Shown here: positions 1 to 64,000 of the stretch, piece by piece | Layout of the letters: each line of letters starts with the position of its first letter | Numbering within the stretch: the stretch's first letter is position 1 | DNA from: Nitrobacter sp. NHB1 | GTDB lineage: Bacteria > Pseudomonadota > Alphaproteobacteria > Rhizobiales > Xanthobacteraceae | Direction: 5' to 3' | NCBI RefSeq assembly: GCF_036964665.1 | Contig: NZ_JBAMDA010000001.1 | Span: forward strand, 372,001 to 436,000 | DNA length: 64,000 bases | Notes under the pieces: generated by a model | Told to the model about the DNA's origin: nothing | Databases searched by the model: none | What the model saw: only the letters and a program-made list of their open reading frames with translations | Program-made: the position numbers and the translations under genes

Positions 1-440
1 ATCAGCTTCGACGATCCGTAAGGGGAGAGCGGCCGGGTCGGCGCGTCTTCCGGGACCGGCATCCGGTCGGGATTGCCGTAGACTGCGGCGGTCGACGAAA
101 AGATGAAGCGGTTGACTCCGCATTTGACCGCGACATTCAGCAGACTGCGCGTCGTCATCGTATTGTTGCGATAGTAGGCGAGTGGATCGCGCATCGACTC
201 GGGCACCACCACGGAACCCGCAAAGTGAATGATGCTTTCGACCCCGTGCTGAGCGATAACGTTCTCGACGAGATTTTCGTCGCCTGCATCGCCGATGAAC
301 AGCGGCACGCCTTCCGGCAGCGCCGATGAAAAGCCGGTGGAGAGGTTGTCGATCACGACGACGCTTTCGCCGGCTTCCGCCAGCGCAAGAACCATATGAC
401 TGCCGATGTAGCCGGCGCCGCCGGTAACGAGCACGGTCAT
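1..440 (-). CDS. galE: UDP-glucose 4-epimerase, N-terminal part (runs off left edge)
   Basis: The complement of this stretch translates from ATG at 440 into a short-chain dehydrogenase/reductase epimerase that interconverts UDP-glucose and UDP-galactose in the cytosol. Visible are the N-terminal NAD-binding motif GGAGYIGSH, the conserved DNLSTG segment, FAGSVVVPES, the catalytic serine region FSSTAAVYG and the start of the YGSSK active-site motif, where the window ends. About 146 of roughly 330 residues are present; the C-terminus lies outside the window. It is divergent from waaC, with a 189-bp gap. A second galE lies at 39325. The family call is secure; strict substrate choice cannot be proved from sequence. 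Confidence 0.9.
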   Translation of the reverse strand, partial: MTVLVTGGAGYIGSHMVLALAEAGESVVVIDNLSTGFSSALPEGVPLFIGDAGDENLVENVIAQHGVESIIHFAGSVVVPESMRDPLAYYRNNTMTTRSLLNVAVKCGVNRFIFSSTAAVYGNPDRMPVPEDAPTRPLSPYGSSKL

Positions 441-629
441 GTCTGTTCCTCCGGGCGAGAGTTCGAGGCGGGCGCGCCCGCGTTTGCCGAAATCTCGCAT
501 AAAACGGTGGAATTGCCGTATAGCATGGCCGTGATAGGTCAGATTTTCCGCGCTTCGAGCCGGGGAATCGACATTATGGTTGTCAAACTGTAACGAGAGC
601 CGATTTTTTCTGAGCGGCCTTCGGTGTCG

Positions 630-1574
630 ATGACTGACATTCTCATCATCAAGACCTCTTCACTCGGCGATGTGGTGCATCAGATGCCCGCGATCGTCGA
701 TGCCTCGCGCGCATGTCCGCAGTTGCGGATCGCGTGGCTGGTGGAAGAGGCGTTCGCTCCGTTGGCGCGATTGCATCCGTCGGTCGCCGACGTCATGAGC
801 GTTGCGACACGGCGCTGGCGTTCGCAACTCGTCGCCGGCGCGACGTGGCGCGAGATCGTCGGATTTCGCGCGCGCTTGCGCGAGCGGGCCTTCGACAAGG
901 TGATCGACACCCAGGGCCTGATCCGCTCCGCGATCATGGCGCGCGTCGCGCGCGGCGAGCGCCACGGTTACGATGGTCGCAGCATCCGCGAACCCCTGGC
1001 CGCGCGATTCTACGACGTCAGGCACGCGGTGAGGCGCGATCTGCACGCCGTGACTCGAAACCGGATCCTGACCGGCCTCTCGCTCGGATATCGGCCGCCC
1101 GACGACGTGGATTACGGTTTGATCCGTCCTGTGGAGGCGGATAGCCAACGCTACGCCGTGCTGCTTCACGGCACGTCCCGGCGCTCGAAAGAGTGGCGTG
1201 TCGAGGACTGGATCGAAACCGGTCGCTGGCTGCAGGCGAATGGATTGCAGGCTGTGCTGCCGTGGGGCACCGAGGCCGAGCGCCTGCTGTCGGAGCGGTT
1301 ATCGCGGGAAATCGCGGGCAGTCGTGTGCTGCCGCGCCAAAACCTCGATCTGACCGCGCAAGTGATCGGCAATGCGACACTGGTGATTGGCGTCGATACC
1401 GGCCTGATGCATCTCGCCGCGGCCTATCGCGTGCCACTCGTCGGCATTTATGTCAGCACCGATCCGGGGTTGACGGGGCCGGTCGGCAGCGGCCGCATGG
1501 CGGTGCTGGGCGGCAGGAACGGTCCGCCCGCTGCGCGGCAGGCGATCGAGGCCGCCGAGCGATTGCTCGGTTAG
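630..1574 (+). CDS. waaC: LPS heptosyltransferase I
   Basis: GT9-family enzyme that transfers the first L-glycero-D-manno-heptose from ADP-heptose onto Kdo of the LPS inner core, at the cytoplasmic face of the inner membrane. The 314-residue product has the N-terminal DILIIKTSSLGDVVH motif typical of WaaC, an IDTQGLIRSA segment and the C-terminal GVDTGLMHLAAA nucleotide-sugar motif. Length is normal for the family. I prefer ATG 630; a GTG at 624 would add two residues, and no strong ribosome site decides between them. It is convergent with gmhB across a palindromic repeat. The neighbouring heptose genes support the assignment. Confidence 0.9.
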   Translation: MTDILIIKTSSLGDVVHQMPAIVDASRACPQLRIAWLVEEAFAPLARLHPSVADVMSVATRRWRSQLVAGATWREIVGFRARLRERAFDKVIDTQGLIRSAIMARVARGERHGYDGRSIREPLAARFYDVRHAVRRDLHAVTRNRILTGLSLGYRPPDDVDYGLIRPVEADSQRYAVLLHGTSRRSKEWRVEDWIETGRWLQANGLQAVLPWGTEAERLLSERLSREIAGSRVLPRQNLDLTAQVIGNATLVIGVDTGLMHLAAAYRVPLVGIYVSTDPGLTGPVGSGRMAVLGGRNGPPAARQAIEAAERLLG

Positions 1575-1611
1575 TCAGGGTGCCACGCTTGGACGGAAAC
1601 ATCGCGATTAT

Positions 1612-1691
1612 CCGTCATTGCCGGGCTTGACCCGGCAATCCATCTTTTCTTCGAAAGAAGATGGATGCCCGGCATAAAGCCGGGCATGACG
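1612..1691. repeat. Three-hairpin palindromic intergenic repeat
   Basis: The 80-bp stretch begins CCGTCATTGCCGGGC and ends GCCGGGCATGACG. It folds as three consecutive inverted repeats: around CCGGGCTTGACCCGG, around CATCTTTTCTTCGAAAGAAGATG, and around CCCGGCATAAAGCCGGG. It lies between the convergent stops of waaC and gmhB, where it could end transcription from both sides (inference). A related copy lies at 36188, where it is broken by the accessory island. Confidence 0.85.
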
Positions 1692-1698
1692 AACCTGT

Positions 1699-2250
1699 CT
1701 AAATATTCGCCGTCGCGCGCGATATGTTTGCAAGCACCCGTGCGACGAATGCGTCGAGGTCGCCGCCTGTGAACAGGTAGCCCGGAATTCCCGCGCCGGC
1801 CGCTGCTTCGATATCGCTCTCGCGGTCGCCGATGGCAAAGCTGCCTTGTTGGCGCACCGGCCAACGCCGCATCAGGTCGAGGATCATGCCTGGCTTCGGT
1901 TTGCGCCAGAGATGATCTTCGAGATATCCGGCTACGCTGCCGTCGGGATGGTGCGGGCAATATCTGAAGTCGTCGATTCGTGCGCCCTGCGACGCCAGAT
2001 GAGACTGCATCCACAGGTGCAGGTTGCGCGTATCATCCTCGCTGAAGAAGCCGCGCGCGACGCCGGATTGATTGGTGAAGATGAAAACGAAATATCCGGC
2101 GTCGTTCAGCCGTCGGATCGCCTCGGCGACGCCGGGCATCCAGCGAATGCGGTCGCGGGTGCCCATGTAGCCGTCGTCGTGATTGATGACGCCGTCGCGA
2201 TCCAGAAATGCGGCGGGCCTCGAAATCGGAACGCTATCGGCGCCGTTCAC
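1699..2250 (-). CDS. gmhB: D-glycero-D-manno-heptose-1,7-bisphosphate 7-phosphatase
   Basis: HAD-superfamily phosphatase that removes the 7-phosphate of heptose 1,7-bisphosphate on the way to ADP-heptose. The 183-residue product carries the catalytic FLDRDGVIN motif near residue 16, a [12 protein letters not shown] motif II, the CPHHPDG zinc-loop segment typical of GmhB, KPKPGM and a terminal [11 protein letters not shown] acid pair. Its start overlaps the 3' end of gmhA by 4 bp, so the two are almost certainly co-translated. Histidinol-phosphate phosphatases look similar, but the heptose-gene context decides. Confidence 0.92.
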
Positions 2251-2840
2251 TTGTCGTCGGCTCCGTCTGCCAGCGCGCGCTCGACGCTGTCGCAGATCGC
2301 GTGACCCGCTGTCATGTGGATTTGCTGTATCACGGGGGTGTCGTCGCTTGGCGCAACAAAAAGATGATCGCAGGCGTCGTGCAGGCTTCTGCCCTTGAGG
2401 CCGGTGAAACCGACCGTGACGAGGCCGCGCCCGCGCGCGGCGGCAAGCGCGGCGAGGATGTTTGGCGATCGGCCCGAGGTGGACAGTGCCAGCAGCACGT
2501 CGCCGGGCTGGCCGAGACTCTCGACCTGCCGGGCGAAAATCTGCTCGAAGCCGTAGTCGTTGGCGATGGCGGTGAGGGCGGATGTGTCGGTGGTCAGCGC
2601 TATGGCGGCGAAGCCGGGCCGCTCCTTCTTGTAGCGTCCGACGATTTCCGAGGCGAGGTGCTGGGCGTCGGCGGCGCTTCCGCCGTTGCCGATCAGAAGT
2701 ACCTTGTTGCCGGAACGAATGGCGTCGATGATGGAGCGTGCAATATTACTCGCAACCGCAAGCAGCGCCGCGTCATTGGCCGCGAGTTCAAGGGCTGCGA
2801 GCGATTGCTGAAAATGGGCCGCGATCGGGTTCTGGCTCAA
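2247..2840 (-). CDS. gmhA: Sedoheptulose-7-phosphate isomerase
   Basis: SIS-domain isomerase that converts sedoheptulose 7-phosphate into D-glycero-D-manno-heptose 7-phosphate, the first step of ADP-heptose synthesis. The 197-residue protein has the family length and the sugar-phosphate loop [14 protein letters not shown], the GRYKKERPG segment, and STSGRSPN in the second phosphate-binding loop. It is first in a minus-strand pair with gmhB (4-bp overlap). Downstream of waaF on the same strand the spacing is 74 bp, so waaF, gmhA and gmhB may form one transcription unit. Confidence 0.95.
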
Positions 2841-2914
2841 GGCGTACCTTTGTCACTGTGACGGGCTCAGTGGTAATGAGCGCGTCATGCCCGCGCAAGC
2901 GTGGCGTGGTCGCA

Positions 2915-3979
2915 TCAACGCGCGGCGCGGGCAGCGAGCACATCTTCCGCAATCGCGACCACCTCGGCTGCCGGAATGTCCCTCATGCAGCGATGGTCGT
3001 TCATGGTGCAGACCGGGCGGTGGCACGGTCGGCACGGGATGGACGTTTTCGCCTGTATCGTTGCCGCGAGCCCGTTCAAAGGCGCCCAGTGATAGGGACT
3101 GGTCGGTCCGAAAATTCCCATTGTGGGCGTTCCGATCGCGGCCGCGACGTGCAGCAGGCCGGAGTCATTCGAAATCGCGATGGTGGCCGCCGCCATCGCC
3201 AGAATGCCGTTTCGCAAGTCGCTACCTGTGAGGTCCCGCACTCGTGGGCCTCCGGTTGCCATGATTTCGGCAGCAATCGCTTTTTCGCCCGGACCGCCGA
3301 CCACCCAGACGTCGATTCCCAGTTCGGCCAGCATCCGGGCGGCCTCGGCGTAGTAGGTCCAGCGTTTGCTGGAACCGACCGCCCCCGGCGCCAGCGCCAC
3401 TGCCGGCCCCGTGCCCAATCCCTGCGCCTGCCGCCAGCGGGTGACCTCCTCGCCGGAAACCCGAAGCTGCGGTGCGGGCCATTCAGACGGCCGTTCTGCC
3501 CCGGCCGGAAGCGCCAGGGACGCTTTCCTGTCGATCATGCGCGGCAGGGCTCTTTCACCCCAGCGCCAGCGGTTGAGCAGCCCGAATCGTGCTTCGCCGA
3601 CAAATCCCACACGTTCCGGGATGCCGGCTAGCGCCGGCGCAATGGCCGATTTCCAGGTACGCGGCATGACGAGGGCGGTTCCATACCCCTGCGCGCGCAA
3701 CTGTCGGGCGAGACCCCGCTGTTGCGTCAGCGCCAGCCGGCTTCGGGGCAGATCCCAGACCACGCCGGCGCGCACGCCGGGCATATAATCGACCAGTGGG
3801 GCGCAGAGCGTTGTCACCAGAATATCCACCGGTCGATTCGGCCAGCGCTGCTTGAGCACCCGCACCACTGTGTGGCCGCGGACGAAGTCGCCGATCCACA
3901 TGTAGGGAACAATCAGAATGGGCCGGGTATCGTCCGGATCGACGATAACCTCCGGCATATTTTGTGAATCTGTTTTCAT
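2915..3979 (-). CDS. waaF: LPS heptosyltransferase II
   Basis: GT9 enzyme that adds the second heptose of the LPS inner core. The 354-residue product shows PILIVPYMWIGDFVRG at the N-terminus, the substrate-binding segment PRTWKSAIAPALAGIPERVGF, APGAVGSSKRW, and the ISNDSGLLHVAAA nucleotide-sugar motif, followed by the C-terminal C-P-C-H / C-M-N-D-H-C block common in WaaF. An open frame continues upstream to 4369, but homology-like sequence begins at about 3958, so I chose ATG 3979 (ATG 3958 is an alternative). The ribosome site is weak at both. It is divergent from hldD. Confidence 0.9.
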   Translation of the reverse strand: MKTDSQNMPEVIVDPDDTRPILIVPYMWIGDFVRGHTVVRVLKQRWPNRPVDILVTTLCAPLVDYMPGVRAGVVWDLPRSRLALTQQRGLARQLRAQGYGTALVMPRTWKSAIAPALAGIPERVGFVGEARFGLLNRWRWGERALPRMIDRKASLALPAGAERPSEWPAPQLRVSGEEVTRWRQAQGLGTGPAVALAPGAVGSSKRWTYYAEAARMLAELGIDVWVVGGPGEKAIAAEIMATGGPRVRDLTGSDLRNGILAMAAATIAISNDSGLLHVAAAIGTPTMGIFGPTSPYHWAPLNGLAATIQAKTSIPCRPCHRPVCTMNDHRCMRDIPAAEVVAIAEDVLAARAAR

Positions 3980-4159
3980 ATCTTGGCGGGTATGATATGG
4001 GACTCGGTGAGGGTCTTCGGTATCCGCTCCTCCCCGTGAGGTAAAGTTATCTCGCGCGATGTTTTTGCGGCTCCGCTCTTCACGACGGCACGCTATCCAA
4101 GTTGCCTCGCAGGCGGGACTGGGGCAAACCTTGAGTCGCACATCCATGACGGGGACATC

Positions 4160-5140
4160 ATGCTGCTGGTGACCGGGGGCGCCGGTTTTATCGGATCGAA
4201 TCTCGTGGCCGCGTTGAACGACGCCCGGCGCGGCGATGTGACGGTCTGCGATACGCTGGGACATGACGGCAAATGGCGCAATCTTGCCAAGCGGCAGCTT
4301 GCCGATATCGTCCCGCCGGCAGAACTGATGAACTGGCTCGACGGCCGTCGTCTCGACGCCGTCGTGCATCTCGGCGCGATCTCCGAGACCACCGCGACCG
4401 ACGGCGATCTCGTCATCGAGACCAACTTGCGGCTGTCACTGCGGATGCTCGACTGGTGTACGGCGACGGCGACGCCCTTCATCTATGCCTCGTCGGCATC
4501 GACCTACGGTGATGGCCGGCAGGGCTTTTGTGACGATCAATCGGTGGATGCGCTGCGGGCGCTCCGGCCGATGAACCTTTACGGCTGGAGCAAGCACCTG
4601 TTCGACATGGCGGTCGCGGGCCGCGCCGCCGACGGTGACGCGTTGCCGCCACAATGGGCCGGTCTCAAGTTCTTCAACGTGTTCGGTCCCAATGAATATC
4701 ACAAGGGCTCCATGATGAGCGTGCTGACGCGCCGTTTCGACGACGTGAAGGCCGGCCGCCCGGTGCAGTTGTTCAAGTCACACCGCGAGGGCATTGCCGA
4801 CGGCGACCAGCGCCGCGACTTCATCTACGTCGACGACGTGGTGCGCGTGATGATGTGGCTGCTGGCCACGCCTTCGGTCAGCGGTCTCTTCAATGTGGGA
4901 ACCGGCAAGGCGCGAAGCTTTCGCGATCTGATCGCGGCGGCCTATGTCTCGCTTGGCGCGAAGCCTAATATCGAATACGTCGATATGCCCGAGCAGATTC
5001 GCGGGGCCTACCAGTATTTTACGCAAGGCGAGGTCGAGCGTCTGCAACGCGCAGGCTACAACGGCGGCTTCACGCCGCTTGAGGACGCGGTTGATGCCTA
5101 TGTCAAAGGCTATCTCGACCGCGACGATCGTTTTCGCTGA
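4160..5140 (+). CDS. hldD: ADP-L-glycero-D-manno-heptose 6-epimerase
   Basis: Short-chain dehydrogenase/reductase that inverts C6 of ADP-D-glycero-heptose, the last step of precursor synthesis. The 326-residue protein opens directly with the NADP-binding motif MLLVTGGAGFIGSN, then LGAISETTATDG (HldD-specific in style), YASSASTYG with the catalytic serine region, and YGWSKHLFD with the Tyr-Lys pair. NVFGPNEYHKGSMMS is also typical of HldD. Length is normal. It is followed by a dispersed repeat and then hldE on the same strand. Confidence 0.95.
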   Translation: MLLVTGGAGFIGSNLVAALNDARRGDVTVCDTLGHDGKWRNLAKRQLADIVPPAELMNWLDGRRLDAVVHLGAISETTATDGDLVIETNLRLSLRMLDWCTATATPFIYASSASTYGDGRQGFCDDQSVDALRALRPMNLYGWSKHLFDMAVAGRAADGDALPPQWAGLKFFNVFGPNEYHKGSMMSVLTRRFDDVKAGRPVQLFKSHREGIADGDQRRDFIYVDDVVRVMMWLLATPSVSGLFNVGTGKARSFRDLIAAAYVSLGAKPNIEYVDMPEQIRGAYQYFTQGEVERLQRAGYNGGFTPLEDAVDAYVKGYLDRDDRFR

Positions 5141-5146
5141 CCAGAG

Positions 5147-5275
5147 CATGATCCCGACCCGAAGGGCCGCGCCAGCGCAAAGTGGAAACCGGTTTTCGGA
5201 TAAGATCATGCTCAACCAAAAGGATAAGGCTAGAGTCCGGTTCAAGGCAATTGGATCAGACTCTAGCAGCAGGTA
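5147..5275. repeat. Dispersed palindromic repeat, 'AAGTGGAAACCGGTTTT' type
   Basis: The gap between hldD and hldE carries GAGCATGATC and an inverted GATCATGCTC around a core reading AAGTGGAAACCGGTTTTCGG, followed by a second inverted pair CTAGAGTC / GACTCTAG. A related core, AAGTGGATACCGGTTTTGCG, occurs at 11158. This is a mobile-looking intergenic repeat and has no coding signal of its own. Confidence 0.75.
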
Positions 5276-5284
5276 AAGGGTTTA

Positions 5285-6754
5285 ATGTTCGATTTTGACG
5301 GCTTGTCGACTGCGTTTTCCCGCCAGACAGTGCTCTGCGTCGGAGACCTGATGCTCGACGAGTTCGTGTACGGCGAGATTTCGCGGATTTCGCCGGAGGC
5401 CCCGGCGCCGGTCATCGCGGTTCAGCGGAGCGAAACCAATATCGGCGGCGCCGGCAACGTCGCGCGCAACATCGCCGCGCTCGGCGCGCGCTGCATCTTT
5501 GTCGGATTGGCGGGCGAGGATGACGCGGGCGACAGGCTGCGCGCCACGCTTGCGCGCGAAGGCCTGATCGAGCCGTTGCTGATTTCGGACCCGGCCCGGC
5601 CGACGACGCGCAAGGTGCGTTTCGTTTCGGAGCATTTCTCGACCCACATGCTTCGCGCCGATTGGGAAGCGGCCGCCCCGGCGTCGGGGGCGGTGGAGCA
5701 GGCCTTGATCGATGCCATCCTGCCGCAACTGCCGCGCGCCGGCATCGTCTTGTTGTCCGACTATGCCAAGGGAGTTTTGACGGCGCGGGTGATCCGCGAT
5801 GTCATCGACGCCGCCCGCGCGCTCGGCAAGCGCGTGATCGTCGATCCGAAGAGCGCCAATTTCGCCATCTATCGCGGCGCGACGCTGCTCACGCCGAACC
5901 GCAAGGAGTTTGCGGACGCGACCCGTAGCCGTGCCGACGACCAGGCGAGTATTGCGACGGCGGCTCGAGAGGTGATGCGGCTCGCCGATGGCGAAGCCTT
6001 GCTGGTGACGCAAAGCGAGCACGGCATGACGCTGGTGCCACGTGAGGGTGAGGTCATTCACGTTCCCGCGCACACCGTCAAGGTTCGCGACGTGACGGGC
6101 GCAGGCGACACCGTCGTCGCCACGCTCGCGGTTGCGCTCGCCGCGGGCGCCGATTGGGAGACCGCGTTGCGGACGGCGAGCGCCGCCGCGGCGGTCGCGG
6201 TCGGCAAGAGCGGGACCGCGGTCGTCACGCTCGCCGAACTGCGCCGCAGGATCCTGCCGCCAGCCTTTCTCGCCGCCGAAGAGAAAATCGCGCGATCGGC
6301 GGACGATCTCGACCGACGTCTGTCGACGTGGCGTGAGCAAGGTCTGCGGATCGGCTTTACCAACGGCTGCTTCGATATCCTGCATCCCGGTCACGTCAAG
6401 GTGCTGACCGGAGCGCGCGCCGCTTGCGACCGGTTGGTTGTCGGATTGAACAGCGATGCGTCCGTGACCCGGCTGAAAGGTGAGGGCCGTCCGATCCAGG
6501 ATGAACGGGCGCGGGCAGAGGTTCTGGCCGCGCTCGAGGCCGTCGATCTCGTGGTGATTTTCGAGGAAGACACGCCGATGAACCTGATCGAGCGGATTCA
6601 GCCGAACGTGCTGGTCAAAGGCGGAGATTATTCTCTTGAGCAGGTCGTCGGTCAGGAGCTAGTTACTGCACGAGGTGGCGAGGTCGTGTTGATCGATATT
6701 CTGCGGGGATTCAGCACCACGTCGCTGGTGAAGCGCGCCGGAGGCCGGGCATGA
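5285..6754 (+). CDS. hldE: Bifunctional heptose 7-phosphate kinase / heptose 1-phosphate adenylyltransferase
   Basis: The 489-residue fusion supplies two steps of the ADP-heptose route. The N-terminal PfkB/ribokinase domain (about 1-325) has [25 protein letters not shown] and the [11 protein letters not shown] active-site motif. The C-terminal nucleotidyltransferase domain (about 350-489) has [13 protein letters not shown], with the HxGH-type signature, and NSDASV. Length matches family members. AAAGGG before ATG 5285 is a plausible ribosome site. It lies downstream of hldD. Together with gmhA, gmhB and hldD it completes the whole pathway within 7 kb. Confidence 0.96.
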
Positions 6755-6818
6755 GAGCCGCCTTGTTCGGGAGTGACCGAAGCGTTTCCAATTCTTGTAC
6801 TGTCTGGACGATCGCTTG

Positions 6819-8747
6819 ATGAATCCGCGTCGTAAGTTTACCTCCCGAAATGCTCTGATCGCGCTGCATGACCTGATAACGGTCGTGGCGGCGCTGCTCG
6901 TGAGCTGTTACTTCCGTTTTGATGATCATAATTTTGCCGTGCGCTTGCCGTTGCTCTTGCAGGCGCTACCTTATTTCCTCGCCATCAGCGCTGTTGTCTT
7001 TTATGTCTTTAATCTGACGACGACAAAATGGCGGTTCATTTCTCTTGTGGACGCCCTCAACATCGTCAAGGCCTCCTCGCTTCTGACGTTTGTCATTCTT
7101 GTCTTCGACTATATCATCATCGCGCCCAATCTTTATGGCACGTTCTTTCTCGGACGGAAGACGATCATACTTTACTGGCTGTTGCAGATATTTCTGCTCG
7201 CGGCCACACGCTTTACCTATCGATATTTCCGCTACAAGCGAACCCTGGTTCACGTAAAGGCCAATGATGCGACCCCGGCGATCGTCGTCGGTCGCGCCGC
7301 CGATGCCGAAATTCTGTTCCGCTCGGTCGAGAGCGGGGCGGTCAAGCAATTGCGGCCGGTCGGCCTGCTGTCGCCGTCGTCCGCCGACATCGGCCAGACG
7401 ATACGCGGCGTTCCGGTTCTGGGCGGAGTGGACGAGCTCGAGGAGGTGATAGCGGATTTTGCCCAGCGGTTAGGGCCGATCAAGCGCATCATCATGACGC
7501 CCTCCGCATTCGAGCCCGATGCTCAGCCGGAGGCCGTCCTCGCGCGTGGCCGCAAACTGGGTCTCAAGGTAAGCCGGTTACCGTCGCTCGGCGAGGGAGG
7601 CGAGATTCCGCGCCTGATGCCGGTTGCCGTTGAAGATCTTCTGCTTCGCCCGAGCCGCACCATCGACTATGAGCGGCTCAAGGGGCTGGTCGAGAACAAG
7701 TCGATTGCCGTGACCGGCGGCGGCGGATCGATCGGGTCCGAAATCTGCAAACGTATCGTGACCTTCGGTGCGAGCCGGCTGCTGATCATCGAAAATTCCG
7801 AGCCCGCACTGTACGCGATCATGGAAACACTGGGCGACGGAAGTCGGACCGCTGTCGTGGAAGGTCGCATCGCCGACATTCGCGACCGCGACCGGCTGAT
7901 GCGCTTGATGGACGAATTCAAGCCAGACATCGTCTTTCATACGGCTGCGCTCAAGCATGTGCCCATTCTCGAACGAGACTGGAGCGAGGGCGTCAAGACC
8001 AATATTTTCGGGTCGATCAATGTCGCCGATGCGGCGCTGGCGTCGGGTGCCGAAGCCATGGTGATGGTCTCCACCGACAAGGCGATAGAACCGGTATCGA
8101 TGCTCGGATTGACCAAACGATTTGCCGAGATGTACTGTCAGGCGCTCGACCGCGAACTGGCGCAGCGCACGGAGGGCAGGATTCCGATGCGACTGATTTC
8201 GGTCCGCTTCGGCAATGTGCTGGCGTCGAATGGATCGGTGGTGCCGAAGTTCAAGGCGCAGATCGAAGCCGGCGGTCCGGTGACCGTCACGCATCCGGAT
8301 ATGGTCCGCTACTTTATGACGATTCGCGAAGCCTGCGATCTCGTCATCACCGCGGCCAGCCATGCGGCGATGCCGGAACGGCATGATGTATCGGTGTATG
8401 TCCTGAACATGGGCCAACCGGTGAAGATCGTCGATCTTGCCGAACGCATGATCAGCCTGTCCGGTCTGCAGCCCCATCACGACATCGAGATCGTCTTTAC
8501 CGGAGTGCGGCCGGGCGAACGGTTGAATGAAATCCTGTTTGCGAGCGAGGAGCCGACGATCGAGATCGGCTTGCCGGGGATTTTGGCGGCAAAGCCGAAC
8601 GAGCCGCCGATGGATATGCTGCACAAGTGGATCGCGGTCCTGACGGAAGCCGTCGCCAACGAGGACAAGTCGACGATCCGTTCGGTCCTGAAGGACGCCG
8701 TGCCGGAATTCGGGGCACCTGCCGGACAGACAGCGCCTATCGCCTGA
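6819..8747 (+). CDS. PglF/WbpM/CapD-family membrane nucleotide-sugar dehydratase
   Basis: The 642-residue inner-membrane protein has about four N-terminal transmembrane segments (residues about 15-120), a cytosolic CoA-binding-like region, and a long SDR domain from about residue 290 with GGGGSIGSEICKR, HTAALKHVPILE and the STDKAIEPVSMLGLTKR catalytic stretch. Family members make UDP-4-keto-6-deoxy-GlcNAc, a precursor of bacillosamine, QuiNAc or FucNAc residues. I chose ATG 6819; a TTG at 6795 adds eight residues. Exact product stereochemistry cannot be read from sequence. Convergent with the next gene (26-bp gap). Confidence 0.9.
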   Translation: MNPRRKFTSRNALIALHDLITVVAALLVSCYFRFDDHNFAVRLPLLLQALPYFLAISAVVFYVFNLTTTKWRFISLVDALNIVKASSLLTFVILVFDYIIIAPNLYGTFFLGRKTIILYWLLQIFLLAATRFTYRYFRYKRTLVHVKANDATPAIVVGRAADAEILFRSVESGAVKQLRPVGLLSPSSADIGQTIRGVPVLGGVDELEEVIADFAQRLGPIKRIIMTPSAFEPDAQPEAVLARGRKLGLKVSRLPSLGEGGEIPRLMPVAVEDLLLRPSRTIDYERLKGLVENKSIAVTGGGGSIGSEICKRIVTFGASRLLIIENSEPALYAIMETLGDGSRTAVVEGRIADIRDRDRLMRLMDEFKPDIVFHTAALKHVPILERDWSEGVKTNIFGSINVADAALASGAEAMVMVSTDKAIEPVSMLGLTKRFAEMYCQALDRELAQRTEGRIPMRLISVRFGNVLASNGSVVPKFKAQIEAGGPVTVTHPDMVRYFMTIREACDLVITAASHAAMPERHDVSVYVLNMGQPVKIVDLAERMISLSGLQPHHDIEIVFTGVRPGERLNEILFASEEPTIEIGLPGILAAKPNEPPMDMLHKWIAVLTEAVANEDKSTIRSVLKDAVPEFGAPAGQTAPIA

Positions 8748-8773
8748 TATATTCGCGCGAACAAGCCGCGCCG

Positions 8774-9733
8774 CTATTCCGTGAGTTCGATCGAGGCCGG
8801 TCCTTTCTCGGCCCTCTCGACGCTGAGGATCCAGACAAGTCCGCCGAGCGCGCCGACGGCAAAAAACACCGCGCCGTACAACAGCGAGACATTGATGCCT
8901 TCGCTGGTCGCTAGTCCGGCGTATCCGAAGGCCAGGGCCATGGAGGCCTCGCGCACGCCCCAGCCGGCTATCGAGATCGGCAGCATCGTAATCAGCATGA
9001 CCGGCGGAACAAGCAGAAATATCTCGCTGAAAAGGACCGGCGCGGCGATCGCCCTCACGACGCACCACGCGACCACGACGGCGAGGGTATGGATGAGCAG
9101 CGACAGAAACGCAATCTTCCGCCCGCGTTCACGATTGAAGATGGCATGGTTCGTGATGACCGAACAGGCGCGAAGATGGTTCACGGCCCGGATATTGCTG
9201 AGCCAGGGCCAATGCAATCTGCCGAGAAGCAGGAATCCTCCGGCGGCGGCCAGCGCCGCAAAATCGACGAACAGCAGCGCAAGCCGGCCCTGGGGGTCGC
9301 CGATCAGCCGGTAACTCCATGGCAGACTCGTGACGATCAGCACGGCGAGCGCAATCAGGCCGATCGCGCGGTCGACGAAGATCGAATAGGCCGCTGCCCG
9401 CCAACCGGCCGGGCCGCGTCCGACCAGCCAGAGCCGCATGGCGTCGCCGCCGATGGACGAAGGCAGGGTCTGGTTGAAGAACGAGCCGATCATGCAGTAG
9501 CGCACCGCCCGCGCGGCCGAGAGGGGCGCACCGCAGTCGGCGCTGATTTCTCGCCAGCGCAGGGCGCTGGCAAACACCTGCAACAAGGTCACGGCGACGG
9601 CGAGCGCGAGCCAGCCGGCGCTGGTGAAACCGAGGCGCGAGACGAGGTCGGAGACATCGATCTTGCGGAGCGCAAGGTAGAGCAACGCAGCCGAGACCAG
9701 TATTTTTGCCGTTGAAAGCAGGATCTGGCGCAT
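8774..9733 (-). CDS. Flippase-like integral membrane protein (UPF0104 / LPG synthase TM-domain family)
   Basis: This 319-residue, very hydrophobic protein has about eight predicted membrane spans, with the family pattern SSIGGDAMRLWLV near residue 95 and PISIAGWGVREASMALAF near residue 255. Relatives include the transmembrane part of lysylphosphatidylglycerol synthases and proteins next to polysaccharide genes that are often annotated as flippase-like; the exact role is not established. The soluble lysyltransferase domain is absent, so it is not MprF itself. It is transcribed against its neighbours. Confidence 0.8.
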   Translation of the reverse strand: MRQILLSTAKILVSAALLYLALRKIDVSDLVSRLGFTSAGWLALAVAVTLLQVFASALRWREISADCGAPLSAARAVRYCMIGSFFNQTLPSSIGGDAMRLWLVGRGPAGWRAAAYSIFVDRAIGLIALAVLIVTSLPWSYRLIGDPQGRLALLFVDFAALAAAGGFLLLGRLHWPWLSNIRAVNHLRACSVITNHAIFNRERGRKIAFLSLLIHTLAVVVAWCVVRAIAAPVLFSEIFLLVPPVMLITMLPISIAGWGVREASMALAFGYAGLATSEGINVSLLYGAVFFAVGALGGLVWILSVERAEKGPASIELTE

Positions 9734-9863
9734 TGCGCTTGCGTGTGCCGAGGTTAAATTGCCCGTCGTGATCTTCGGGACGACGAACGGTGGACCCGGT
9801 TACCTTGGTATGGTTTTGGGCGGCGGCTGGCAATAGTCGCTCGGCAGGGTATTGCGATCCCCT

Positions 9864-9899
9864 CCGATGCCAGGTGTCTTCCCGATGTCAGGTGTCTTC
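9864..9899. repeat. Short tandem duplication (about 18 bp, two copies)
   Basis: CCGATGCCAGGTGTCTT is followed directly by CCGATGTCAGGTGTCTT, with one mismatch. It lies in the divergent intergenic region upstream of the epimerase at 9963. It may be replication slippage or a protein-binding duplicate; nothing decides between these. Confidence 0.6.
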
Positions 9900-9962
9900 G
9901 ATGCCAAGGGTTAAAGAGGCCGGGTTCCCGTATGTCACGGCCTGCACAACCTGAGGAGTGAA

Positions 9963-10982
9963 ATGTCGGATTACCCGATACTGGTCACAGGCGCGGCGGG
10001 CTTCATCGGATTTCACGTCGCCGGCCGGCTCCTGAAGGAGGGACGCCGGGTTGTCGGCATCGACAGTCTCAACAGTTATTATGATCCCTCGCTCAAGGAC
10101 GGCCGGCTCGAAATCCTGCGCAAAGATTCGCGATTCCGTTTCGTCAAGGCCGATCTTGCCGATCGCGCGGCGACGGCCGCGCTGTTTGCTGAAAACCGCC
10201 GTTCGGTCGTGCTCCATCTCGCAGCCCAGGCGGGCGTGCGCTATTCATTGCAAAATCCGGACGCCTACGTCGATTCCAATCTTACCGCTTTTGCGAATGT
10301 CCTCGAAGGATGTCGGCACACCGAGTGCCCTCACTTGCTGTTTGCTTCGTCGTCCTCTGTTTACGGTGCAAACACAAAACTTCCGTTTTCCGTCCGCGAC
10401 AACGTCGACCACCCGATCAGCCTGTATGCGGCGACGAAGAAATCCAACGAACTGATGGCGCATGCTTACAGTCACCTCTACCGCATTCCGATAACGGGAC
10501 TGCGCTTCTTCACGGTCTACGGCCCGTGGTACCGGCCCGACATGGCGCTCTACAAGTTCGCCGACGCGATCGTCAGGGGGCAGCCGATCAGGCTGTTCAA
10601 TCACGGCGACATGCAGCGGGATTTTACCTACATCGATGACGTTGTTGAAGCCGTTATACGCCTGATCGATCATGTTCCTCGTGGCGAAGCGAACTGGTCG
10701 GGCGATGCGCCGGATCCCGGGACCAGTCCGGCTCCCTGGCGAATTTACAATATCGGCAACAACAAGCCGGTAGAGTTGATGAGCGTCGTCGCCCTTCTGG
10801 AGAAGGAACTCGGGCGGACCACGCAGAAGGAAGTGCTGCCGATGCAGCCCGGCGACGTCCAGACCACGTTCGCCGATATCGATGATCTCATCCGCGACGT
10901 GGGTTTCCGTCCCGCGACATCGCTGGAAGACGGTATCCATCGTTTTGCAGCGTGGTATTGTCGTTATCATCGGGTCGGCTAG
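9963..10982 (+). CDS. NAD-dependent epimerase, UDP-glucuronate 4-epimerase type
   Basis: SDR epimerase of 339 residues. The N-terminal motif is VTGAAGFIGFHVAG, with the DSLNSYYDPSLK segment characteristic of UDP-glucuronate 4-epimerases (LspL/CapI type). Next come AAQAGVRYSLQNP, the catalytic SSSSVYG and YAATKKSNE (Tyr-Lys), and RFFTVYGPWYRPDMALYKF, again typical of that subfamily. The likely product is UDP-galacturonate for LPS core or exopolysaccharide. GAGGAGTGAA just before ATG 9963 provides a ribosome site. A dispersed repeat lies downstream. Confidence 0.88.
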   Translation: MSDYPILVTGAAGFIGFHVAGRLLKEGRRVVGIDSLNSYYDPSLKDGRLEILRKDSRFRFVKADLADRAATAALFAENRRSVVLHLAAQAGVRYSLQNPDAYVDSNLTAFANVLEGCRHTECPHLLFASSSSVYGANTKLPFSVRDNVDHPISLYAATKKSNELMAHAYSHLYRIPITGLRFFTVYGPWYRPDMALYKFADAIVRGQPIRLFNHGDMQRDFTYIDDVVEAVIRLIDHVPRGEANWSGDAPDPGTSPAPWRIYNIGNNKPVELMSVVALLEKELGRTTQKEVLPMQPGDVQTTFADIDDLIRDVGFRPATSLEDGIHRFAAWYCRYHRVG

Positions 10983-11145
10983 TGGGTCCGGCTCTAGGAT
11001 TTGCCTCATGACCCGATCCCGTCCCGTCAAGCGAGCGTCTCGGTCCAATCACGTCAGGATCATAAGGTTTTGAGTGTCCCTATGATCCGGGTTCGCATCA
11101 AGGTGGCTGCAAGGATATGCGAATGTCGGAATCGACACGCTAGCG

Positions 11146-11258
11146 CGTATTCTGCAAAAGTGGATACCGGTTTTGCGATCAGAATACACGCAAGTTATTG
11201 ATGAGAGCATTTTCTTGACGTGAGCCGGATTCCACTTTAGCCGGAAAATGCTCTAATG
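11146..11258. repeat. Dispersed palindromic repeat reaching into the 5' region of manC
   Basis: The sequence has the core AAGTGGATACCGGTTTTGCG and a distal inverted pair GAGAGCATTTTC / GAAAATGCTC. It belongs to the same repeat family as the one at 5147. An ATG at 11256 lies inside the repeat, which is one reason to reject it as the manC start. Confidence 0.7.
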
Positions 11259-11285
11259 GACAAATCAGCATATGGAGATTGTCTT

Positions 11286-12698
11286 GTGAGTGAGCGTATC
11301 ATTCCGCTCGTCATGTGTGGCGGCGCTGGAACCCGGCTGTGGCCGGCCTCGCGGGAGGACCGCCCGAAGCAGTTTCTGCCGTTGTTCGGGCCGCGTTCGA
11401 CGTTTCAGGATACGCTGAGGCGGGTTTCCGATCCCGCGCTGTTCGAGCGGCCGATCGTGATCACCAACGCCGCCTACCGTTTCATGGTGCTTGAACAGCT
11501 CGCGGAGATCGGGCTTGAGGCGGACATCCTGCTGGAGCCGGTACGGCGCGACTCCGGACCGGCGATCGCCGCGGGAGCCGCCTTCGCGCAGATGCGTGAC
11601 AACGCGGCCGTCGTGCTCGCGCTTGCGGCGGATCACGTGGTGGGCGACACGGATGGGTTCGTCTCCGCCTGCCGTCAGGGATTAGCTGCCGCGAATGCCG
11701 GCCGCATCGTGACCTTCGGCGTCAGGCCGGAGCGAGCGGCAACCGAATACGGCTATATCAGCCTGGGTGCGGCGATTGCGGGCGAAGTGCACGCGGTAGC
11801 GACGTTCGTCGAGAAGCCAGATCCGCAAACCGCCTCGGGCTATGTCGAGGCGGGGTATCTCTGGAACAGCGGCAACTTCATGTTCCGTGCGGCGACGCTG
11901 CTCGATGAATACCATAACGTCGATCCCGAGAGCGTTCGGGCGGTGACCGATGCGGTGGCCCGGGCCGGCCGGGATCTCGGTTTTGTCACGCTCGACCCGG
12001 ACGCCTTTTCGAAGGCGCAAGCGATTTCGATCGATTACGCGGTGATGGAAAAGACCGCACATGCCGCCGTGGTCCCGGTCGATTGCGGCTGGTCGGACGT
12101 CGGATCGTGGCACGCGGTATGGGAGTTGTCGGACAAGGACAGTCAGGGCAATGCGGCGCAAGGGACCGCAGTGTTCGAGGACTCCCGCAACTGCAATGTT
12201 TCGACCGACAAGGCGCTGGTCGCGCTGGAAGGCGTCGACGATCTCGTGGTGGTGGCGACGCAGGATGCCGTGCTGGTCTCGCGCCAGAAGGACGCCAACG
12301 GGCTGAAACGCCTGGTCACAAAGTTGAAGGCGCTGGCGCCGCAGGTCACGGAAGAGCATCTCCGGGTCCATCGGCCCTGGGGCGCCTATCAGTCGATCGA
12401 CAGGGGCGAGCGACATCAGGTCAAGCACATCACGGTGAAGGCCGGCGAGCGGTTGTCGCTGCAAAAACACCATCATCGCTCGGAGCACTGGGTCGTGGTC
12501 CGGGGTACTGCGAAGGTAACGGTCGATGACCTCGTCAAGACCGTGCACGAGAACGAATCGATCTATATTCCGATCGGAGCCACCCACCGGCTGGAAAACC
12601 CCGGCAAGATTCTGCTGGAACTGATCGAAGTGCAGACCGGCAGCTATCTTGGCGATGACGACATCATCCGGATCGAGGATGATTATCGGCGAAGCTGA
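11286..12698 (+). CDS. manC: Mannose-1-phosphate guanylyltransferase / mannose-6-phosphate isomerase
   Basis: The bifunctional type II enzyme makes GDP-mannose and can isomerise fructose-6-phosphate to mannose-6-phosphate. The nucleotidyltransferase domain (about 1-290) begins ERIIPLVMCGGAGTRLWPA with PKQFLPL, and has FVEKPD and NSGNFMF. The C-terminal cupin (about 345-470) contains RPWGAYQSID, LQKHHHRSEHW (metal-binding histidines) and the terminal YLGDDDIIR. I chose GTG 11286, which has GGAG at 11274 at good spacing; the in-frame ATG at 11256 sits inside a dispersed repeat. The 470-residue length fits the family. Confidence 0.92.
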   Translation: MSERIIPLVMCGGAGTRLWPASREDRPKQFLPLFGPRSTFQDTLRRVSDPALFERPIVITNAAYRFMVLEQLAEIGLEADILLEPVRRDSGPAIAAGAAFAQMRDNAAVVLALAADHVVGDTDGFVSACRQGLAAANAGRIVTFGVRPERAATEYGYISLGAAIAGEVHAVATFVEKPDPQTASGYVEAGYLWNSGNFMFRAATLLDEYHNVDPESVRAVTDAVARAGRDLGFVTLDPDAFSKAQAISIDYAVMEKTAHAAVVPVDCGWSDVGSWHAVWELSDKDSQGNAAQGTAVFEDSRNCNVSTDKALVALEGVDDLVVVATQDAVLVSRQKDANGLKRLVTKLKALAPQVTEEHLRVHRPWGAYQSIDRGERHQVKHITVKAGERLSLQKHHHRSEHWVVVRGTAKVTVDDLVKTVHENESIYIPIGATHRLENPGKILLELIEVQTGSYLGDDDIIRIEDDYRRS

Positions 12699-12764
12699 GC
12701 TGCTGCGCGGGAGCCGAATCAGTTAATCTGTGGAAACATGGTCCAAGCCCTGTTCCAGGCACGC

Positions 12765-12802
12765 CGTCAATCGTCCTACAAGTCGTCAATCGTCCTATAA
12801 GT
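12765..12802. repeat. 19-bp tandem repeat, two copies
   Basis: CGTCAATCGTCCTACAAGT is followed directly by the same 19-mer with one C-to-T change. It lies in the 241-bp gap between manC and the oxidoreductase gene. The rest of the gap shows no gene. Confidence 0.7.
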
Positions 12803-12939
12803 CTAAGTGTCGTGTAATTCTTTGAATCAAAACGTGTTGGGATTGTTATTCCTCTAATCGCCACTGTTGTGAGGGCGTGCTAGGGAGAGCGCACGGTCGG
12901 GTTCGGGGGTGCCTAGGCCGGTCGATTTTGGGGTACCTG

Positions 12940-13965
12940 ATGAGTTCAAAGCCATCTGCATTGAAGCCATCTGCGGTGAAGACTGCAGGGTCTGAACGCT
13001 TGCTGCGTGTCGGCGTGATCGGGGCCGGCGTCATGGGCAGCAATCACGGTCGCGTGCTCGCCGGTCTTGCCGGCGTCAGGCTCATCGGCATCGTTGATCC
13101 CTTGCCCGCGCATCGGGCCCGCGCGGCTGAGATGACCGGGTGCCGAACCTTCGGGACATTCGACGAACTGCTCGCGGCCGGTGTCGACGCTGTCACCATT
13201 GCCGCACCGACACACCTTCATTGTGAACTCGCGCTGGCCTGCATTGCGCGCGGCGTTCACGTTCTGGTCGAGAAGCCGATTGCCCCGACGGTCGAGGAGG
13301 GCCTCAGGATCGTCACCGCGGCCCAGCGTGCCGGGCTGACCTTGATGGTCGGCCATGTCGAGCGCTTCAACCCTGCGGTCGCCGCCATCAAGCAGGCGAT
13401 TAGGGGTGAGGACATTCTCTCGATCGCGATTACGCGGGTCGGTCCATTCCCGCCGCGCATGTCGAACGTCGGCGTTGTGATCGACCTTGCCGTGCATGAC
13501 ATCGACCTGATTCGCTGGTTTACCGGATCCGAAATCGTCGACGTGCAGCCCCAGCTCTCCAGCGCCGTCGCCGAGCGGGAAGATATCGCGCTGCTTCAGT
13601 TCCGGACCGCGTCAGGCGTGCTCGCGCACATCAATACGAACTGGTTGACGCCGTTCAAGGCCCGCAACGTCACGGTCGCAACTCGTGGCAAATACGTGAT
13701 GGGAGATCTGCTGACCCGTCAGGTGGCCGAATGCTTCGGTTTCCAACCGGACGGCAGTTACTCCATGCGCCACCTTCCGGTAGGCCATGATGAGCCCCTG
13801 CGCGCCGAACTGATCGCATTTGTCGATGCGGTGCGTTCGGGCAAAGCTCCGGCGGTGAGCGGCGGCGAAGGCGTCGCCAGCCTCGAGATCGCGATCAAGT
13901 GCCTCGAAGCCCCGTCTTCCGTCGCGCCGCCGATGCGGCCAGCCGCGCGCCTCATCGCCGGCTGA
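12940..13965 (+). CDS. Gfo/Idh/MocA-family oxidoreductase, UDP-sugar 3-dehydrogenase-like
   Basis: NAD-dependent oxidoreductase of 341 residues with an N-terminal Rossmann motif VGVIGAGVMGSNHGR, TIAAPTHLHCELALAC, and the family lysine motif HVLVEKPIAPTVEEG. The second domain carries GHVERFNPAV and DLAVHDIDLIRW with the catalytic histidine region. The gene lies 16 bp upstream of a WbpE-like aminotransferase. That pairing is known from the WbpB-WbpE and WlbA-WlbC systems, which convert UDP-N-acetylglucosaminuronate (or related) into the 3-amino sugar, so the same role is inferred. I chose ATG 12940, after GGGGTACCTG; an upstream GTG at 12877 is less likely. Confidence 0.82.
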   Translation: MSSKPSALKPSAVKTAGSERLLRVGVIGAGVMGSNHGRVLAGLAGVRLIGIVDPLPAHRARAAEMTGCRTFGTFDELLAAGVDAVTIAAPTHLHCELALACIARGVHVLVEKPIAPTVEEGLRIVTAAQRAGLTLMVGHVERFNPAVAAIKQAIRGEDILSIAITRVGPFPPRMSNVGVVIDLAVHDIDLIRWFTGSEIVDVQPQLSSAVAEREDIALLQFRTASGVLAHINTNWLTPFKARNVTVATRGKYVMGDLLTRQVAECFGFQPDGSYSMRHLPVGHDEPLRAELIAFVDAVRSGKAPAVSGGEGVASLEIAIKCLEAPSSVAPPMRPAARLIAG

Positions 13966-13981
13966 TTGTTTAGAGGACTGA

Positions 13982-15130
13982 ATGCAGCAGCATATGCCTG
14001 CACGGGCGATTCCATTCATCGACGTCGTCGAACAGCGCCGTCGTCTCGGCAAGCGTATCGACGACGCGATTGCGCGGGTGCTGACGCATTGCCGGTTCAT
14101 CAACGGGCCGGAGGTGGCCGGTCTGGAGGCCGATCTCGCGGTTTTCAGCGGCGCGAAGCATGTGGTGGCCTGCGCCAGCGGCACGGATGCGCTGTTGATG
14201 GTGCTGCTGGCGAAAAATGTCGGTCCTGGCGATGCGGTGATCTGCCCGACATTCACGTTCTGCGCGACCGGCGAGGTCGTGGCGCTGCTCGGAGCCACGC
14301 CAGTATTTGTCGATGTCGATGAGACGACGTTCAATATCGATATCGCTTCGCTCAAGAGCGGCATTGCGGTCGCGAAAAAGCGGGGCCTCAAGCCCAAAGC
14401 CATCATCCCCGTCGACCTGTTCGGCCAGCCCGCCGATCACGATGCGATTACGGCTGTGGCCGCGTCCGAGGGCATGTTCGTTCTGGATGACGCCGCACAG
14501 GGTTTTGGCGCGACCTACAAAGGGCGGCCGCTGGGTACGTTCGGCCTTGCGACCGCGACCAGCTTCTTCCCCGCCAAGCCGCTCGGCTGCTATGGCGACG
14601 GCGGAGCGATCTTCACCGACGATACTGAGCTGGCGGACACATTGCGCAGCGTCCGCGTGCACGGGCAAGGTTCGGACAAGTACGACAACGTGCGGCTGGG
14701 TCTCACAGGGCGCATCGATACCGTGCAGGCGGCCATCCTGATCGAAAAGCTCAAGATATTTCCTGATGAAATTGCGGCACGGGACGCGGCCGCCAGGCGT
14801 TACAATGAAGGCCTTGGGCATGTTGCGATCGTGCCCCGCGTGGCGCCGGATTGCACGTCGGTATGGGCGCAGTACACCATCCGGCTGCCGAACGGGGGCC
14901 GCGATGCGCTGGCATCGACGCTGAAGACGCAGGGTATTCCCACCGCGATCTATTATCCGAGGTCGCTGCATCAACAGACCGCGTACCGGAATTTCCCGGT
15001 CGCGGCCGCCGGCCTTCCGGTCAGCGAAAAGCTGTCGACCGAGGTCATCAGCCTGCCGATGCATGCCTATCTGGATGAATCGACTCAGGACCGGATCATC
15101 AAGGCTGTGCGCGCCGCGCTTCCGAACTGA
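13982..15130 (+). CDS. DegT/DnrJ/EryC1-family sugar aminotransferase, WbpE-like
   Basis: PLP-dependent enzyme of 382 residues in the sugar-aminotransferase family. The N-terminal block IPFIDVVEQRR, FINGPEVAGLE and CASGTDALLM are standard WbpE/WlbC features. PTFTFCATGEVV, VDLFGQPADHD and DDAAQGFGATYKG (PLP phosphate region) follow, and the Schiff-base lysine sits in SFFPAKPLGCYGDGG. It probably transaminates the 3-keto sugar made by the gene 16 bp upstream. The substrate is inferred from pairing, not proven. An internal ATG at 13994 is a possible alternative start. Confidence 0.85.
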   Translation: MQQHMPARAIPFIDVVEQRRRLGKRIDDAIARVLTHCRFINGPEVAGLEADLAVFSGAKHVVACASGTDALLMVLLAKNVGPGDAVICPTFTFCATGEVVALLGATPVFVDVDETTFNIDIASLKSGIAVAKKRGLKPKAIIPVDLFGQPADHDAITAVAASEGMFVLDDAAQGFGATYKGRPLGTFGLATATSFFPAKPLGCYGDGGAIFTDDTELADTLRSVRVHGQGSDKYDNVRLGLTGRIDTVQAAILIEKLKIFPDEIAARDAAARRYNEGLGHVAIVPRVAPDCTSVWAQYTIRLPNGGRDALASTLKTQGIPTAIYYPRSLHQQTAYRNFPVAAAGLPVSEKLSTEVISLPMHAYLDESTQDRIIKAVRAALPN

Positions 15131-15173
15131 TTTCGGCGTTTTGCACCGGGAGGCGATCCTGTAGAAACACCGG

Positions 15174-16700
15174 ATGCTTGGACGCATTTTCACCGTCGGC
15201 GGATATACGCTGCTATCGCGACTGACGGGGTTTGCGCGCGACATCATGCTTGCGGCGATCCTCGGCGCCGGACCGGTCGCAGATGCCTTCTTCGTAGCGC
15301 TGCGGCTGCCGAATCATTTCCGGGCGATCTTCGCCGAGGGAGCCTTTAACGCGGCGTTCGTGCCGGCTTACGCGCATGTCGCTGGCGGCGGCCCGGCTTC
15401 CGCGAAGCTGTTCGCCAACCGCATTTTCACGCTGCTGTTGCTGTCGCAGGTGATTCTGCTGGCGGTGGCATGGCTGTTCATGCCGCAAGTCATTGCACTG
15501 CTGGCACCCGGATTCGTCGATGACCCGGTGCGCGGCGAACTCGCCATTTCGCTGACGCGGATCACGTTTCCCTATCTGCTGCTGATCACGCTGGTGACGC
15601 TGTACGGCGGGATGCTCAACGTCATGCACCGCTTCGCCAGCGCGGCGGCGGCGCCGATCTTCCTCAACCTGTCGATGATCGTGACGCTGGCGCTTGCGGC
15701 ATTCTTCCCCAATGCCGGTTATGCCGCGGCGTGGGGCGTGCTGATCTCAGGCTTCCTGCAATATTTTCTGTTGACGACCGACGCCGCGCGGCAGGGTCTG
15801 CTCCCGCGCCTGACGCGACCCACGCTCGATGCCGACGTGCGCGGCTTCTTTCGTGCCCTCGGCCCCGCGACCATTGGCTCGATGGGCACGCAGATCGCGA
15901 TGTTCGCCGACACCATCATCGCCACCTTCCTCGCCGCCGGCGCGTTGTCGGCGCTGTATTACGCCGACCGGCTCAATCAACTGCCGATCGGCGTGATCGG
16001 CATCGCCATCGGCACCGTACTGTTGCCCGAGATGTCGCGGCGGATCACCGTCGGCGATCACGAGGGCGCGATGGCATCGCAGCGCCGGGCGTTCGATTTC
16101 ACGTTGCTGTTTTCGGTGCCGTTCGTGGCCGCGTTCCTGACTGTCCCTGATGTGATCATGCGGGCGATGTTCGCACGCGGCGCTTTTTCGAAAGCGGACG
16201 CGGCAGCAGCCGGCGCGACGCTTGCCGCCTACGCGGTGGGCCTCATTCCCTTTGTCCTGATCCGCAGCGCGGTCGCGGCATTCTACGCGCGGAAGAATAC
16301 CGCGACGCCGGTGAAGGCCGCGTTGACCGGAGTCGCGGTCAACGTCGCGCTGAAAATCGCACTGGTTGGCTCGCTCGCGCAGATCGGCCTCGCGCTTGCC
16401 ACGGCGGTAGGGGCCTGGATCAATCTGCTGCTCGTGATCGGATTTGCGGTGCGGGCGGGATATTTCGAGGTCGGTCGTCCGTTGCTGGTCTCGCTCGGCA
16501 AATTCCTGATCGCGGGCGTGGTGCTCGCGGCGGCGCTGTGGTTCGCCGCGCGCATCGCCTCGGCGCAGTTCTCGCACTGGAGCACGATGCGCGACGAAGC
16601 GGCTCTTGGGGTGCTGATGATCGTCGGTGCGGTCATCTATGCCGGCACGATTTTACTGCTGTTCGGCCCGCGCCGGCTGAGGGCGCTGGTGCGAGCCTAG
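15174..16700 (+). CDS. murJ: Lipid II flippase MurJ
   Basis: MATE/MOP-superfamily flippase that moves lipid II across the inner membrane for peptidoglycan synthesis. The 508-residue product has about 14 hydrophobic segments and the MurJ N-terminal signature TLLSRLTGFARDIMLAAILGAG followed by DAFFVALRLPNHFRAIFAEGAFN, which includes the conserved arginines and acidic residue. Length is normal. The start at ATG 15174 gives the expected N-terminus. It follows the aminotransferase by 43 bp and closes the envelope block. Confidence 0.95.
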   Translation: MLGRIFTVGGYTLLSRLTGFARDIMLAAILGAGPVADAFFVALRLPNHFRAIFAEGAFNAAFVPAYAHVAGGGPASAKLFANRIFTLLLLSQVILLAVAWLFMPQVIALLAPGFVDDPVRGELAISLTRITFPYLLLITLVTLYGGMLNVMHRFASAAAAPIFLNLSMIVTLALAAFFPNAGYAAAWGVLISGFLQYFLLTTDAARQGLLPRLTRPTLDADVRGFFRALGPATIGSMGTQIAMFADTIIATFLAAGALSALYYADRLNQLPIGVIGIAIGTVLLPEMSRRITVGDHEGAMASQRRAFDFTLLFSVPFVAAFLTVPDVIMRAMFARGAFSKADAAAAGATLAAYAVGLIPFVLIRSAVAAFYARKNTATPVKAALTGVAVNVALKIALVGSLAQIGLALATAVGAWINLLLVIGFAVRAGYFEVGRPLLVSLGKFLIAGVVLAAALWFAARIASAQFSHWSTMRDEAALGVLMIVGAVIYAGTILLLFGPRRLRALVRA

Positions 16701-16763
16701 CATTGCCCTAGGCGCGGTTCCGCTGCAATATCACGGTCATTCGGGAATGTTGCTGGAGATACC

Positions 16764-19067
16764 ATGGCGCCCGTAAAATTCGGCATCGGCCAGAGCGTCA
16801 GGCGCAAGGAAGACGATGCGCTCATTCGTGGCAAGGGCCGCTATACCGACGATCACGCACCGTCGGATTCGCTGCATGCGCTGATGCTGCGCTCGCCCCA
16901 CGCCCATGCGTCGTTCAAGATCGATGTGTCCCGCGCTTGTGGCCTGCCGGGCGTCGCCCTGATCCTCACCGGAGCCGACGTCGCCGATCTCGGCGGCCTG
17001 CCGTGCCAATTCAATCTTCCCGACCAGCCCTTCACCGCGCCGCCGTATCCGATCCTCGTCCGCGACGAGGTGCGGCATGTCGGCGATGCCGTTGCTTTCG
17101 TGGTCGCCGACACGGTCGAGCACGCGCGCGACGCGATCGAGGCCATCGCGATCGAGTGGACGCCACTTGCCTCGGTCGTCGGTGTTGCCAATGCCGTGAA
17201 GACGGGCGCGCCTCAGGTCTGGCCCGACCACGCAGGCAACGTGCTGTTCGACGTTTCGATCGGCGACAAGACGGCGGCCGCTGCCGCCTTCGCTAAGGCG
17301 CATGCCGTGACCGAGATTTCGATCGTCAATCCGCGCATCGTCACCAACTACATGGAGACGCGCGCCGCCGTCTGCGAATATGACGCGAAGCACGATCGTC
17401 TGACGCTGACGGTCGGAAGCCAGGGCAGCCATCGCTTACGCGAAATTCTCTGCCGGTCCGTGCTGAAGATGCCGATGGAGAAGCTGCGCGTGATCTGCCC
17501 CGACGTCGGCGGCGGATTCGGCACCAAGCTGTTTCCTTATCGCGAATATGCGCTGATCGCGGTCGCCTCGAAAAAACTTCGCAGGACCATAAAATGGACG
17601 GCCGAGAGGTCGGACCATTTCATCGGAGATTCACAGGGACGCGACAACGTCACGACCGCGCGCATGGCGCTGGCGGAAGACGGCAGGTTCCTCGGCATGG
17701 ATGTCGATCTGATGGGGGACATGGGCGCCTATCTCTCGACCTTCGGTCCCTATATTCCGTATGGCGGGGCCGGGATGCTGCCGGGCCTTTACGATATCCA
17801 GGCGTTTCATTGCGGTGTCCGCGCCGTGTTCACCAACACCGTGCCGGTCGACGCCTATCGCGGCGCGGGCCGCCCCGAGGCGGCTTATGTGGTGGAGCGT
17901 TTGGTCGACGCCGCAGCGCGCAAGCTCGGCATGACGCCGGACGCGATCCGGCGCAGGAATTTCATTTCGCCGAAGGCGATGCCGTACAAGACCGCGACCG
18001 GCAAGATCTATGACACCGGCGATTTCGCGGCGCACCTGAAGCGCGCCATGGCGATCGCGAACTGGAAGGAATTTCCGAAGCGCGCCAAGGCCGCAAAAAA
18101 GCGCGGGCTTGTTCGTGGCATCGGGCTTGCCAGCTATGTCGAGGTTTGCGGCACCATGGGCCGGGAACGGGCCGACGTGCGGCTCGATCCTAACGGCGAC
18201 GTCACGGTGCTGATCGGCACCCAGTCGAGCGGGCAGGGCCATGCCACGGCCTATGCCCAGATCGTCGCCGATCAATTCGGGATTCCGCCTGAGCGGGTTC
18301 ATATGATCCAGGGCGACACAGACGTGGTCGTCTCCGGTCTCGGCACCGGCGGATCGAGTTCGATTCCCTCTGGCGGCGTCAGCGTCGAGCGGGCGACCCG
18401 CAAGCTCGGCGACCAGCTCCGCGAAATCGCGTCCGAGGCGCTCGAAACCAGTGCGGCCGACCTCGAGATCAGCCACGGCTCGGTTCGGATCGCCGGCACC
18501 GACCGTTCCATCTCCTTCGTCGATCTCGCAAAGCGCGCCGCCGATCCCTCAAAGCTGACGGCCAACGAAAGCTTCAGCAGCGCCGACGGCACCTATCCGA
18601 ACGGCACCCATGTCGTGGAAGTCGAGATCGATCCGGCGACCGGAAAGACCGAGTTGGTGAACTATGTCGTCGTCGACGATTTCGGCATGACGTTGAATCC
18701 GCTTCTGCTGGCTGGGCAGATCCATGGCGGCACCATGCAGGGCATCGGCCAGGCGTTGATGGAGCAGGCGGTCTACGATGCCAGCGACGGACAGCTCATC
18801 ACCGGAACGTTGATGGATTACGCGCTGCCGCGCGCGGCCGACGGCACCTCGATTACCTTCGAGACCCACAACGTCCCCTGCGTCACCAATCCTCTCGGGG
18901 TGAAGGGAGCGGGCGAAGCGGGCGCCATCGGCTCCTGCCCGGCGGTGGTCAATGCCATCATCGACGCCCTGTGGCGCGAGTACGGGATCGACCACATCGA
19001 CATGCCGGCCACGCCCGAGCGGGTCTGGATGGCGATCCGCGAGCGCCAGCGCCAGCATCGCCTGTGA
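16764..19067 (+). CDS. Molybdopterin-binding subunit of a xanthine dehydrogenase / CO dehydrogenase-like enzyme (form II CoxL type)
   Basis: The 767-residue protein has the large-subunit architecture of molybdenum hydroxylases: an N-terminal a/b hammerhead with GQSVRRKEDDALIRGKGRYTDD, then GGGFGTKLFPYREY. The active-site loop reads VDAYRGAGRPEAAY; AYRGAGR is the form II motif, whereas form I CO dehydrogenases carry AYRCSFR. The catalytic glutamate region VKGAGEAGAIGSCPAVV is near the C-terminus. No FAD or 2Fe-2S subunit gene lies adjacent, so partners must be elsewhere or the gene is an orphan. The substrate is unknown; true CO oxidation is unlikely. Confidence 0.9.
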   Translation: MAPVKFGIGQSVRRKEDDALIRGKGRYTDDHAPSDSLHALMLRSPHAHASFKIDVSRACGLPGVALILTGADVADLGGLPCQFNLPDQPFTAPPYPILVRDEVRHVGDAVAFVVADTVEHARDAIEAIAIEWTPLASVVGVANAVKTGAPQVWPDHAGNVLFDVSIGDKTAAAAAFAKAHAVTEISIVNPRIVTNYMETRAAVCEYDAKHDRLTLTVGSQGSHRLREILCRSVLKMPMEKLRVICPDVGGGFGTKLFPYREYALIAVASKKLRRTIKWTAERSDHFIGDSQGRDNVTTARMALAEDGRFLGMDVDLMGDMGAYLSTFGPYIPYGGAGMLPGLYDIQAFHCGVRAVFTNTVPVDAYRGAGRPEAAYVVERLVDAAARKLGMTPDAIRRRNFISPKAMPYKTATGKIYDTGDFAAHLKRAMAIANWKEFPKRAKAAKKRGLVRGIGLASYVEVCGTMGRERADVRLDPNGDVTVLIGTQSSGQGHATAYAQIVADQFGIPPERVHMIQGDTDVVVSGLGTGGSSSIPSGGVSVERATRKLGDQLREIASEALETSAADLEISHGSVRIAGTDRSISFVDLAKRAADPSKLTANESFSSADGTYPNGTHVVEVEIDPATGKTELVNYVVVDDFGMTLNPLLLAGQIHGGTMQGIGQALMEQAVYDASDGQLITGTLMDYALPRAADGTSITFETHNVPCVTNPLGVKGAGEAGAIGSCPAVVNAIIDALWREYGIDHIDMPATPERVWMAIRERQRQHRL

Positions 19068-19084
19068 CTGTCCGGCGAACAAAC

Positions 19085-19115
19085 AAAAGGGGCGAACATC
19101 GGGGTCGCCCCTTTT
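19085..19115. terminator. Bidirectional intrinsic terminator
   Basis: AAAAGGGGCGA at 19085-19095 pairs with TCGCCCCTTTT at 19105-19115 around a 9-nt loop. The A and T runs at the two sides suit both converging genes, the molybdopterin subunit and the CHRD gene. Confidence 0.85.
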
Positions 19116-19150
19116 ACCGAACGTGTTGTGCGCGCGATTTGGGTCGGAGC

Positions 19151-19579
19151 CTACTTCGTGACCTGACCGCGGATTTCGCCGCCCGGATGGGCTGCGGTAT
19201 GGACGTTGACATAGAACTTGCCGGCCAGGAGTTCGGCGGCTTGCGCACCGGTCAACGTGGCGCTGCCTTCGGCCGGGCTCGACGTCGCATGGGGGATTGG
19301 AACTTCTACGCCCGCATTCTGGCCGACGGCTGCCGGGCCATGGAAATGGGCGGCCGTTGCCGGACCGGTCAGACCCGAATAGGTCAGCTTCCAGGTCAAT
19401 TTTTTGGACGCGGGGTCGTAATTCGCCGCGACCGTCCCGGTGCCCTTGCTGGTATTGGCGGGCACTTCGGATGCGCCGTTCAGGGTTGCTTTCAGCTTTT
19501 CAGCGGACGCTTGACCCGCGACCGCGACGGCAGCAGCGAGGGTGAGGGCGGCGAGAAAAATCTTGGTGGTTTTCATCAT
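19151..19579 (-). CDS. Secreted CHRD-domain protein
   Basis: The 142-residue product begins with a classical signal peptide (KTTKIFLAALTLAAAVAVAGQASA, cut near residue 25). The rest is one CHRD domain: LNGASEVPA, GTGTVAANYD, LTYSGLTGPATAAHFHGPA and the terminal GKFYVNVHTAAHPGGEIRGQV. CHRD is named after chordin; in bacteria its function is unknown, and the protein is likely periplasmic. A good ribosome site, AGGAGA, precedes the double ATG at 19579/19576. The open frame extends upstream to 19873 but that part overlaps the next gene in another frame and is rejected. Confidence 0.88.
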   Translation of the reverse strand: MMKTTKIFLAALTLAAAVAVAGQASAEKLKATLNGASEVPANTSKGTGTVAANYDPASKKLTWKLTYSGLTGPATAAHFHGPAAVGQNAGVEVPIPHATSSPAEGSATLTGAQAAELLAGKFYVNVHTAAHPGGEIRGQVTK

Positions 19580-19653
19580 TTTCTCCTCATCGTGTTCAGG
19601 GTTGGCAAATTCAAACGAGGCTTTCCGCAGTTTGTTCCCGATACCGGCAGCAG

Positions 19654-19899
19654 CTACTTCGTTCCGAATGCCTTGAAAGTGATGATGGTGTGGGTATCCT
19701 GAATGCCGGGAATGACCTGCACCTTCTCGTTGACGAAGTGTCCGATATCGGTGTCGTTCTCGACGTAGAATTTCGCCAGCAGGTCGTAGTCGCCGGCGGT
19801 CGAATAGATCTCGGAGGCGATCTCGGCTTCCGCGAGAGCGTTGGCGACGGCATAGGATTGGCCGAGTTTGCACTTGAACTGAACGAAGAAAGGAACCAT
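19654..19899 (-). CDS. Stand-alone Lrp/AsnC-type ligand-binding (RAM) domain protein
   Basis: An 81-residue protein consisting only of the C-terminal effector-binding domain of Lrp/AsnC regulators: VPFFVQFKCKLGQSY, STAGDYDLLAKFYVE and IPGIQDTHTIITFKAF. There is no helix-turn-helix, so it is not itself a DNA-binding regulator; such small relatives form ring oligomers that bind amino acids or similar ligands. GGAGATACGCG directly before ATG 19899 fixes the start, and the longer upstream frame is rejected. It is followed by the CHRD gene on the same strand (74-bp gap). Confidence 0.88.
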   Translation of the reverse strand: MVPFFVQFKCKLGQSYAVANALAEAEIASEIYSTAGDYDLLAKFYVENDTDIGHFVNEKVQVIPGIQDTHTIITFKAFGTK

Positions 19900-20026
19900 C
19901 GCGTATCTCCGGCAGGTGTCAGGCTCCAATATAGCGCTTTCGGGCCGGGTAGATACCGAGTTGCGCCGAAATAACCGGTGACCTGTCGACGCTTCCGGCG
20001 GCAGCCCGCTGCCTATGCCTGTCGCG

Positions 20027-20104
20027 CTAGTGGAGTGGATTTGACATTCGCTGCCCACCTGACCGCGAGCGCTGGACGCGAATGTCAAATCCAATCTCCA
20101 CTAG
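20027..20104. repeat. CTAG-ended palindromic repeat, copy 1
   Basis: 78 bp starting CTAGTGGAGTGGATTTGACATTCG and ending with the inverted arm CGAATGTCAAATCC...CTCCACTAG. The arms are about 25 bp and imperfect. A 13-bp spacer separates it from a sister palindrome. It lies in the 347-bp gap between the Lrp-like gene and thiD, which otherwise shows no gene. Confidence 0.85.
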
Positions 20105-20117
20105 AAACCTATAGTTG

Positions 20118-20193
20118 CTAGTGGTCCCGTGGTTCTAACATTCGCAAAAGCACCTGCTGAAACGGGATGCGAATGTTAGAACCGGACCACTAG
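20118..20193. repeat. CTAG-ended palindromic repeat, copy 2
   Basis: 76 bp starting CTAGTGGTCCCGTGGTTCTAACATTCG and ending CGAATGTTAGAACCGGACCACTAG. Same design as copy 1 (CTAGTGG end, ACATTCG inner arm boundary), but the middle of the arm differs. Confidence 0.85.
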
Positions 20194-20246
20194 GATGATT
20201 AAGTTGACGTGATCCGACGGGCGTCGGCCCTCGCGCGAGAAGACGG

Positions 20247-21053
20247 ATGACAGTCCCCATTGCATTGACCATCGCCGGATCCGACTCCAGCGGTGGGGCG
20301 GGAATCCAGGCCGACCTCAAGACATTTGCGGCGCTTGGAGTCTACGGCGCGTCCGTCATCACGGCGCTGACGGCGCAGAACACGCAAGGCGTGACGGGAA
20401 TCCATCAGGTGCCGGCCGATTTCGTGACCGCGCAGATCGATGCGGTGTTTGCCGATCTCGATGTCGGAGCCGTCAAGATCGGCATGGTCGCGGAGGTGGC
20501 GGTGATCGATGCCATCTGCGCCGGCATATTGCGCTGGTCGCCCGCGCATGTGGTGCTCGATCCGGTGATGGTCGCGACCTCGGGGGATCGGCTGCTGGCG
20601 CCCGATGCGGTGGAGGCATTACGGAGGAAACTCATTCCGCGCGCGCAACTGATGACGCCAAACCTGCCGGAGGCGGCAGTGCTGCTCGACGAAGGCGTCG
20701 CCGAGAGCGAAAGCGACATCGCGCGGCAGGGCCGGCGATTGCTGGCGCTGGGCTGCGCAGCGGTCTTGATCAAGGGCGGGCACGGGCATGGCGTCGAGAG
20801 CATCGACTATCTTGTCACCCGCGACGGCGTACTGGCGCTTGCCGCTCCGCGCGTCGCCACGAAAAATACCCACGGCACCGGCTGTTCGCTGTCCTCGGCC
20901 GTCGCAGCCTTCCTCGCCAGGGGCGACGACATGGAAACCGCCGTGCGCGGCGCGAAGGCTTACGTCACCGCGGCGATCGCGGCGGCGGACCGGCTCGGCG
21001 TCGGTCACGGCCATGGACCGATCCATCATTTTCACAGGCTGGATCACGACTGA
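20247..21053 (+). CDS. thiD: Hydroxymethylpyrimidine / phosphomethylpyrimidine kinase
   Basis: Ribokinase-family enzyme that phosphorylates HMP and HMP-P in thiamine synthesis. The 268-residue protein shows [42 protein letters not shown] and the C-terminal [13 protein letters not shown] anion hole with the catalytic Cys/Asp region. Length is typical. No TPP riboswitch core is visible in the 53 bp between the palindromic repeat and the start. It is not next to other thiamine genes. Confidence 0.94.
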
Positions 21054-21132
21054 CGACGTCGTCATCCGGATGGTGCCTGTCATCGCCTTGTCATGACAGC
21101 ATGGTAGCTACGCTGCCATGGGGAGTGACGCG

Positions 21133-21930
21133 ATGAATGACGGCAATCCGGATCGCCGTTTCCGGGCTCTGTTCATCTCCGACGTCCATCTGGGCGCCGC
21201 CGGCTCTCAGGCCGACCAACTGCTGGATTTTCTCAAGTATCATGACGCCGAGACGATCTATCTCGTCGGCGATATCGTTGATGGCTGGGCGCTGCGGTCG
21301 AACTGGTACTGGCCGCAATCGCATAACGACTTCGTCCAGAAGATGCTGCGCAGGGTGCGCAAGGGCGCGACAGTCATCTACGTGCCCGGCAATCATGACG
21401 AATTCCTGCGGTCCTACTACGGAACGCATCTCGGCGGCGTCGAGGTCGTCGAGAACACGATCCACGAGGGTGCCGACGGACGGCGCTATCTCGTCATCCA
21501 TGGCGATATCTTCGATCTGGTGGTCCAGAACGCGCGCTGGCTGGCCCATCTCGGCGACAAGGCCTATGACTTCGCGATCCGGATCAATCGCCTCGTCAAC
21601 GCGTTCCGCCGCTCGTTCGGATTCCCGTACTGGTCGCTGTCGAAATGGGCGAAGTTCAAGGTCAAGAACGCGGTGAATTACATCGGTGCGTTCGAGCAGA
21701 CGCTGGCCGGCGAAGCGCGTCGTCACGGCGCCGACGGCGTGATCTGCGGCCACATTCACCACGCCACGATCCGCGACGAGCACGGCATTCGCTACATGAA
21801 CTGCGGCGACTGGGTCGAGAGTTGCACCGCACTGGCTGAGCACGAGGATGGCCGATTTGAGATCATCACATGGACCGATCCGCTGCGGCTATCGTCGCCG
21901 GTTATGCCGATGAGCGCGCGTGCGGCGTAA
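21133..21930 (+). CDS. LpxH-like UDP-2,3-diacylglucosamine diphosphatase family metallophosphoesterase
   Basis: The 265-residue calcineurin-like phosphoesterase has the metal ligands in order: SDVHLGAAGSQ, GDIVDGW, PGNHDEF, IHGDIFD and CGHIHHA. NWYWPQSHNDF and WVESCTALAE are typical of the alphaproteobacterial subfamily annotated as UDP-2,3-diacylglucosamine diphosphatase. I chose ATG 21133, which has GGGGAG seven bases upstream; an ATG at 21118 lies in that ribosome site. The stop TAA is followed immediately by the ATG of the glycosyltransferase, so the two are coupled. A lipid A role is inferred from the family; a phospholipid or glycolipid role is possible because of the partner. Confidence 0.85.
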   Translation: MNDGNPDRRFRALFISDVHLGAAGSQADQLLDFLKYHDAETIYLVGDIVDGWALRSNWYWPQSHNDFVQKMLRRVRKGATVIYVPGNHDEFLRSYYGTHLGGVEVVENTIHEGADGRRYLVIHGDIFDLVVQNARWLAHLGDKAYDFAIRINRLVNAFRRSFGFPYWSLSKWAKFKVKNAVNYIGAFEQTLAGEARRHGADGVICGHIHHATIRDEHGIRYMNCGDWVESCTALAEHEDGRFEIITWTDPLRLSSPVMPMSARAA

Positions 21931-23040
21931 ATGCGCATCCTGATCGCAACCGACGCCTGGCATCCGCAGATCAACGGCGTGGTGCGGACGCTGGCGATGA
22001 CGGCCGCCGCGGCGAAGCCGCTCGGCGCCGACATCCGTTTTCTCACCCCGCAGTCGTTCCGGACCGTTGCGCTGCCGGGCTACTCCGGGCTGCGCGTCGC
22101 ACTGCCGGCGCCTGGCAGGATCGCTGCGCTGATCGCGGAGGCCAATCCCGACAGCATTCACATCGCGACCGAGGGACCAATCGGTCTTTCGGTGCGCCGC
22201 CATTGCCGTAAGCACCGGCGGCCGTTCACGACCAGCTTCCATACCCGCTTCCCGGACTACGTTTCAGCGCGGGCGCCGATTCCAGATTCCTGGATATGGA
22301 ATGCGCTGCGTCGGTTTCACGGTGCCAGCAGGGCCGTTATGGCGGCAACCCCGGCGCTTGCGAGCGAATTGCGCCAGCGCGGTTTTCGCAATGTGGTGTT
22401 ATGGCCGCGCGGAGTCGACGTCGGATTTTTTCATCCGCGCGCGATTGACCTCGGCCTGCCGCGCCCGATCTTCCTGTCGGTCGGGCGCGTCGCAGTCGAG
22501 AAGAACCTCGATGCCTTTCTCGCTCTCGATCTTCCCGGGACCAAGGTTGTCGTCGGCGATGGACCGGCGCGCACGACTCTCGAGCAGACCTATCCGGATG
22601 CGGTCTTTCTCGGTGCGCGCACGGGCGAACAACTCGCTGAAACCTATGCCACTGCCGACGTCTTTGTATTTCCGAGCCGGACAGATACCTTCGGCCTGGT
22701 TCTTCTCGAGGCTCTCGCAAGTGGCGTCCCGGTCGCAGCCTTCCCGGTGACCGGTCCCCGCGACGTCATAGGTGATGCTCCGGTCGGCATTCTGAATGAA
22801 GATTTGCGGTCGGCGTGCTTGGCGGCGCTGAAAATCGCGCCCGCAGCCTGCCTTGAGTTTGCCGCAAGCCTGACATGGGAGAAATCGGCCCGCGCTTTCG
22901 TCACCAATATCGTCGAGGCTTGTGCGGCTGAGGCGAGAGCGTTTTCGAGCGAAGCAGATACCGGTTCGCGTGAAGAAAACGCTTCAAATCAAAATCATAG
23001 AGCCCCGCTTCTGATTCCATCAGAAGCGGAAAGGCCCTAG
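21931..23040 (+). CDS. GT4-family glycosyltransferase
   Basis: The 369-residue GT-B glycosyltransferase starts with RILIATDAWHPQINGVVRTL, the donor-proximal motif of the GDP-mannose-dependent MgtA-like subgroup, then TSFHTRFPDYV, the donor domain with SVGRVAVEKNLDAFL, VGDGPAR and the EX7E motif in SRTDTFGLVLLEALASGVPV. It starts 0 bp after the phosphoesterase stop. The final 35 residues or so are encoded by a dispersed intergenic repeat and look unrelated to the enzyme fold, so the ancestral stop has probably been lost. Confidence 0.88.
   Translation: MRILIATDAWHPQINGVVRTLAMTAAAAKPLGADIRFLTPQSFRTVALPGYSGLRVALPAPGRIAALIAEANPDSIHIATEGPIGLSVRRHCRKHRRPFTTSFHTRFPDYVSARAPIPDSWIWNALRRFHGASRAVMAATPALASELRQRGFRNVVLWPRGVDVGFFHPRAIDLGLPRPIFLSVGRVAVEKNLDAFLALDLPGTKVVVGDGPARTTLEQTYPDAVFLGARTGEQLAETYATADVFVFPSRTDTFGLVLLEALASGVPVAAFPVTGPRDVIGDAPVGILNEDLRSACLAALKIAPAACLEFAASLTWEKSARAFVTNIVEACAAEARAFSSEADTGSREENASNQNHRAPLLIPSEAERP
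22935..23040. repeat. Dispersed repeat 'GAGCGTTTTCGAGCGAAGC ... GCTTCTGATTCCATCAGAAGC', coding copy
   Basis: It begins GAGAGCGTTTTCGAGCGAAG and ends with the palindrome CGCTTCTGATTCCATCAGAAGCG followed by GGCCCTAG. The same blocks recur at 62870 (same direction), 40490 (reverse) and partly at 34963. This copy forms the 3' end of the glycosyltransferase reading frame. Confidence 0.88.
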
Positions 23041-23121
23041 ACTAGGTCGGCAGGCAGATACGCCCATTGCCGGTCCGCGTTTCATCGCCTGATCTGCGCA
23101 GGTCCGCGATGCAAGGCGGGA

Positions 23122-24264
23122 TCAGGAAAAGAACGCGATCTTTTCAGCTTGAGTCATGCGCCGGATCGGAGCCAGCGGATCGGAGCGGGTTGCGGTGCGC
23201 GGGACAAGGCCGTTCGCCAGCAGTGATTCGCCGAGCGAAGGCGCGGCAATTTCAGGTATCGATTCGTGCTCCCGATCAATGCGGGCATCGTCGCTGTCCG
23301 CGATTGGCTCGATAGCCGACTGCGGTTCAGCAAACACCGGCTCGCCAATACCGGGATGGTCCGTTTCGGGTTCGTCGAAATCCGGCGCACCCATTTCGAG
23401 AGCGATCATATCGAGCACGGCGTCGTCGTGCGCCATGTCCTGTTCGTCCACCGCACCGGCCGGTGCGTGTTCGTCTTGACTTGTCACCGTTGCTTCGTCG
23501 GCAGCATCGACCTGCGCTTCGGATGCGGTCGCTGCCGCCGTTTCTGATTCAACGACAACGGCGTCGACGACTGTCTGCTCGGGAGGCGCGGTTTCCTCAG
23601 GCGAGGCGATGGCTTCGTCGCCGGTTGCCGGAGGCGAGAACGCGGTTTCTGTCCGGGGCGGGGAAGCCGTCGTGGTAGGTGATTCCGATAGTTCGTCGAG
23701 TGTCGTCTCGATCAACCCGAACGCCACTTGCAGCGCCGTGGCATCGTCTCTGGCGGCAAGCTGCGCATGAGCCTTTTCGATCGCGCCGGACTGTGAATCG
23801 AGAAGATCGCAAATCCGGCTGTCGCCGCCGATCTCGCGCCACCTCCACGAGATTTCGCGAATGATGCGTACGCCCTTCTCGATCGGGGCGAGCGCGTCGT
23901 CCATGGTCCGTTTGTCGAATGCCGCGGCTGCGGCGGCTCTCGCTTCGGCGAGGCTGCTCCTGATCGCCGCGAGTGCCTTGGGCAATGCGTCGTCAGGTGC
24001 CGCCGGCTGTTGGGCCGCGATGGTCTGCTCGATGCGCGCAACGGCATCGAGCACCATGGCGGTGTCGGCATTGCGGTTGCGCTTGGCGTACTCGGTAAGA
24101 AACCACCGGCCTCGCGATGTCTCCATGAAGGCTTCGCGAATGGCGTCGAAGTCCGCCTCGCTGGGCGGCGCAGCGCGGGCGGAAATCGGCGACAGGGCAA
24201 AAGCTTCATCGGCCATGGCAAACTCGTCGCGCAAATCATTGAGTGTTACCGTAACGATCACCAT
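23122..24264 (-). CDS. Conserved-looking hypothetical protein with acidic disordered tail
   Basis: I do not recognise a named domain. The 380-residue product has a helical N-terminal half (to about 200) with EAFMETSRGRWFLTEYAKRNRNADT and an alanine-rich helical stretch ARAAAAAAFDKRTMDDALAPIEKGVRIIREISWRWREIGGD, then a long acidic, Ala/Glu/Thr-rich low-complexity tail ending RMTQAEKIAFFS. No signal peptide or membrane span. The N-terminal pattern recalls CheZ-like helical proteins, but that is only an impression. The start is uncertain: ATG 24264 or ATG 24216. Convergent with the glycosyltransferase. Confidence 0.65.
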   Translation of the reverse strand: MVIVTVTLNDLRDEFAMADEAFALSPISARAAPPSEADFDAIREAFMETSRGRWFLTEYAKRNRNADTAMVLDAVARIEQTIAAQQPAAPDDALPKALAAIRSSLAEARAAAAAAFDKRTMDDALAPIEKGVRIIREISWRWREIGGDSRICDLLDSQSGAIEKAHAQLAARDDATALQVAFGLIETTLDELSESPTTTASPPRTETAFSPPATGDEAIASPEETAPPEQTVVDAVVVESETAAATASEAQVDAADEATVTSQDEHAPAGAVDEQDMAHDDAVLDMIALEMGAPDFDEPETDHPGIGEPVFAEPQSAIEPIADSDDARIDREHESIPEIAAPSLGESLLANGLVPRTATRSDPLAPIRRMTQAEKIAFFS

Positions 24265-24321
24265 GATACGCCGTGAATCGCAATTGAATTGACGCCATCC
24301 GAATCAGAAATCCCCCGCGGA

Positions 24322-25344
24322 TCAGCCCCAGAGTGCGGCGTCCGGCGGATAGACCGTGCTGCCGTCATAGCGGAGACCGCCGTCGCGATCCTCGGCCAGC
24401 AACAGCGGACCGTCGAGATCGACGAAACGGGCCTGCCGCGCGATCAGCATGGCTGGCGCCATCGACAGCGAGGTGGCGACCATGCATCCAACCATGATTT
24501 CGAAGCCCAGCGCTTGCGCCGCATCCGCCATGGCCAGCGCTTCGGTCAGGCCGCCGGTCTTGTCGAGCTTGATGTTGATGGCGTCGTAGCGTTCGCGAAG
24601 GCCGTCGAGCGAGGCGCGGTCATGGACGCTTTCATCCGCGCAGACGGCAATGGGTCTGCGAATTCGTGCCAGCGCCTCGTCGTTGCCCGCGGGAAGGGGT
24701 TGCTCGACAAGCGTGACGCCGGCGGCCTCGCATGCCGCGAGGTTCCGCTCCAGGTCGTGGGGCGTCCATGCCTCGTTGGCGTCGACGATCAGTTCCGATT
24801 CCGGGGCTTGCTTGCGGACGGCGGCGATGCGTTCGCCATCGCCGTCACCGCCGAGTTTGATCTTGAGGAGGGGGCGATGTGCGGCTTTGGCGGTTGCCGC
24901 CGCCATCGCTTCCGGCGACCCCAGCGAGATCGTGTAGGCCGTGGAACGAGGGGCGGGTGCAGGGCGATCCAGCAACGTCCAAATCCGCCGGCCGCTGCGT
25001 TTAGCTTCGAGATCGCACAGCGCGCAGTCCAGAGCATTGCGCGTCGCGCCGGCCGGCATGACGGACGCGAGGGATTGGCGATCCAGGCCCGCCGCGAGGG
25101 GGGCCTGCATCGCGAGGAGGCTTGCGAGAACGCCCTCGGGAGTTTCTCCGTAACGGGCATACGGAACGCATTCTCCGCGTCCGGTGCGGCCGCCCTGGCT
25201 GATCTCGGCGACGACCACGATGGCTTCGGTTTTTGCGCCGCGGCTGATCGTGAAACTGCCCGCGATTGGCCAGCGCTCGATGCGGCACCGCAGCGTGGTT
25301 GCGTCGTTCGACAACGTTTTCAAACTGGACAAGTCCGAATGCAC
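24322..25344 (-). CDS. L-Ala-D/L-Glu epimerase / DgcA-like enolase-superfamily epimerase
   Basis: Muconate-lactonising subgroup of the enolase superfamily. Visible are the lid region TISRGAKTEAIVVV, the catalytic KxK in LLKIKLGGDGD, metal ligands in LIVDANEAW, LVEQPLP and VCADESVHD, and the second catalytic lysine in NIKLDKTGGLTEAL. That set is typical of dipeptide epimerases acting on cell-wall peptides (L-Ala-D-Glu) and of DgcA N-acetylglutamate racemases. About 335 residues. The start is unclear: no ATG fits, and GTG 25344, TTG 25323 and TTG 25314 are candidates. The frame extends to 25668 but overlaps the Mla operon. Divergent from mlaE. Confidence 0.85.
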   Translation of the reverse strand: MHSDLSSLKTLSNDATTLRCRIERWPIAGSFTISRGAKTEAIVVVAEISQGGRTGRGECVPYARYGETPEGVLASLLAMQAPLAAGLDRQSLASVMPAGATRNALDCALCDLEAKRSGRRIWTLLDRPAPAPRSTAYTISLGSPEAMAAATAKAAHRPLLKIKLGGDGDGERIAAVRKQAPESELIVDANEAWTPHDLERNLAACEAAGVTLVEQPLPAGNDEALARIRRPIAVCADESVHDRASLDGLRERYDAINIKLDKTGGLTEALAMADAAQALGFEIMVGCMVATSLSMAPAMLIARQARFVDLDGPLLLAEDRDGGLRYDGSTVYPPDAALWG

Positions 25345-25437
25345 AGCAGCCCACGATCGGGAAGGATAACACCCCACGAGCCGGTGGCGTCGTGTTAAGG
25401 TTCCGCCTCGTGATTGCAGAAATTCGGCACGGAGCTG

Positions 25438-26574
25438 ATGTTGTCCGACGATCCCACACTGGAGCAGATTGCGCAAGGCGACGGGCTGTCGCTCTGTGCG
25501 GCCGGCCCCTGGACGGCGCGCTTCGCGCCGGCGCTCGAACGGATCGTGGCGGATGCGGAAAAACTGACCGGCAGCCGGCCCAATATCTTCATCGATGTGT
25601 CGCAAATCTCGAGACTCGACACTTTCGGTGCATGGTTGATCGAACGCCTGCGCCGCAGTCTGACCCACGGCGGTGTCGAGGCGAAGATCGCAGGGCTTTC
25701 CCTGAACTATTCAAGCCTGGTCAATGAGGTTCGCCGCGTCCCGGCCGCCGATCCGCCGGCGGCGCGTCAAAGGGCGCTGACAGGTCTGCTTGAGGATGTC
25801 GGGCGTAACGTTGTCGGATTCGGCACGACCCTGGCGGGCGTGATCGGGATGCTGGGCGCGGTACTGGCCGCCAGCGGCCGGGTCATGCGCCATCCGCGGT
25901 CGTTTCGCCTGACCTCGACCGTCCATCATCTCGAGCAGGTTTGCTGGCGCGCGGTTCCGATCGTCGTTCTCATCACCTTCCTGATCGGCTGCATCATAGC
26001 GCAGCAGGGCATCTTTCATTTCCGGAAATTCGGCGCGGATATTTTCGTCGTCGACATGCTCGGCGTCCTGGTGCTGCGGGAAATCGGCGTGCTGCTGGTT
26101 GCGATCATGGTGGCCGGTCGCTCCGGGAGCGCCTACACAGCCGAACTCGGCTCCATGAAAATGCGCGAGGAAATCGATGCGCTGCGCACCATGGGGTTCG
26201 ATCCGATCGAGGTGCTGGTCCTGCCGCGGATGCTCGCGCTGGTGATCGCGCTGCCGATCCTGGCGTTTCTCGGCGCAATCGCCGCGCTCTACGGGGGCGG
26301 TCTGGTGGCATGGCTTTACGGCGGCATTCAGCCCGAAGCGTTTCTCATCCGGTTGCGCGACGCGATCTCGATCGATCACTTCGTCGTCGGCATGGTCAAG
26401 GCGCCGGTAATGGCGGCCGTAATCGGGATCGTTGCGTGTGTTGAGGGGCTTGCCGTGCAGGGCAGCGCGGAATCGCTCGGACAACGTACCACGTCGTCGG
26501 TCGTAAAAGGCATCTTCTTCGTCATCGTGATGGACGGCGTGTTTGCGATCTTCTTCGCATCGATAGGCATGTAG
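25438..26574 (+). CDS. MlaE-family ABC permease with N-terminal STAS domain
   Basis: A 378-residue inner-membrane permease of a phospholipid/lipid ABC transporter. Residues about 1-105 form a STAS-like domain (the separate MlaB protein in E. coli; here fused) with IFIDVSQISRLDTFGAWLIERL. The MlaE domain follows, with five to six spans: FLIGCIIAQQG, LREIGVLLVAIMVAGRSGSAYTAELGSM and RMLALVIALPIL. I place the start at ATG 25438; TTG 25441 has better spacing to GGAG, and a TTG at 25414 is possible. First gene of a three-gene operon. Confidence 0.92.
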   Translation: MLSDDPTLEQIAQGDGLSLCAAGPWTARFAPALERIVADAEKLTGSRPNIFIDVSQISRLDTFGAWLIERLRRSLTHGGVEAKIAGLSLNYSSLVNEVRRVPAADPPAARQRALTGLLEDVGRNVVGFGTTLAGVIGMLGAVLAASGRVMRHPRSFRLTSTVHHLEQVCWRAVPIVVLITFLIGCIIAQQGIFHFRKFGADIFVVDMLGVLVLREIGVLLVAIMVAGRSGSAYTAELGSMKMREEIDALRTMGFDPIEVLVLPRMLALVIALPILAFLGAIAALYGGGLVAWLYGGIQPEAFLIRLRDAISIDHFVVGMVKAPVMAAVIGIVACVEGLAVQGSAESLGQRTTSSVVKGIFFVIVMDGVFAIFFASIGM

Positions 26575-26576
26575 GA

Positions 26577-27347
26577 ATGACCGGCAGCGTATCCGATCCC
26601 ATTATCCGCGTTCGCGACATCTCCGTTCGGTTCGGCGCGACGAAAGTCCTGAACGGTTTGAGCCTGGACGTGAAGCGTGGCGAGATTCTCGGCTTCGTCG
26701 GTCCATCGGGTGCGGGTAAGTCCGTGCTGACGCGCACGATCATCGGGCTCGTGCCGAAGATCGACGGCAGCATCGAGGTTTTCGGCGTCGATCTCCAGAC
26801 CGCGGATACGACGGCGCGGCGCGCGGTCGAACGCCGCTGGGGAGTGCTGTTTCAGCAAGGCGCGCTGTTTTCGTCGCTGAACGTCCGTCAGAACATCCAG
26901 TTTCCGGTGCGGGAATATCTCAACGTTTCGCAGCGGCTGCTCGACGAGATCACCATCGCCAAGCTCGGCATGGTCGGATTGCTGCCGGAGGTCGCGGACC
27001 GCTATCCATCCGAACTGTCGGGCGGAATGATCAAGCGGGTGGCGCTGGCGCGGGCGCTGGCGCTCGATCCGGAACTGGTCTTCCTCGACGAGCCGACATC
27101 GGGCCTCGATCCGATCGGGGCGGGGGACTTCGACGACCTGGTGCGGACGCTGCAGCGTACTTTGGGGTTGACGGTTTTCATGGTAACCCACGATCTGGAC
27201 AGCCTTCATACGGCTTGCGACCGTATCGCCGTTTTAGGGAACGGTAAGATCATTGCGGCAGGGTCGATGGCCGACATGCTGGCCTCGCAGCATCCCTGGC
27301 TGAGAGCCTATTTCCACGGCAAGCGTGCCCGCGCCGTCGTGGGTTGA
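26577..27347 (+). CDS. MlaF-family ABC transporter ATP-binding protein
   Basis: The 256-residue ATPase of the same lipid transporter. Walker A is GPSGAGKS (about residue 42), the signature is LSGGMIKR, Walker B is LVFLDEPTSGLDP, and the switch histidine is in VTHDLDS. The start lies 2 bp after the permease stop, so translation is probably coupled. Three genes in the order permease, ATPase, MCE protein is the standard alphaproteobacterial arrangement. Confidence 0.95.
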   Translation: MTGSVSDPIIRVRDISVRFGATKVLNGLSLDVKRGEILGFVGPSGAGKSVLTRTIIGLVPKIDGSIEVFGVDLQTADTTARRAVERRWGVLFQQGALFSSLNVRQNIQFPVREYLNVSQRLLDEITIAKLGMVGLLPEVADRYPSELSGGMIKRVALARALALDPELVFLDEPTSGLDPIGAGDFDDLVRTLQRTLGLTVFMVTHDLDSLHTACDRIAVLGNGKIIAAGSMADMLASQHPWLRAYFHGKRARAVVG

Positions 27348-27366
27348 GCGATACCGGAGAGATTTG

Positions 27367-28248
27367 ATGGAAACGCGGGCGAACTTCGTCCTGATCGGAT
27401 CGTTCACGCTTGCGGTGATCGCCGCTGCCTTCGGTTTCGTTCTCTGGTTCCAGGGCCTCCATACTGCGAAGGCGCGCAGCCCGCTTCGTATCGTGTTCGA
27501 GGGCTCGGCTTCGGGCCTGCGCAACGGCGGCAGCGTGAATTTCAACGGCATTCGCGTCGGCGAGGTGGTGTCGGTCAAGCTTGACGATCCACGCCGCGTT
27601 GTTGCGCTGACGATGGTCGAAAACGCTGCTCCGATCCGGAAGGACACCCGGGTCGGGCTCGAATTCCAGGGACTGACCGGCGTTGCTGCGATTGCGCTGA
27701 AGGGCGGCGAGGTTGCGGCGCCGCCCGTGCCTCTCGATGGGGACGGCGTTCCGATTCTTACCGCCGATCCGGCCGGCTTGCAGGACGTGACCGAGTCGAT
27801 CCGCGCGACATTACAAAACGTCAATCGCGTCGTCGCCGAGAACGAGACCGCCGTGAAGAACACGTTGCAGAACGTCGAGACGTTCACTGCTTCGCTCGCG
27901 CACAACGCCGGGAAAATCGACGACCTGATGCAAAAGTTCAACGCGGTCATGAGCAAGGCTGACGGTGTCATGACCAAGACGGATGAACTAGTGCTCGGTC
28001 TCAACGCCATCGCTGGTGGCAAGGACGGCGGTGAATTGCTTAAGACGGTGAAGTCGGTCCGCGAGTTCGCCGATGATTTCAATAAACGCTCAGGCGCGTT
28101 GATGGTTGACGGACGCCGCACTCTTGGCGACATCAGCCGGGCGGTCAATAATCTGGACCGTAATCCCACCCGTCTGCTGTTTGGCCCAAGCCTCGGCAGC
28201 AGTGCGCCGGCTCCGGCGACACCGGTGCGCCCTCCGAGGAGGCGGTAA
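27367..28248 (+). CDS. MlaD/MCE-family substrate-binding membrane protein
   Basis: The 293-residue product has an N-terminal anchor (about residues 8-30, NFVLIGSFTLAVIAAAFGFVLWF) and one MCE domain with GSASGLRNGGSVNFNGIRVGEV and IRKDTRVGLEFQGLTGVAAIALKGG, followed by a helical region (ETAVKNTLQNVETFTASLAHNA). It is the periplasmic lipid-shuttle subunit. GGAGAG nine bases before ATG 27367 fixes the start; an upstream in-frame start at 27325 lies inside the ATPase gene. No MlaC-like gene follows. A strong terminator comes next. Confidence 0.93.
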   Translation: METRANFVLIGSFTLAVIAAAFGFVLWFQGLHTAKARSPLRIVFEGSASGLRNGGSVNFNGIRVGEVVSVKLDDPRRVVALTMVENAAPIRKDTRVGLEFQGLTGVAAIALKGGEVAAPPVPLDGDGVPILTADPAGLQDVTESIRATLQNVNRVVAENETAVKNTLQNVETFTASLAHNAGKIDDLMQKFNAVMSKADGVMTKTDELVLGLNAIAGGKDGGELLKTVKSVREFADDFNKRSGALMVDGRRTLGDISRAVNNLDRNPTRLLFGPSLGSSAPAPATPVRPPRRR

Positions 28249-28293
28249 GAGCGCTGCGTCGTGCGATCTTTGTTAAATCAGACTCTGGCTAAC

Positions 28294-28322
28294 AAAAACG
28301 GAGGCTTGCGCCTCCGTTTTTC
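28294..28322. terminator. Bidirectional intrinsic terminator
   Basis: AAAAACGGAGGC pairs with GCCTCCGTTTTT across a TTGC loop. It lies between the mla operon (plus) and the giant coiled-coil gene (minus) and has A and T tracts suited to both. Confidence 0.93.
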
Positions 28323-28343
28323 GCAGCCGATTGAGGCGAGCGC

Positions 28344-31300
28344 TTATCCGAGCCGGCCCGCCGCATGCGCGAGCAGGGTATAGACCAGCCCGGTCTCCGA
28401 CATCAGATGGTCACGGATCACTGAGGGCTCCTGCTGCTCATCGCGCGCGACTTCGTCCAGCAGCCGCTCGAATTCGGCGATGTAGCGATCTGCCGTCTGC
28501 TTGAAAGCGCGGTCGGCCCGGTATTTGCGGGCGACCTCGTCAAAGGCCTTCTGGCCGGCGGGCGTATAGAGACGCTTGCTGAAAGCCTTGCGTTCGCCGC
28601 GCTGATAGCGGTCCCACATCTCGCCGGCGAGGTTGCGGTCCATCAGACGGCTGATATCGAGCGACAGCGAGTCCAGCGGATTTGCGGTCGCAGCCTGTGG
28701 TGCCGGTCGTCCGCGCGGGATGTGGTCGTTGCCGTTGGTATCGGCACGGTTCAGTAAATCCGAGAGCCAGCCGTCGCCTCCATCGTCCGCACTTGCCGGG
28801 TTGACCGGCGGAGCCTCCGTGCGGCGGGATGACGGAATGCCGAGATCCGGCTGCGGCAGGTTCGACGCACTGCCGCTATCACGCGTACGCGACGCGGAGC
28901 GTGTCGTCGTCGCGCCGCGGCCACCGGCGGCGGCCATCATCGGCTCTTCCTCGCGCTGCGCGCCGGCCCGCCCGCTGCTGACGACGTCGAACCCGTGACC
29001 ATGGCGTGCGACGATCCGGTTGAGTTCGGCAAGCGCTTCGATCTGATCGACGATCACCTTGCGCATCTGGGCGGTACTCTCGGCCGCCTCCTGCGGCATT
29101 TCAAATACGCCGCGACGAAGCTCATTGCGCGTCGCCTCCAGCTCCGTATGCATTTCTGCAGACATCTGCTTCATGCCCTGAACCAGGGCCGCAAACTTGT
29201 CGGCGGACTGCTTGAGCATCGAGCCGGCTTCTTCAGTCGCCCGCTGGCAAATTTCGCTCATGGATTCCGATGTCAGGCGGCGTTCTTCCTCGGTCGTGGC
29301 GCGAACGGCCTCGAACTGACGGCTGATCGCAGCCGATCCGGCGCCGGCGGTCTCGGCCACCACCCGCGCGATATCGCGTGCGCGCTCTTCGGCGGCCGCA
29401 AGCGATTCATCGAGCAGGACCGTAAACCGTGTCAGTCGCTGATCGAAGTCGGTCGTCCGCAAATCAATCGTCGTCACGAGCGAGTCAAGCATGGACTTGC
29501 GTTCCTCGACCGACGATGTGGCGCTTTGGTTGCTTTGTTCGACCCGCGCTGCTGCCTCGGCCAAAGTGTTTCCATGAGCCTCAAACTGGCCGGACAGTGC
29601 GTCCAGATCATCAAGCGCCTTGGACGCCTTGGTGTTGAACACCATCAATTGATCCTCGAGCGTCTGCGTCGCGAGGCCGTTTTGCGACGTGACATCCTTC
29701 ATGGTCGATACGAAGTCGGCGACGCGTGTGACGAGCGCGCGCTCCAGCGAATTGAGATTTTCGTGCGCGCCGGTGAGGACCTCCTGGAGAAGGATATTGC
29801 CCTCGCGCAGCCGCTCGAACAGCGCGACCGTATCCGTGCGGAGGATCTTGCTGGTTTCCTGCATCTCGGTGACGGCGGAGATAGACGCCTGCCGCGACTG
29901 CTCGATGGCGGAGCGCGACGATTGCTCGAGATCCTTCAATGACTTGCTGATCGCGCCGGTCGCCAGTTCGCCCGCGTTGGTGATGGTGCGGACGACGTTG
30001 GAGCCATTCGAAACGATCGACTGCGAGAATGCCTGGCCTCTGACCTCGATCGACTTCAGGGCGTCGGCGGTAACGCGATCGATATCGGAGCTGAGCTGAT
30101 CGGCCTTGCCGCCGAGAGCCTCGACCAGAGATCCGCGCTTGCTGTCGATCATCTGGGTGAGACGATCGGTCTGCTGCTGGACGTAATTGACGATTTCGTC
30201 CGTTTTACCGGTGATCACGGTGCCGAAGCTGCCGCTGGCGGCAAAGATCAAGCGCTCGGCGTCGGTCGACGCCGACTTGACCTTGGTGCTGACTTCGTTC
30301 GACGCGGAGACGAGGGAGGTCTGCGCACTCTGCGCGCTTGCCTGAATGATCTCCGTGGTATTCGCCGCCGCCGCGTGCAGAGAGCGTTCGATGTCCGAAG
30401 AGATCGCCTTGATCTGGCTGGCAGAATCAGCGGAGGCGGCGGTGAGAGTGCTCTGGGCCTCGCGCGCGCTTCCGAGAATGGCGGCGGCGGTGTCGGCGCC
30501 AACCGCGATCAATGTCCGCTCGACGTCGCTTGCAAACGATTTGACCTGACTTGTGGCATCGGTCGAGGCAGTGGTGAGCGTGTTCTGGGCTTCGCGAGCG
30601 CTGCCGAGTATGGCGGTGGCGGTGCCGGCGCTCGCCGCCGTTAGTGTCTGCTCGATGGCGCTTGCAAGTGATTTGACGTGATCTGCGGCATCGGCCGAGG
30701 CGGTGGTGAGCGTGCTCTGGGCCTCGCGTGCGCTGCCGAGAATAGCGGCGGCGGTGTCGGCGCCCGCCGTCGTCAATGTCCGCTCGATGTCGCTTGCAAG
30801 CGATTTGACCTGACTTGCGGTATCGGCCGAGGCGTTGACGAGCGTAGTCTGGGCCGTCCTCGCGCTCGACAGGACGGCGTCCGCGGTCGACGTGCCGACT
30901 GCGGACAGCATGCGTTCGACGTCGGACCCGACGGTCGTGAGAGTCCGCTCGATGTCGCTCGCGAGCGATTTGACATGCGTCGCGGCATCCGATGAGGCCG
31001 CGACCAGCGTGGTCTGCGCCGCGCGCGCACCGGCGAGAACTGATTCCGCCGTGTTGGTGCCGGCGGCGGACAGCGTCAGCTCGATATCCGTTGACAGGGA
31101 TTTGACCTGGCTCGCCGTCTCGGCGGATGAGTTGACCAGCGTTGTCTGCGCATCGCGGGCGCTGTTGAGGATGGAGTTGGCGGCAGCGGTGCCGGCGGTG
31201 GTCAATGCGCGCTCGACCTCCGTCGACGTCAATTGCAATTGGGCGCCCACTTCGGTCGAAACCGAAAGCAAGGACTGCTGGGCGGTACGCGCGCCGGTTT

Positions 31301-33632
31301 GAATGGTTTCGCTGGTATTGACCACCAGATTGATCAGCGAACGCTCCGCATCCTCGACATGAGACTTGATGCCGAGCGACAGCTCTTCGGCGCGGGCCAA
31401 CAGTGTGTCGCTGGCCTGCCGTCCGCTTGTTTCGAAGCGGCCGGCTACGGCTTCGATCCGCGATCCCAGCAGATCCTCGAACTGGGCGACACGCGTTTCG
31501 ATCGCGGTTGCGACAAGGCCGACGCGCTCGTCTAGGCCTTGATGGATTTCCTGGAATCGCGCCGTGATCGTATCCGCGAGGTAAGCGCTGCGACCGTCGA
31601 TGGTTTCGGTCATCCCCGAGATGCGCCCGTCGATCGCCGCGACGGCCTGCGTTGCGCCATCGCTCAGCGACGTTGCGAGGTGAGTGAGGCGGCTCTCGAT
31701 CGAGCCGATCGCATGAGCGGCGCCATCGGACAGCGACGATGTGAGCGTGCCAAGCTGGCTGTCGATGGTTTCCGCGACCGACCTTGCGCGTGAATCGAAG
31801 GTTTGCTCGAGTATTCTCAGGCGGCCGTCGACGGACTCGTCGAACGACTTGATTTTGGCGTCAAACGAAGCGTCGAGATTGGTGACGCTCGACTGGAGCG
31901 AGGTTTCGAACCGCGCCAGACGCTGATCCAAGGCGGCGCTGATCTCGCCGCCGTTGGACGTCAGCCGCGTATCGAAGGTATCGACATAGGTTTTCATGGT
32001 CTCGGCGATATCTTCGGTGCGCTGGCCGAGGCGATCGACGATCTCGCCACCGAAAGTCTTTACCGTGCGGTCGAACTCCGAGATGTGGCGGGTAATGAGC
32101 GTGCCAAGCGTGCCGCTATCGCGTGCGAACTTTTCCGCGAGTTCGGCGCCCTGGTCCTTCACCAGTTGATCGAACGCACTCATCTGGAGGCTGAGCGTAT
32201 CGTGCGCGGTTTCGGTTCGAGTGACAACGTTGGCCACCAGCGTATTGACCGTGACGTCCAGCGCTTCGCTGGCCTTGTCTCCGCACGAAAGAATCCGGGT
32301 TGCCAGCCGGTTACCGGCCTCGTCGATCTTGTTGGCCAGGTCGCCGCCTCGAAGCTCGAGTTCCACCAGCAGGGAGTCGCTGGAATTTTTCAGAGAGTCA
32401 TGGACCTGTTCGGTGCGGTCGGAAATGCCGTCGACGATGGACGCCGACTTCTGCTCGAATTCGCCCGTAATCCGCTCGATCCGCTCGTTCAGCATGTCAT
32501 GGACGCGGTCGGCCAACTCGACGAATTCGTCGTGGACGTGACCGGTCTTGAAATTGAGGCTGCTGTTCAGCCGCTCGCTGGCATCGAGCACGGCGCGCGT
32601 GGTCTCGGCGCTGGCTTCCTCAAGCCGGTCGAGCAAGTCGCCGCCCCGTTCGCCGAGCGCGAGGATCATGGTGTCGCCGGCATTGCTGAGTGCCGTCGTG
32701 ATGTGCTCGCCGCGCTCTTCCAGCGCACCGGTGATGCCTTTTGCGACTTCGTCGACGCGCGAGGCGATGGCATCGCTGATTAGTGCGATGTCGTGCCGCA
32801 GGTCGATCTGGACACCCGAGATGGCGCTGCGGACCTGCTCGGCCTGGCCGACGAGGTTGTCGCGTTGAATCGCGATATCCTGAAGCAATGCGCGGATACG
32901 CACCTCGTTGTCGGAATAGGCACGTTCCAGCGCGGCGACCTCGTTGGCGACCAGGGTTTCCAGTTCGCCGGCGCGAGCGATAGCCCGCTCGACGCCGTCG
33001 CCCATCGCGGCGACTTCGCGGCGGATCGCCTGTCCGACGGTCACCACCGAATCACTGGCCAGGCCCTCCGGCTCGGAGAACCGGATCGCCACCTGGGCCA
33101 TCGACTGGGCGATCATGCGCAGTTCCTGGCCGCGCCACGCCAGGCTGGCCAAAAAGTAGAACAGCAGCACGGGAGCGAAAAACAGGGCGATCAGGCCGGC
33201 GAGCGCGAGCGTGCCGCCGCTGCCCTGACCCATCGCGGCTTGCAGCGAGGGCAGAAAGCTGATCGTCAGAAGGCCGGCGCCGAGAATCCAGATGCCGGCG
33301 AAAAGCGAGGCGAGCGTATAGATATTGCGGGCGGGGCGGCCGTTCTGGATGGCCTGAAGGATTTGACCGATCGTTTCTCGATCGTCGTTGGCAGGGCGCC
33401 GCGTAAAGCGCGGTCCTTCAACGGCATCGAAGGTCGGCCGGTCTGCGGTGGAGCGGTCGTCAAATCCGTCCTCGCCGTGGTTCGCAGCGGGCGGGATCGG
33501 CGGGGCGATGTCGTAACGAGCCGAAGTTTGGTCTGGATCTCCCGCAGACGCCTCGCCGACCTTCAGCGCCTCCTGGATGGCGGAAAGAGCGACCTCTGTC
33601 GGGTCTTTAACCTTCTTGGGATTGTTCGCCAT
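28344..33632 (-). CDS. Giant inner-membrane protein with apolipoprotein-like helical repeats (1762 aa)
   Basis: Function unknown. A proline-rich cytosolic N-terminus (1-100) is followed by two membrane spans (about 103-127 and 141-166). About 1400 residues of Ala/Ser/Thr/Asp-rich helix follow, almost free of proline and cysteine. Within them residues about 769-1132 are eight near-identical 44-residue units. The last 150 residues hold a low-complexity linker and a conserved-looking globular tail (DISRLMDRNLAGEMWDRYQRGER...LYTPAGQKAFDEV). I chose ATG 33632 (ANNPKKVKDPTEVAL); the frame continues to 33731. Similar proteins in related bacteria are annotated as hypothetical, kinesin-like or apolipoprotein-like. 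A role in cell shape, division or envelope spacing is only a guess. Confidence 0.85.
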   Translation of the reverse strand: MANNPKKVKDPTEVALSAIQEALKVGEASAGDPDQTSARYDIAPPIPPAANHGEDGFDDRSTADRPTFDAVEGPRFTRRPANDDRETIGQILQAIQNGRPARNIYTLASLFAGIWILGAGLLTISFLPSLQAAMGQGSGGTLALAGLIALFFAPVLLFYFLASLAWRGQELRMIAQSMAQVAIRFSEPEGLASDSVVTVGQAIRREVAAMGDGVERAIARAGELETLVANEVAALERAYSDNEVRIRALLQDIAIQRDNLVGQAEQVRSAISGVQIDLRHDIALISDAIASRVDEVAKGITGALEERGEHITTALSNAGDTMILALGERGGDLLDRLEEASAETTRAVLDASERLNSSLNFKTGHVHDEFVELADRVHDMLNERIERITGEFEQKSASIVDGISDRTEQVHDSLKNSSDSLLVELELRGGDLANKIDEAGNRLATRILSCGDKASEALDVTVNTLVANVVTRTETAHDTLSLQMSAFDQLVKDQGAELAEKFARDSGTLGTLITRHISEFDRTVKTFGGEIVDRLGQRTEDIAETMKTYVDTFDTRLTSNGGEISAALDQRLARFETSLQSSVTNLDASFDAKIKSFDESVDGRLRILEQTFDSRARSVAETIDSQLGTLTSSLSDGAAHAIGSIESRLTHLATSLSDGATQAVAAIDGRISGMTETIDGRSAYLADTITARFQEIHQGLDERVGLVATAIETRVAQFEDLLGSRIEAVAGRFETSGRQASDTLLARAEELSLGIKSHVEDAERSLINLVVNTSETIQTGARTAQQSLLSVSTEVGAQLQLTSTEVERALTTAGTAAANSILNSARDAQTTLVNSSAETASQVKSLSTDIELTLSAAGTNTAESVLAGARAAQTTLVAASSDAATHVKSLASDIERTLTTVGSDVERMLSAVGTSTADAVLSSARTAQTTLVNASADTASQVKSLASDIERTLTTAGADTAAAILGSAREAQSTLTTASADAADHVKSLASAIEQTLTAASAGTATAILGSAREAQNTLTTASTDATSQVKSFASDVERTLIAVGADTAAAILGSAREAQSTLTAASADSASQIKAISSDIERSLHAAAANTTEIIQASAQSAQTSLVSASNEVSTKVKSASTDAERLIFAASGSFGTVITGKTDEIVNYVQQQTDRLTQMIDSKRGSLVEALGGKADQLSSDIDRVTADALKSIEVRGQAFSQSIVSNGSNVVRTITNAGELATGAISKSLKDLEQSSRSAIEQSRQASISAVTEMQETSKILRTDTVALFERLREGNILLQEVLTGAHENLNSLERALVTRVADFVSTMKDVTSQNGLATQTLEDQLMVFNTKASKALDDLDALSGQFEAHGNTLAEAAARVEQSNQSATSSVEERKSMLDSLVTTIDLRTTDFDQRLTRFTVLLDESLAAAEERARDIARVVAETAGAGSAAISRQFEAVRATTEEERRLTSESMSEICQRATEEAGSMLKQSADKFAALVQGMKQMSAEMHTELEATRNELRRGVFEMPQEAAESTAQMRKVIVDQIEALAELNRIVARHGHGFDVVSSGRAGAQREEEPMMAAAGGRGATTTRSASRTRDSGSASNLPQPDLGIPSSRRTEAPPVNPASADDGGDGWLSDLLNRADTNGNDHIPRGRPAPQAATANPLDSLSLDISRLMDRNLAGEMWDRYQRGERKAFSKRLYTPAGQKAFDEVARKYRADRAFKQTADRYIAEFERLLDEVARDEQQEPSVIRDHLMSETGLVYTLLAHAAGRLG
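30235..31325 (-). repeat. Coding tandem repeat, eight units of 132 bp (44 aa) plus one 33-bp insert
   Basis: The landmark CCGAG...GGCGG(C/T)GG recurs at 30472, 30604 and 30736, exactly 132 bp apart. In protein, the units read like (T/A)DTAAAILGSAREAQSTL + TTASADAADHVKS + LASDIERTLTTAG. One extra 11-residue block (SDVERMLSAVG) sits between units 3 and 4. 44 is four times 11, so the unit is a four-hendecad helix. The region length, about 1089 bp, equals 8 x 132 + 33. Confidence 0.9.
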
Positions 33633-34010
33633 GTCAGTCCACGCCCTCGTGTTACGCAACCCGCAAGTCCGCGTCACCGCTGCAAGTCCGGTCGCCGACC
33701 CGAGCCCCAAGCCGGTTCCGGGCGCGGCCACCGCCTCCGCCCGTCTTGTCGGTCACTTCCCCCAACATCTTATTGGCTTGGCGTCTCGAATGAAACGGTC
33801 GTGATTAATACAATCTTAATCATCGTTAACGGCCAGCGGCGCTAACCGCTTCGAGCTGTTCGTAATTATTGAACAGTCGGTCCGATTCGGCCGGAAAGGC
33901 GACGGAACCCGGGGTCCGTACGCGAAACGTTCTGTTAACCAGTTCCGTGATTGGCTCGGCGGGATTCCGCTCGGCAGCCTCACCCCGGAAGCGGACTTCG
34001 GATCGCAGCA
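33633..34010. other. Divergent intergenic region, no gene seen
   Basis: 378 bp between the giant repeat protein and the Hpt gene. The part around 33800-33870 is A/T-rich (GATTAATACAATCTTAATCATCG) and is the likeliest place for divergent promoters. No RNA gene or clear operator was recognised. Confidence 0.5.
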
Positions 34011-34388
34011 ATGCCATATTCCCTTGAGCAGGTCACCTGGATGCCGTCGCCGCCACTGATTCCGGACGATGGCCCGATCGATTTCGACCATCTCTGCCGC
34101 ATGACGCTCGGCGATAGTAGCCTCGAGCGCGAGGTTTTGGCGATGTTCGCGGGCCAGGCGGCCGAGCTCACCGCCGCGCTGGCGCAACTCCCGCCTGATG
34201 CCGCGACCCTGGCGCACAAGCTGAAGGGCTCGGCGCGGGCGATCGGCGCGGTTCACGTTGCGGCCGCCGCCGCCGACCTGGAGACCGCGCTCCGCAACGG
34301 CGCCGATCCGGCGGAGCCGCGGGCCGCGCTGGACCTCGCCATTACCCAGGCCTGCCAGGCGATCGACGCGATCCTGCGCCGCTCCTGA
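34011..34388 (+). CDS. Hpt-domain phosphotransfer protein
   Basis: A 125-residue four-helix histidine phosphotransfer protein. The Hpt motif is AHKLKGSARAIGA with the phospho-acceptor His at about residue 69; DFDHLCRMTLGDSSLEREVLAMF is the usual helix before it. It carries no kinase or receiver domain, so it would relay phosphate between a hybrid kinase and a response regulator encoded elsewhere. The start is either ATG 34011 or ATG 34041. Confidence 0.88.
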   Translation: MPYSLEQVTWMPSPPLIPDDGPIDFDHLCRMTLGDSSLEREVLAMFAGQAAELTAALAQLPPDAATLAHKLKGSARAIGAVHVAAAAADLETALRNGADPAEPRAALDLAITQACQAIDAILRRS

Positions 34389-34517
34389 CCTGCCGTCGGC
34401 GATCCCGCAAGGTGAGCGCGCCTTTTTGCGCCGGCCGCTGGCGCTGGCCGGATCGTTTCGTTATAGGACAGCCGAACCTTCCTGATTATCAATTATCTGT
34501 TCGGCAGCACTGCACCC

Positions 34518-34838
34518 ATGACCAAGATCAACTTTGTCGACCATTCTGGCGAAACCCGCACTGTTGACGTCGAGAACGGCGCGACCGTCATGGAAGCGGC
34601 GATCCGCAACGCCGTTCCGGGCATCGAGGCCGAATGCGGCGGTGCCTGCGCCTGCGCCACCTGTCACGTCTATGTCGACGAAGCCTGGAGCGACAAGGTC
34701 GGCAAGCCGACGCCGATGGAGGAGGACATGCTCGACTTCGGCTTCGACGTGCGGCCGAATTCGCGGCTGTCGTGCCAGATCAAGGTGAGCGACGAACTCG
34801 ACGGCCTCGTGGTCTCGACGCCGGAACGGCAGGCTTAA
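34518..34838 (+). CDS. [2Fe-2S] ferredoxin, FdVI/adrenodoxin type
   Basis: The 106-residue plant/adrenodoxin-type ferredoxin has cluster ligands C40, C46, C49 (within [11 protein letters not shown]) and C86 (SRLSC), i.e. C-x5-C-x2-C-x36-C, followed by the typical DELDGLVV tail. [16 protein letters not shown] matches the FdVI/FdxB subgroup. It lies 278 bp upstream of a ferredoxin-NADP reductase, a natural electron partner. A dispersed repeat separates them, so they may not be co-transcribed. Confidence 0.93.
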
Positions 34839-34962
34839 CACCTCGCATCGTTCCAAACCGCGTGACGCGCTATCATGCCGCACCTCGCGCGACGCCGGGC
34901 GGATACCGGCGGGCGCAGGGCATTGCAGGCAGATTATGGCTTTCCTCAAACCGCCCGGTTGG

Positions 34963-35041
34963 CTATAGCGTTTTCAAGTAAAGCATGTCCTCGGGCTTGA
35001 CCCGAGGATGGATGGCGGTTCGCGTGAGGAAAACGCGTCAA
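34963..35041. repeat. Dispersed repeat, partial copy with CCTCGGGCTTGACCCGAGG hairpin
   Basis: Starts CTATAGCGTTTTCAAGTAAAGC, contains the hairpin TCCTCGGGCTTGACCCGAGGA, and ends GGTTCGCGTGAGGAAAACGCG. It matches the first two-thirds of the copy at 62870 but lacks the GCTTCTGATTCCATCAGAAGC palindrome. Confidence 0.85.
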
Positions 35042-35089
35042 GACTATCCACGCAGCAGGGCGCGGCCGACATTGCCTGGCCCGGCCTGA

Positions 35090-36145
<1,056 letters not shown>

Positions 36146-36187
36146 GGGCGTGTCGTGATCGGTTATGCCGGTCGCATGAAATGGTGC

Positions 36188-36252
36188 GTCATGCGCGGGC
36201 TTGACCCGCGCATCCATCACTTTTTCAAAAAGATGGATGGCCGGATCAAGTC
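36188..36252. repeat. Palindromic repeat broken at the island boundary
   Basis: Begins GCGTCATGCGCGGGCTTGAC, continues CATCCATCACTTTTTCAAAAAGATGGATG and GGCCGGATCAAGTCC. By analogy with the intact copy at 1612, the final arm should continue as GGCC...CATGAC; instead the sequence turns into the 3' end of the recombinase fragment. Confidence 0.75.
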
Positions 36253-37634
36253 CCGGTTTTGGCCGGGACTGACAAACGGGAAGAGCGGGTGTCAATCGTT
36301 GGCCTGTAGCCGGGTTTTCCAGTCCGGGTGATCCAGTCGAGGATCGTACCAAGCTCGCCTTGCAGGGCGATAACGGTGTCACGGCGCCTCTCGCCGGGGG
36401 TGACGACGATGCGGTCGATGATCTCGCGGATGGCATCGGCTGCCTCAAGCGCGTCATCGGGATGGGCAAGCGCGGCAGTCAGGCGCTCGATCCTGCGCCG
36501 GTAGGTCTCGGCGATACCGGGGTGCATGTCGGGGACATCCTGCGGCGCGTCCGACATGTGGGCGGTCAGGCTGTCCTGTCTGGCCTCAAGCTCGGTGAGC
36601 CGGTCGGACAGCGCGCGGTGCCAGCCGCCTTGCTCGATGACGCGCACGATCTCGGCAATGGCCTTGGCGGTCTCGGCAAGCTCGCGGCGCGTGGCGTCGG
36701 CTGTATTGCGGCGCTCACGGTTGAGCCGGTTAGTTTCTTGCGTGTAGGCGCGCATGGCTTCCATAGCCATGTCCGGCGTCATCATGCGCTCGCGCAGGCC
36801 GGTCAGCACGCGGGTTTCCAGAGCCTCGCGGGCAATGGTGCGGGCGTTGTCGCAGCCGTTACCGAGCACATGGTTGATGCAGGCGAAGCGGTCCTGCCCG
36901 CGACGGGCGTAGGTGCCGCCGCAACAGCCGCAGAACAACAGGCCGGACAGCAAGGTGCGCGGCCGGTGGGTGGCGTTGAGACCGCCGTTCTTCGCCGTCA
37001 TCGTTCGCGCGGCGGCGCGCGATGCCTCGGCCTGCTTCTTGTAGAGGCCAGTCAGATGGTCCTGTCTGGCCTTGGCGGCGTCCCATAGCTCCTGCGGCAC
37101 GATGCGAAGCTCAGGAACGTCCGCGCGTATCCACTCGCTTTCGGGATTGAACCGATAGGTGACGCGGCCGGTGTCGGGGTTCTTCAGCCTGCGCTGCCGG
37201 TTCCAGCGGATGACGCCGATGTAGAGTTCGCAATTGAGAATGCCGGAACTGATGATCCGGTTGCCCCGGATGGTGGTGTCGTTCCAGCGTTTGCCGGTGG
37301 GACTTGGGATACCGTCGCGGTTGAGGTCGGCGGCAATCTTCTGCGGCCCCTTGCCGGTGACATATTCGCGGAAGATGCGCCGGACGATTTCGGCGTGTTC
37401 CTCGACAATCTCGCGTTCGCCCCGGATCGGCTCGCCGTTGGCGTCGAGTTGGTGAACAACACGATAGCTATAGGCGTTGCCGCCCCCGATCTTGCCGGCC
37501 TCCACGCGTCCCCGGATGCCACGATGGGTCTTGATGGCAAGGTCTTTCAGGAACAGGGCGTTCATGGTGCCTTTGAGGCCGACATGAAGCTCGCTGATCT
37601 CGCCTTCGGACAGGGTGACGATCGTCACGCCGCA
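36246..37634 (-). pseudogene. Large serine recombinase, catalytic N-terminus missing
   Basis: What remains starts near GVTIVTLSEGEISELHVGLKGTMNALFLKDLAIKTHRG, the end of the resolvase catalytic domain. It is followed by the recombinase domain (RVEAGKIGGGNAYSYRVV), a zinc-ribbon (CGCCGGTYARRGQDRFACINH...NGCDNARTI) and a coiled-coil C-terminus. About 110 N-terminal residues are gone, including the serine nucleophile and the arginines, so it cannot catalyse strand exchange. The upstream frame to 37814 overlaps the alpA-like gene and is not homologous. The last codons lie in the broken palindromic repeat, so the natural C-terminus may also be altered. Confidence 0.88.
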
Positions 37635-37638
37635 GGCC

Positions 37639-37956
37639 TCAACAGAACTCACCGAACTCGCTTTTCGGACGCCAGGATACCGGATCGGCGATCCAGCGAT
37701 TGATGTCGGTTTCATGCCATCCCGCGCCGTTGGTGCTGATCTTGAGTTGGGCCGGGAACGTGCCTTCGGCGATTTTGCGGTAAATGGTGGAGCGGGACAG
37801 CCCGGTGCGGGCAAGGATGGTGTTCAAACGGATGATACGGTCTTCTTTAATCGGCGCGTTGCGGTCAAGCACTTCCGAACCCTCCCACTTGTGGTGCCGT
37901 TCGACGTCTTTTCGCGGCCCGCGCTTCTCTCCGGGAGAGGCATGAAGCCCTCTCAT
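37639..37956 (-). CDS. AlpA-family helix-turn-helix regulator / excisionase-like protein
   Basis: A 105-residue protein with a C-terminal AlpA/MerR-like winged helix: EDRIIRLNTILARTGLSRSTIYRKIAEGTFPAQLKI, then GWHETDINRWIADP. Such proteins regulate or assist excision of prophages and integrative elements. Its stop codon is a few bases from the point where recombinase homology begins, so an upstream deletion probably removed the recombinase 5' end. ATG 37956 is my start; the open frame reaches 37998 but that part belongs to the IS110 remnant. Confidence 0.75.
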   Translation of the reverse strand: MRGLHASPGEKRGPRKDVERHHKWEGSEVLDRNAPIKEDRIIRLNTILARTGLSRSTIYRKIAEGTFPAQLKISTNGAGWHETDINRWIADPVSWRPKSEFGEFC

Positions 37957-38112
37957 TATGGGGTCCAGTAGAATGATGTGGTCCAAACTGGTTCGCATCC
38001 TGATGATGGCTCATCGGAGATAAGACCGTATGCGAACTCACATCATTTATCGTCCGCGAAGGACGTCTTCCGCCTCGCAGCGGAACTCTAAGCTCTTTGT
38101 CTGCTGGTCGCG

Positions 38113-38554
38113 TTATGCAGTCGCGCCCGTCGTTGTTGGCCTTGTCTCCCGCGTCCAACGGAACTCCGAGCCATCTACCCACATCCGATACAGGACCACT
38201 GCAAGCCTGCGTGCCAATGCAACGATGGCCTTTTTGACCCCATGTCGTTTCGTTGCGATCGGTCTTGTTCGGCTGTTGAGCTTTCAAGAACGCTTTTGTG
38301 TGCCGCGTCTCGATACAGAGTACCGCGAATCCGGCCTTTGCCAGTCCCTCGAACAGCCATTGAGACAGTGGCCCCGCTTCGAGGCCCACCCGTTCGAAGT
38401 TGAATGCGGGATCGCTCAGGACAGCGGCCAGATCGTCCGGGTGCGTCACAACCTTTTTCTCTCGGCAGAGTTTTCCGCTTTCATCGACAATGCACACGCT
38501 CGTCTCTTTGACAGAGACGTCGAGACCCGCATAATGCTTCATGCTGCGCTTCAC
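38113..38554 (-). pseudogene. IS110-family transposase with internal deletion
   Basis: The N-terminal DEDD part is present: YAGLDVSVKETSVCIVDESGK, VGLEAGPLSQWLFEGL, ETRHTKAFLKAQQPNKTDRN. It then jumps, with a frame change at about 38250, directly into the C-terminal end of the same family (HGVKKAIVALARRLAVVLYRMWVDGSEFRW, stop at 38113). The middle of the transposase, roughly 600 bp in a normal IS110 member, is missing. The result is a short, non-autonomous element. Confidence 0.85.
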
Positions 38555-38659
38555 CTTTCTGATACTTTGTGGCTGTTTCGTTCAGACCACGTTTTATCAT
38601 CAGCCTGAAGCGCAGCACCTTCCTTCCTTTCCAGTCGGCGGAGATGGGCACTAAGCCGA

Positions 38660-39181
38660 TTACCCCATCTGGCTCACGCATGGCTGCGCCGCCTCCTGCT
38701 GATTGCTCCTGAGCCAGACAGAGCAAGCAGTGACGCGGGCGCAAGAGTATTTTTCGCGTCGTCGTGCCGTGGCGTACAATCGGCGGCAAATACTTGTAAT
38801 CGGCGGGATCGATGTATGTCGCTCAAAAGTGCGCAGCGATTTTGAGACAACGACATGCATCAAATCAAAGCCTGACGCCCCCGGTCTATGCTTGAGGCCG
38901 ATGCCGTGATTGAAGACGAGTTCCGCGCCGCGGCTGTCCTCCCGGAAGCGCTTGACCCATTTGGCGATCGTCTTCGCCGTCACGTCGAACTGAAGCGCGG
39001 CTGCGTCCAGAATATGGAGGCGATCAGTTGGCGATCGTCTTCGCTTGCTGCCGATAGCGATCACAAAAAGCGCGAAGAACGCCCACTCCCGATCCGTCAT
39101 CAGGCCGCGAACCAAGGCTGCTCTCCAAAATGTAGTCTTGAGCCACGCCCCCGCTGATTTGGGAATCCACTTTGTCAACAC
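38660..39181 (-). pseudogene. Mosaic of transposase remnants (IS5-like and IS481-like)
   Basis: One open frame joins pieces of two transposase types: VRGLMTDREWAFFALFVIAIGS plus SPTDRLHILDA resembles the N-terminus of IS5-family (IS427-group) transposases, and the next stretch ALQFDVTAKTIAKWVKRFRED resembles the helix-turn-helix of IS481-type transposases. The rest to 38660 is unrecognisable. No catalytic domain remains. It is a nested insertion/deletion scar, not a gene. Confidence 0.6.
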
Positions 39182-39324
39182 GACCTAGTATGCTGAGTAT
39201 AGGACATCCTTGCAGGCGATCCTTAAACGTGTTTTGCGCTAACCGTCGGGGTGACCGTCCAGCCTAGCGCAAGGGGAGCTTGGCCTCGCCCAATTCAGCA
39301 ACCTTTCAAGGCATATATCAGCAG

Positions 39325-40317
39325 ATGGGCCACAAAACGTGCATTCTCGTCACCGGCGGCGCAGGCTACATCGGATCGCATTGTTGCCGGGCGCTCACCG
39401 CAGCGGGCTACGAACCGATCGTATATGACAACCTTTCAACTGGCCATCGCAGCTTTGTCTCCGGTGAGATGGTGGTGGGTGATCTTATTCAGAAAGAAAA
39501 AATTGTTGCCGCTCTCAGGAAATACAACATCGCAGCGGTCATGCACTTTGCAGCTGCAAGCTTGGTGGGCGAGTCGGTCGCCGATCCACAGAAATACTAC
39601 GTGAACAACGTTGTTGGCACGCTCTCCCTATTACAAGCGATGCGCGACGCCGGCTGTCTTCGCATCGTATTCTCTTCTACTGGAGCCGTGTATGGCGACG
39701 CGGATAGCAAGGCTCTCCCTGAGAACTTCCCCTGCAATCCGATCAATCCGTACGGCGCATCGAAATGGATGATCGAGCGCATTTTAACTGATTACCGGCT
39801 TGCCTACGGCTTCGGAGCATTTTGCCTGCGCTATTTCAACGCAAGCGGCGCCGATCCAGCCGGTGACATCGGAGAATGCCGCTCCAACGAAACGCATCTT
39901 ATCCCGCGAGCGATGATGGCACTCCAGGGCTATATCGATGACTTTGCTATATTCGGAGATGACTACGATACGCCCGACAAGACAGCGATCCGCGACTACA
40001 TCCATGTCTGCGATCTCGCTGCAGCTCACGTAGCTGCTTTGAAGCGACTGCAGGAAGGACATTCGGGCGGAAGCTTCAACCTGGGTACCGGCTCCGGTTT
40101 TTCGGTGCGCGAGATCTTAGCGACCATTAAATGTGTCACAGGGAGGGATGTGCCACATTCCGTTAAGCCACGCCGACCAGGGGATCCCACCTACCTTGTC
40201 GCGGATTCTTCCGCCGCCCGCGAAATACTCGGATTCACGCCCAACTATTCAGAACTATCAACGATTGTCGAGACGGCTTGGACATGGCATAAAAAAGCTC
40301 ATCCCGCTAAAACGTGA
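39325..40317 (+). CDS. galE: UDP-glucose 4-epimerase (island copy)
   Basis: SDR epimerase of 330 residues with VTGGAGYIGSHCCRAL, DNLSTGHRSF, FAAASLVGESVADP, catalytic FSSTGAVYG and YGASKWMIER, then the GalE-specific LRYFNASGADP, DYDTPDKTAIRDYIHV and a VKPRRPGDPTYLVAD tail. All active-site motifs are intact. An in-frame start at 39280 adds 15 unlikely residues; ATG 39325 begins just before the Rossmann fold. This is a second galE in the window; its segment DPQKYYVNN differs from the copy at the left edge (DPLAYYRNN), so the two are not recent duplicates. Confidence 0.93.
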   Translation: MGHKTCILVTGGAGYIGSHCCRALTAAGYEPIVYDNLSTGHRSFVSGEMVVGDLIQKEKIVAALRKYNIAAVMHFAAASLVGESVADPQKYYVNNVVGTLSLLQAMRDAGCLRIVFSSTGAVYGDADSKALPENFPCNPINPYGASKWMIERILTDYRLAYGFGAFCLRYFNASGADPAGDIGECRSNETHLIPRAMMALQGYIDDFAIFGDDYDTPDKTAIRDYIHVCDLAAAHVAALKRLQEGHSGGSFNLGTGSGFSVREILATIKCVTGRDVPHSVKPRRPGDPTYLVADSSAAREILGFTPNYSELSTIVETAWTWHKKAHPAKT

Positions 40318-40489
40318 GCTCGTAGAGACTGGAACGGTAATTGCCTAAAGTACCGCCGATTCCCATCCCGCAAACCGTCCACATGCGTATACAGTCCCCC
40401 GTGAGCAAGCGGCAAAGCGACAGCGCGGGAGTTTGTTTTTCGGCTGCGGGGGCGATCAGGTCGGTGCCATTGTAGCAAGGCCACTTACA

Positions 40490-40620
40490 CTAGAGCCTTT
40501 TCGCTTCTGATGGAATCAGAAGCGGACTCTATGATTTTGATTTGACGCATTTTCTTCCCGCGAACCGGTACCCATCCTCGGGTCGAGCCCGAGGACATGC
40601 TTCGCTCGAAAACGCTCTAG
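40490..40620. repeat. Dispersed repeat, full copy, reverse orientation
   Basis: Reads CTAGAGCCTTTTCGCTTCTGATGGAATCAGAAGCG, then CTATGATTTTGATTTGACGC, the CATCCTCGGGTCGAGCCCGAGGA hairpin, and ends GCTTCGCTCGAAAACGCTCTAG. It is the reverse complement of the block order at 62870. Confidence 0.88.
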
Positions 40621-40875
40621 ATTTCTAGATTTGTTATGTGTGTTATCTGTGCCATATCGAGCAGGGCGGCCAGGCCGTCAAAGAGCCGGATGGCCTACGA
40701 CTCTTGCCTCGGGAATTCCTGCTGTGTGAAGAATGAGCCTTGTTAGCAGACCCATATCGTGACGTAATTCGCCAAAGTACATACACCAGCGGTGCAGATC
40801 TGTGGCTGTCTAGAGGAAGATGAAAAGTGTGTAGCGGTTTTCCGCCGTTCTAAAATTATGGAATCGATCACGTTC

Positions 40876-40906
40876 ATGATTTTGGATCGATTCGATCCAA
40901 AATCAT
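40876..40906. repeat. Long hairpin upstream of methyltransferase gene
   Basis: ATGATTTTGGATCGA and TCGATCCAAAATCAT form a near-perfect 15-bp stem with a one-base centre. It ends 67 bp before the methyltransferase start. It may be another dispersed palindrome or an attenuator-type structure; there is no T-tract. Confidence 0.75.
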
Positions 40907-40972
40907 CGTGATCCAGGGGGCATCTGCAGCGCCCGCCCGCCGCGCTGCCCTATTTGTTTGGAGAGTTACTCG

Positions 40973-41749
40973 ATGACCGCCGACGCCCCATTGATGAACG
41001 TTATTTTCGAGAGGGCTACAGACAAGGCGTTCAAGGCCCGTGCCACGTTTGAATATCAACAAGTGAGAAAATGGGCGGGCCACCGGATCAACTTCGATAC
41101 GGCGCGAGTACTTGATTTTGGGTGCGGCCAAGGCGTGGCAGCGGCGTCCTTTGCGCTGCGTCATCCGGAGGCAGGCGTCGTTGGAGTGGACGTTGAGCCC
41201 GTGCTCGAGCCCCAGCTGAGCAATCTTCTAAAGACGCAGATTGGCCATGCCATTCCATCGAACCTGAGCTATCGCACCATCTCGCTGACGCCGTTGTCGA
41301 GCGAAAAATTCGATCTAATCTACGCCTGGTCGGTATTCGAGCACATCAAAGAAGACAAGATGGTCGACACCTTCGCGATGCTGAAGGATCATCTCGCCGA
41401 CAATGGCGTGCTGTTTATCTGCTGCAATCCGCTCTATTTCTCGCCGCATGGATCGCATCTCTACAAGTACTTCAAATCGCCCTGGCATCACCTGCTCTTG
41501 ACGCTAGATGAATTGCGGGACGGTGTCGTGTCCGATGGCCTCCTCTCTTCAGAAGCACGGGAGTGGCAACAATTTCTTCAGCTCAACCGGTTGACCGCTC
41601 ATGATATCATGGGGCGGGCCTCGGCGGCAGACCTCAAGCGGATTAGGCAGCATCTCTCGAAGACGGATGTGGCACCGCCGCCTCGGCTCGCCCGGCTGTA
41701 TGATAACGACGCTCTGACGACGACCGAGCTTGTAGCCACTTTTTCTTGA
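40973..41749 (+). CDS. Class I SAM-dependent methyltransferase
   Basis: The 258-residue methyltransferase has motif I VLDFGCGQGVAAASF, the acidic end of strand 2 VVGVDVEP, FDLIYAWSVFEHIKED (post-motif II) and a typical NGVLFICCNPLYF strand. GGAGAG seven bases before ATG 40973 fixes the start; a TTG at 40958 is rejected. Among polysaccharide genes, it most likely methylates a sugar or a glycan end, but the substrate is not readable from sequence. Convergent with the next gene. Confidence 0.83.
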   Translation: MTADAPLMNVIFERATDKAFKARATFEYQQVRKWAGHRINFDTARVLDFGCGQGVAAASFALRHPEAGVVGVDVEPVLEPQLSNLLKTQIGHAIPSNLSYRTISLTPLSSEKFDLIYAWSVFEHIKEDKMVDTFAMLKDHLADNGVLFICCNPLYFSPHGSHLYKYFKSPWHHLLLTLDELRDGVVSDGLLSSEAREWQQFLQLNRLTAHDIMGRASAADLKRIRQHLSKTDVAPPPRLARLYDNDALTTTELVATFS

Positions 41750-41792
41750 AACCCAACTCACCAAAGGCCCCTATAGACGGGATCGTGAGACG

Positions 41793-42731
41793 TCACGGCC
41801 TAACGCTACCTGGCGTGGTCCCATACAATATATTGTCTACATAAATCGTTTGAGTTGTCGGCTGACGTCGACGATAGATACCGATGTCGAATCCGATGTC
41901 TTGCGTGATCTTGCCATGTTCAATCACGGACACCGGATCTGGCTTATAGCCCCAGCATCCGCTCCAGTTCGCAATGCTTACGCCATCAACTGAGGCCTGA
42001 ACTTTTCCACCGCTCACTCCACACGGGGACGGTTTCAAGTCGAACACGACATGAAACCAACGTTCTCGTTCAACGGCAAATGAGCCCACTACTACGGGCT
42101 GGCCGTGCGCAGCTCTTTCGCTCTTATCCGAAGATACCGCAAGCTCGAGCGTAATTTCTTTGTCGTTGGACTTGGCGGGATTTACACGCATGACAAGGAC
42201 TGGATGCCCCGCGCAGCATTGGAATGCCTGGAAGTGAATGAGCCAGTACCGTGGCACCTGATAAGATTTATCCAACATCATATCAAAGCTGATAAACCGC
42301 TCATTATCCGGACTGCTTACCGTGGTATGCTGGCTCGATTGATGGGGCACCGCATTAAGAAAAATTTTGTCCTTTACGTTCTTGTCTTCTTTAGACGTTA
42401 GGGAAATTGCGAGGGAGCGAGCGCTATTCCCAGAGCGGCGATCCACGGGAACACGCTCATCGAGCCAAACATTAAAGTCCGACCCGATATCAACAGTAAA
42501 CGGATATGAACCAAATTCAGCAGGACCATGAATCAGAAAATAAAATGGCTTCGACAGGTTCCGCTTCGGGAATTTCGAGGTGTCAATTTTGTTAGACAGA
42601 GAGAACGTTAACGAAGATATCAAACCAGATTGTTTTGACAAAGCTTCGCTTGCATATACGAAAACGATAATCGCACAGCACAAAAATAGAACGCCAAATT
42701 CCCTTAACTTGCGAGATGAAAAGATGGCCAT
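41793..42731 (-). CDS. Secreted polysaccharide-lyase-like (jelly-roll) protein
   Basis: The 312-residue product has an N-terminal hydrophobic segment (about 10-32, signal or anchor) and a mature domain with the pattern of heparin-lyase-I-like / concanavalin-type folds: HGPAEFGSYPF, ERERWFHVVFDLKPSP, VQASVDGVSIANWSG, GFDIGIYRRRQPTTQTIYVDNILYG. The terminal 'GIYR...YVDN' block is common in alginate/heparin-lyase-like secreted proteins. A periplasmic or surface role on the locally made polymer is inferred. Base composition is more A/T-rich than neighbours. It starts 60 bp downstream of an IS3 remnant, with a weak ribosome site. Confidence 0.62.
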   Translation of the reverse strand: MAIFSSRKLREFGVLFLCCAIIVFVYASEALSKQSGLISSLTFSLSNKIDTSKFPKRNLSKPFYFLIHGPAEFGSYPFTVDIGSDFNVWLDERVPVDRRSGNSARSLAISLTSKEDKNVKDKIFLNAVPHQSSQHTTVSSPDNERFISFDMMLDKSYQVPRYWLIHFQAFQCCAGHPVLVMRVNPAKSNDKEITLELAVSSDKSERAAHGQPVVVGSFAVERERWFHVVFDLKPSPCGVSGGKVQASVDGVSIANWSGCWGYKPDPVSVIEHGKITQDIGFDIGIYRRRQPTTQTIYVDNILYGTTPGSVRP

Positions 42732-42792
42732 AGCAAAGTCTCACTGGCTCGAGGCGCATAAACGGCGTACCCAGCATATGGAGTTGCCCCGG

Positions 42793-42882
42793 CTAGACCG
42801 GGCACTCGGCTGCTTTGAGTGATGCAATGTACTCCCGCGGTGAGCGGTAGCCCAGACGGGAATGCGGGTGTTCTAAGTTGTA
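42793..42882 (-). mobile_element. IS3-family transposase C-terminal remnant
   Basis: About 28 codons end in a stop at 42793: YNLEHPHSRLGYRSPREYIASLKAAECPV, the classic C-terminal end of IS3-family OrfB integrases. Nothing else of the element is visible. Confidence 0.85.
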
Positions 42883-42946
42883 ACATCCATCAGGTGTTTA
42901 TATGTATCGGTGAGTTGCTGTCGGCTGACTTCCTGTTCCTTTCGGA

Positions 42947-43618
42947 CTATTGAGAAAATACAGTTTCAATAAAACGCAGGCGATCTTTATCGACCTCGTC
43001 GAGAAGGTTGGAGGAGTTCCTTGAACGGGTGAAATAAGCGTCCACTTCGACGAGATCGCCTTCAAAATGGGCGATTGGATTGAGGCGACGCAGGACCAAA
43101 CCGTGTCGATCGAGAAGGCTGACAAGATCAGACAGAAGGTGTTGGCCACGGTAGATCGGATAAAGATGAGCCTCTAGTTCAATGCCGAGGACACCGTCCA
43201 AGAGACTTCCGAAACCTTGCAAGACCTCGTATTCACAGCCCTGTACGTCAATCTTGATAACGTGGGGAGCCGGAACCTCTCCGTCTGCGTAAAGGCGATC
43301 GTAGCGTACACAATCAATGGTCGTCGTGTCGATGACTTCGAATTGCTTCGCTATCGGGTAGCTATTCAGGAAACTGAAATCCGGCTCGCGAAGAGACGTG
43401 CATCCGAAATGTTTCGTAAGATATAGCGTTTTGCTGCCGGCGTTATCATACAGGCCTTTTTGAATGATCGAGATATTGGCCCGCCCCGCATACTTGGCTT
43501 GAATTTTTTCGGCCTCGGAAGGATTACATTCAAATATCACAGGGTGAATGCGATCCAAAAAGCGTTCCCATTTTGGTTGAAGGCCGCCGGCGCCTCCCAC
43601 ATCGATCAGATTGAGCAT
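42947..43618 (-). CDS. FkbM-family methyltransferase
   Basis: The 223-residue SAM methyltransferase begins LNLIDVGGAGGLQPKWERFL, continues FECNPSEAEKIQ, CTSLREPDFSFL, and the FkbM hallmark VIKIDVQGCEYEVLQGFGSLLDGVLGIELEAHLYPIY. FkbM enzymes O-methylate sugars or polyketides; here a glycan is likely from context. GGAGAAG before ATG 43618 fixes the start, and a longer frame to 43660 is rejected. It is the last gene of a minus-strand series that begins with the giant glycosyltransferase. Confidence 0.88.
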   Translation of the reverse strand: MLNLIDVGGAGGLQPKWERFLDRIHPVIFECNPSEAEKIQAKYAGRANISIIQKGLYDNAGSKTLYLTKHFGCTSLREPDFSFLNSYPIAKQFEVIDTTTIDCVRYDRLYADGEVPAPHVIKIDVQGCEYEVLQGFGSLLDGVLGIELEAHLYPIYRGQHLLSDLVSLLDRHGLVLRRLNPIAHFEGDLVEVDAYFTRSRNSSNLLDEVDKDRLRFIETVFSQ

Positions 43619-43761
43619 GTAGTCTTCTCCGAATGCAGTAACCGTAAGGAGCCATCTCACATTCTAACGAAGATCATGCCTCGTTCATCTGAATGGCGCA
43701 ACTCGCTGTCATGGACGACAGTCTAACCTCCAGTATCTTCGGCGCATATGAGACGTACCAG

Positions 43762-43799
43762 GCTAGCTATTTGCACGACGACAATCGTCGTGAGCTAGC
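43762..43799 (-). terminator. Two-tier hairpin between polysaccharide genes
   Basis: CACGACGA (43774-43781) pairs with TCGTCGTG (43785-43792), and the flanking GCTAGCT (43762-43768) pairs with AGCTAGC (43793-43799) after a 5-nt bulge. It lies just downstream of the 316-residue gene at 43806 and upstream of the FkbM gene. It has no T-tract, so it could end or process the transcript rather than act as a standard terminator. Confidence 0.6.
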
Positions 43800-43805
43800 T
43801 CGCCG

Positions 43806-44756
43806 CTAATTGCCATCAACATCGGATGGCGACACCGCCTCGAAGTTGTCTCGTTCGAAAAACGATGCCCATCTCTCGGAATCGTAGCGGATCAATCCCT
43901 CTCGAAGCAGATCCCAGTTCCGCGAGGTTACCACGAGGTCCCGCAAGTCGTTTGCGGTCCAGTCGCGTTTCGCGCTCCGAACAAAGCCAGCCAGCTTGAC
44001 GATGTAGCGCTCGTCGAACAGCACGGGATGGCGCCAGCGCTGATTGAGCGTGGTGACCCTCGGTCCATACACCGGGAAGTTGGTCGTGCATTCGGCCACG
44101 TCACCGAAATCGGAGAGCGGCGCGGCGCGATAGCCCAGCCGGTCGACCTCAGTGGCGATGAACGGCTCGCAATGAACCCACACCTCCAGCGACCGCGAGC
44201 GCCGGAATCGGGCCATCTCCAGTCGCCGCGCAAACAAATCCAGCGCGAACCGTCGGGACACGATCACGAACGGAAAATTGCACTGTCGCATCTTCGACAG
44301 ATCGAACTGCGAGTCGACCTCCCGCTGATACCATTGGATCGTGCTCTCATTCCAGACCCAGCGCGGACCCGCCTGAGCAAATTGATGCGCGACGAGATCG
44401 ACGTTGCCTTCGATGACGCGCTTCATGACATCCAGCAGATCGACCGCCGGTATGGAGTCATATTCCATCAGCACGAGATGATCGAGATCCGTTGCAAGCA
44501 GCGCCGTATACAGCGCGTAATCGCCGCATTGCCACATGCAACGTTCGGCGTTGGGATATATCGGCAATCCCATCCGCTGAAAATCGGCGAGCCGGTGGGT
44601 AATCTTCTGGATATTCCCCTCGCAGTCCACCGGACCATTGGTCTCATCCGCAAGCAGAATGACAGGCTGCCCGGCGGCCTCACACTGCAGCCGGTACATG
44701 CGCTCCGCATCGGGATTCCAGAAATGTGTCCTAAAGAAGAATCCGGTCTTCGTCAT
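43806..44756 (-). CDS. Hypothetical protein in polysaccharide locus, possible glycosyltransferase
   Basis: I do not recognise the 316-residue protein with confidence. It has an alternating a/b look: GFFFRTHFWNPDAERMYRLQ, PVILLADETNGPVD, RCMWQCGDYALYTALLATDLDHLVLMEYDSIPAVD, FPFVIVSRRFALDLF, VHCEPFIATEVDRLGY. The segment LVLMEYDSIPA could serve like the acidic motif of a GT-A glycosyltransferase, and the position between transferase genes fits, but neither is proof. No signal peptide or membrane span. AGGCGGA before ATG 44756 supports the start. Confidence 0.7.
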   Translation of the reverse strand: MTKTGFFFRTHFWNPDAERMYRLQCEAAGQPVILLADETNGPVDCEGNIQKITHRLADFQRMGLPIYPNAERCMWQCGDYALYTALLATDLDHLVLMEYDSIPAVDLLDVMKRVIEGNVDLVAHQFAQAGPRWVWNESTIQWYQREVDSQFDLSKMRQCNFPFVIVSRRFALDLFARRLEMARFRRSRSLEVWVHCEPFIATEVDRLGYRAAPLSDFGDVAECTTNFPVYGPRVTTLNQRWRHPVLFDERYIVKLAGFVRSAKRDWTANDLRDLVVTSRNWDLLREGLIRYDSERWASFFERDNFEAVSPSDVDGN

Positions 44757-44915
44757 CGGTCCGCCTGGGCATCCGGCAACATTGCATGCAGTTCTGCGAT
44801 GAAGCTATCGTTCATCTTGGCCAAAGACGAACACTCTATACGAAAAACGAACGTCGGAGATAATCGTTCAACCGTGTGGACCTTGGTTCCCTCAATGGGC
44901 CATCCATGGCACCCC

Positions 44916-45527
44916 TCAAGAGATCCGCTCAAGACAAAAGCTGAAGTAGGTGTCTGGGTCGATCGACAGGTATTTATATCGCCACCCCGCGTTCCTGCAG
45001 AACGCACCTGTCGCCTGGATCACGCCATAGACATGCGGCGCCACGACATTGCCAGCCGAGAAATCGTGCCCCGCGATAAGGCCGCGCACGCTGCATTTGC
45101 GAGAGGACAATTCAAGCTCTTGAGCCGTAAGGTCGTAGGCATGCGTGGTATCAAGGTAGATGAAGTTGAAATAGCCGTCCGGAAAGCTGGACAAGACTTC
45201 GGTCGAAAAGCCCCGCACGATTTCGACCGCGCCGGTCTCGATCTGCTTCGCGAACCTGTTGGTGACGGTCGCGAGCCCTTCCAAGAAGCGCTCGTCTTCC
45301 CAGGCATCGACCAGGTAAAGCTTGTCCGGCCGAAGACGCGCAATGATCTCTTGGCTGAAGTCACCTGAGGCAACCCCGACCTCGACGGCTCTCCCTCCCT
45401 TTGGGAGCACATCGAGCATGTCATCCCTGGTCGGGACGACCCGACAGTGCTCGGTGTGCATGGGGTCAAGCCTTTGTCCCTTGATCCGGTCGGCTTCTGC
45501 TTGCCGCTTCGATTGCGCGTTATCCAT
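44916..45527 (-). CDS. Class I SAM-dependent methyltransferase (Methyltransf_24 type)
   Basis: The 203-residue methyltransferase shows the SAM loop AVEVGVASGDFSQEI, acidic strand LYLVDAWEDERF, FPDGYFNFIYLDTTHAYDLTAQEL (the 'YLDTTH' motif typical of this group) and GLIAGHDFSAG. Such genes are frequent in O-antigen and exopolysaccharide loci and probably methylate a sugar. GAGGAAA before ATG 45527 is a good ribosome site. It lies 48 bp downstream of the giant glycosyltransferase on the same strand, so co-transcription is likely. Confidence 0.85.
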   Translation of the reverse strand: MDNAQSKRQAEADRIKGQRLDPMHTEHCRVVPTRDDMLDVLPKGGRAVEVGVASGDFSQEIIARLRPDKLYLVDAWEDERFLEGLATVTNRFAKQIETGAVEIVRGFSTEVLSSFPDGYFNFIYLDTTHAYDLTAQELELSSRKCSVRGLIAGHDFSAGNVVAPHVYGVIQATGAFCRNAGWRYKYLSIDPDTYFSFCLERIS

Positions 45528-45575
45528 CGGCGTTTCCTCGGAACTTTGATTCCACAGAGATTCTGATCGGCGCGG

Positions 45576-48500
45576 TCATAACTTTGAAAATGCTCTAGTC
45601 GGAACAAAGCAATATTCAACAGCCTTGCTATTGAACTGGATGTCTGGAAGAGCGCTAAAGCCACTACTTTCCATGAGACGGGATAACAACTCGGTCCAAG
45701 CGAACCAGTCTTGGCTGCTCGCCAGCGACCGCTGCAAGAGGACAACTGCGCCTGGCAACATGACGCGTGCCAGTTCATTCGCGATCATCTGAAGATCCGC
45801 CTCGGAAAGCTCACCGCAGCGGATAAGCGACAGGTGAAATGAAGCCGACCGGTTTGGAAGACGGCCCTTTGCCTTTAGTTCAGCGATCAGCGCCTCAACC
45901 GTCATCCGCGGGCCCTGGAACTGTCGCGCCCACTCGTTTTCAAGCCTGCCTTCCAGACCGACCGCAAGCGTCGGCAGACGCCGGTACATATAGATGCCTT
46001 CGCTCAGCCATCTGTAGACCGAACGGTCCTCCGGCAATGCCTCGCATGACGGGCACTTGGCCGCCTCGCCAAAGCTCGGGCCGTACCAATCGCAGATGTT
46101 GCAATGCTTGAGCTTGCCGCCCACAACCGCGTCATAGCGATCGAGTTCATCGGGCAGGACAGGGTGGGCAACCACCAGCGTCTCATCGAAACGTTGGGAC
46201 AGCGTGGGCCGGCTCTTGTTGAAGAGCGCAAGCATGCCGGGAACGGTCCCGAGCTTCCAACCGTTGCTCTCCGCATAATAGCTATATTCGACATCTGTGT
46301 AGCTGTGCGGGACGTCCTCGCTGAAGCCCCCGATCTCGTCCACCATTTTCCGGCGCATACCAAACAGGCCACCCTGCACATGACCGAATACCCGGTCGGG
46401 ATTATCGGTGGCGAAAGATGTGTTGCGAAATTTGGGGAACAACTCGATACCTGACGGATATTCAGATCCGTGCAGATAGGTCGGCGAATAGCCCATGGTG
46501 CCGACAAGCCCAGCCTCCGGCTGTTCCTCAAGCGCGTGCACAATCGGGATCTCCCAGCCGCGGCCGAAGCTGACGCCTTCCTTGCCGCATATGTAGATCG
46601 CGTAGTCGCTCGCGCCCTGCGCCAGCGCCGCGTTGGTGCCGGGGCCGACCATGGCATTGACCTCGTTGTGGATCACCGTTACCCGGTCCTGCTTCTGCCA
46701 GAGATCGTTGAGATATTCGGCAACCGGCTCCCGCCGGCTCTGGTTGTCGCAGACAACCAGATGATACGGCAGGGATGTGTTCTCGAGAATCCGCTGCACC
46801 GTCATTTTCAGCTCGGCGAGGTTGTTCCAGGAAACGATGATTACGTCGACTGTGTTATTGCGCCAGACCCGCATCAGCACCCGTGTCAGACGCACAACAT
46901 CGTGGCGCTCGCGTGCACGTTGCGCCGCCGCGCGAATGATCGCGCGTACTTTGAGCGAGGGCATGCCGTAATAGCGTCGAATGCCCTCAGCCACGCTCTC
47001 TGGCGTCTGTTCGACCATGATGCCGGTGATGTCGTCGATCACGAGATCAGGAATGCCCGCGAGGTTGGTCGTCAGTACCGGCACGCCGGCGGCCATGCTC
47101 TCCACCAGGGAAGTCGGAATGCCATCCATGTCGCCGTTCTCGATGCGTACAGAGGGCGCGACGAACAGATCGGCAGTCTTCATCTTGTCGACGATCTCGT
47201 CCTGACTAAGCTGCCCCATGATCTCGACATTGCGAGCGCCGACCTCGGCGATGAGGCGGCGATACTCCTCCTCCAGTTCGCCATAGCCATAGATCTCGAT
47301 GCGAACGCCGAGGTCCTCGATCAGCGGGGCAGCGCGAATCAGCAGGTCGAGGCCCTTCTTCTTCACGAAGCGATGGACAGAAATAATCTTGCGAGCCGAG
47401 CGATTCTGCTTCTCCTCATCGTAGGCGGCCGAGAAGCGGCTGGTATCCACCGCGTTCGGATTGATGATGACCTTCTCACGCGGGAAGCCGCGCTCGACGA
47501 CGAAATCCAGGTGAAACTTGGATAGCGTGAACAGGGCGCGGCACCACTTGGACTGGCCGATCTCCGCCAAGCGGTTCCTCTTGTCGTTCTCGTAGCGGAA
47601 GATGTCCTGGGCGTGGGCGATGAAGGTGAAGGGAATCTGCGCCTCTTCGCAGGCAGGCCACACCATGTCGGTGACGACCGGATAGACGAAATGCGCATGC
47701 ACGATGGTCCGTCCGGTCTCCTTTAGGCGCTGGGCGAGCTTCTTCGGCGAATCGACACGCTCGAAAGTAATCGGGAATGACGGTCTGAAGCCCTTCCATG
47801 GCGTCTGGCGACAGAACACCAGCACGTCGGCGCCAGTCGCAACCAGCGCCTCGAGCTCGTTGAGAACGAACGTTTCCGAGGGAACCGGGAAGTGCCAGCA
47901 GAAATAGGCGATGCGCGGTCGCTCCTCTCGATCCTTCAATCCCGGCAGGCGCGCCGGCCGGATGAGCGGCGCGCGGGTGGCCTCTCGCACCTCACGCGGC
48001 GGAATGATTTTGGCATAGGCTTCCGCCATCTTGATCCGGTAGCTTGGTAAGGCAAATCGCGCCACCGCGATTTCCCGCCCGCGCTCGCCCAACTGCTTGA
48101 TGAGCTGCGGATTGCGGCAGAGCTTCTCCACACAGGGCAACGCTTTCGCATATTTCTTGAACTCGACCAGATAGCCACTCTTGCCGTGGTCAATCAGCTC
48201 GGGCAGCGCGCCCCAGCGATAACCGATGACGGGTCGTCGGGCCGCCATCGCCTCCAGTACCGTGCGCCCGAACGATTCAGCGAAATGCGAGAAATTCAGG
48301 ACCACGTTGACCTGCTCGACAGCCTGCTTGGGGCTGGATGCATAGCCGGGGAAGACGATGTTGTCGGGGAGCTCGCCTGAGGTCTGCTTTGCCTTCAGCT
48401 CCTTAACCAGGTCGTTTTCGGGACCGATGATGACGAACTTGGCATTCTTCACCTTAGCCGCCGCCAGCTGCGCCAGCTGCACGACATCGGCTATCCCCTT

Positions 48501-51026
48501 TTTTGGAATGTTGCTGCTGATCAGCCCGAACCTGACCTCACCGCCAGACAGGTCGTTGGCGATGTCCATGGCTTCGACATCGATGGTGTTCGGAATGGTG
48601 AAGGTGCAGCCTTCCTTGGCAAAGGCGCGCCCGGTGATCTCGGAATTGCCAATCACCCAGTCGGCGCGCGCCTTTGTGTCGCGGATGATGTCTCCCGGCG
48701 TCGCGCCGATCAGGTCCTGCAGCGCCTGATCGTGCTGGATGAGCTCCCGGACATGTACGATCCCCGGGACGCCGCACCTGCGCGCGGCATCGAGCGGCTC
48801 GCGCAGCATGATGGTGTTGACGTGGACAGCATCGATGCGATCCGTCGGTATGATGTATTCAAACGCCTCCAACGCCCTCGGAGAGATAGCCTCGCCATGT
48901 CGCCACCATTTGTAGTCAACAATATAGACGCGATGGCAGAGCGGACGAATGGCGTTGGTATAGTCCGGCACATTGCGGGGCAGCACTACGAACACATTTC
49001 CCGGGATGCTGCCGACGGCGTCGACCATGTCAATGAAGCTGCGCTCACTTCCGAATAGTTGATCGCTGGCAATGTGCGCGACGATCAGGACATTGGGGGC
49101 GCCTTCGCGGTAGCCTAGCTTGCCCGGGAATTGCTTGGCGATCAGCAGCGTCGGGTCCGGCTTTGCCGCAAGCTGGGCGGCAGGCACCGCGACAGGCGGC
49201 AACGTCGGCGCGGCGAATGGGGCATTCTTGAAAAAGCCGACGATCATCTCAGAAGACAGCCGCCTCAACCCTTCCGTGGCGAAGTGATCCAGGCCGGCCG
49301 AAGCAAGACCCGCGTCCTGCCGCTTTGCAAGTTGTGCGTAAGTGCGCGCGTCGAAATACGGATGCGGATCGTTCAGCGCTGCCGCGCCCGTCGCCAGATA
49401 ATGCAGCAGGGGGGAGGTGCTGCGGTCGTCACCCAGATATTTCTGACGGTAGAACTGGGGCGAAAAAAACGGTGAAGGCTGACGGTCCTCGTGCTCCCCC
49501 TGAAGCAGGTAATGCAGCAGTGGATCGGCCTGCAGCGGGTCGAGGTCCATTGCCTCGAGATAGTATCGGCTGCTGAACAGGGCGTGCGGGCTTGCGCCGT
49601 GAGCCGCACCGAAGATGGCGAAATGCGAATAGGGCTCCAAGTCGATCGGCTCTTCGAATTGCGCCTCGTAATAGGCCGCATCGAACAGCGGGAGAAACGC
49701 GAACTTCTTCTCGCGCCAACCACTGGTGAGATAATCGAGCAGCGCAATCGCGGTGTGACTGTCGGGAAGGCCGGCCTTGCGCGCATAGGCGGCTGGGTCG
49801 AACAGCGGATGCGGACTGGGTGGTGAAGGGCCAATTTCGAGGAACCGCGTGAGCCACGTGCTACCCTCCGGCGGCTCATCGACGTACTTCGCGTAGAATT
49901 GGGTTGAGAACAACGGATGCGGATCTCTGCGCGACCGCGAGCCGTACTCGATGTAATGGCAGAGCGGCTCGATGCCATCGCGGGCGAGTTCCTGATTGCG
50001 CATCAGGTAGAATGGAACCGAAAAAAGGGGCTGCGGGCTCTTACCCTCGCGCCATCCCGCGGTCGCATAGTGGTTGATCAGATCGGTGCCACGCGGCAAT
50101 GGCTGCTCGAACTGTCTCTGGTAGTATTCCGGATCGAAAAGCCCGCTCTCTCCTATTAGCCGGACTTGTTCAATAATCTGCTGTCTCGAGCGAGTATCGG
50201 CGCCAATCAGACTGGGATTGAGGAAACTTTCTTCCTCTCGGTACAGATCAAGCTCCTCCCGCAACCCATATTGCAGCACTGGCTTGCAGGCATCCAGCGT
50301 CGCATCTAGCCAGCGATTTTGTTCCGAGAGCAGCCCGATGAATCTCGTGGCAGCGTCGAGACGTTGCTCGTAGCGGCTCCTGATCTCTGCCAAATCTCCG
50401 GAAAGCTTTGAGAGTTTAGTTTGATAATCGCCATCTTTGGCTGCGTTGTCGAGCTTCAGCTTCGTTGCAATGGCGGTCGCATCCTTGTGCTCGTTCTGCA
50501 GCCGATTGAGCTTGAGGATGACAAGGTCATACTGCGCGCGCAGCGATGCTTCCCGGTCAAGGGCCACTTCCAACAGTGATTGCATCTCAAGCGGCGAACG
50601 CTGGTCAGCGGTCATTGCCTTACTTGCTTTCGGCGCGTTCGCCTGACCGTCCGGTTGAATTGGTAGCCCTTTCGGAACCGCCGATGAGTGGTCGTCCTTC
50701 GCTGCGAGTCTTGCCAAGTTCCGAGTCACCTCATTAAAGAGAGCTTCATGGTCGCGCTTCAGCAACTGCAGCTCTTTCAGCAATACTTGATCGGGCTCCA
50801 GTTTGGTCGTGGCAACCAGCTGGAACAAAGTTTTTAGCGAGCCTAGGACGTCTATGCATTCCCGCCGCGCGGCGCTTAGCGCTCTTTCCATCTCTGCGAC
50901 AAAATCAGGGTGTCCGCATCTATCTCCATCCAGCTGGGCCGTGATGGCACGTAGCTTCGGCGTTAGTTCTGCAATCCGGATGTGAAGCTTGCCGATCGTC
51001 GCTTCGAACTTATTTACTTGGTTCAT
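45576..51026 (-). CDS. Giant multidomain glycosyltransferase (1816 aa): coiled coil + 8 repeats + GT4 + GT4 + GT2 + Zn-ribbon tail
   Basis: Domain order by eye: residues 1-260 coiled coil; about 290-595 eight repeats of 37-40 residues with consensus F....Y...(x)n PL.HY...G.....P.PLF; about 640-990 a first GT-B/GT4 domain (NVLIVAHIASDQLFGSERSF, NIPKKGIADVVQLAQ, HFAESFGRTVLEAMAARRPVIG, an intact EX7E); about 1035-1385 a second GT4 (RIAYFCWHFPVPSETFVLNELEAL, ISVHRFVKKKGLDLLIRAA, MDGIPTSLVESMAAGVPVL); about 1392-1610 a GT2 domain (VDVIIVSWNNLAELKMTV, DNQSRRE); then CNIC...CPSC (zinc ribbon) and a degenerate methyltransferase-like end. No membrane span. Probably assembles a polysaccharide chain with more than one linkage; polymer unknown. 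AGGG before ATG 51026 is the ribosome site. Confidence 0.92.
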   Translation of the reverse strand: MNQVNKFEATIGKLHIRIAELTPKLRAITAQLDGDRCGHPDFVAEMERALSAARRECIDVLGSLKTLFQLVATTKLEPDQVLLKELQLLKRDHEALFNEVTRNLARLAAKDDHSSAVPKGLPIQPDGQANAPKASKAMTADQRSPLEMQSLLEVALDREASLRAQYDLVILKLNRLQNEHKDATAIATKLKLDNAAKDGDYQTKLSKLSGDLAEIRSRYEQRLDAATRFIGLLSEQNRWLDATLDACKPVLQYGLREELDLYREEESFLNPSLIGADTRSRQQIIEQVRLIGESGLFDPEYYQRQFEQPLPRGTDLINHYATAGWREGKSPQPLFSVPFYLMRNQELARDGIEPLCHYIEYGSRSRRDPHPLFSTQFYAKYVDEPPEGSTWLTRFLEIGPSPPSPHPLFDPAAYARKAGLPDSHTAIALLDYLTSGWREKKFAFLPLFDAAYYEAQFEEPIDLEPYSHFAIFGAAHGASPHALFSSRYYLEAMDLDPLQADPLLHYLLQGEHEDRQPSPFFSPQFYRQKYLGDDRSTSPLLHYLATGAAALNDPHPYFDARTYAQLAKRQDAGLASAGLDHFATEGLRRLSSEMIVGFFKNAPFAAPTLPPVAVPAAQLAAKPDPTLLIAKQFPGKLGYREGAPNVLIVAHIASDQLFGSERSFIDMVDAVGSIPGNVFVVLPRNVPDYTNAIRPLCHRVYIVDYKWWRHGEAISPRALEAFEYIIPTDRIDAVHVNTIMLREPLDAARRCGVPGIVHVRELIQHDQALQDLIGATPGDIIRDTKARADWVIGNSEITGRAFAKEGCTFTIPNTIDVEAMDIANDLSGGEVRFGLISSNIPKKGIADVVQLAQLAAAKVKNAKFVIIGPENDLVKELKAKQTSGELPDNIVFPGYASSPKQAVEQVNVVLNFSHFAESFGRTVLEAMAARRPVIGYRWGALPELIDHGKSGYLVEFKKYAKALPCVEKLCRNPQLIKQLGERGREIAVARFALPSYRIKMAEAYAKIIPPREVREATRAPLIRPARLPGLKDREERPRIAYFCWHFPVPSETFVLNELEALVATGADVLVFCRQTPWKGFRPSFPITFERVDSPKKLAQRLKETGRTIVHAHFVYPVVTDMVWPACEEAQIPFTFIAHAQDIFRYENDKRNRLAEIGQSKWCRALFTLSKFHLDFVVERGFPREKVIINPNAVDTSRFSAAYDEEKQNRSARKIISVHRFVKKKGLDLLIRAAPLIEDLGVRIEIYGYGELEEEYRRLIAEVGARNVEIMGQLSQDEIVDKMKTADLFVAPSVRIENGDMDGIPTSLVESMAAGVPVLTTNLAGIPDLVIDDITGIMVEQTPESVAEGIRRYYGMPSLKVRAIIRAAAQRARERHDVVRLTRVLMRVWRNNTVDVIIVSWNNLAELKMTVQRILENTSLPYHLVVCDNQSRREPVAEYLNDLWQKQDRVTVIHNEVNAMVGPGTNAALAQGASDYAIYICGKEGVSFGRGWEIPIVHALEEQPEAGLVGTMGYSPTYLHGSEYPSGIELFPKFRNTSFATDNPDRVFGHVQGGLFGMRRKMVDEIGGFSEDVPHSYTDVEYSYYAESNGWKLGTVPGMLALFNKSRPTLSQRFDETLVVAHPVLPDELDRYDAVVGGKLKHCNICDWYGPSFGEAAKCPSCEALPEDRSVYRWLSEGIYMYRRLPTLAVGLEGRLENEWARQFQGPRMTVEALIAELKAKGRLPNRSASFHLSLIRCGELSEADLQMIANELARVMLPGAVVLLQRSLASSQDWFAWTELLSRLMESSGFSALPDIQFNSKAVEYCFVPTRAFSKL

Positions 51027-51027
51027 T

Positions 51028-51282
51028 TCAAAACCCTACGCCAAATCCAAGTCCCGACGTCCTCAAGGCCCGGAAGGACGATCTAGTTCGCCGTCGTTTG
51101 GGCGTGCGATGGCGCGGCGAACAAATTCGGCCATCGCCGAGATCCGCCAGATACCACTCGTGATCTATCGCGCAGACGAAGCCGGGGGAACCGTACTGGG
51201 CGTAAACTTCGTGGCCAGGCACGCCTTCATCGATCGGCAATCCGACGATCCAGGATACTGTGGGTTCTTGTGCGCAGCGCAT
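51028..51282 (-). CDS. Possible small coding fragment just upstream of the giant glycosyltransferase
   Basis: An 84-codon frame (FMRCAQEPTVSWIVGLPIDEGVPGHEV, CAIDHEWYLADLGDG) ends one base before the ATG of the glycosyltransferase, an arrangement that suggests translational coupling. I do not recognise it. The frame extends upstream to 51351. Beyond it lies a 150-bp A/T-rich stretch and then the IS701 element, so it could be the 3' remnant of a disrupted gene. Confidence 0.3.
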   Translation of the reverse strand: MRCAQEPTVSWIVGLPIDEGVPGHEVYAQYGSPGFVCAIDHEWYLADLGDGRICSPRHRTPKRRRTRSSFRALRTSGLGFGVGF

Positions 51283-51504
51283 GAATGTAACGCGGTGGCT
51301 CTCCCTTCGAGTCCGTGAGTGACAGCTCTCTGTTCGTGAATGGTTTGCCATTGTTTTTTAGAGCGTCAGTTAATGACCAATTAACGACACCTGTTTTAGT
51401 TACGCAATGTTAAGGAACTATCATATGCCCCTAAATGGCAATCGACGGTCCTGAAAGATAGCATATCGGGTGCAATCGACCGTAGATATTTGTGTTTGCA
51501 CTAG

Positions 51505-52932
51505 AATTACAGTCGCAATTTTTGTTTGATGTGGGTTTTTTGAGCGACGGCCTGGTGAGCGCGTCGCCACAGCGACCATGCGATGACATAGCCAGGTCGT
51601 ATTCGTTTTCGCGCGAGCCGCTGCGCTATTCTGCGGATTTCCTAGACCGACCGACGGATGAAGTCTCGCGCGTTCGGATTGCGCGCGATGTTTTTTTTTG
51701 AGACGGCGCGTTGGCTTTTCGGCGAATGGCGGCCATCATCGCGAAGGTCAACATGACAAGCGACACGTGACGATGCCAGCCATGCCAGGATCGCGTTTCA
51801 TTGTGATCGAGGCCGAACTCGTTCTTGGCGGTCTCAAAGCTGTCTTCGATCGCCCAGCGATGCCCTTCGACGGCGACCAGCTGCTTGATGGACGTTCCGG
51901 CGGGACACCAGGTGGTGAAGTAGGCGAGTTCGCCATCGACGATATGGCGTCGGATCAGCAGGCCGCGCGTCCACAAGCCGCTGCGCTCCTCATTGAACTC
52001 ACCGGCGTCGAGATCGGCGAGTTCGAGATACGCCCAGTCATGCAGCCGCGGCCCTTGGTTCCGCTGCCTGCCGACAGGCGGCGCCAATCGGTCGGCTTCA
52101 GCGCTTTGGCGATCTTTTCCGCCGAACCGCCGATCAGCCGCTTCCGGCTCCAGGATCCGAACCAGCGGTGGCGGCAACGCCGAGCACATAGCCTTTGCCA
52201 GCCTGGCGCAAATCCCGCTCGATGTCGCCGACGCCATAGACCGTATCGCCTGCAACCCAGGCGAATGGGACGCGCGCCGCAATGGCCCGCGCGATCATCT
52301 TGGCCGCGAGCCGCGGTTTCGTCGAAAATCCGACATCGCCTGGCGCATGCGCGGCTTTCAGGCGGCGCGAATCGTCCGTCCAGCTCTTCGGCAGATAGAG
52401 CGCGCGGTCCATGAAGGCATGACCGTGACGCGACACATAGGCCGCGAATACCCCGATCTGGCAATTCGTGATCTTTCCGGCCGAACCGGTGTATTGTCGC
52501 GCCACTCCGCAGGAGACTTTGCCCTGCTTCAGAAAGCCGGTCTCGTCGACGACCAGCACCGCGCCTTCGTCACCGAGATGCTCGACCACATAATCGCACC
52601 AGATCGCGCAACTCGTCGGCGTCCCAGCGGTCTCGGCCCAGAAGCTCCTGCTGGCGCCACGGGCCGGGATCGCCCGCCGCTTCCGCCCGCATCCAGCCAG
52701 TCTTGCGCCGTTCTTCGCTCAGCAGTCCGTCAATGAAAGCGCCCGCGCTCGCCGCCGTACGCGCCTGCGCAAACAACGGACGCATCCGTCGCTTTACGTC
52801 CCGCAGCGACGCCGCCCACAATTCCAGCACCGTTTCGGTCGACGCGCCCGTCGTCCATGATTGATGTCGAATCATGGTGATGCATCGAGTCAGAACTCGC
52901 TAAAGCGCGCAATACAAATTACGACTGTAATG
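51505..52932 (-). mobile_element. IS701-family insertion sequence, degenerate
   Basis: Ends are marked by imperfect inverted repeats: left GAATTACAGTCGCAATTTT from about 51505, right AAATTACGACTGTAATGC ending near 52933. The 1.43-kb length is right for IS701. Target duplication is not clear. An IS630 element begins less than 10 bp beyond the right end. Confidence 0.8.
51700..52875 (-). pseudogene. IS701-family DDE transposase with three frameshifts
   Basis: N-terminal part from ATG 52875 (WAASLRDVKRRMRPLFAQA, GRDRWDADELRDLVR), then a frame change near 52595 into DEGAVLVVDETGFLKQGK (first catalytic Asp), ITNCQIGVFAAYVSRHGHAFMDRALYLP and PFAWVAGDTVYG (second Asp). Further frame changes near 52150 and 52050 lead to WTRGLLIRRHIVDGELAYF, VEGHRWAIEDSFETAKNEFGLDHNETRSWHGW (third acid). 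All catalytic motifs are visible but in different frames, so the enzyme is dead unless read through three shifts. Confidence 0.88.
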
Positions 52933-52940
52933 CTATTATA

Positions 52941-54095
52941 CCAAATCTCGTGGAGCGTGACTCTGTGGGGCTTTTCAAATCAGCGGCGGGCTGGTTCAAC
53001 TTGGCGAACGAGGGAGGTTCACCATGTCGCCGCTGCCACTCCGGGCCGATTTCAACGCGCAGACGACACGGTCCGCTGCCAGGCGGTCGAAAGACGGGCC
53101 GCAGGCGCGGCGACTTCTGGCTCTGGCCGCGATCTACGACGGTGCGACGCGGACGGAAGCAGCCAGGATCGGCGGAGTGGGGGTGCAAATTGTTCGCGAC
53201 TGGGTGATGAAGTTCAATGCCCTCGGACCGGACGGCCTTTTCGATCGCAAGGCGCCCGGGCAGCCGTCCCGGCTCAAGGACGAGCATCGTCAGGCGTTGG
53301 CCGCCGTGATCGAAAGCGGGCCGATCCCTGCTCACGGCGTTATCCGTTGGCGCATCGTCGATCTCTGCCAGTGGCTGTATGAGGAGTTCAGGGTCACAGT
53401 CTCCAGGCAAACTCTGAGCCGGGAACTGCGAGGCATGGGCTATCGCAAGCTCTCCGCCCGTCCGCGCCATCATGCGCAAGCCGAGGGCGCGATCGAGAAT
53501 TTTAAAAAACCTTCCCAGCCCGAGTGGCGGAAATTGCGAAGGACAAGAGCGTCGATCCAGCCGATATAGAAATATGGTTTGGCGACGAGGCGCGCATCGG
53601 CCAGAAGAACAAGATCACGCGACGTTGGGCGCGGCGCGGAACGCGGCCTTCGGCGCCGCGCGACCAGCGAACCGCCTCCACTTACATCTTCGGCGCGATC
53701 TGCCCGAAGGGCGGCAAGGGCGCAGCCCTCGTCCTGCCCGCATGCAACACCGAGGCGATGAACCTGCATCTGGCCGAAATCGCGACCGAGGTCGCGCCAG
53801 GCAAGCGTGCCATCTTGCTGCTCGACCAGGCCGGCTGGCATCTGTCAAGCCGGTTGATCGTTCCACCCAACATCACGATCCTGCCGCTGCCAGCGAAATG
53901 CCCGGAACTTAATCCGCAGGAAAATGTCTGGCAGTTCATGCGCGACAATTGGTTGTCGAACCGCGTGTTCAAGTCCTACGAAAATATCGTCGATCACTGC
54001 TGCTATGCCTGGAACAGGCTAATCGATCAGCCTTGGCGCATTATGTTCATCGGAATGCGTGATTGGGCGTACCGGTCTTGATCAGCGAGTCTTGG
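52941..54095 (+). mobile_element. IS630-family insertion sequence
   Basis: About 1155 bp bounded by inverted repeats CCAAATCTCG (52941) and CGAGTCTTGG (ends 54095) and flanked on both sides by the dinucleotide TA, the usual IS630/Tc1 target duplication. It has landed at the outer edge of the IS701 element. Confidence 0.82.
53024..54081 (+). CDS. IS630 transposase, two overlapping frames joined by a -1 shift at an A6 run
   Basis: The first frame (53024 to 53509) carries the helix-turn-helix part (EAARIGGVGVQIVRDWVMKFNALGPDGLFDRK, TVSRQTLSRELRGMGYRKLSARPRHHAQ) and reaches TTT-AAA-AAA. A -1 slip on AAAAAA at 53504-53509 continues as KTFPARVAEIAKDKSVD and the DDE domain: WFGDEARIG, ILLLDQAGWHLS and CPELNPQENVWQFMRDN. 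The joined product is about 352 residues, the normal IS630 length, and all catalytic residues are intact, so programmed slippage is more likely than a decay mutation. GAGGGAGG precedes ATG 53024. Confidence 0.85.
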
Positions 54096-54188
54096 TATTA
54101 GATATCAAACGCTGACGATCGATAACTGGGTCTCGATTCTGATGAAGCACGCAGAGCACCCAAGTCGGTCCTGGCGGCGACATCTAAA

Positions 54189-55319
54189 GGAACCTCTGAG
54201 CAACGTCACTTTTTCTGAAGTAGTCGCAACAGGTTTGCGTTGGCGGTGAAGGGTCCTTTGTTTACACCTGCCGCGGGCGGCATTCGCCCGGCGACTTTGT
54301 CAAGCGGACGCAAGTGTCCTGCGGGCAAGGAATAGGTTTGTGAGCGCGAGCAACGCGAAGACCTGTGCGCCGTTTTTGGCGATGCCGCGATAGCGAACCT
54401 TGCGATAGCCGAACTGGTATTTCATCACCCGGAACACGTGCTCGACCTTGGCGCGGATTTTTCCGAAGCGGCGATTGCGCCGGCGTTGCGATATCGACAG
54501 CGGGCGTCCGGGCTTCGCTTTCGCCTTCACGGCCCACAGAACACCCGCTGCTTCCGCCTGTCGTTGTTTGCGGTCGTTGGCATATCCCTTGTCGCCATAC
54601 ACCGCACGATCATCCTCGCGGATCAGATTGTCCATGACCTTGGCGTCATGCACACTGCCTGTGGTCACGCCCGCGGTGTGCACGAGCCCGCTTGTCGCAT
54701 CGACACCGATGTGGGCCTTCATGCCAAAGGACCACTGGTTGCCCTTCTTCGATGAGCGCATCTCGGGGTCGCGCTTCTGTGCCTTGTTCTTCGTCGATGG
54801 CGATGCCGCGATCAGCGTCGCGTCGATGATGGTGCCGCCACGCAGCAGAGCACCGCGAATCTCCAGAAACTCTGCAATCGCGACGAATATCGCCTTCGTC
54901 AACTCGTGACGCTCCAGCAGATGCCGGAAGTTCAAGATGGTCGTCTCATCGGGGATGGTGTCGCGTCCGAGCTCCAGACCCGCGAACGTGCGCATCGAGC
55001 AAATGTCGTAAAGCACTTCTTCCGCGCCGGGATCAGAGAGGTTGTACCACTGCTGCAAGCAATAAATCCGTAGCATCACCGCCAATGGAAATGGTCGCCG
55101 ACCGCCACTCGGACCCGCCTTGGGATAATGCGGCTCGATCAAAGCTTCGAGCGCGACCCAAGGCACCACGCCTGCCATCTCAGCCAAAAACACATCTCGC
55201 TTCGTGCGCTTCTTCTTGGCCGCATAATCGAGCGACGCGAAACTCAGCTGGCCCATCCGAGCGCCTCCCCGAATCAATGATCGAAGAGTGCCATAGTCGC
55301 CAAGTTGTGCAGAGCTTCC
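54189..55319 (-). mobile_element. IS5-family insertion sequence, copy A
   Basis: 1131 bp with terminal inverted repeats GGAACCTCTGAGCAAC (left) and, reading inward from the right end, GGAAGCTCTGCACAAC. Nearly identical to copy B at 58733 but in opposite orientation. No clean target duplication is visible at this copy. Confidence 0.9.
54300..55256 (-). CDS. IS5-family (IS5 group) transposase, copy A
   Basis: The intact 318-residue DDE transposase opens GQLSFASLDYAAKKKRTKRDVFLAEM and has ALIEPHYPKAGPSGGRRPFPL, LRIYCLQQWYNLSDPGAEE, DETTILNFRHLLE, IDATLIAASPSTKNKAQKRDPEM (first Asp), GNQWSFGMKAHIGVDA, VYGDKGYAND (second Asp) and RAKVEHVFRVMKYQFGYRKVRYRG (Glu), closely following the E. coli IS5 plan. 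ATG 55256 follows GGGGAGG. It differs from copy B at three residues (V/M, L/M, T/A near the C-terminus). It could be active. Confidence 0.95.
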   Translation of the reverse strand: MGQLSFASLDYAAKKKRTKRDVFLAEMAGVVPWVALEALIEPHYPKAGPSGGRRPFPLAVMLRIYCLQQWYNLSDPGAEEVLYDICSMRTFAGLELGRDTIPDETTILNFRHLLERHELTKAIFVAIAEFLEIRGALLRGGTIIDATLIAASPSTKNKAQKRDPEMRSSKKGNQWSFGMKAHIGVDATSGLVHTAGVTTGSVHDAKVMDNLIREDDRAVYGDKGYANDRKQRQAEAAGVLWAVKAKAKPGRPLSISQRRRNRRFGKIRAKVEHVFRVMKYQFGYRKVRYRGIAKNGAQVFALLALTNLFLARRTLASA

Positions 55320-55395
55320 TTAGCTCGGCGGAAGCGTTGTCGAGCGCACCGCTTACGGCCAGTATCGAATTTCGAAGTGTCACGTCCGTAGCCAT
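55318..55395 (-). pseudogene. Small gene cut by IS5 copy A
   Basis: From ATG 55395, which lies inside the end of the 56-codon gene, the frame reads ATDVTLRNSILAVSGALDNASAELR and then enters the IS5 terminal repeat. The overlap with the gene before it mirrors the overlap between the two preceding small genes, so it was probably the third gene of a compact operon. Confidence 0.5.
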
Positions 55396-55550
55396 CGTTG
55401 CATATCCATGTCGGCGCAAATATCGCGCTCCTGTTGTGCCTGAATTACCCGGTTGGCGATCTCGACGGCCTTCATCGTCAAGCTGATCGGCTTCAACGCG
55501 TCAACGTGAAGCTTCAACCATGCGGGCGTCGTGGCGTTCTCAAGCTGCAT
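55380..55550 (-). CDS. Small hypothetical protein (56 aa), overlapping its neighbours
   Basis: From ATG 55550, overlapping the last codons of the preceding gene, the frame reads QLENATTPAWLKLHVDALKPISL, KAVEIANRVIQAQQERDICADMD and stops at 55380. Helical, no signal peptide or membrane span. Short genes nested stop-to-start like this are typical of phages and mobile elements. No function can be assigned. Confidence 0.55.
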   Translation of the reverse strand: MQLENATTPAWLKLHVDALKPISLTMKAVEIANRVIQAQQERDICADMDMQRWLRT

Positions 55551-55932
55551 CGCTGTCGTCTCCGGTTTGATCGCATCCGAAGTTGCGGCGACCCTCGCCC
55601 GTGCGCAAATAGAACGCGTCGCGCATTTTCCACGGGTCCGAACTCCACTCGCCCGAACACGCTGAAGTGCCGATGCCGATGCATCCGGCCAGTAGCGAGC
55701 TTAGAGTCTCGAACGCAGCGGCCTGTCGCTCGGCGGCATCGGCGAGGCGCTGTTGCGCGGCCAGACTAGCCTCCATCAATTCGGTTTGCCTCTCGGCGTG
55801 CTTCACAAGGCGAAGCCGCTCAGCGGCCCTTATGTCGGCAAGGTCGACGTGGAACGTACCGGGCTCGTCGGTGGCGTCGGCTGGTCTCAAACCTGCGGCC
55901 AAGCCTTCGAAGACAGGATTAGAGCGAGTCAT
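55540..55932 (-). CDS. Hypothetical protein (130 aa) of mobile-element character
   Basis: No recognised domain. An N-terminal third (RSNPVFEGLAAGLRPADATDEPGTFHVD) is followed by a long charged/alanine-rich helix (AERLRLVKHAERQTELMEASLAAQQRLADAAERQAAAFETLSSLL), probably a coiled coil, and a Cys/Trp-containing tail. GGAG before ATG 55932 is a good ribosome site, which supports it being real. It heads the compact minus-strand cluster cut by IS5 copy A. Confidence 0.62.
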   Translation of the reverse strand: MTRSNPVFEGLAAGLRPADATDEPGTFHVDLADIRAAERLRLVKHAERQTELMEASLAAQQRLADAAERQAAAFETLSSLLAGCIGIGTSACSGEWSSDPWKMRDAFYLRTGEGRRNFGCDQTGDDSDAA

Positions 55933-56197
55933 GGCAGCTCCTAAAATTCCGAGAGAAATGCGCCGCGCCGGTCATGCTCGGACAACACGGCCCGGCGCGA
56001 CATGAGGGGCGCGCTGTCCCGTCGACCACGGCCCTCACCTATGGGCAGCCCTCAATTCCTTAATTGGCAAATTCTTAGAGTCAGGAGATGACGCAGGGCC
56101 GGACACCGTGGACGGATGACCATCCGTTCATGGTTGCTTGAGGTCGAATCCAGTGCTGAATATACGCTGTTCAATGGAAAATTTGGCGAGGGCCGAG

Positions 56198-56899
56198 ATG
56201 TCTCAAAATCAAGATAAGAAACCGTCCGGTCTTCTAGCGGACACTACAAAACTCACAATCGGAATCGGATCGAACCTCGCCAACGTTGTTTATCCAGGCG
56301 CAGGGATTTTGGGCTCAGTTCTGACTTTCGCCATTGATCGCTTTATTAAGCGCCCGCAGAACCTACTCGTTGAAGAATTGCAAACGCAGGAAGTCTCGGA
56401 ACTGCCGGAAAATAAGGCATCGCTTTTCGTGCCAATGGCCTATCGGTATTTCGAAGCCGCCAAAGAAGGCGAGTACGAACATAACTTGCGCTTGCTAGCT
56501 TCCTTTATAGCCAACGAGTTGAAACAAGAGGTGCCGGACGCGCCCGCCGTTTCTCGAATGGCGCGACGGCTTGAGGGGCTTACAAAGATTGATCTGAAGG
56601 TCATCGCTCTAATAAATTCATCGTTGACCTCTCCTACGAAGCAATCGCTCAATTCGCGGCCGTTCGTTTCGGCTCACGGTTTAGCAAATGACGCCAACAA
56701 TAAGGATAAAATCGACCGAGAGCGGCTGAGCGAGGCTCTCGCAGAGATCGCGAGTCGCGGGCTTCTCATACCAGACGGCGCAAGCCGTATGGATAAGGGC
56801 GAGGAATACTATTTCGCGTCGCTGGCTTTTGGCGAGCTTATGGAACGTGCAGAGGCGGCAATCGAAAAAATCAACGCGGAGCAAGACGAAAATTCATGA
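56198..56899 (+). CDS. Hypothetical protein with glycine-rich hydrophobic N-terminus
   Basis: Not recognised. The 233-residue product has SQNQDKKPSGLLADTTKLTIGIGSNLANVVYPGAGILGSVLTFAIDRFIKRPQN: a short polar start and one moderately hydrophobic, glycine-rich segment (about 17-45) that could insert in a membrane. The remainder is helical and charged: FVPMAYRYFEAAKEGEYEHNLRLLASFIANEL, AVSRMARRLEGLTKIDLKVIALINSSL, RLSEALAEIASRGLLIPDGASRMDKGEEYYF (winged-helix-like end). GAGG before ATG 56198 supports the start; 56138 and 56174 are longer options. Base composition is lower in GC than the core genes. Confidence 0.68.
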   Translation: MSQNQDKKPSGLLADTTKLTIGIGSNLANVVYPGAGILGSVLTFAIDRFIKRPQNLLVEELQTQEVSELPENKASLFVPMAYRYFEAAKEGEYEHNLRLLASFIANELKQEVPDAPAVSRMARRLEGLTKIDLKVIALINSSLTSPTKQSLNSRPFVSAHGLANDANNKDKIDRERLSEALAEIASRGLLIPDGASRMDKGEEYYFASLAFGELMERAEAAIEKINAEQDENS

Positions 56900-57182
56900 T
56901 TTATGGCAAACGGACGAATGCTAGGGGCTAGTTGGTCAAGATCAGCTTTCAGTCAGCATTGTGTCAAACGCCGCCCGCTGTTTTTCAATCTCTCAGTCCC
57001 TATCTGAACGCGGATCGCGCGTTCGCGCGCATGTACGGTCATGGCTGTGCCCTGAACAGGTGTGGATAACTTGGGTTCAGGACGCCGCTCCCGCAGGCGG
57101 ACTAGACAGATCGACGCGCGACGGCCGGTTCGCCTTTTTCGAGGCTTCGACAATTCGCCAAATGACGAACCAAGGTTGTTAG

Positions 57183-57402
57183 GGAAGCTCTGAACAACTT
57201 GGCGACTATGGCACTCTTCGATCATTGATTTGGGGAGGCGCTCGGATGGGCCAGCTGAGTTTCGCGTCGCTCGATTATGCGGCCAAGAAGAAGCGCACGA
57301 AGCGAGATGTGTTTTTGGCTGAGATGGCAGGCGTGGTGCCTTGGGTCGCGCTCGAAGCTTTGATCGAGCCGCATTATCCCAAGGCGGGTCCGAGTGTCGG
57401 TC
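57183..57402 (+). mobile_element. IS5 partial copy (220-bp 5' stub)
   Basis: Begins with the intact end GGAAGCTCTGAACAACTTGG (preceded by TTAG) and follows copies A/B base for base through the first 50 codons of the transposase (from ATG 57246 to PHYPKAGPS). It then runs into unrelated DNA between 57395 and 57402, where GAGTGGCGGTCG of the intact copies is replaced by GAGTGTCGGTCG and divergent sequence. Confidence 0.92.
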
Positions 57403-57920
57403 GAGGTGTAGATGTCACCGCCGACGACGGCCGCCGCAAGCTTGCTGCCGTCGCTCGATGAGGCGATGCTGGTCCAACTCCGTGAGCCTGCGGCCGTTTG
57501 GTCGGTCCAGGTATAGCTGCCGGTGCAGGCACTGGCGCGTGCCGTGGTCGCCCAGGGCAGCCAGTTGGTGCCGTTGCACGTCGCATAGTATGGCGTCCCG
57601 CCGCTGAAATACTCACGCCCTCCCGCGCGGCCTGCCACGCAGGTGCCGCTGGGCGTGCCGCAGCTTGGATTGACCCACACCGATCCGTTGCAGAAATACT
57701 GCTCATTGCCAAAGCGATCGACTTGGCCGCCGCGGCCGGTGCAAGTGGTGTCGCTGACGACGCCGGTGATGCTGACGTAACCGGCCGCCGTGCAAAGTCG
57801 GATGGTGCTGCCGTTCCAGTGAAGGCCGCCCGGCACCGCATTCGGGCTAATACAGGGGCCAACGGCAGCCCAGGCTGGCAGCGCTGACAAAACCAGCAAC
57901 GCGAGCAGCGCGCGCATCAT
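57397..57920 (-). pseudogene. Cys-rich secreted protein, 3' end lost at IS5 stub
   Basis: From ATG 57920 the product has a signal peptide (MRALLALLVLSALPAWA). About 110 residues follow with eight cysteines and Trp/Gly/Asn-rich repeats (GGLHWNGSTIRLCTAAGYVSI, DRFGNEQYFCNGSVWVNPSC, YYATCNGTNWLPW). Next is the beginning of a b-propeller-like repeat (SWTSIASSSDGSKLAAAVVGGDIYTSTDTR), which ends abruptly at the IS5 fragment. In intact proteins of this style the 'SIASSSDG' repeat occurs several times. It is translationally coupled to the 35-residue peptide gene upstream (TGATG). Confidence 0.75.
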
Positions 57921-58027
57921 CAGTTATTGGTGCCGGACGGATAGGTCTTCGAGTCATGCGGCGGAAAATCCGCAGCGCTCGCGCAGACAAGCGTTGCAAA
58001 AATAAAGAATAATGAGCGCACCTTCAT
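57920..58027 (-). CDS. Small secreted peptide (35 aa)
   Basis: ATG 58027 to TGA 57920: KVRSLFFIFATLVCASA forms a compact signal peptide with AxA-type cleavage, leaving about 17 residues (ADFPPHDSKTYPSGTNN). The stop overlaps the ATG of the next gene by one base (TGATG). There is no clear Shine-Dalgarno. Too short for domain assignment; the coupling to another secreted protein suggests a joint function at the envelope. Confidence 0.6.
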   Translation of the reverse strand: MKVRSLFFIFATLVCASAADFPPHDSKTYPSGTNN

Positions 58028-58300
58028 GCGTCGAAGGTGCGCGCGGGCTATGTTGTCCGCAACGCTGCTGCCTGAACGATGGGCACTAAATTCTGAAAGG
58101 CTTTAAGGAGTGATTGCTCGATGTAGCACGGAGCCATCAAGCCAGGCTACGAACACGCGCTCGCCCGCAAGGCCTTAGGCGGCGGTCAGCCGGATTGATA
58201 CGGTGTTGGCGGCGATGAGTTGTCACAGGTGTGTGCTGGCGGCTGCTCCGTGGCCTCTTTGTCGCCGCCGTACACATCCTGAGCTGATTTCTAAACAAAT

Positions 58301-58346
58301 ATGCCGGCTGCGATCATCCCACGAATATGCCGACTGCGATCATCCC
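58301..58346. repeat. 26-bp tandem duplication at the 3' end of a small gene
   Basis: ATGCCGGCTGCGATCATCCC at 58301 recurs at 58327 with one change. The 26-bp offset is not a multiple of three, so the second unit is read in a new frame, which produces the stop of the 47-residue gene. Confidence 0.8.
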
Positions 58347-58457
58347 AACGACAATGAGACCAAGACCTCCGATCAGCATCGGCACCAAAGTGTCAGCAGG
58401 ATCGAACGATGGTCCATCGACATGGAACTGATTGTATCTGTTAGCTCTGTTCATCAT
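58314..58457 (-). CDS. Small single-span membrane protein (47 aa)
   Basis: From ATG 58457 (or 58454), preceded by a strong AAGGAGAGGT ribosome site, the product reads NRANRYNQFHVDGPSFDPADT followed by one transmembrane segment LVPMLIGGLGLIVVGMIAVGIF. It ends inside a short DNA duplication, so the C-terminus may have changed recently. No family is recognised. The strong ribosome site and clean membrane span make it a credible gene despite its size. Confidence 0.68.
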   Translation of the reverse strand: MMNRANRYNQFHVDGPSFDPADTLVPMLIGGLGLIVVGMIAVGIFVG

Positions 58458-58732
58458 ACCTCTCCTTTGTGAAAGACCGCTCCTTGCGGTTGCCAAGACA
58501 TTGTGTTCACGGCTGAACCATTCGACTCTTTCTGGCATTGCTGTTCCTTCAGTCGCGGATCACGATCGGCGAGGCAGGATCGCGACCTATCCTGCCTAAG
58601 CCTTGCTACGGCTAGCCGAGACACCGATGCCGCACGTTCGGGGGTTGCTCTTAAAGATGCATTTCTAATGTATCTTTATCCGCGTCGACCGCAACCGAAA
58701 CCCCAGCGATGCGGTGACAACTTCCTGTGACT

Positions 58733-59862
58733 GAGTGCTCTGCACAACTTGGCGACTATGGCACTCTTCGATCATTGATTCGGGGAGGCGCTCGGATGGG
58801 CCAGCTGAGTTTCGCGTCGCTCGATTATGCGGCCAAGAAGAAGCGCACGAAGCGAGATGTGTTTTTGGCTGAGATGGCAGGCGTGGTGCCTTGGGTCGCG
58901 CTCGAAGCTTTGATCGAGCCGCATTATCCCAAGGCGGGTCCGAGTGGCGGTCGGCGACCATTTCCATTGGCGGTGATGCTACGGATTTATTGCTTGCAGC
59001 AGTGGTACAACCTCTCTGATCCCGGCGCGGAAGAAGTCCTTTACGACATTTGCTCGATGCGCACGTTCGCGGGTCTGGAGCTCGGACGCGACACCATCCC
59101 CGATGAGACGACCATCTTGAACTTCCGGCATCTGCTGGAGCGTCACGAGTTGACGAAGGCGATATTCGTCGCGATTGCAGAGTTTCTGGAGATTCGCGGT
59201 GCTCTGCTGCGTGGCGGCACCATCATCGACGCGACGCTGATCGCGGCATCGCCATCGACGAAGAACAAGGCACAGAAGCGCGACCCCGAGATGCGCTCAT
59301 CGAAGAAGGGCAACCAGTGGTCCTTTGGCATGAAGGCCCACATCGGTGTCGATGCGACAAGCGGGCTCGTGCACACCGCGGGCGTGACCACAGGCAGTGT
59401 GCATGACGCCAAGGTCATGGACAATCTGATCCGCGAGGATGATCGTGCGGTGTATGGCGACAAGGGATATGCCAACGACCGCAAACAACGACAGGCGGAA
59501 GCAGCGGGTGTTCTGTGGGCCGTGAAGGCGAAAGCGAAGCCCGGACGCCCGCTGTCGATATCGCAACGCCGGCGCAATCGCCGCTTCGGAAAAATCCGCG
59601 CCAAGGTCGAGCACATGTTCCGGGTGATGAAATACCAGTTCGGCTATCGCAAGGTTCGCTATCGCGGCATCGCCAAAAACGGCGCACAGGTCTTCGCGAT
59701 GCTCGCGCTCGCAAACCTATTCCTTGCCCGCAGGACACTTGCGTCCGCTTGACAAAGCCGCCGGGCGAATGCCGCCCGCGGCAGGTGTAAACAAAAGACC
59801 CTTCACCGCCAACGCAAACCTGTTGCGACTACTTCAGAAAAGTGACGTTGCTCAGAGGTTCC
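58733..59862 (+). mobile_element. IS5-family insertion sequence, copy B
   Basis: 1130 bp, nearly identical to copy A in inverse orientation. The right end reads GTTGCTCAGAGGTTCC followed by CTAA. The left end is slightly decayed (GAGTGCTCTGCACAAC where copy A and the stub have GGAAGCTCTG). Confidence 0.9.
58796..59752 (+). CDS. IS5-family (IS5 group) transposase, copy B
   Basis: 318 residues, same motifs as copy A, with three substitutions: VEHMFRV, VFAMLAL and LALANL. All three catalytic acids are intact. ATG 58796 follows GGGGAGG. Because the left terminal repeat of this copy is degraded, the transposase may act in trans on copy A rather than on its own element. Confidence 0.95.
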   Translation: MGQLSFASLDYAAKKKRTKRDVFLAEMAGVVPWVALEALIEPHYPKAGPSGGRRPFPLAVMLRIYCLQQWYNLSDPGAEEVLYDICSMRTFAGLELGRDTIPDETTILNFRHLLERHELTKAIFVAIAEFLEIRGALLRGGTIIDATLIAASPSTKNKAQKRDPEMRSSKKGNQWSFGMKAHIGVDATSGLVHTAGVTTGSVHDAKVMDNLIREDDRAVYGDKGYANDRKQRQAEAAGVLWAVKAKAKPGRPLSISQRRRNRRFGKIRAKVEHMFRVMKYQFGYRKVRYRGIAKNGAQVFAMLALANLFLARRTLASA

Positions 59863-59875
59863 CTAAGTTGAATTG

Positions 59876-59985
59876 CCGTCATTGCGAGGAGCTCAGGGCG
59901 ACGCGTAGCGTCGTCCCGACTGCGACGAAGCAATCCAGTCTTGGTGTGTGGCTTCTGGATTGCTTCGCTTCGCTCGCAATGACGG
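59876..59985. repeat. Palindromic intergenic repeat (CCGTCATTGCGAGGAGC type)
   Basis: Starts CCGTCATTGCGAGGAGC and ends GCTTCGCTCGCAATGACGG, with inner inverted pairs ACGAAGCAATCCAG / CTGGATTGCTTCG and GCGACGC / GCGTCGT. It lies between IS5 copy B and the acetyl-CoA hydrolase gene and is intact. Confidence 0.88.
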
Positions 59986-60063
59986 TGGTTTGTTCCGCGA
60001 ATGCGATTGCGGTGGCGAGCGAAGCGTGGAAGAGCTGAGGGATCGCTTTCCTTGGATATCCTG

Positions 60064-61920
60064 ATGCCCAAGATTTTCACCGATGCCGCCGCGATCGCCG
60101 ACGACATCATCCGTGATGTCGGTCCTCATCTCGTGGTGGGACTGCCGCTGGGGCTCGGCAAGGCCAATCACATCGTCAATGCGCTCTATCAGCGGGCCGC
60201 CGCCGATCGCGGTCTCGACCTGACCTTCTTCTCCGCGCTGACGCTCGAAAAGCCGCGACCGTCGAACGAACTGGAAAGGCGATTCATCGCGCCGGTGATC
60301 GACCGTCTGTTCGGCGGCTGGCCCGACCTCGATTATGCCGCAGCGTTGCACAAGGGTACGCTGCCGCCGAACATCAAGGTCACCGAATTCTTTTTCCTGG
60401 CGGGCAAGTGGCTGCGCAACGCCTATGCCCAGCAACACTACATCGCCGCCAACTACACCCACGCCGCATCCTATATCCTCGACCGCGGCCTCAATGTCAT
60501 CACCCAGCTTGTGGCGAAGCGTGTCGTCAATGGCGAGACCCGCTACAGTCTGAGCAGCAACACCGACACCACGCTCGACCTCCTGCGCGCCCGCGCTGCG
60601 GGCCGGGCGTCGTTCAAACTGGTGGGACAGGTCAATTCAGAATTGCCGTTCATGCCCGGCGCCGGCGATCTGCCGGCCAGCGAGTTCAGCGCCATCCTCG
60701 ACAGCCCCGACACCGATTTCCCGCTGTTCGCGCCGCCATCCGAGCCGGTGTCGGACACCAAATATGCCATCGGCCTGCACGCGGCGGCGTTGATCAAGGA
60801 TGGCGGCAGTCTGCAGATCGGCATCGGCCAGGTCGGCGACGCGCTGGCGCAAAGCCTGATCCTGCGTCACCGCGACAATGCGCGGTTTCGGGAGATCGCG
60901 GCGCGGCTCGCGCCCGGCAACGCAATGGCGGAAGCCGCGCCGTTCGCAAAGGGTCTTTATGGCGTCAGCGAAATGGTGTTCGAGGCGTTTCTCGGACTGA
61001 TCTCTGCCGGCGTATTGAAGCGCGAGGTCGATGGCGCGGTTTTGCACGGCGGGTTCTTTCTCGGGCCGCAATCGTTCTATCGTGCGTTGCGCGAGATGAC
61101 GCCGGAGCAGCGCGCCCGCATCCAGATGACGGCGGTGTCCTTTACCAATGAGCTTTACGGCGACGAGGTCGCCAGGCGCCGCGCTCGCGTCGATGCACGC
61201 TTCGTCAACAACGCCATGATGGCGACCTTGATGGGGGCTGCGATCTCCGACGGCCTCGACAACGGGCAGGTGGTGAGCGGCGTCGGCGGGCAATACAATT
61301 TCGTGGCGCAGGCTTTTGCGCTCGAAGGCGCGCGCTCTATCCTGACGCTGGAATCGACCCGGCGCGAGAAGCGCGGCCTGGTGTCCAATATCCGCTGGTC
61401 TTATGGACACACTACCATCCCGCGCCACCTGCGCGATATCGTGGTCACCGAATACGGCGTGGCGGACCTGCGCGGCAAGTCCGATGCGGAGGTGATCGCG
61501 GCAATGCTCAACGTCGTGGATTCGCGGTTTCAGGGCGATCTGATGCGGCAGGCCAAGGACGCCGGCAAGCTGCCGAAGGGTTATGAAATACCGGAAGCCC
61601 ATCGCGCGAATTTCCCGGACCGGATCGCGGCGGCGCTGAAACCCGCGCAGGCGGCTGGGCTGCTGCCGCCGTTTCCGTTCGGCAGCGATTTCACCGAGGT
61701 CGAGCAGCGGCTGATCCCGGCGCTTGAAACGCTGCGCGACGCATCACGCTCGCCATTGGCGCTCATCGGGTTACTGATGGAAGGATTGCGCCCCGGCGAT
61801 GCGTCCGCGCAGCCTGCGCTTGCGCGCATGGGGCTCGATCGCCCGAATACGTTTTCGGACAGGCTCTATCGCGCGCTGGTCAACGGCGCACTGAAGCGGA
61901 GCGGCGCGACGTCCTCCTGA
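60064..61920 (+). CDS. Acetyl-CoA hydrolase/transferase family protein
   Basis: The 618-residue CoA-transferase-fold enzyme has DVGPHLVVGLPLGLGKANHIVNALY near the N-terminus, DGGSLQIGIGQVGDALAQSL, AVLHGGFFLGP, and the C-terminal acyl-CoA hydrolase/transferase block VSGVGGQYNFVAQAFALEGARSI followed by RHLRDIVVTEYGVADLRGKSD, which carries the features of this group. It is longer than the roughly 500-residue succinyl-CoA:acetate transferases because of an extended N-terminal part. The upstream frame to 60001 is rejected because it begins in the repeat region; ATG 60064 is chosen. Substrate: short-chain acyl-CoA, exact pair unknown. Confidence 0.88.
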   Translation: MPKIFTDAAAIADDIIRDVGPHLVVGLPLGLGKANHIVNALYQRAAADRGLDLTFFSALTLEKPRPSNELERRFIAPVIDRLFGGWPDLDYAAALHKGTLPPNIKVTEFFFLAGKWLRNAYAQQHYIAANYTHAASYILDRGLNVITQLVAKRVVNGETRYSLSSNTDTTLDLLRARAAGRASFKLVGQVNSELPFMPGAGDLPASEFSAILDSPDTDFPLFAPPSEPVSDTKYAIGLHAAALIKDGGSLQIGIGQVGDALAQSLILRHRDNARFREIAARLAPGNAMAEAAPFAKGLYGVSEMVFEAFLGLISAGVLKREVDGAVLHGGFFLGPQSFYRALREMTPEQRARIQMTAVSFTNELYGDEVARRRARVDARFVNNAMMATLMGAAISDGLDNGQVVSGVGGQYNFVAQAFALEGARSILTLESTRREKRGLVSNIRWSYGHTTIPRHLRDIVVTEYGVADLRGKSDAEVIAAMLNVVDSRFQGDLMRQAKDAGKLPKGYEIPEAHRANFPDRIAAALKPAQAAGLLPPFPFGSDFTEVEQRLIPALETLRDASRSPLALIGLLMEGLRPGDASAQPALARMGLDRPNTFSDRLYRALVNGALKRSGATSS

Positions 61921-62064
61921 CGTCGTCCCTGCGAACGCAGGGACCCATACGCTGTGTCGTCGCCATGGAGGCATGACAGCCGCCATGACGCCGGCAATCC
62001 GGAGATATGTTCCGTCTCAATACAAACGTCAGGATTATGGGTCCCTGCGAACGCAGGGACGACC
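61921..62064. repeat. Pair of inverted hairpins GTCCCTGCGAACGCAGGGAC
   Basis: CGTCGTCCCTGCGAACGCAGGGACCCA at 61921 and its near reverse complement TGGGTCCCTGCGAACGCAGGGACGAC at about 62039 each form a perfect 8-bp-stem hairpin and together make a large inverted repeat around about 90 bp. It lies between the convergent acyl-CoA and enoyl-CoA hydratase genes and could stop transcription from either side. Confidence 0.88.
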
Positions 62065-62077
62065 AGCTATCTTTGCC

Positions 62078-62857
62078 TTACCTGTTCTTGTTGTTCGGCT
62101 TGCGCTTCTCGACGAACGCCGCCATGCCTTCGGCGCGATCGTCCAGCGCGAATGTCGAACGGAACAGGTCGCGCTCGACGGTCAGGCCTTCCGACAGCGT
62201 CGTCTCGAAGGCGCGGTTGACGGCGCTCTTGGCCATCGCCGCGACGGGACGCGACATCGAGGCGATCTTCTCGGCCGCGGCCATCGCTTCGTCCATCAGC
62301 TTGTCGGCCGGAACGATACGGCTGACGAGACCGGAGCGCTCCGCCTCGGCGGCGTCCATCATCCGCCCGGTGAGGCAGAGGTCCATCGCCTTGGCCTTGC
62401 CGACGGCGCGGGACAGGCGCTGGGTGCCGCCGATGCCGGGAATGGTGCCAAGCGTGATCTCCGGCTGGCCGAATTTCGCGGTGTCGGAGGCGATGATGAT
62501 GTCACACATCATTGCGAGTTCGCAGCCGCCGCCGAGCGCATAGCCGCTCACCGCCGCGATGGTCGGCTTGCGGCAGGTGGCGACGCGGTCGCCGCCGATC
62601 GCCTTGAAGTCCTCGTCGACCATGTCGATGAAGCTTTTCGGCTGCATCTCCTTGACGTCGGCGCCAGCGGCGAAAGCCTTTTCGTTGCCGGTGATCAGGA
62701 TGCACCCGATGCCGTCGTCAGCCTCGAGATCGTCCATGGCGGCAGCGATTTCGCGAAACACCGCGAACGACAGCGCGTTGAGCATTTTAGGCCGGTTCAG
62801 CCTGACGATGCCGACCGTGCCCTTGCTCTCGACGACGATGTGTTCGAACGTGCTCAT
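62078..62857 (-). CDS. Enoyl-CoA hydratase
   Basis: The 259-residue crotonase-family enzyme hydrates 2-enoyl-CoA in fatty acid b-oxidation. [10 protein letters not shown] forms the oxyanion-hole and CoA-binding loop. [19 protein letters not shown] carries the first catalytic glutamate and [24 protein letters not shown] the second. Both acids and the GG oxyanion glycines are present, so it is active-looking. Start at ATG 62857; an open frame to 62974 crosses a dispersed repeat and is rejected. Confidence 0.94.
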
Positions 62858-62869
62858 GGTCCATCCCAC

Positions 62870-62994
62870 TATAGCGTTTTCGAGCGAAGCATGTCCTCGG
62901 GCTTGACCCGAGGATGGGCATCGGTTCGCGTGAAGAAAACGTGTCGAATCATAGAACCCCGCTTCTGATTCCATCAGAAGCGGAAGGCTCTAAG
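62870..62994. repeat. Dispersed repeat, full copy
   Basis: Starts TATAGCGTTTTCGAGCGAAGC, includes the TCCTCGGGCTTGACCCGAGGA hairpin and GGTTCGCGTGAAGAAAACG, and ends with CGCTTCTGATTCCATCAGAAGCG. It begins 13 bp upstream of the enoyl-CoA hydratase start, so it sits in that gene's promoter region. The rest of the 320-bp gap up to 63177 shows no gene. Confidence 0.9.
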
Positions 62995-63177
62995 CTGCAG
63001 CCGGTCGCGCGGACAATGTGCCCGCGGTCCAGCTACGCCGCAAGGCGGTCGCGGTGCGCATCAATGGCAATGCCCGGCGGCGACCATGGAAAAATGCCGG
63101 TCCGCCGTGGGGCGACGGACTGGAGGCAGCGGGAGAAGGGAAATATCAGCCGTTCTCAGCCCGGCATGAACTCGGGA

Positions 63178-63891
63178 TCAGGCCATGAACATGCGGGCGG
63201 CGGAGCCGAGCATGAGCAGGCCGCCGAAGGCGATGAAGATCTTGCCGATCAGGGAGGTATGGTTCCAGGCAGAGCCGTCGCTCGCGGCCGCCTGGCCGGT
63301 ATCGGCGTTGCTTGCGGACGGTGCGGTATCGATGGAAGCCAATGCGAGGTGAGGCGCGGCCTGCTTGTCGTCGGTCAAAGCGCGGTCGATTTCGTTGAAC
63401 TCGTCGGGAGAAACGATTTCCGCAGCCGTGGAATGCGCGTTGTCGGTGTGCTGCCCGAGATCGCCCTGATTGCCAGACAGTATCTGGCCGGCGCTGCTGG
63501 CCAGCGCACTCGCTTCGGTCTTTGGCAAATCTGTCTTGGGTAAATCTTCGGTGGCGCCGGGCATCTCGGCGTCGGCGTTGGCATTAGCGACCGTCGGCGG
63601 CAGCGGAATGTGCTTGTCGCTGTCCTGAGCCGCCGAGGCTTTGGTCTCGTCGGGTTTAGTGTCGGCTTTCGCTTCCGGCTTGGCCGATTTCCGCGTGTGT
63701 GCGACGTGTCGCCTGTGCGATCGGTGCTTGGAAAACTTGCCGAGCTTGATCGGCGCCCCGGCATGTCCGGTATGGGCGGCCGGACCGGCCGGTTCGGCCG
63801 CGCTGTCGGTCACGCGCATTGGCCCCGCGAAACCCAGCCAAAGTCCTGCTGCGATGATCAACGCCGAGCGCCCGCTGGCCCTGATGCTCAT
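63178..63891 (-). CDS. Hypothetical exported protein with C-terminal membrane anchor
   Basis: No recognised domain. The 237-residue product has an N-terminal signal-like segment (SALIIAAGLWLGFAGPM), a His/Lys/Arg-rich basic patch (KFSKHRSHRRHVAHTRKSAKPEAK), a long low-complexity Ala/Asp/Thr-rich middle and a C-terminal transmembrane segment (SLIGKIFIAFGGLLMLGSAARMFMA). The layout suggests a periplasmic, membrane-tethered linker protein; the basic patch could bind peptidoglycan or LPS (inference). Start at ATG 63891. The last 109 bp of the window upstream show no further gene on either strand that I can support. Confidence 0.7.
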   Translation of the reverse strand: MSIRASGRSALIIAAGLWLGFAGPMRVTDSAAEPAGPAAHTGHAGAPIKLGKFSKHRSHRRHVAHTRKSAKPEAKADTKPDETKASAAQDSDKHIPLPPTVANANADAEMPGATEDLPKTDLPKTEASALASSAGQILSGNQGDLGQHTDNAHSTAAEIVSPDEFNEIDRALTDDKQAAPHLALASIDTAPSASNADTGQAAASDGSAWNHTSLIGKIFIAFGGLLMLGSAARMFMA

Positions 63892-64000
63892 GGCAATCTC
63901 CCCCGTTTGTCAGTCTCCGGTTAACAAAAGAACCGTCGGGCGTGGCCACACCGGGGCAAAAAAAGGGAATTTTCCGACGACCGCGGCGAAACCACGGCAA

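Follow-up and report, generated by a model that had tools for sequence, protein, structure and literature searches.

Can a single polypeptide of 1816 residues that joins several glycosyltransferase modules to a row of repeats be a genuine gene product, and if so, what might such a protein make? The window (the whole 64,000-nucleotide stretch of Nitrobacter sp. NHB1 DNA that was analysed) holds such a frame on its minus strand. A sequence-only reading had divided it into a coiled coil, eight repeats, two GT4 domains, one GT2 domain, a zinc ribbon and a methyltransferase-like end, and had proposed that one chain adds several linkages of a repeat unit while the repeats serve as a scaffold or glycan-binding ruler. 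The gene and its parts are:

45576..51026, minus strand: whole gene, 1816 residues, encoding a repeat-GT4-GT4-GT2-ribbon-tail protein (open reading frame, Pfam, codon-position GC)
50142..51026, minus strand: residues 1-295, charged, helical-looking region and possible coiled coil (fourfold-site GC, heptad power)
49245..50141, minus strand: residues 296-594, eight repeats of 36-39 residues, each with two short predicted helices
47997..49094, minus strand: residues 645-1010, first GT4 domain, GT-B (Pfam, Foldseek, motif alignment)
46863..47915, minus strand: residues 1038-1388, second GT4 domain (Pfam, motif alignment)
46107..46859, minus strand: residues 1390-1640, GT2-like domain, GT-A (Pfam, profile comparison)
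46575..46589, minus strand: residues 1480-1484, CGKEG at the site of the DxD/NxD metal motif (alignments)
46044..46103, minus strand: residues 1642-1661, zinc-ribbon-like motif CNIC...CPSC, four cysteines kept in 11 of 11 family members
45579..46043, minus strand: residues 1662-1816, weakly methyltransferase-like tail (weak matches, conservation)

The frame opens with ATG and runs for 1816 codons with zero internal stops. GC content by codon position is gene-like in all twelve 150-codon blocks covering residues 1-1800 (0.59-0.83 at third positions vs 0.35-0.47 at second), and the frame is a real gene. GC at fourfold-degenerate sites is highest in the three enzyme domains (0.78-0.84), lower in the repeats (0.75) and the N-terminal region (0.66), and lowest in the tail (0.58), differences that are in keeping with a mosaic. 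Domain-by-domain searches recovered most of the proposed parts: Pfam matched two GT4 domains and one GT2 domain, and the eight repeats and the paired CxxC ribbon are also present. The coiled coil and the methyltransferase-like end proved weak.

A chain of this kind could have arisen as a fusion or assembly artefact, in which case homologues would always be separate genes. A scan of genome contigs returned 14 stretches matching the pattern, 7 of which were confirmed as relatives: two Sphingobium strains, Roseomonas, Paracoccus, Thalassococcus, a Roseovarius MAG and an alphaproteobacterial MAG. A plasmid search added Dinoroseobacter shibae pDSHI02 (repeat records of this member were counted once), and genome searches added two more members (G592, G1041). 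The family thus stands at 11 with the Nitrobacter protein, and the ten further members are all alphaproteobacterial; since the two Sphingobium cores share 98% identity, the independent sequences number about ten. Core identity to the 1816-residue protein is 44-58%. The order GT4-GT4-GT2-ribbon-tail is found in one frame in 10 of the 11, this protein included, and the eleventh (L029) is cut by a contig end inside its first GT4. Because this order recurs as a single frame in nine other members from separate assemblies, one of which is a complete plasmid, we reject the artefact, and the view of several transferase modules conserved as one polypeptide stands.

Nor, as far as the searches reached, did the architecture turn out to be a described common family. 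None of the 25 NCBIfam models listed (of 44) came near its cut-off on the 1816-residue protein, the Dinoroseobacter member is annotated merely as "glycosyltransferase", and narrow literature searches found nothing on this architecture or repeat. It is an uncommon arrangement of known modules, a description of which was not found in those searches. The family is sparse among the genomes searched. In the host's class only the protein itself was found among 385 genomes; in the host's phylum, itself and G592 among 299, plus one weak match (G583) that was rejected as another GT2 protein with NND in its metal motif; and in the family of G592, at least 3 of 394. These counts are lower bounds, because each search scored only the few candidates that ranked highest in an initial pass (for example, 4 of 21). 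No core-length match occurred in eight genomes of the same genus, one of which gave a GT4-only match. The gene is rare, is scattered over what we take to be at least three orders, judging by the named member genera, and in one case lies on a plasmid; this pattern suggests that it has moved between lineages.

Comparison of the members gave two results that go beyond the sequence-only reading. The first is that the N-terminal arm is exchanged over a constant enzyme core; the second, the invariant CGKEG at the GT2 metal-motif site, is taken up below. In place of the eight repeats of the Nitrobacter protein, the Roseomonas member has two galectin-type stretches (PF00337, E 4.8e-8) and about 12 repeats, with boundaries drawn by eye. 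Six members (Paracoccus, Thalassococcus, Roseovarius, Dinoroseobacter [L060], G592 and G1041) have two repeats. The Sphingobium arm has zero such repeats and instead carries about five beta-type repeats of about 115 residues, counted by eye, for which Pfam gave no match at E 1. A core that is kept while its arm is exchanged suggests that the protein polymerises a surface polysaccharide and that its polymer-holding part is replaceable. Copy numbers of 0 to about 12 over the same core do not support the ruler of the earlier proposal.

The other candidate for a measuring element is the N-terminal region. It is indeed charged and helical-looking, and its heptad periodicity is weak: heptad power was as high in 122 of 5000 shuffles for residues 80-110 and in 92 of 5000 for residues 170-240, and on longer stretches in 229 of 5000 (residues 1-110) and 575 of 5000 (residues 145-260). 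The signal thus stands nominally above shuffles in the best sub-stretches only, a weak hint of a coiled coil. A polymerase/terminator of the Klebsiella O12/O7 kind, with an N-terminal coil that measures chain length, would account for such a terminus on a multi-glycosyltransferase chain, and proteins of this kind combine a coil, a terminator and glycosyltransferase modules (PMC11231755). However, by eye the Sphingobium, Paracoccus, Thalassococcus and Roseovarius members have no long N-terminal region like residues 1-295. Moreover, no terminating enzyme stands at the far end of the coil; no recognised enzyme lies beyond the coil-like region, and the arrangement that defines the WbdD and WbbB type, a coil separating terminator from polymerase, is thus not seen. 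The methyltransferase-like tail is instead C-terminal, beside the glycosyltransferases and below every Pfam cut-off. We consider a coil-based ruler quite improbable.

The repeats themselves are well supported. They start at residues 296, 333, 371, 407, 446, 482, 519 and 556, a spacing of 36-39 residues, with some boundaries and the end of the last repeat placed by eye. We searched them with a profile of 18 repeats from four relatives, from which the protein's own repeats had been excluded. Five of the eight were strong (E 3e-11 to 4e-6), the repeat at 407 was marginal (E 0.043), and those at 371 and 556 were not significant singly. When the same profile was run on shuffles of the region, 6 of 500 gave any listed match, with a best E of 0.27. 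Pfam returned no match to the repeat stretch even at E 10, TPR included, and NCBIfam gave chance-level matches only (best E 0.16). The structure prediction that had been called for yielded, in an AlphaFold model of moderate confidence (mean pLDDT 73.8, pTM 0.72), two short helices per repeat; four other repeat models reached pLDDT 44.7-52.4. Foldseek with the first model found nothing in the PDB better than E 7. Since the alignment behind it had few independent rows, a new fold is only a possibility. Compared as one series, the eight match Roseomonas repeats 1-8 position for position: the score is 479, and it drops to 234-289 if the series is shifted by 1-4 repeats. Of 20,000 random assignments, 11 did as well. 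Against the in-register reading, five of the eight find their best single Roseomonas match at another position. A recent expansion of the eight repeats is disfavoured because the row fits in register.

The repeats, which the sequence-only reading had called novel-looking, are not special to this protein: of 149 genomes from the host's family, 34, counting the host, have a match to the repeat region. We scanned one repeat-bearing protein from each of nine of the ten top-ranking regions fetched (L056 left out), together with a small gene that neighbours the Dinoroseobacter member and also bears repeats. Of the nine proteins, eight are glycosyltransferases, each of the GT2, GT4 or WbsX kind; the ninth is of RTX type and carries a 5'-nucleotidase domain at its C-terminus. 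In one relative (L058) the same kind of repeat is covered by DUF7669 (PF24706), an uncharacterised Pfam family, which matched three stretches at 39.3 bits against a cut-off of 23. In contrast, at E 10 this family matched neither the repeats of the 1816-residue protein nor six other scanned stretches, that of Roseomonas included, so that one stretch in eight was recognised. The repeat is an uncharacterised one that DUF7669 probably covers in part. A glycan-binding role, as proposed earlier, draws indirect support from the galectin domains beside the Roseomonas repeats and from the RTX-type protein with the same repeats.

Behind the arm lie two GT-B domains. Pfam PF00534 (Glycos_transf_1) matched two stretches (E 1.3e-52), and Foldseek matched the GT-B folds of HepE, PglA and BshA. 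The EX7E motif is a mark of GT4 / GT-B enzymes. In the first domain it reads ESFGRTVLE and is kept in 11 of 11 members; with a Glycos_transf_1 match over cut-off and a GT-B fold, this domain belongs to CAZy GT4 / GT-B. The second, over cut-off at residues 1208-1363, belongs there too and has EX7E with Asp in place of the first Glu (GDMDGIPTSLVE); the two end residues of this motif (D657 and E665, numbered by the core) do not vary across the eight members aligned. Parts of the second GT4 and the GT2-like domain were poorly modelled in structure prediction. Identity of the members to the 1816-residue protein is 36-53% for the first GT4 and 52-68% for the second.

The third transferase is less certain. 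PF00535 matched residues 1395-1479 (E 5e-8, 33.5 bits against a cut-off of 23.3), and hhalign of the domain against ten canonical GT2 domains from the fetched loci gave a probability of 97%, which places it in sequence relationship to CAZy GT2 / GT-A. Among the seven members scanned, PF00535 was over cut-off in three (this protein, L024 and L059) and below it in L025, L026, L032 and L061; where it was not over cut-off the domain was placed by alignment. The DxD/NxD metal motif, present in all ten GT2 domains compared (as NND, NSD, DHD or similar), is replaced by CGKEG in 11 of 11 members. Lys faces the Asp in two BLAST alignments and in two of three MAFFT modes; in the third mode it is the Gly after the Glu of CGKEG, and hhalign sets a gap opposite the Lys and Glu. 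The placement of Lys for Asp therefore depends on the alignment, and none of them (BLAST, MAFFT, hhalign) puts an Asp at this position. Because the metal motif is missing in every member, the claim of three glycosyltransferases is unsure.

One explanation is decay: the enzyme would have two working transferases, and its GT2-like domain and tail would be remnants that have lost their function. The lost metal motif and the uneven Pfam matches would fit, as would a tail that is the least conserved domain (24-38% among members) with low fourfold-site GC. Against this, the GT2-like domain equals the second GT4 in conservation (51-67% identity to the 1816-residue protein), the replacing residues are invariant, and the four ribbon cysteines and a TDVE segment, in what we take to be the usual place of the GT2 catalytic base, are also kept in all 11 members. 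Decay has little chance of being right; because of the conservation of the domain and the invariance of CGKEG, the change looks selected. Metal-independent GT-A enzymes can use basic residues in place of the metal. The GT2-like domain could be one of these, with its invariant Lys-Glu pair at the site of the metal-binding Asp, or it could have been turned into a conserved acceptor-binding or structural part. If the polymerase reading given below holds, the protein would be an example of a GT2 domain in which an invariant pair of one basic and one acidic residue stands in for the lost metal motif.

The C-terminal end is harder to assign. With its two CxxC pairs, CNIC...CPSC is a putative zinc ribbon; Zn_ribbon_8 matched below cut-off in two relatives. 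Of the proposed methyltransferase-like end, a sub-threshold resemblance survives: Pfam found no methyltransferase in the 1816-residue protein at E 0.1, two relatives gave E 0.24 and 0.22, and matches to PDB chains (anamorsin, methyltransferases) were weak, at E 0.095-0.89. By eye, the tail has no GxGxG (SAM motif I). Ribbon and tail would most likely be structural or partner-binding.

Neighbouring genes bear on what the protein may make. In Nitrobacter they are:

44916..45527, minus strand: next gene downstream, 48 bases past the stop, Methyltransf_24 (Pfam)
43806..44756, minus strand: 316-residue protein without a Pfam or NCBIfam match at E 0.1
42947..43660, minus strand: FkbM-type methyltransferase (Pfam, NCBIfam)
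41793..42731, minus strand: polysaccharide lyase PF14099 (Pfam, E 1.3e-9)
40958..41749, plus strand: class I methyltransferase (Pfam)
39280..40317, plus strand: UDP-glucose 4-epimerase galE (NCBIfam)

A galE gene is also found near the Dinoroseobacter member. Fourfold-site GC is 0.53-0.61 in three of these six neighbours and 0.74-0.81 in the other three; seven genes sampled elsewhere in the window have 0.78-0.86. A serine recombinase, one IS110-type and two IS5 transposases lie around the locus, and the block looks imported. The host's own surface-glycan cluster, with LPS heptose and sugar-nucleotide genes in the first 16.7 kb of the window, is some 29 kb from the gene. The three Poly_export and two ABC2_membrane matches in the host genome all fall outside the window, and the gene therefore has no exporter of these kinds beside it.

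The relatives examined sit among surface-polysaccharide genes. The Sphingobium member is accompanied by an ABC-2 exporter, an ABC ATPase, two pyruvyl transferases and glycosyltransferases; that of Paracoccus by RmlD, a nucleotidyl transferase, WbsX, a GT2 and a sulfotransferase; and that on the Dinoroseobacter plasmid by galE, pyruvyl transferases, a sulfotransferase, a nucleotide-sugar dehydrogenase, YjbF/YjbH and heparinase II/III. These neighbours point to surface polysaccharide, and because the sets differ no common sugar can be named. They also bear on another possibility, that the three domains each act once on a non-repeating stretch (an adapter, linker or core oligosaccharide, or a protein glycan) while the arm docks an acceptor protein or lipid carrier. 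Several domains on one chain need not polymerise, RTX/calcium-binding proteins occur near the Dinoroseobacter member and the Thalassovita protein described below, and one RTX protein bears the same repeats. However, the glycosyltransferase genes, ABC exporter and pyruvyl and sulfo transferases near relatives fit a polymer better, and the neighbour genes that were scanned around the Sphingobium, Paracoccus and Roseovarius members included no RTX protein. We regard single action without polymerisation as rather unlikely.

On balance we lean towards a multi-module cytoplasmic polymerase for a surface heteropolysaccharide of capsule, exopolysaccharide or O-chain type, although we know of no activity or polymer for any family member. 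The two GT4 domains, one after the other, would attach the sugars that make up the repeat unit, and the helical-predicted repeat arm would hold the growing chain, the acceptor or partner enzymes near the active sites, raising processivity as with the helical TPR arm of Cps3D. Galectin or beta-type arms would do the same work in relatives. On this reading the repeat, which nearly one in four of the sampled genomes of the host's family carries, would have its first assigned function. A broader proposal, which we advance tentatively and think unlikely as a whole, is that these proteins form an unnamed alphaproteobacterial class of processive heteropolysaccharide polymerases. Such a class would have two GT4 domains, a metal-independent GT-A domain with an invariant Lys-Glu in place of the metal-binding Asp, and polymer-gripping arms (helical repeats, galectins or beta-type repeats) that are traded between loci and set chain length or specificity. 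If the polymerase reading itself holds, natural arms of 0, 2, 8 or about 12 repeats, or galectins, on one core would make it possible to ask directly whether processivity and chain length in the synthesis of bacterial polysaccharides are set by a non-catalytic arm.

Among known proteins, WP_012187257.1, the product of DSHI_RS21545 on pDSHI02 of the laboratory strain Dinoroseobacter shibae DFL 12, is a true member with the GT4-GT4-GT2-ribbon-tail order and a core 44% identical, which differs in having two repeats, 1302 residues and no long N-terminal region. A 931-residue protein on Thalassovita gelatinovora pAge77 shares a domain like the first GT4 (34% identical), but its order is GT2 then GT4, its GT2 is strongly matched (E 8.6e-32), and the chain stops right after its single GT4. 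WbbB (Klebsiella O12), O7 ORF6 and WbdA/WbdD likewise combine several modules for glycan assembly in a single polypeptide, some of them together with a coiled coil and a methyltransferase (PMC11231755). In contrast to WbbB and WbdD, the 1816-residue protein has no ruler between polymerase and terminator, and its methyltransferase-like part is degenerate and C-terminal. Bcs3, the capsule polymerase of Haemophilus influenzae b, is also a multi-enzyme chain with a non-catalytic, SH3b-like polymer-binding domain (PMC11666461), but its enzyme modules and its binding domain are different ones.

Cps3D and Cps7D of Actinobacillus pleuropneumoniae are more alike in layout: each is a single chain that has helices at its N-terminus, an arm of helical repeats and a pair of GT-B transferases. 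Foldseek aligned the 1816-residue protein with the Cps3D capsule multienzyme 8qoy over 847 columns (E 2.5e-16) at a TM-score of 0.18-0.20, so this match is to a string of domains and not a single superposition. Theirs is a TPR arm, with one TagF-like transferase; the 1816-residue protein has no TPR match, both of its GT-B domains are GT4, a GT2, ribbon and tail follow, and Pfam found no TagF-like glycerol-phosphotransferase in it at E 0.1. The arm of Cps3D/Cps7D is needed for processive elongation, and active TPR truncations give shorter, less disperse products, read as more distributive synthesis (PMC11666461). Cps3D is thus the nearest working analogue, and the 1816-residue protein, while not a member of that group, may work in a similar way.

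Besides the 1816-residue repeat-bearing glycosyltransferase chain (the window protein), the window encodes a second giant frame, a smaller protein and several mobile-element genes:

28344-33731, minus strand, second giant frame of 1795 residues (ORF reading)
36246-37814, minus strand, large serine recombinase (PF07508, E 1.7e-23)
37865-38554, IS110-type transposase piece adjoining the serine recombinase (Pfam)
43806-44756, minus strand, 316-residue protein, without a Pfam or NCBIfam match
54300-55277, minus strand, IS5-family transposase (NCBIfam)
58727-59752, plus strand, IS5-family transposase (NCBIfam)

The two IS5 copies lie in opposite orientations and share 99% identity across 325 residues, and the surroundings of the second show a 97.3% match to a plasmid of Nitrobacter hamburgensis X14. 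The serine recombinase and the IS110-type piece possibly mark an integration border. By eye, the second giant frame contains many coiled-coil-like and alanine/serine repeats, and LVLMEYD in the 316-residue protein resembles a GT-A metal motif. Genes for LPS heptose and sugar nucleotides occupy 624-16700; heptosyltransferase I, HldE domains, mannose-1-phosphate guanylyltransferase and MurJ scored above NCBIfam cut-offs there, and an aminotransferase and dehydrogenases below them.

Three further chains come from loci of members, the proteins sharing the GT4-GT4-GT2-ribbon-tail core, or from loci that match part of the window protein:

L028 (Roseovarius) 2467-6858, multi-domain chain of 1463 residues with one GT2 and two Glyco_trans_1_2 stretches
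L033 (Sphingobium xenophagum plasmid p5) 12001-12942, first-GT4-like stretch
L057 (host-family genome) 5042-8158, RTX-type protein with a 5'-nucleotidase C-terminal domain and a calcium-binding repeat

The 1463-residue chain lies upstream of the Roseovarius member. At the Roseomonas locus, the N-terminal part of the bacterial glycosyltransferase chain (L025 154-6651) contains two galectin-type stretches (PF00337), the best match covering residues 182-255. The plasmid p5 stretch, the sole match in its record, stops at the record start; upstream of it lie several short frames whose annotations describe GH99-like pieces, and the region may represent a broken member locus.

The RTX-type protein carries six helical repeats of the window-protein kind at its C-terminus. 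This carrier is probably secreted, and thus the repeat of the window protein occurs also in a probably secreted protein. In a second host-family locus (L058 4690-5559), homologues of the window-protein repeats match the uncharacterised Pfam family DUF7669 above cut-off.
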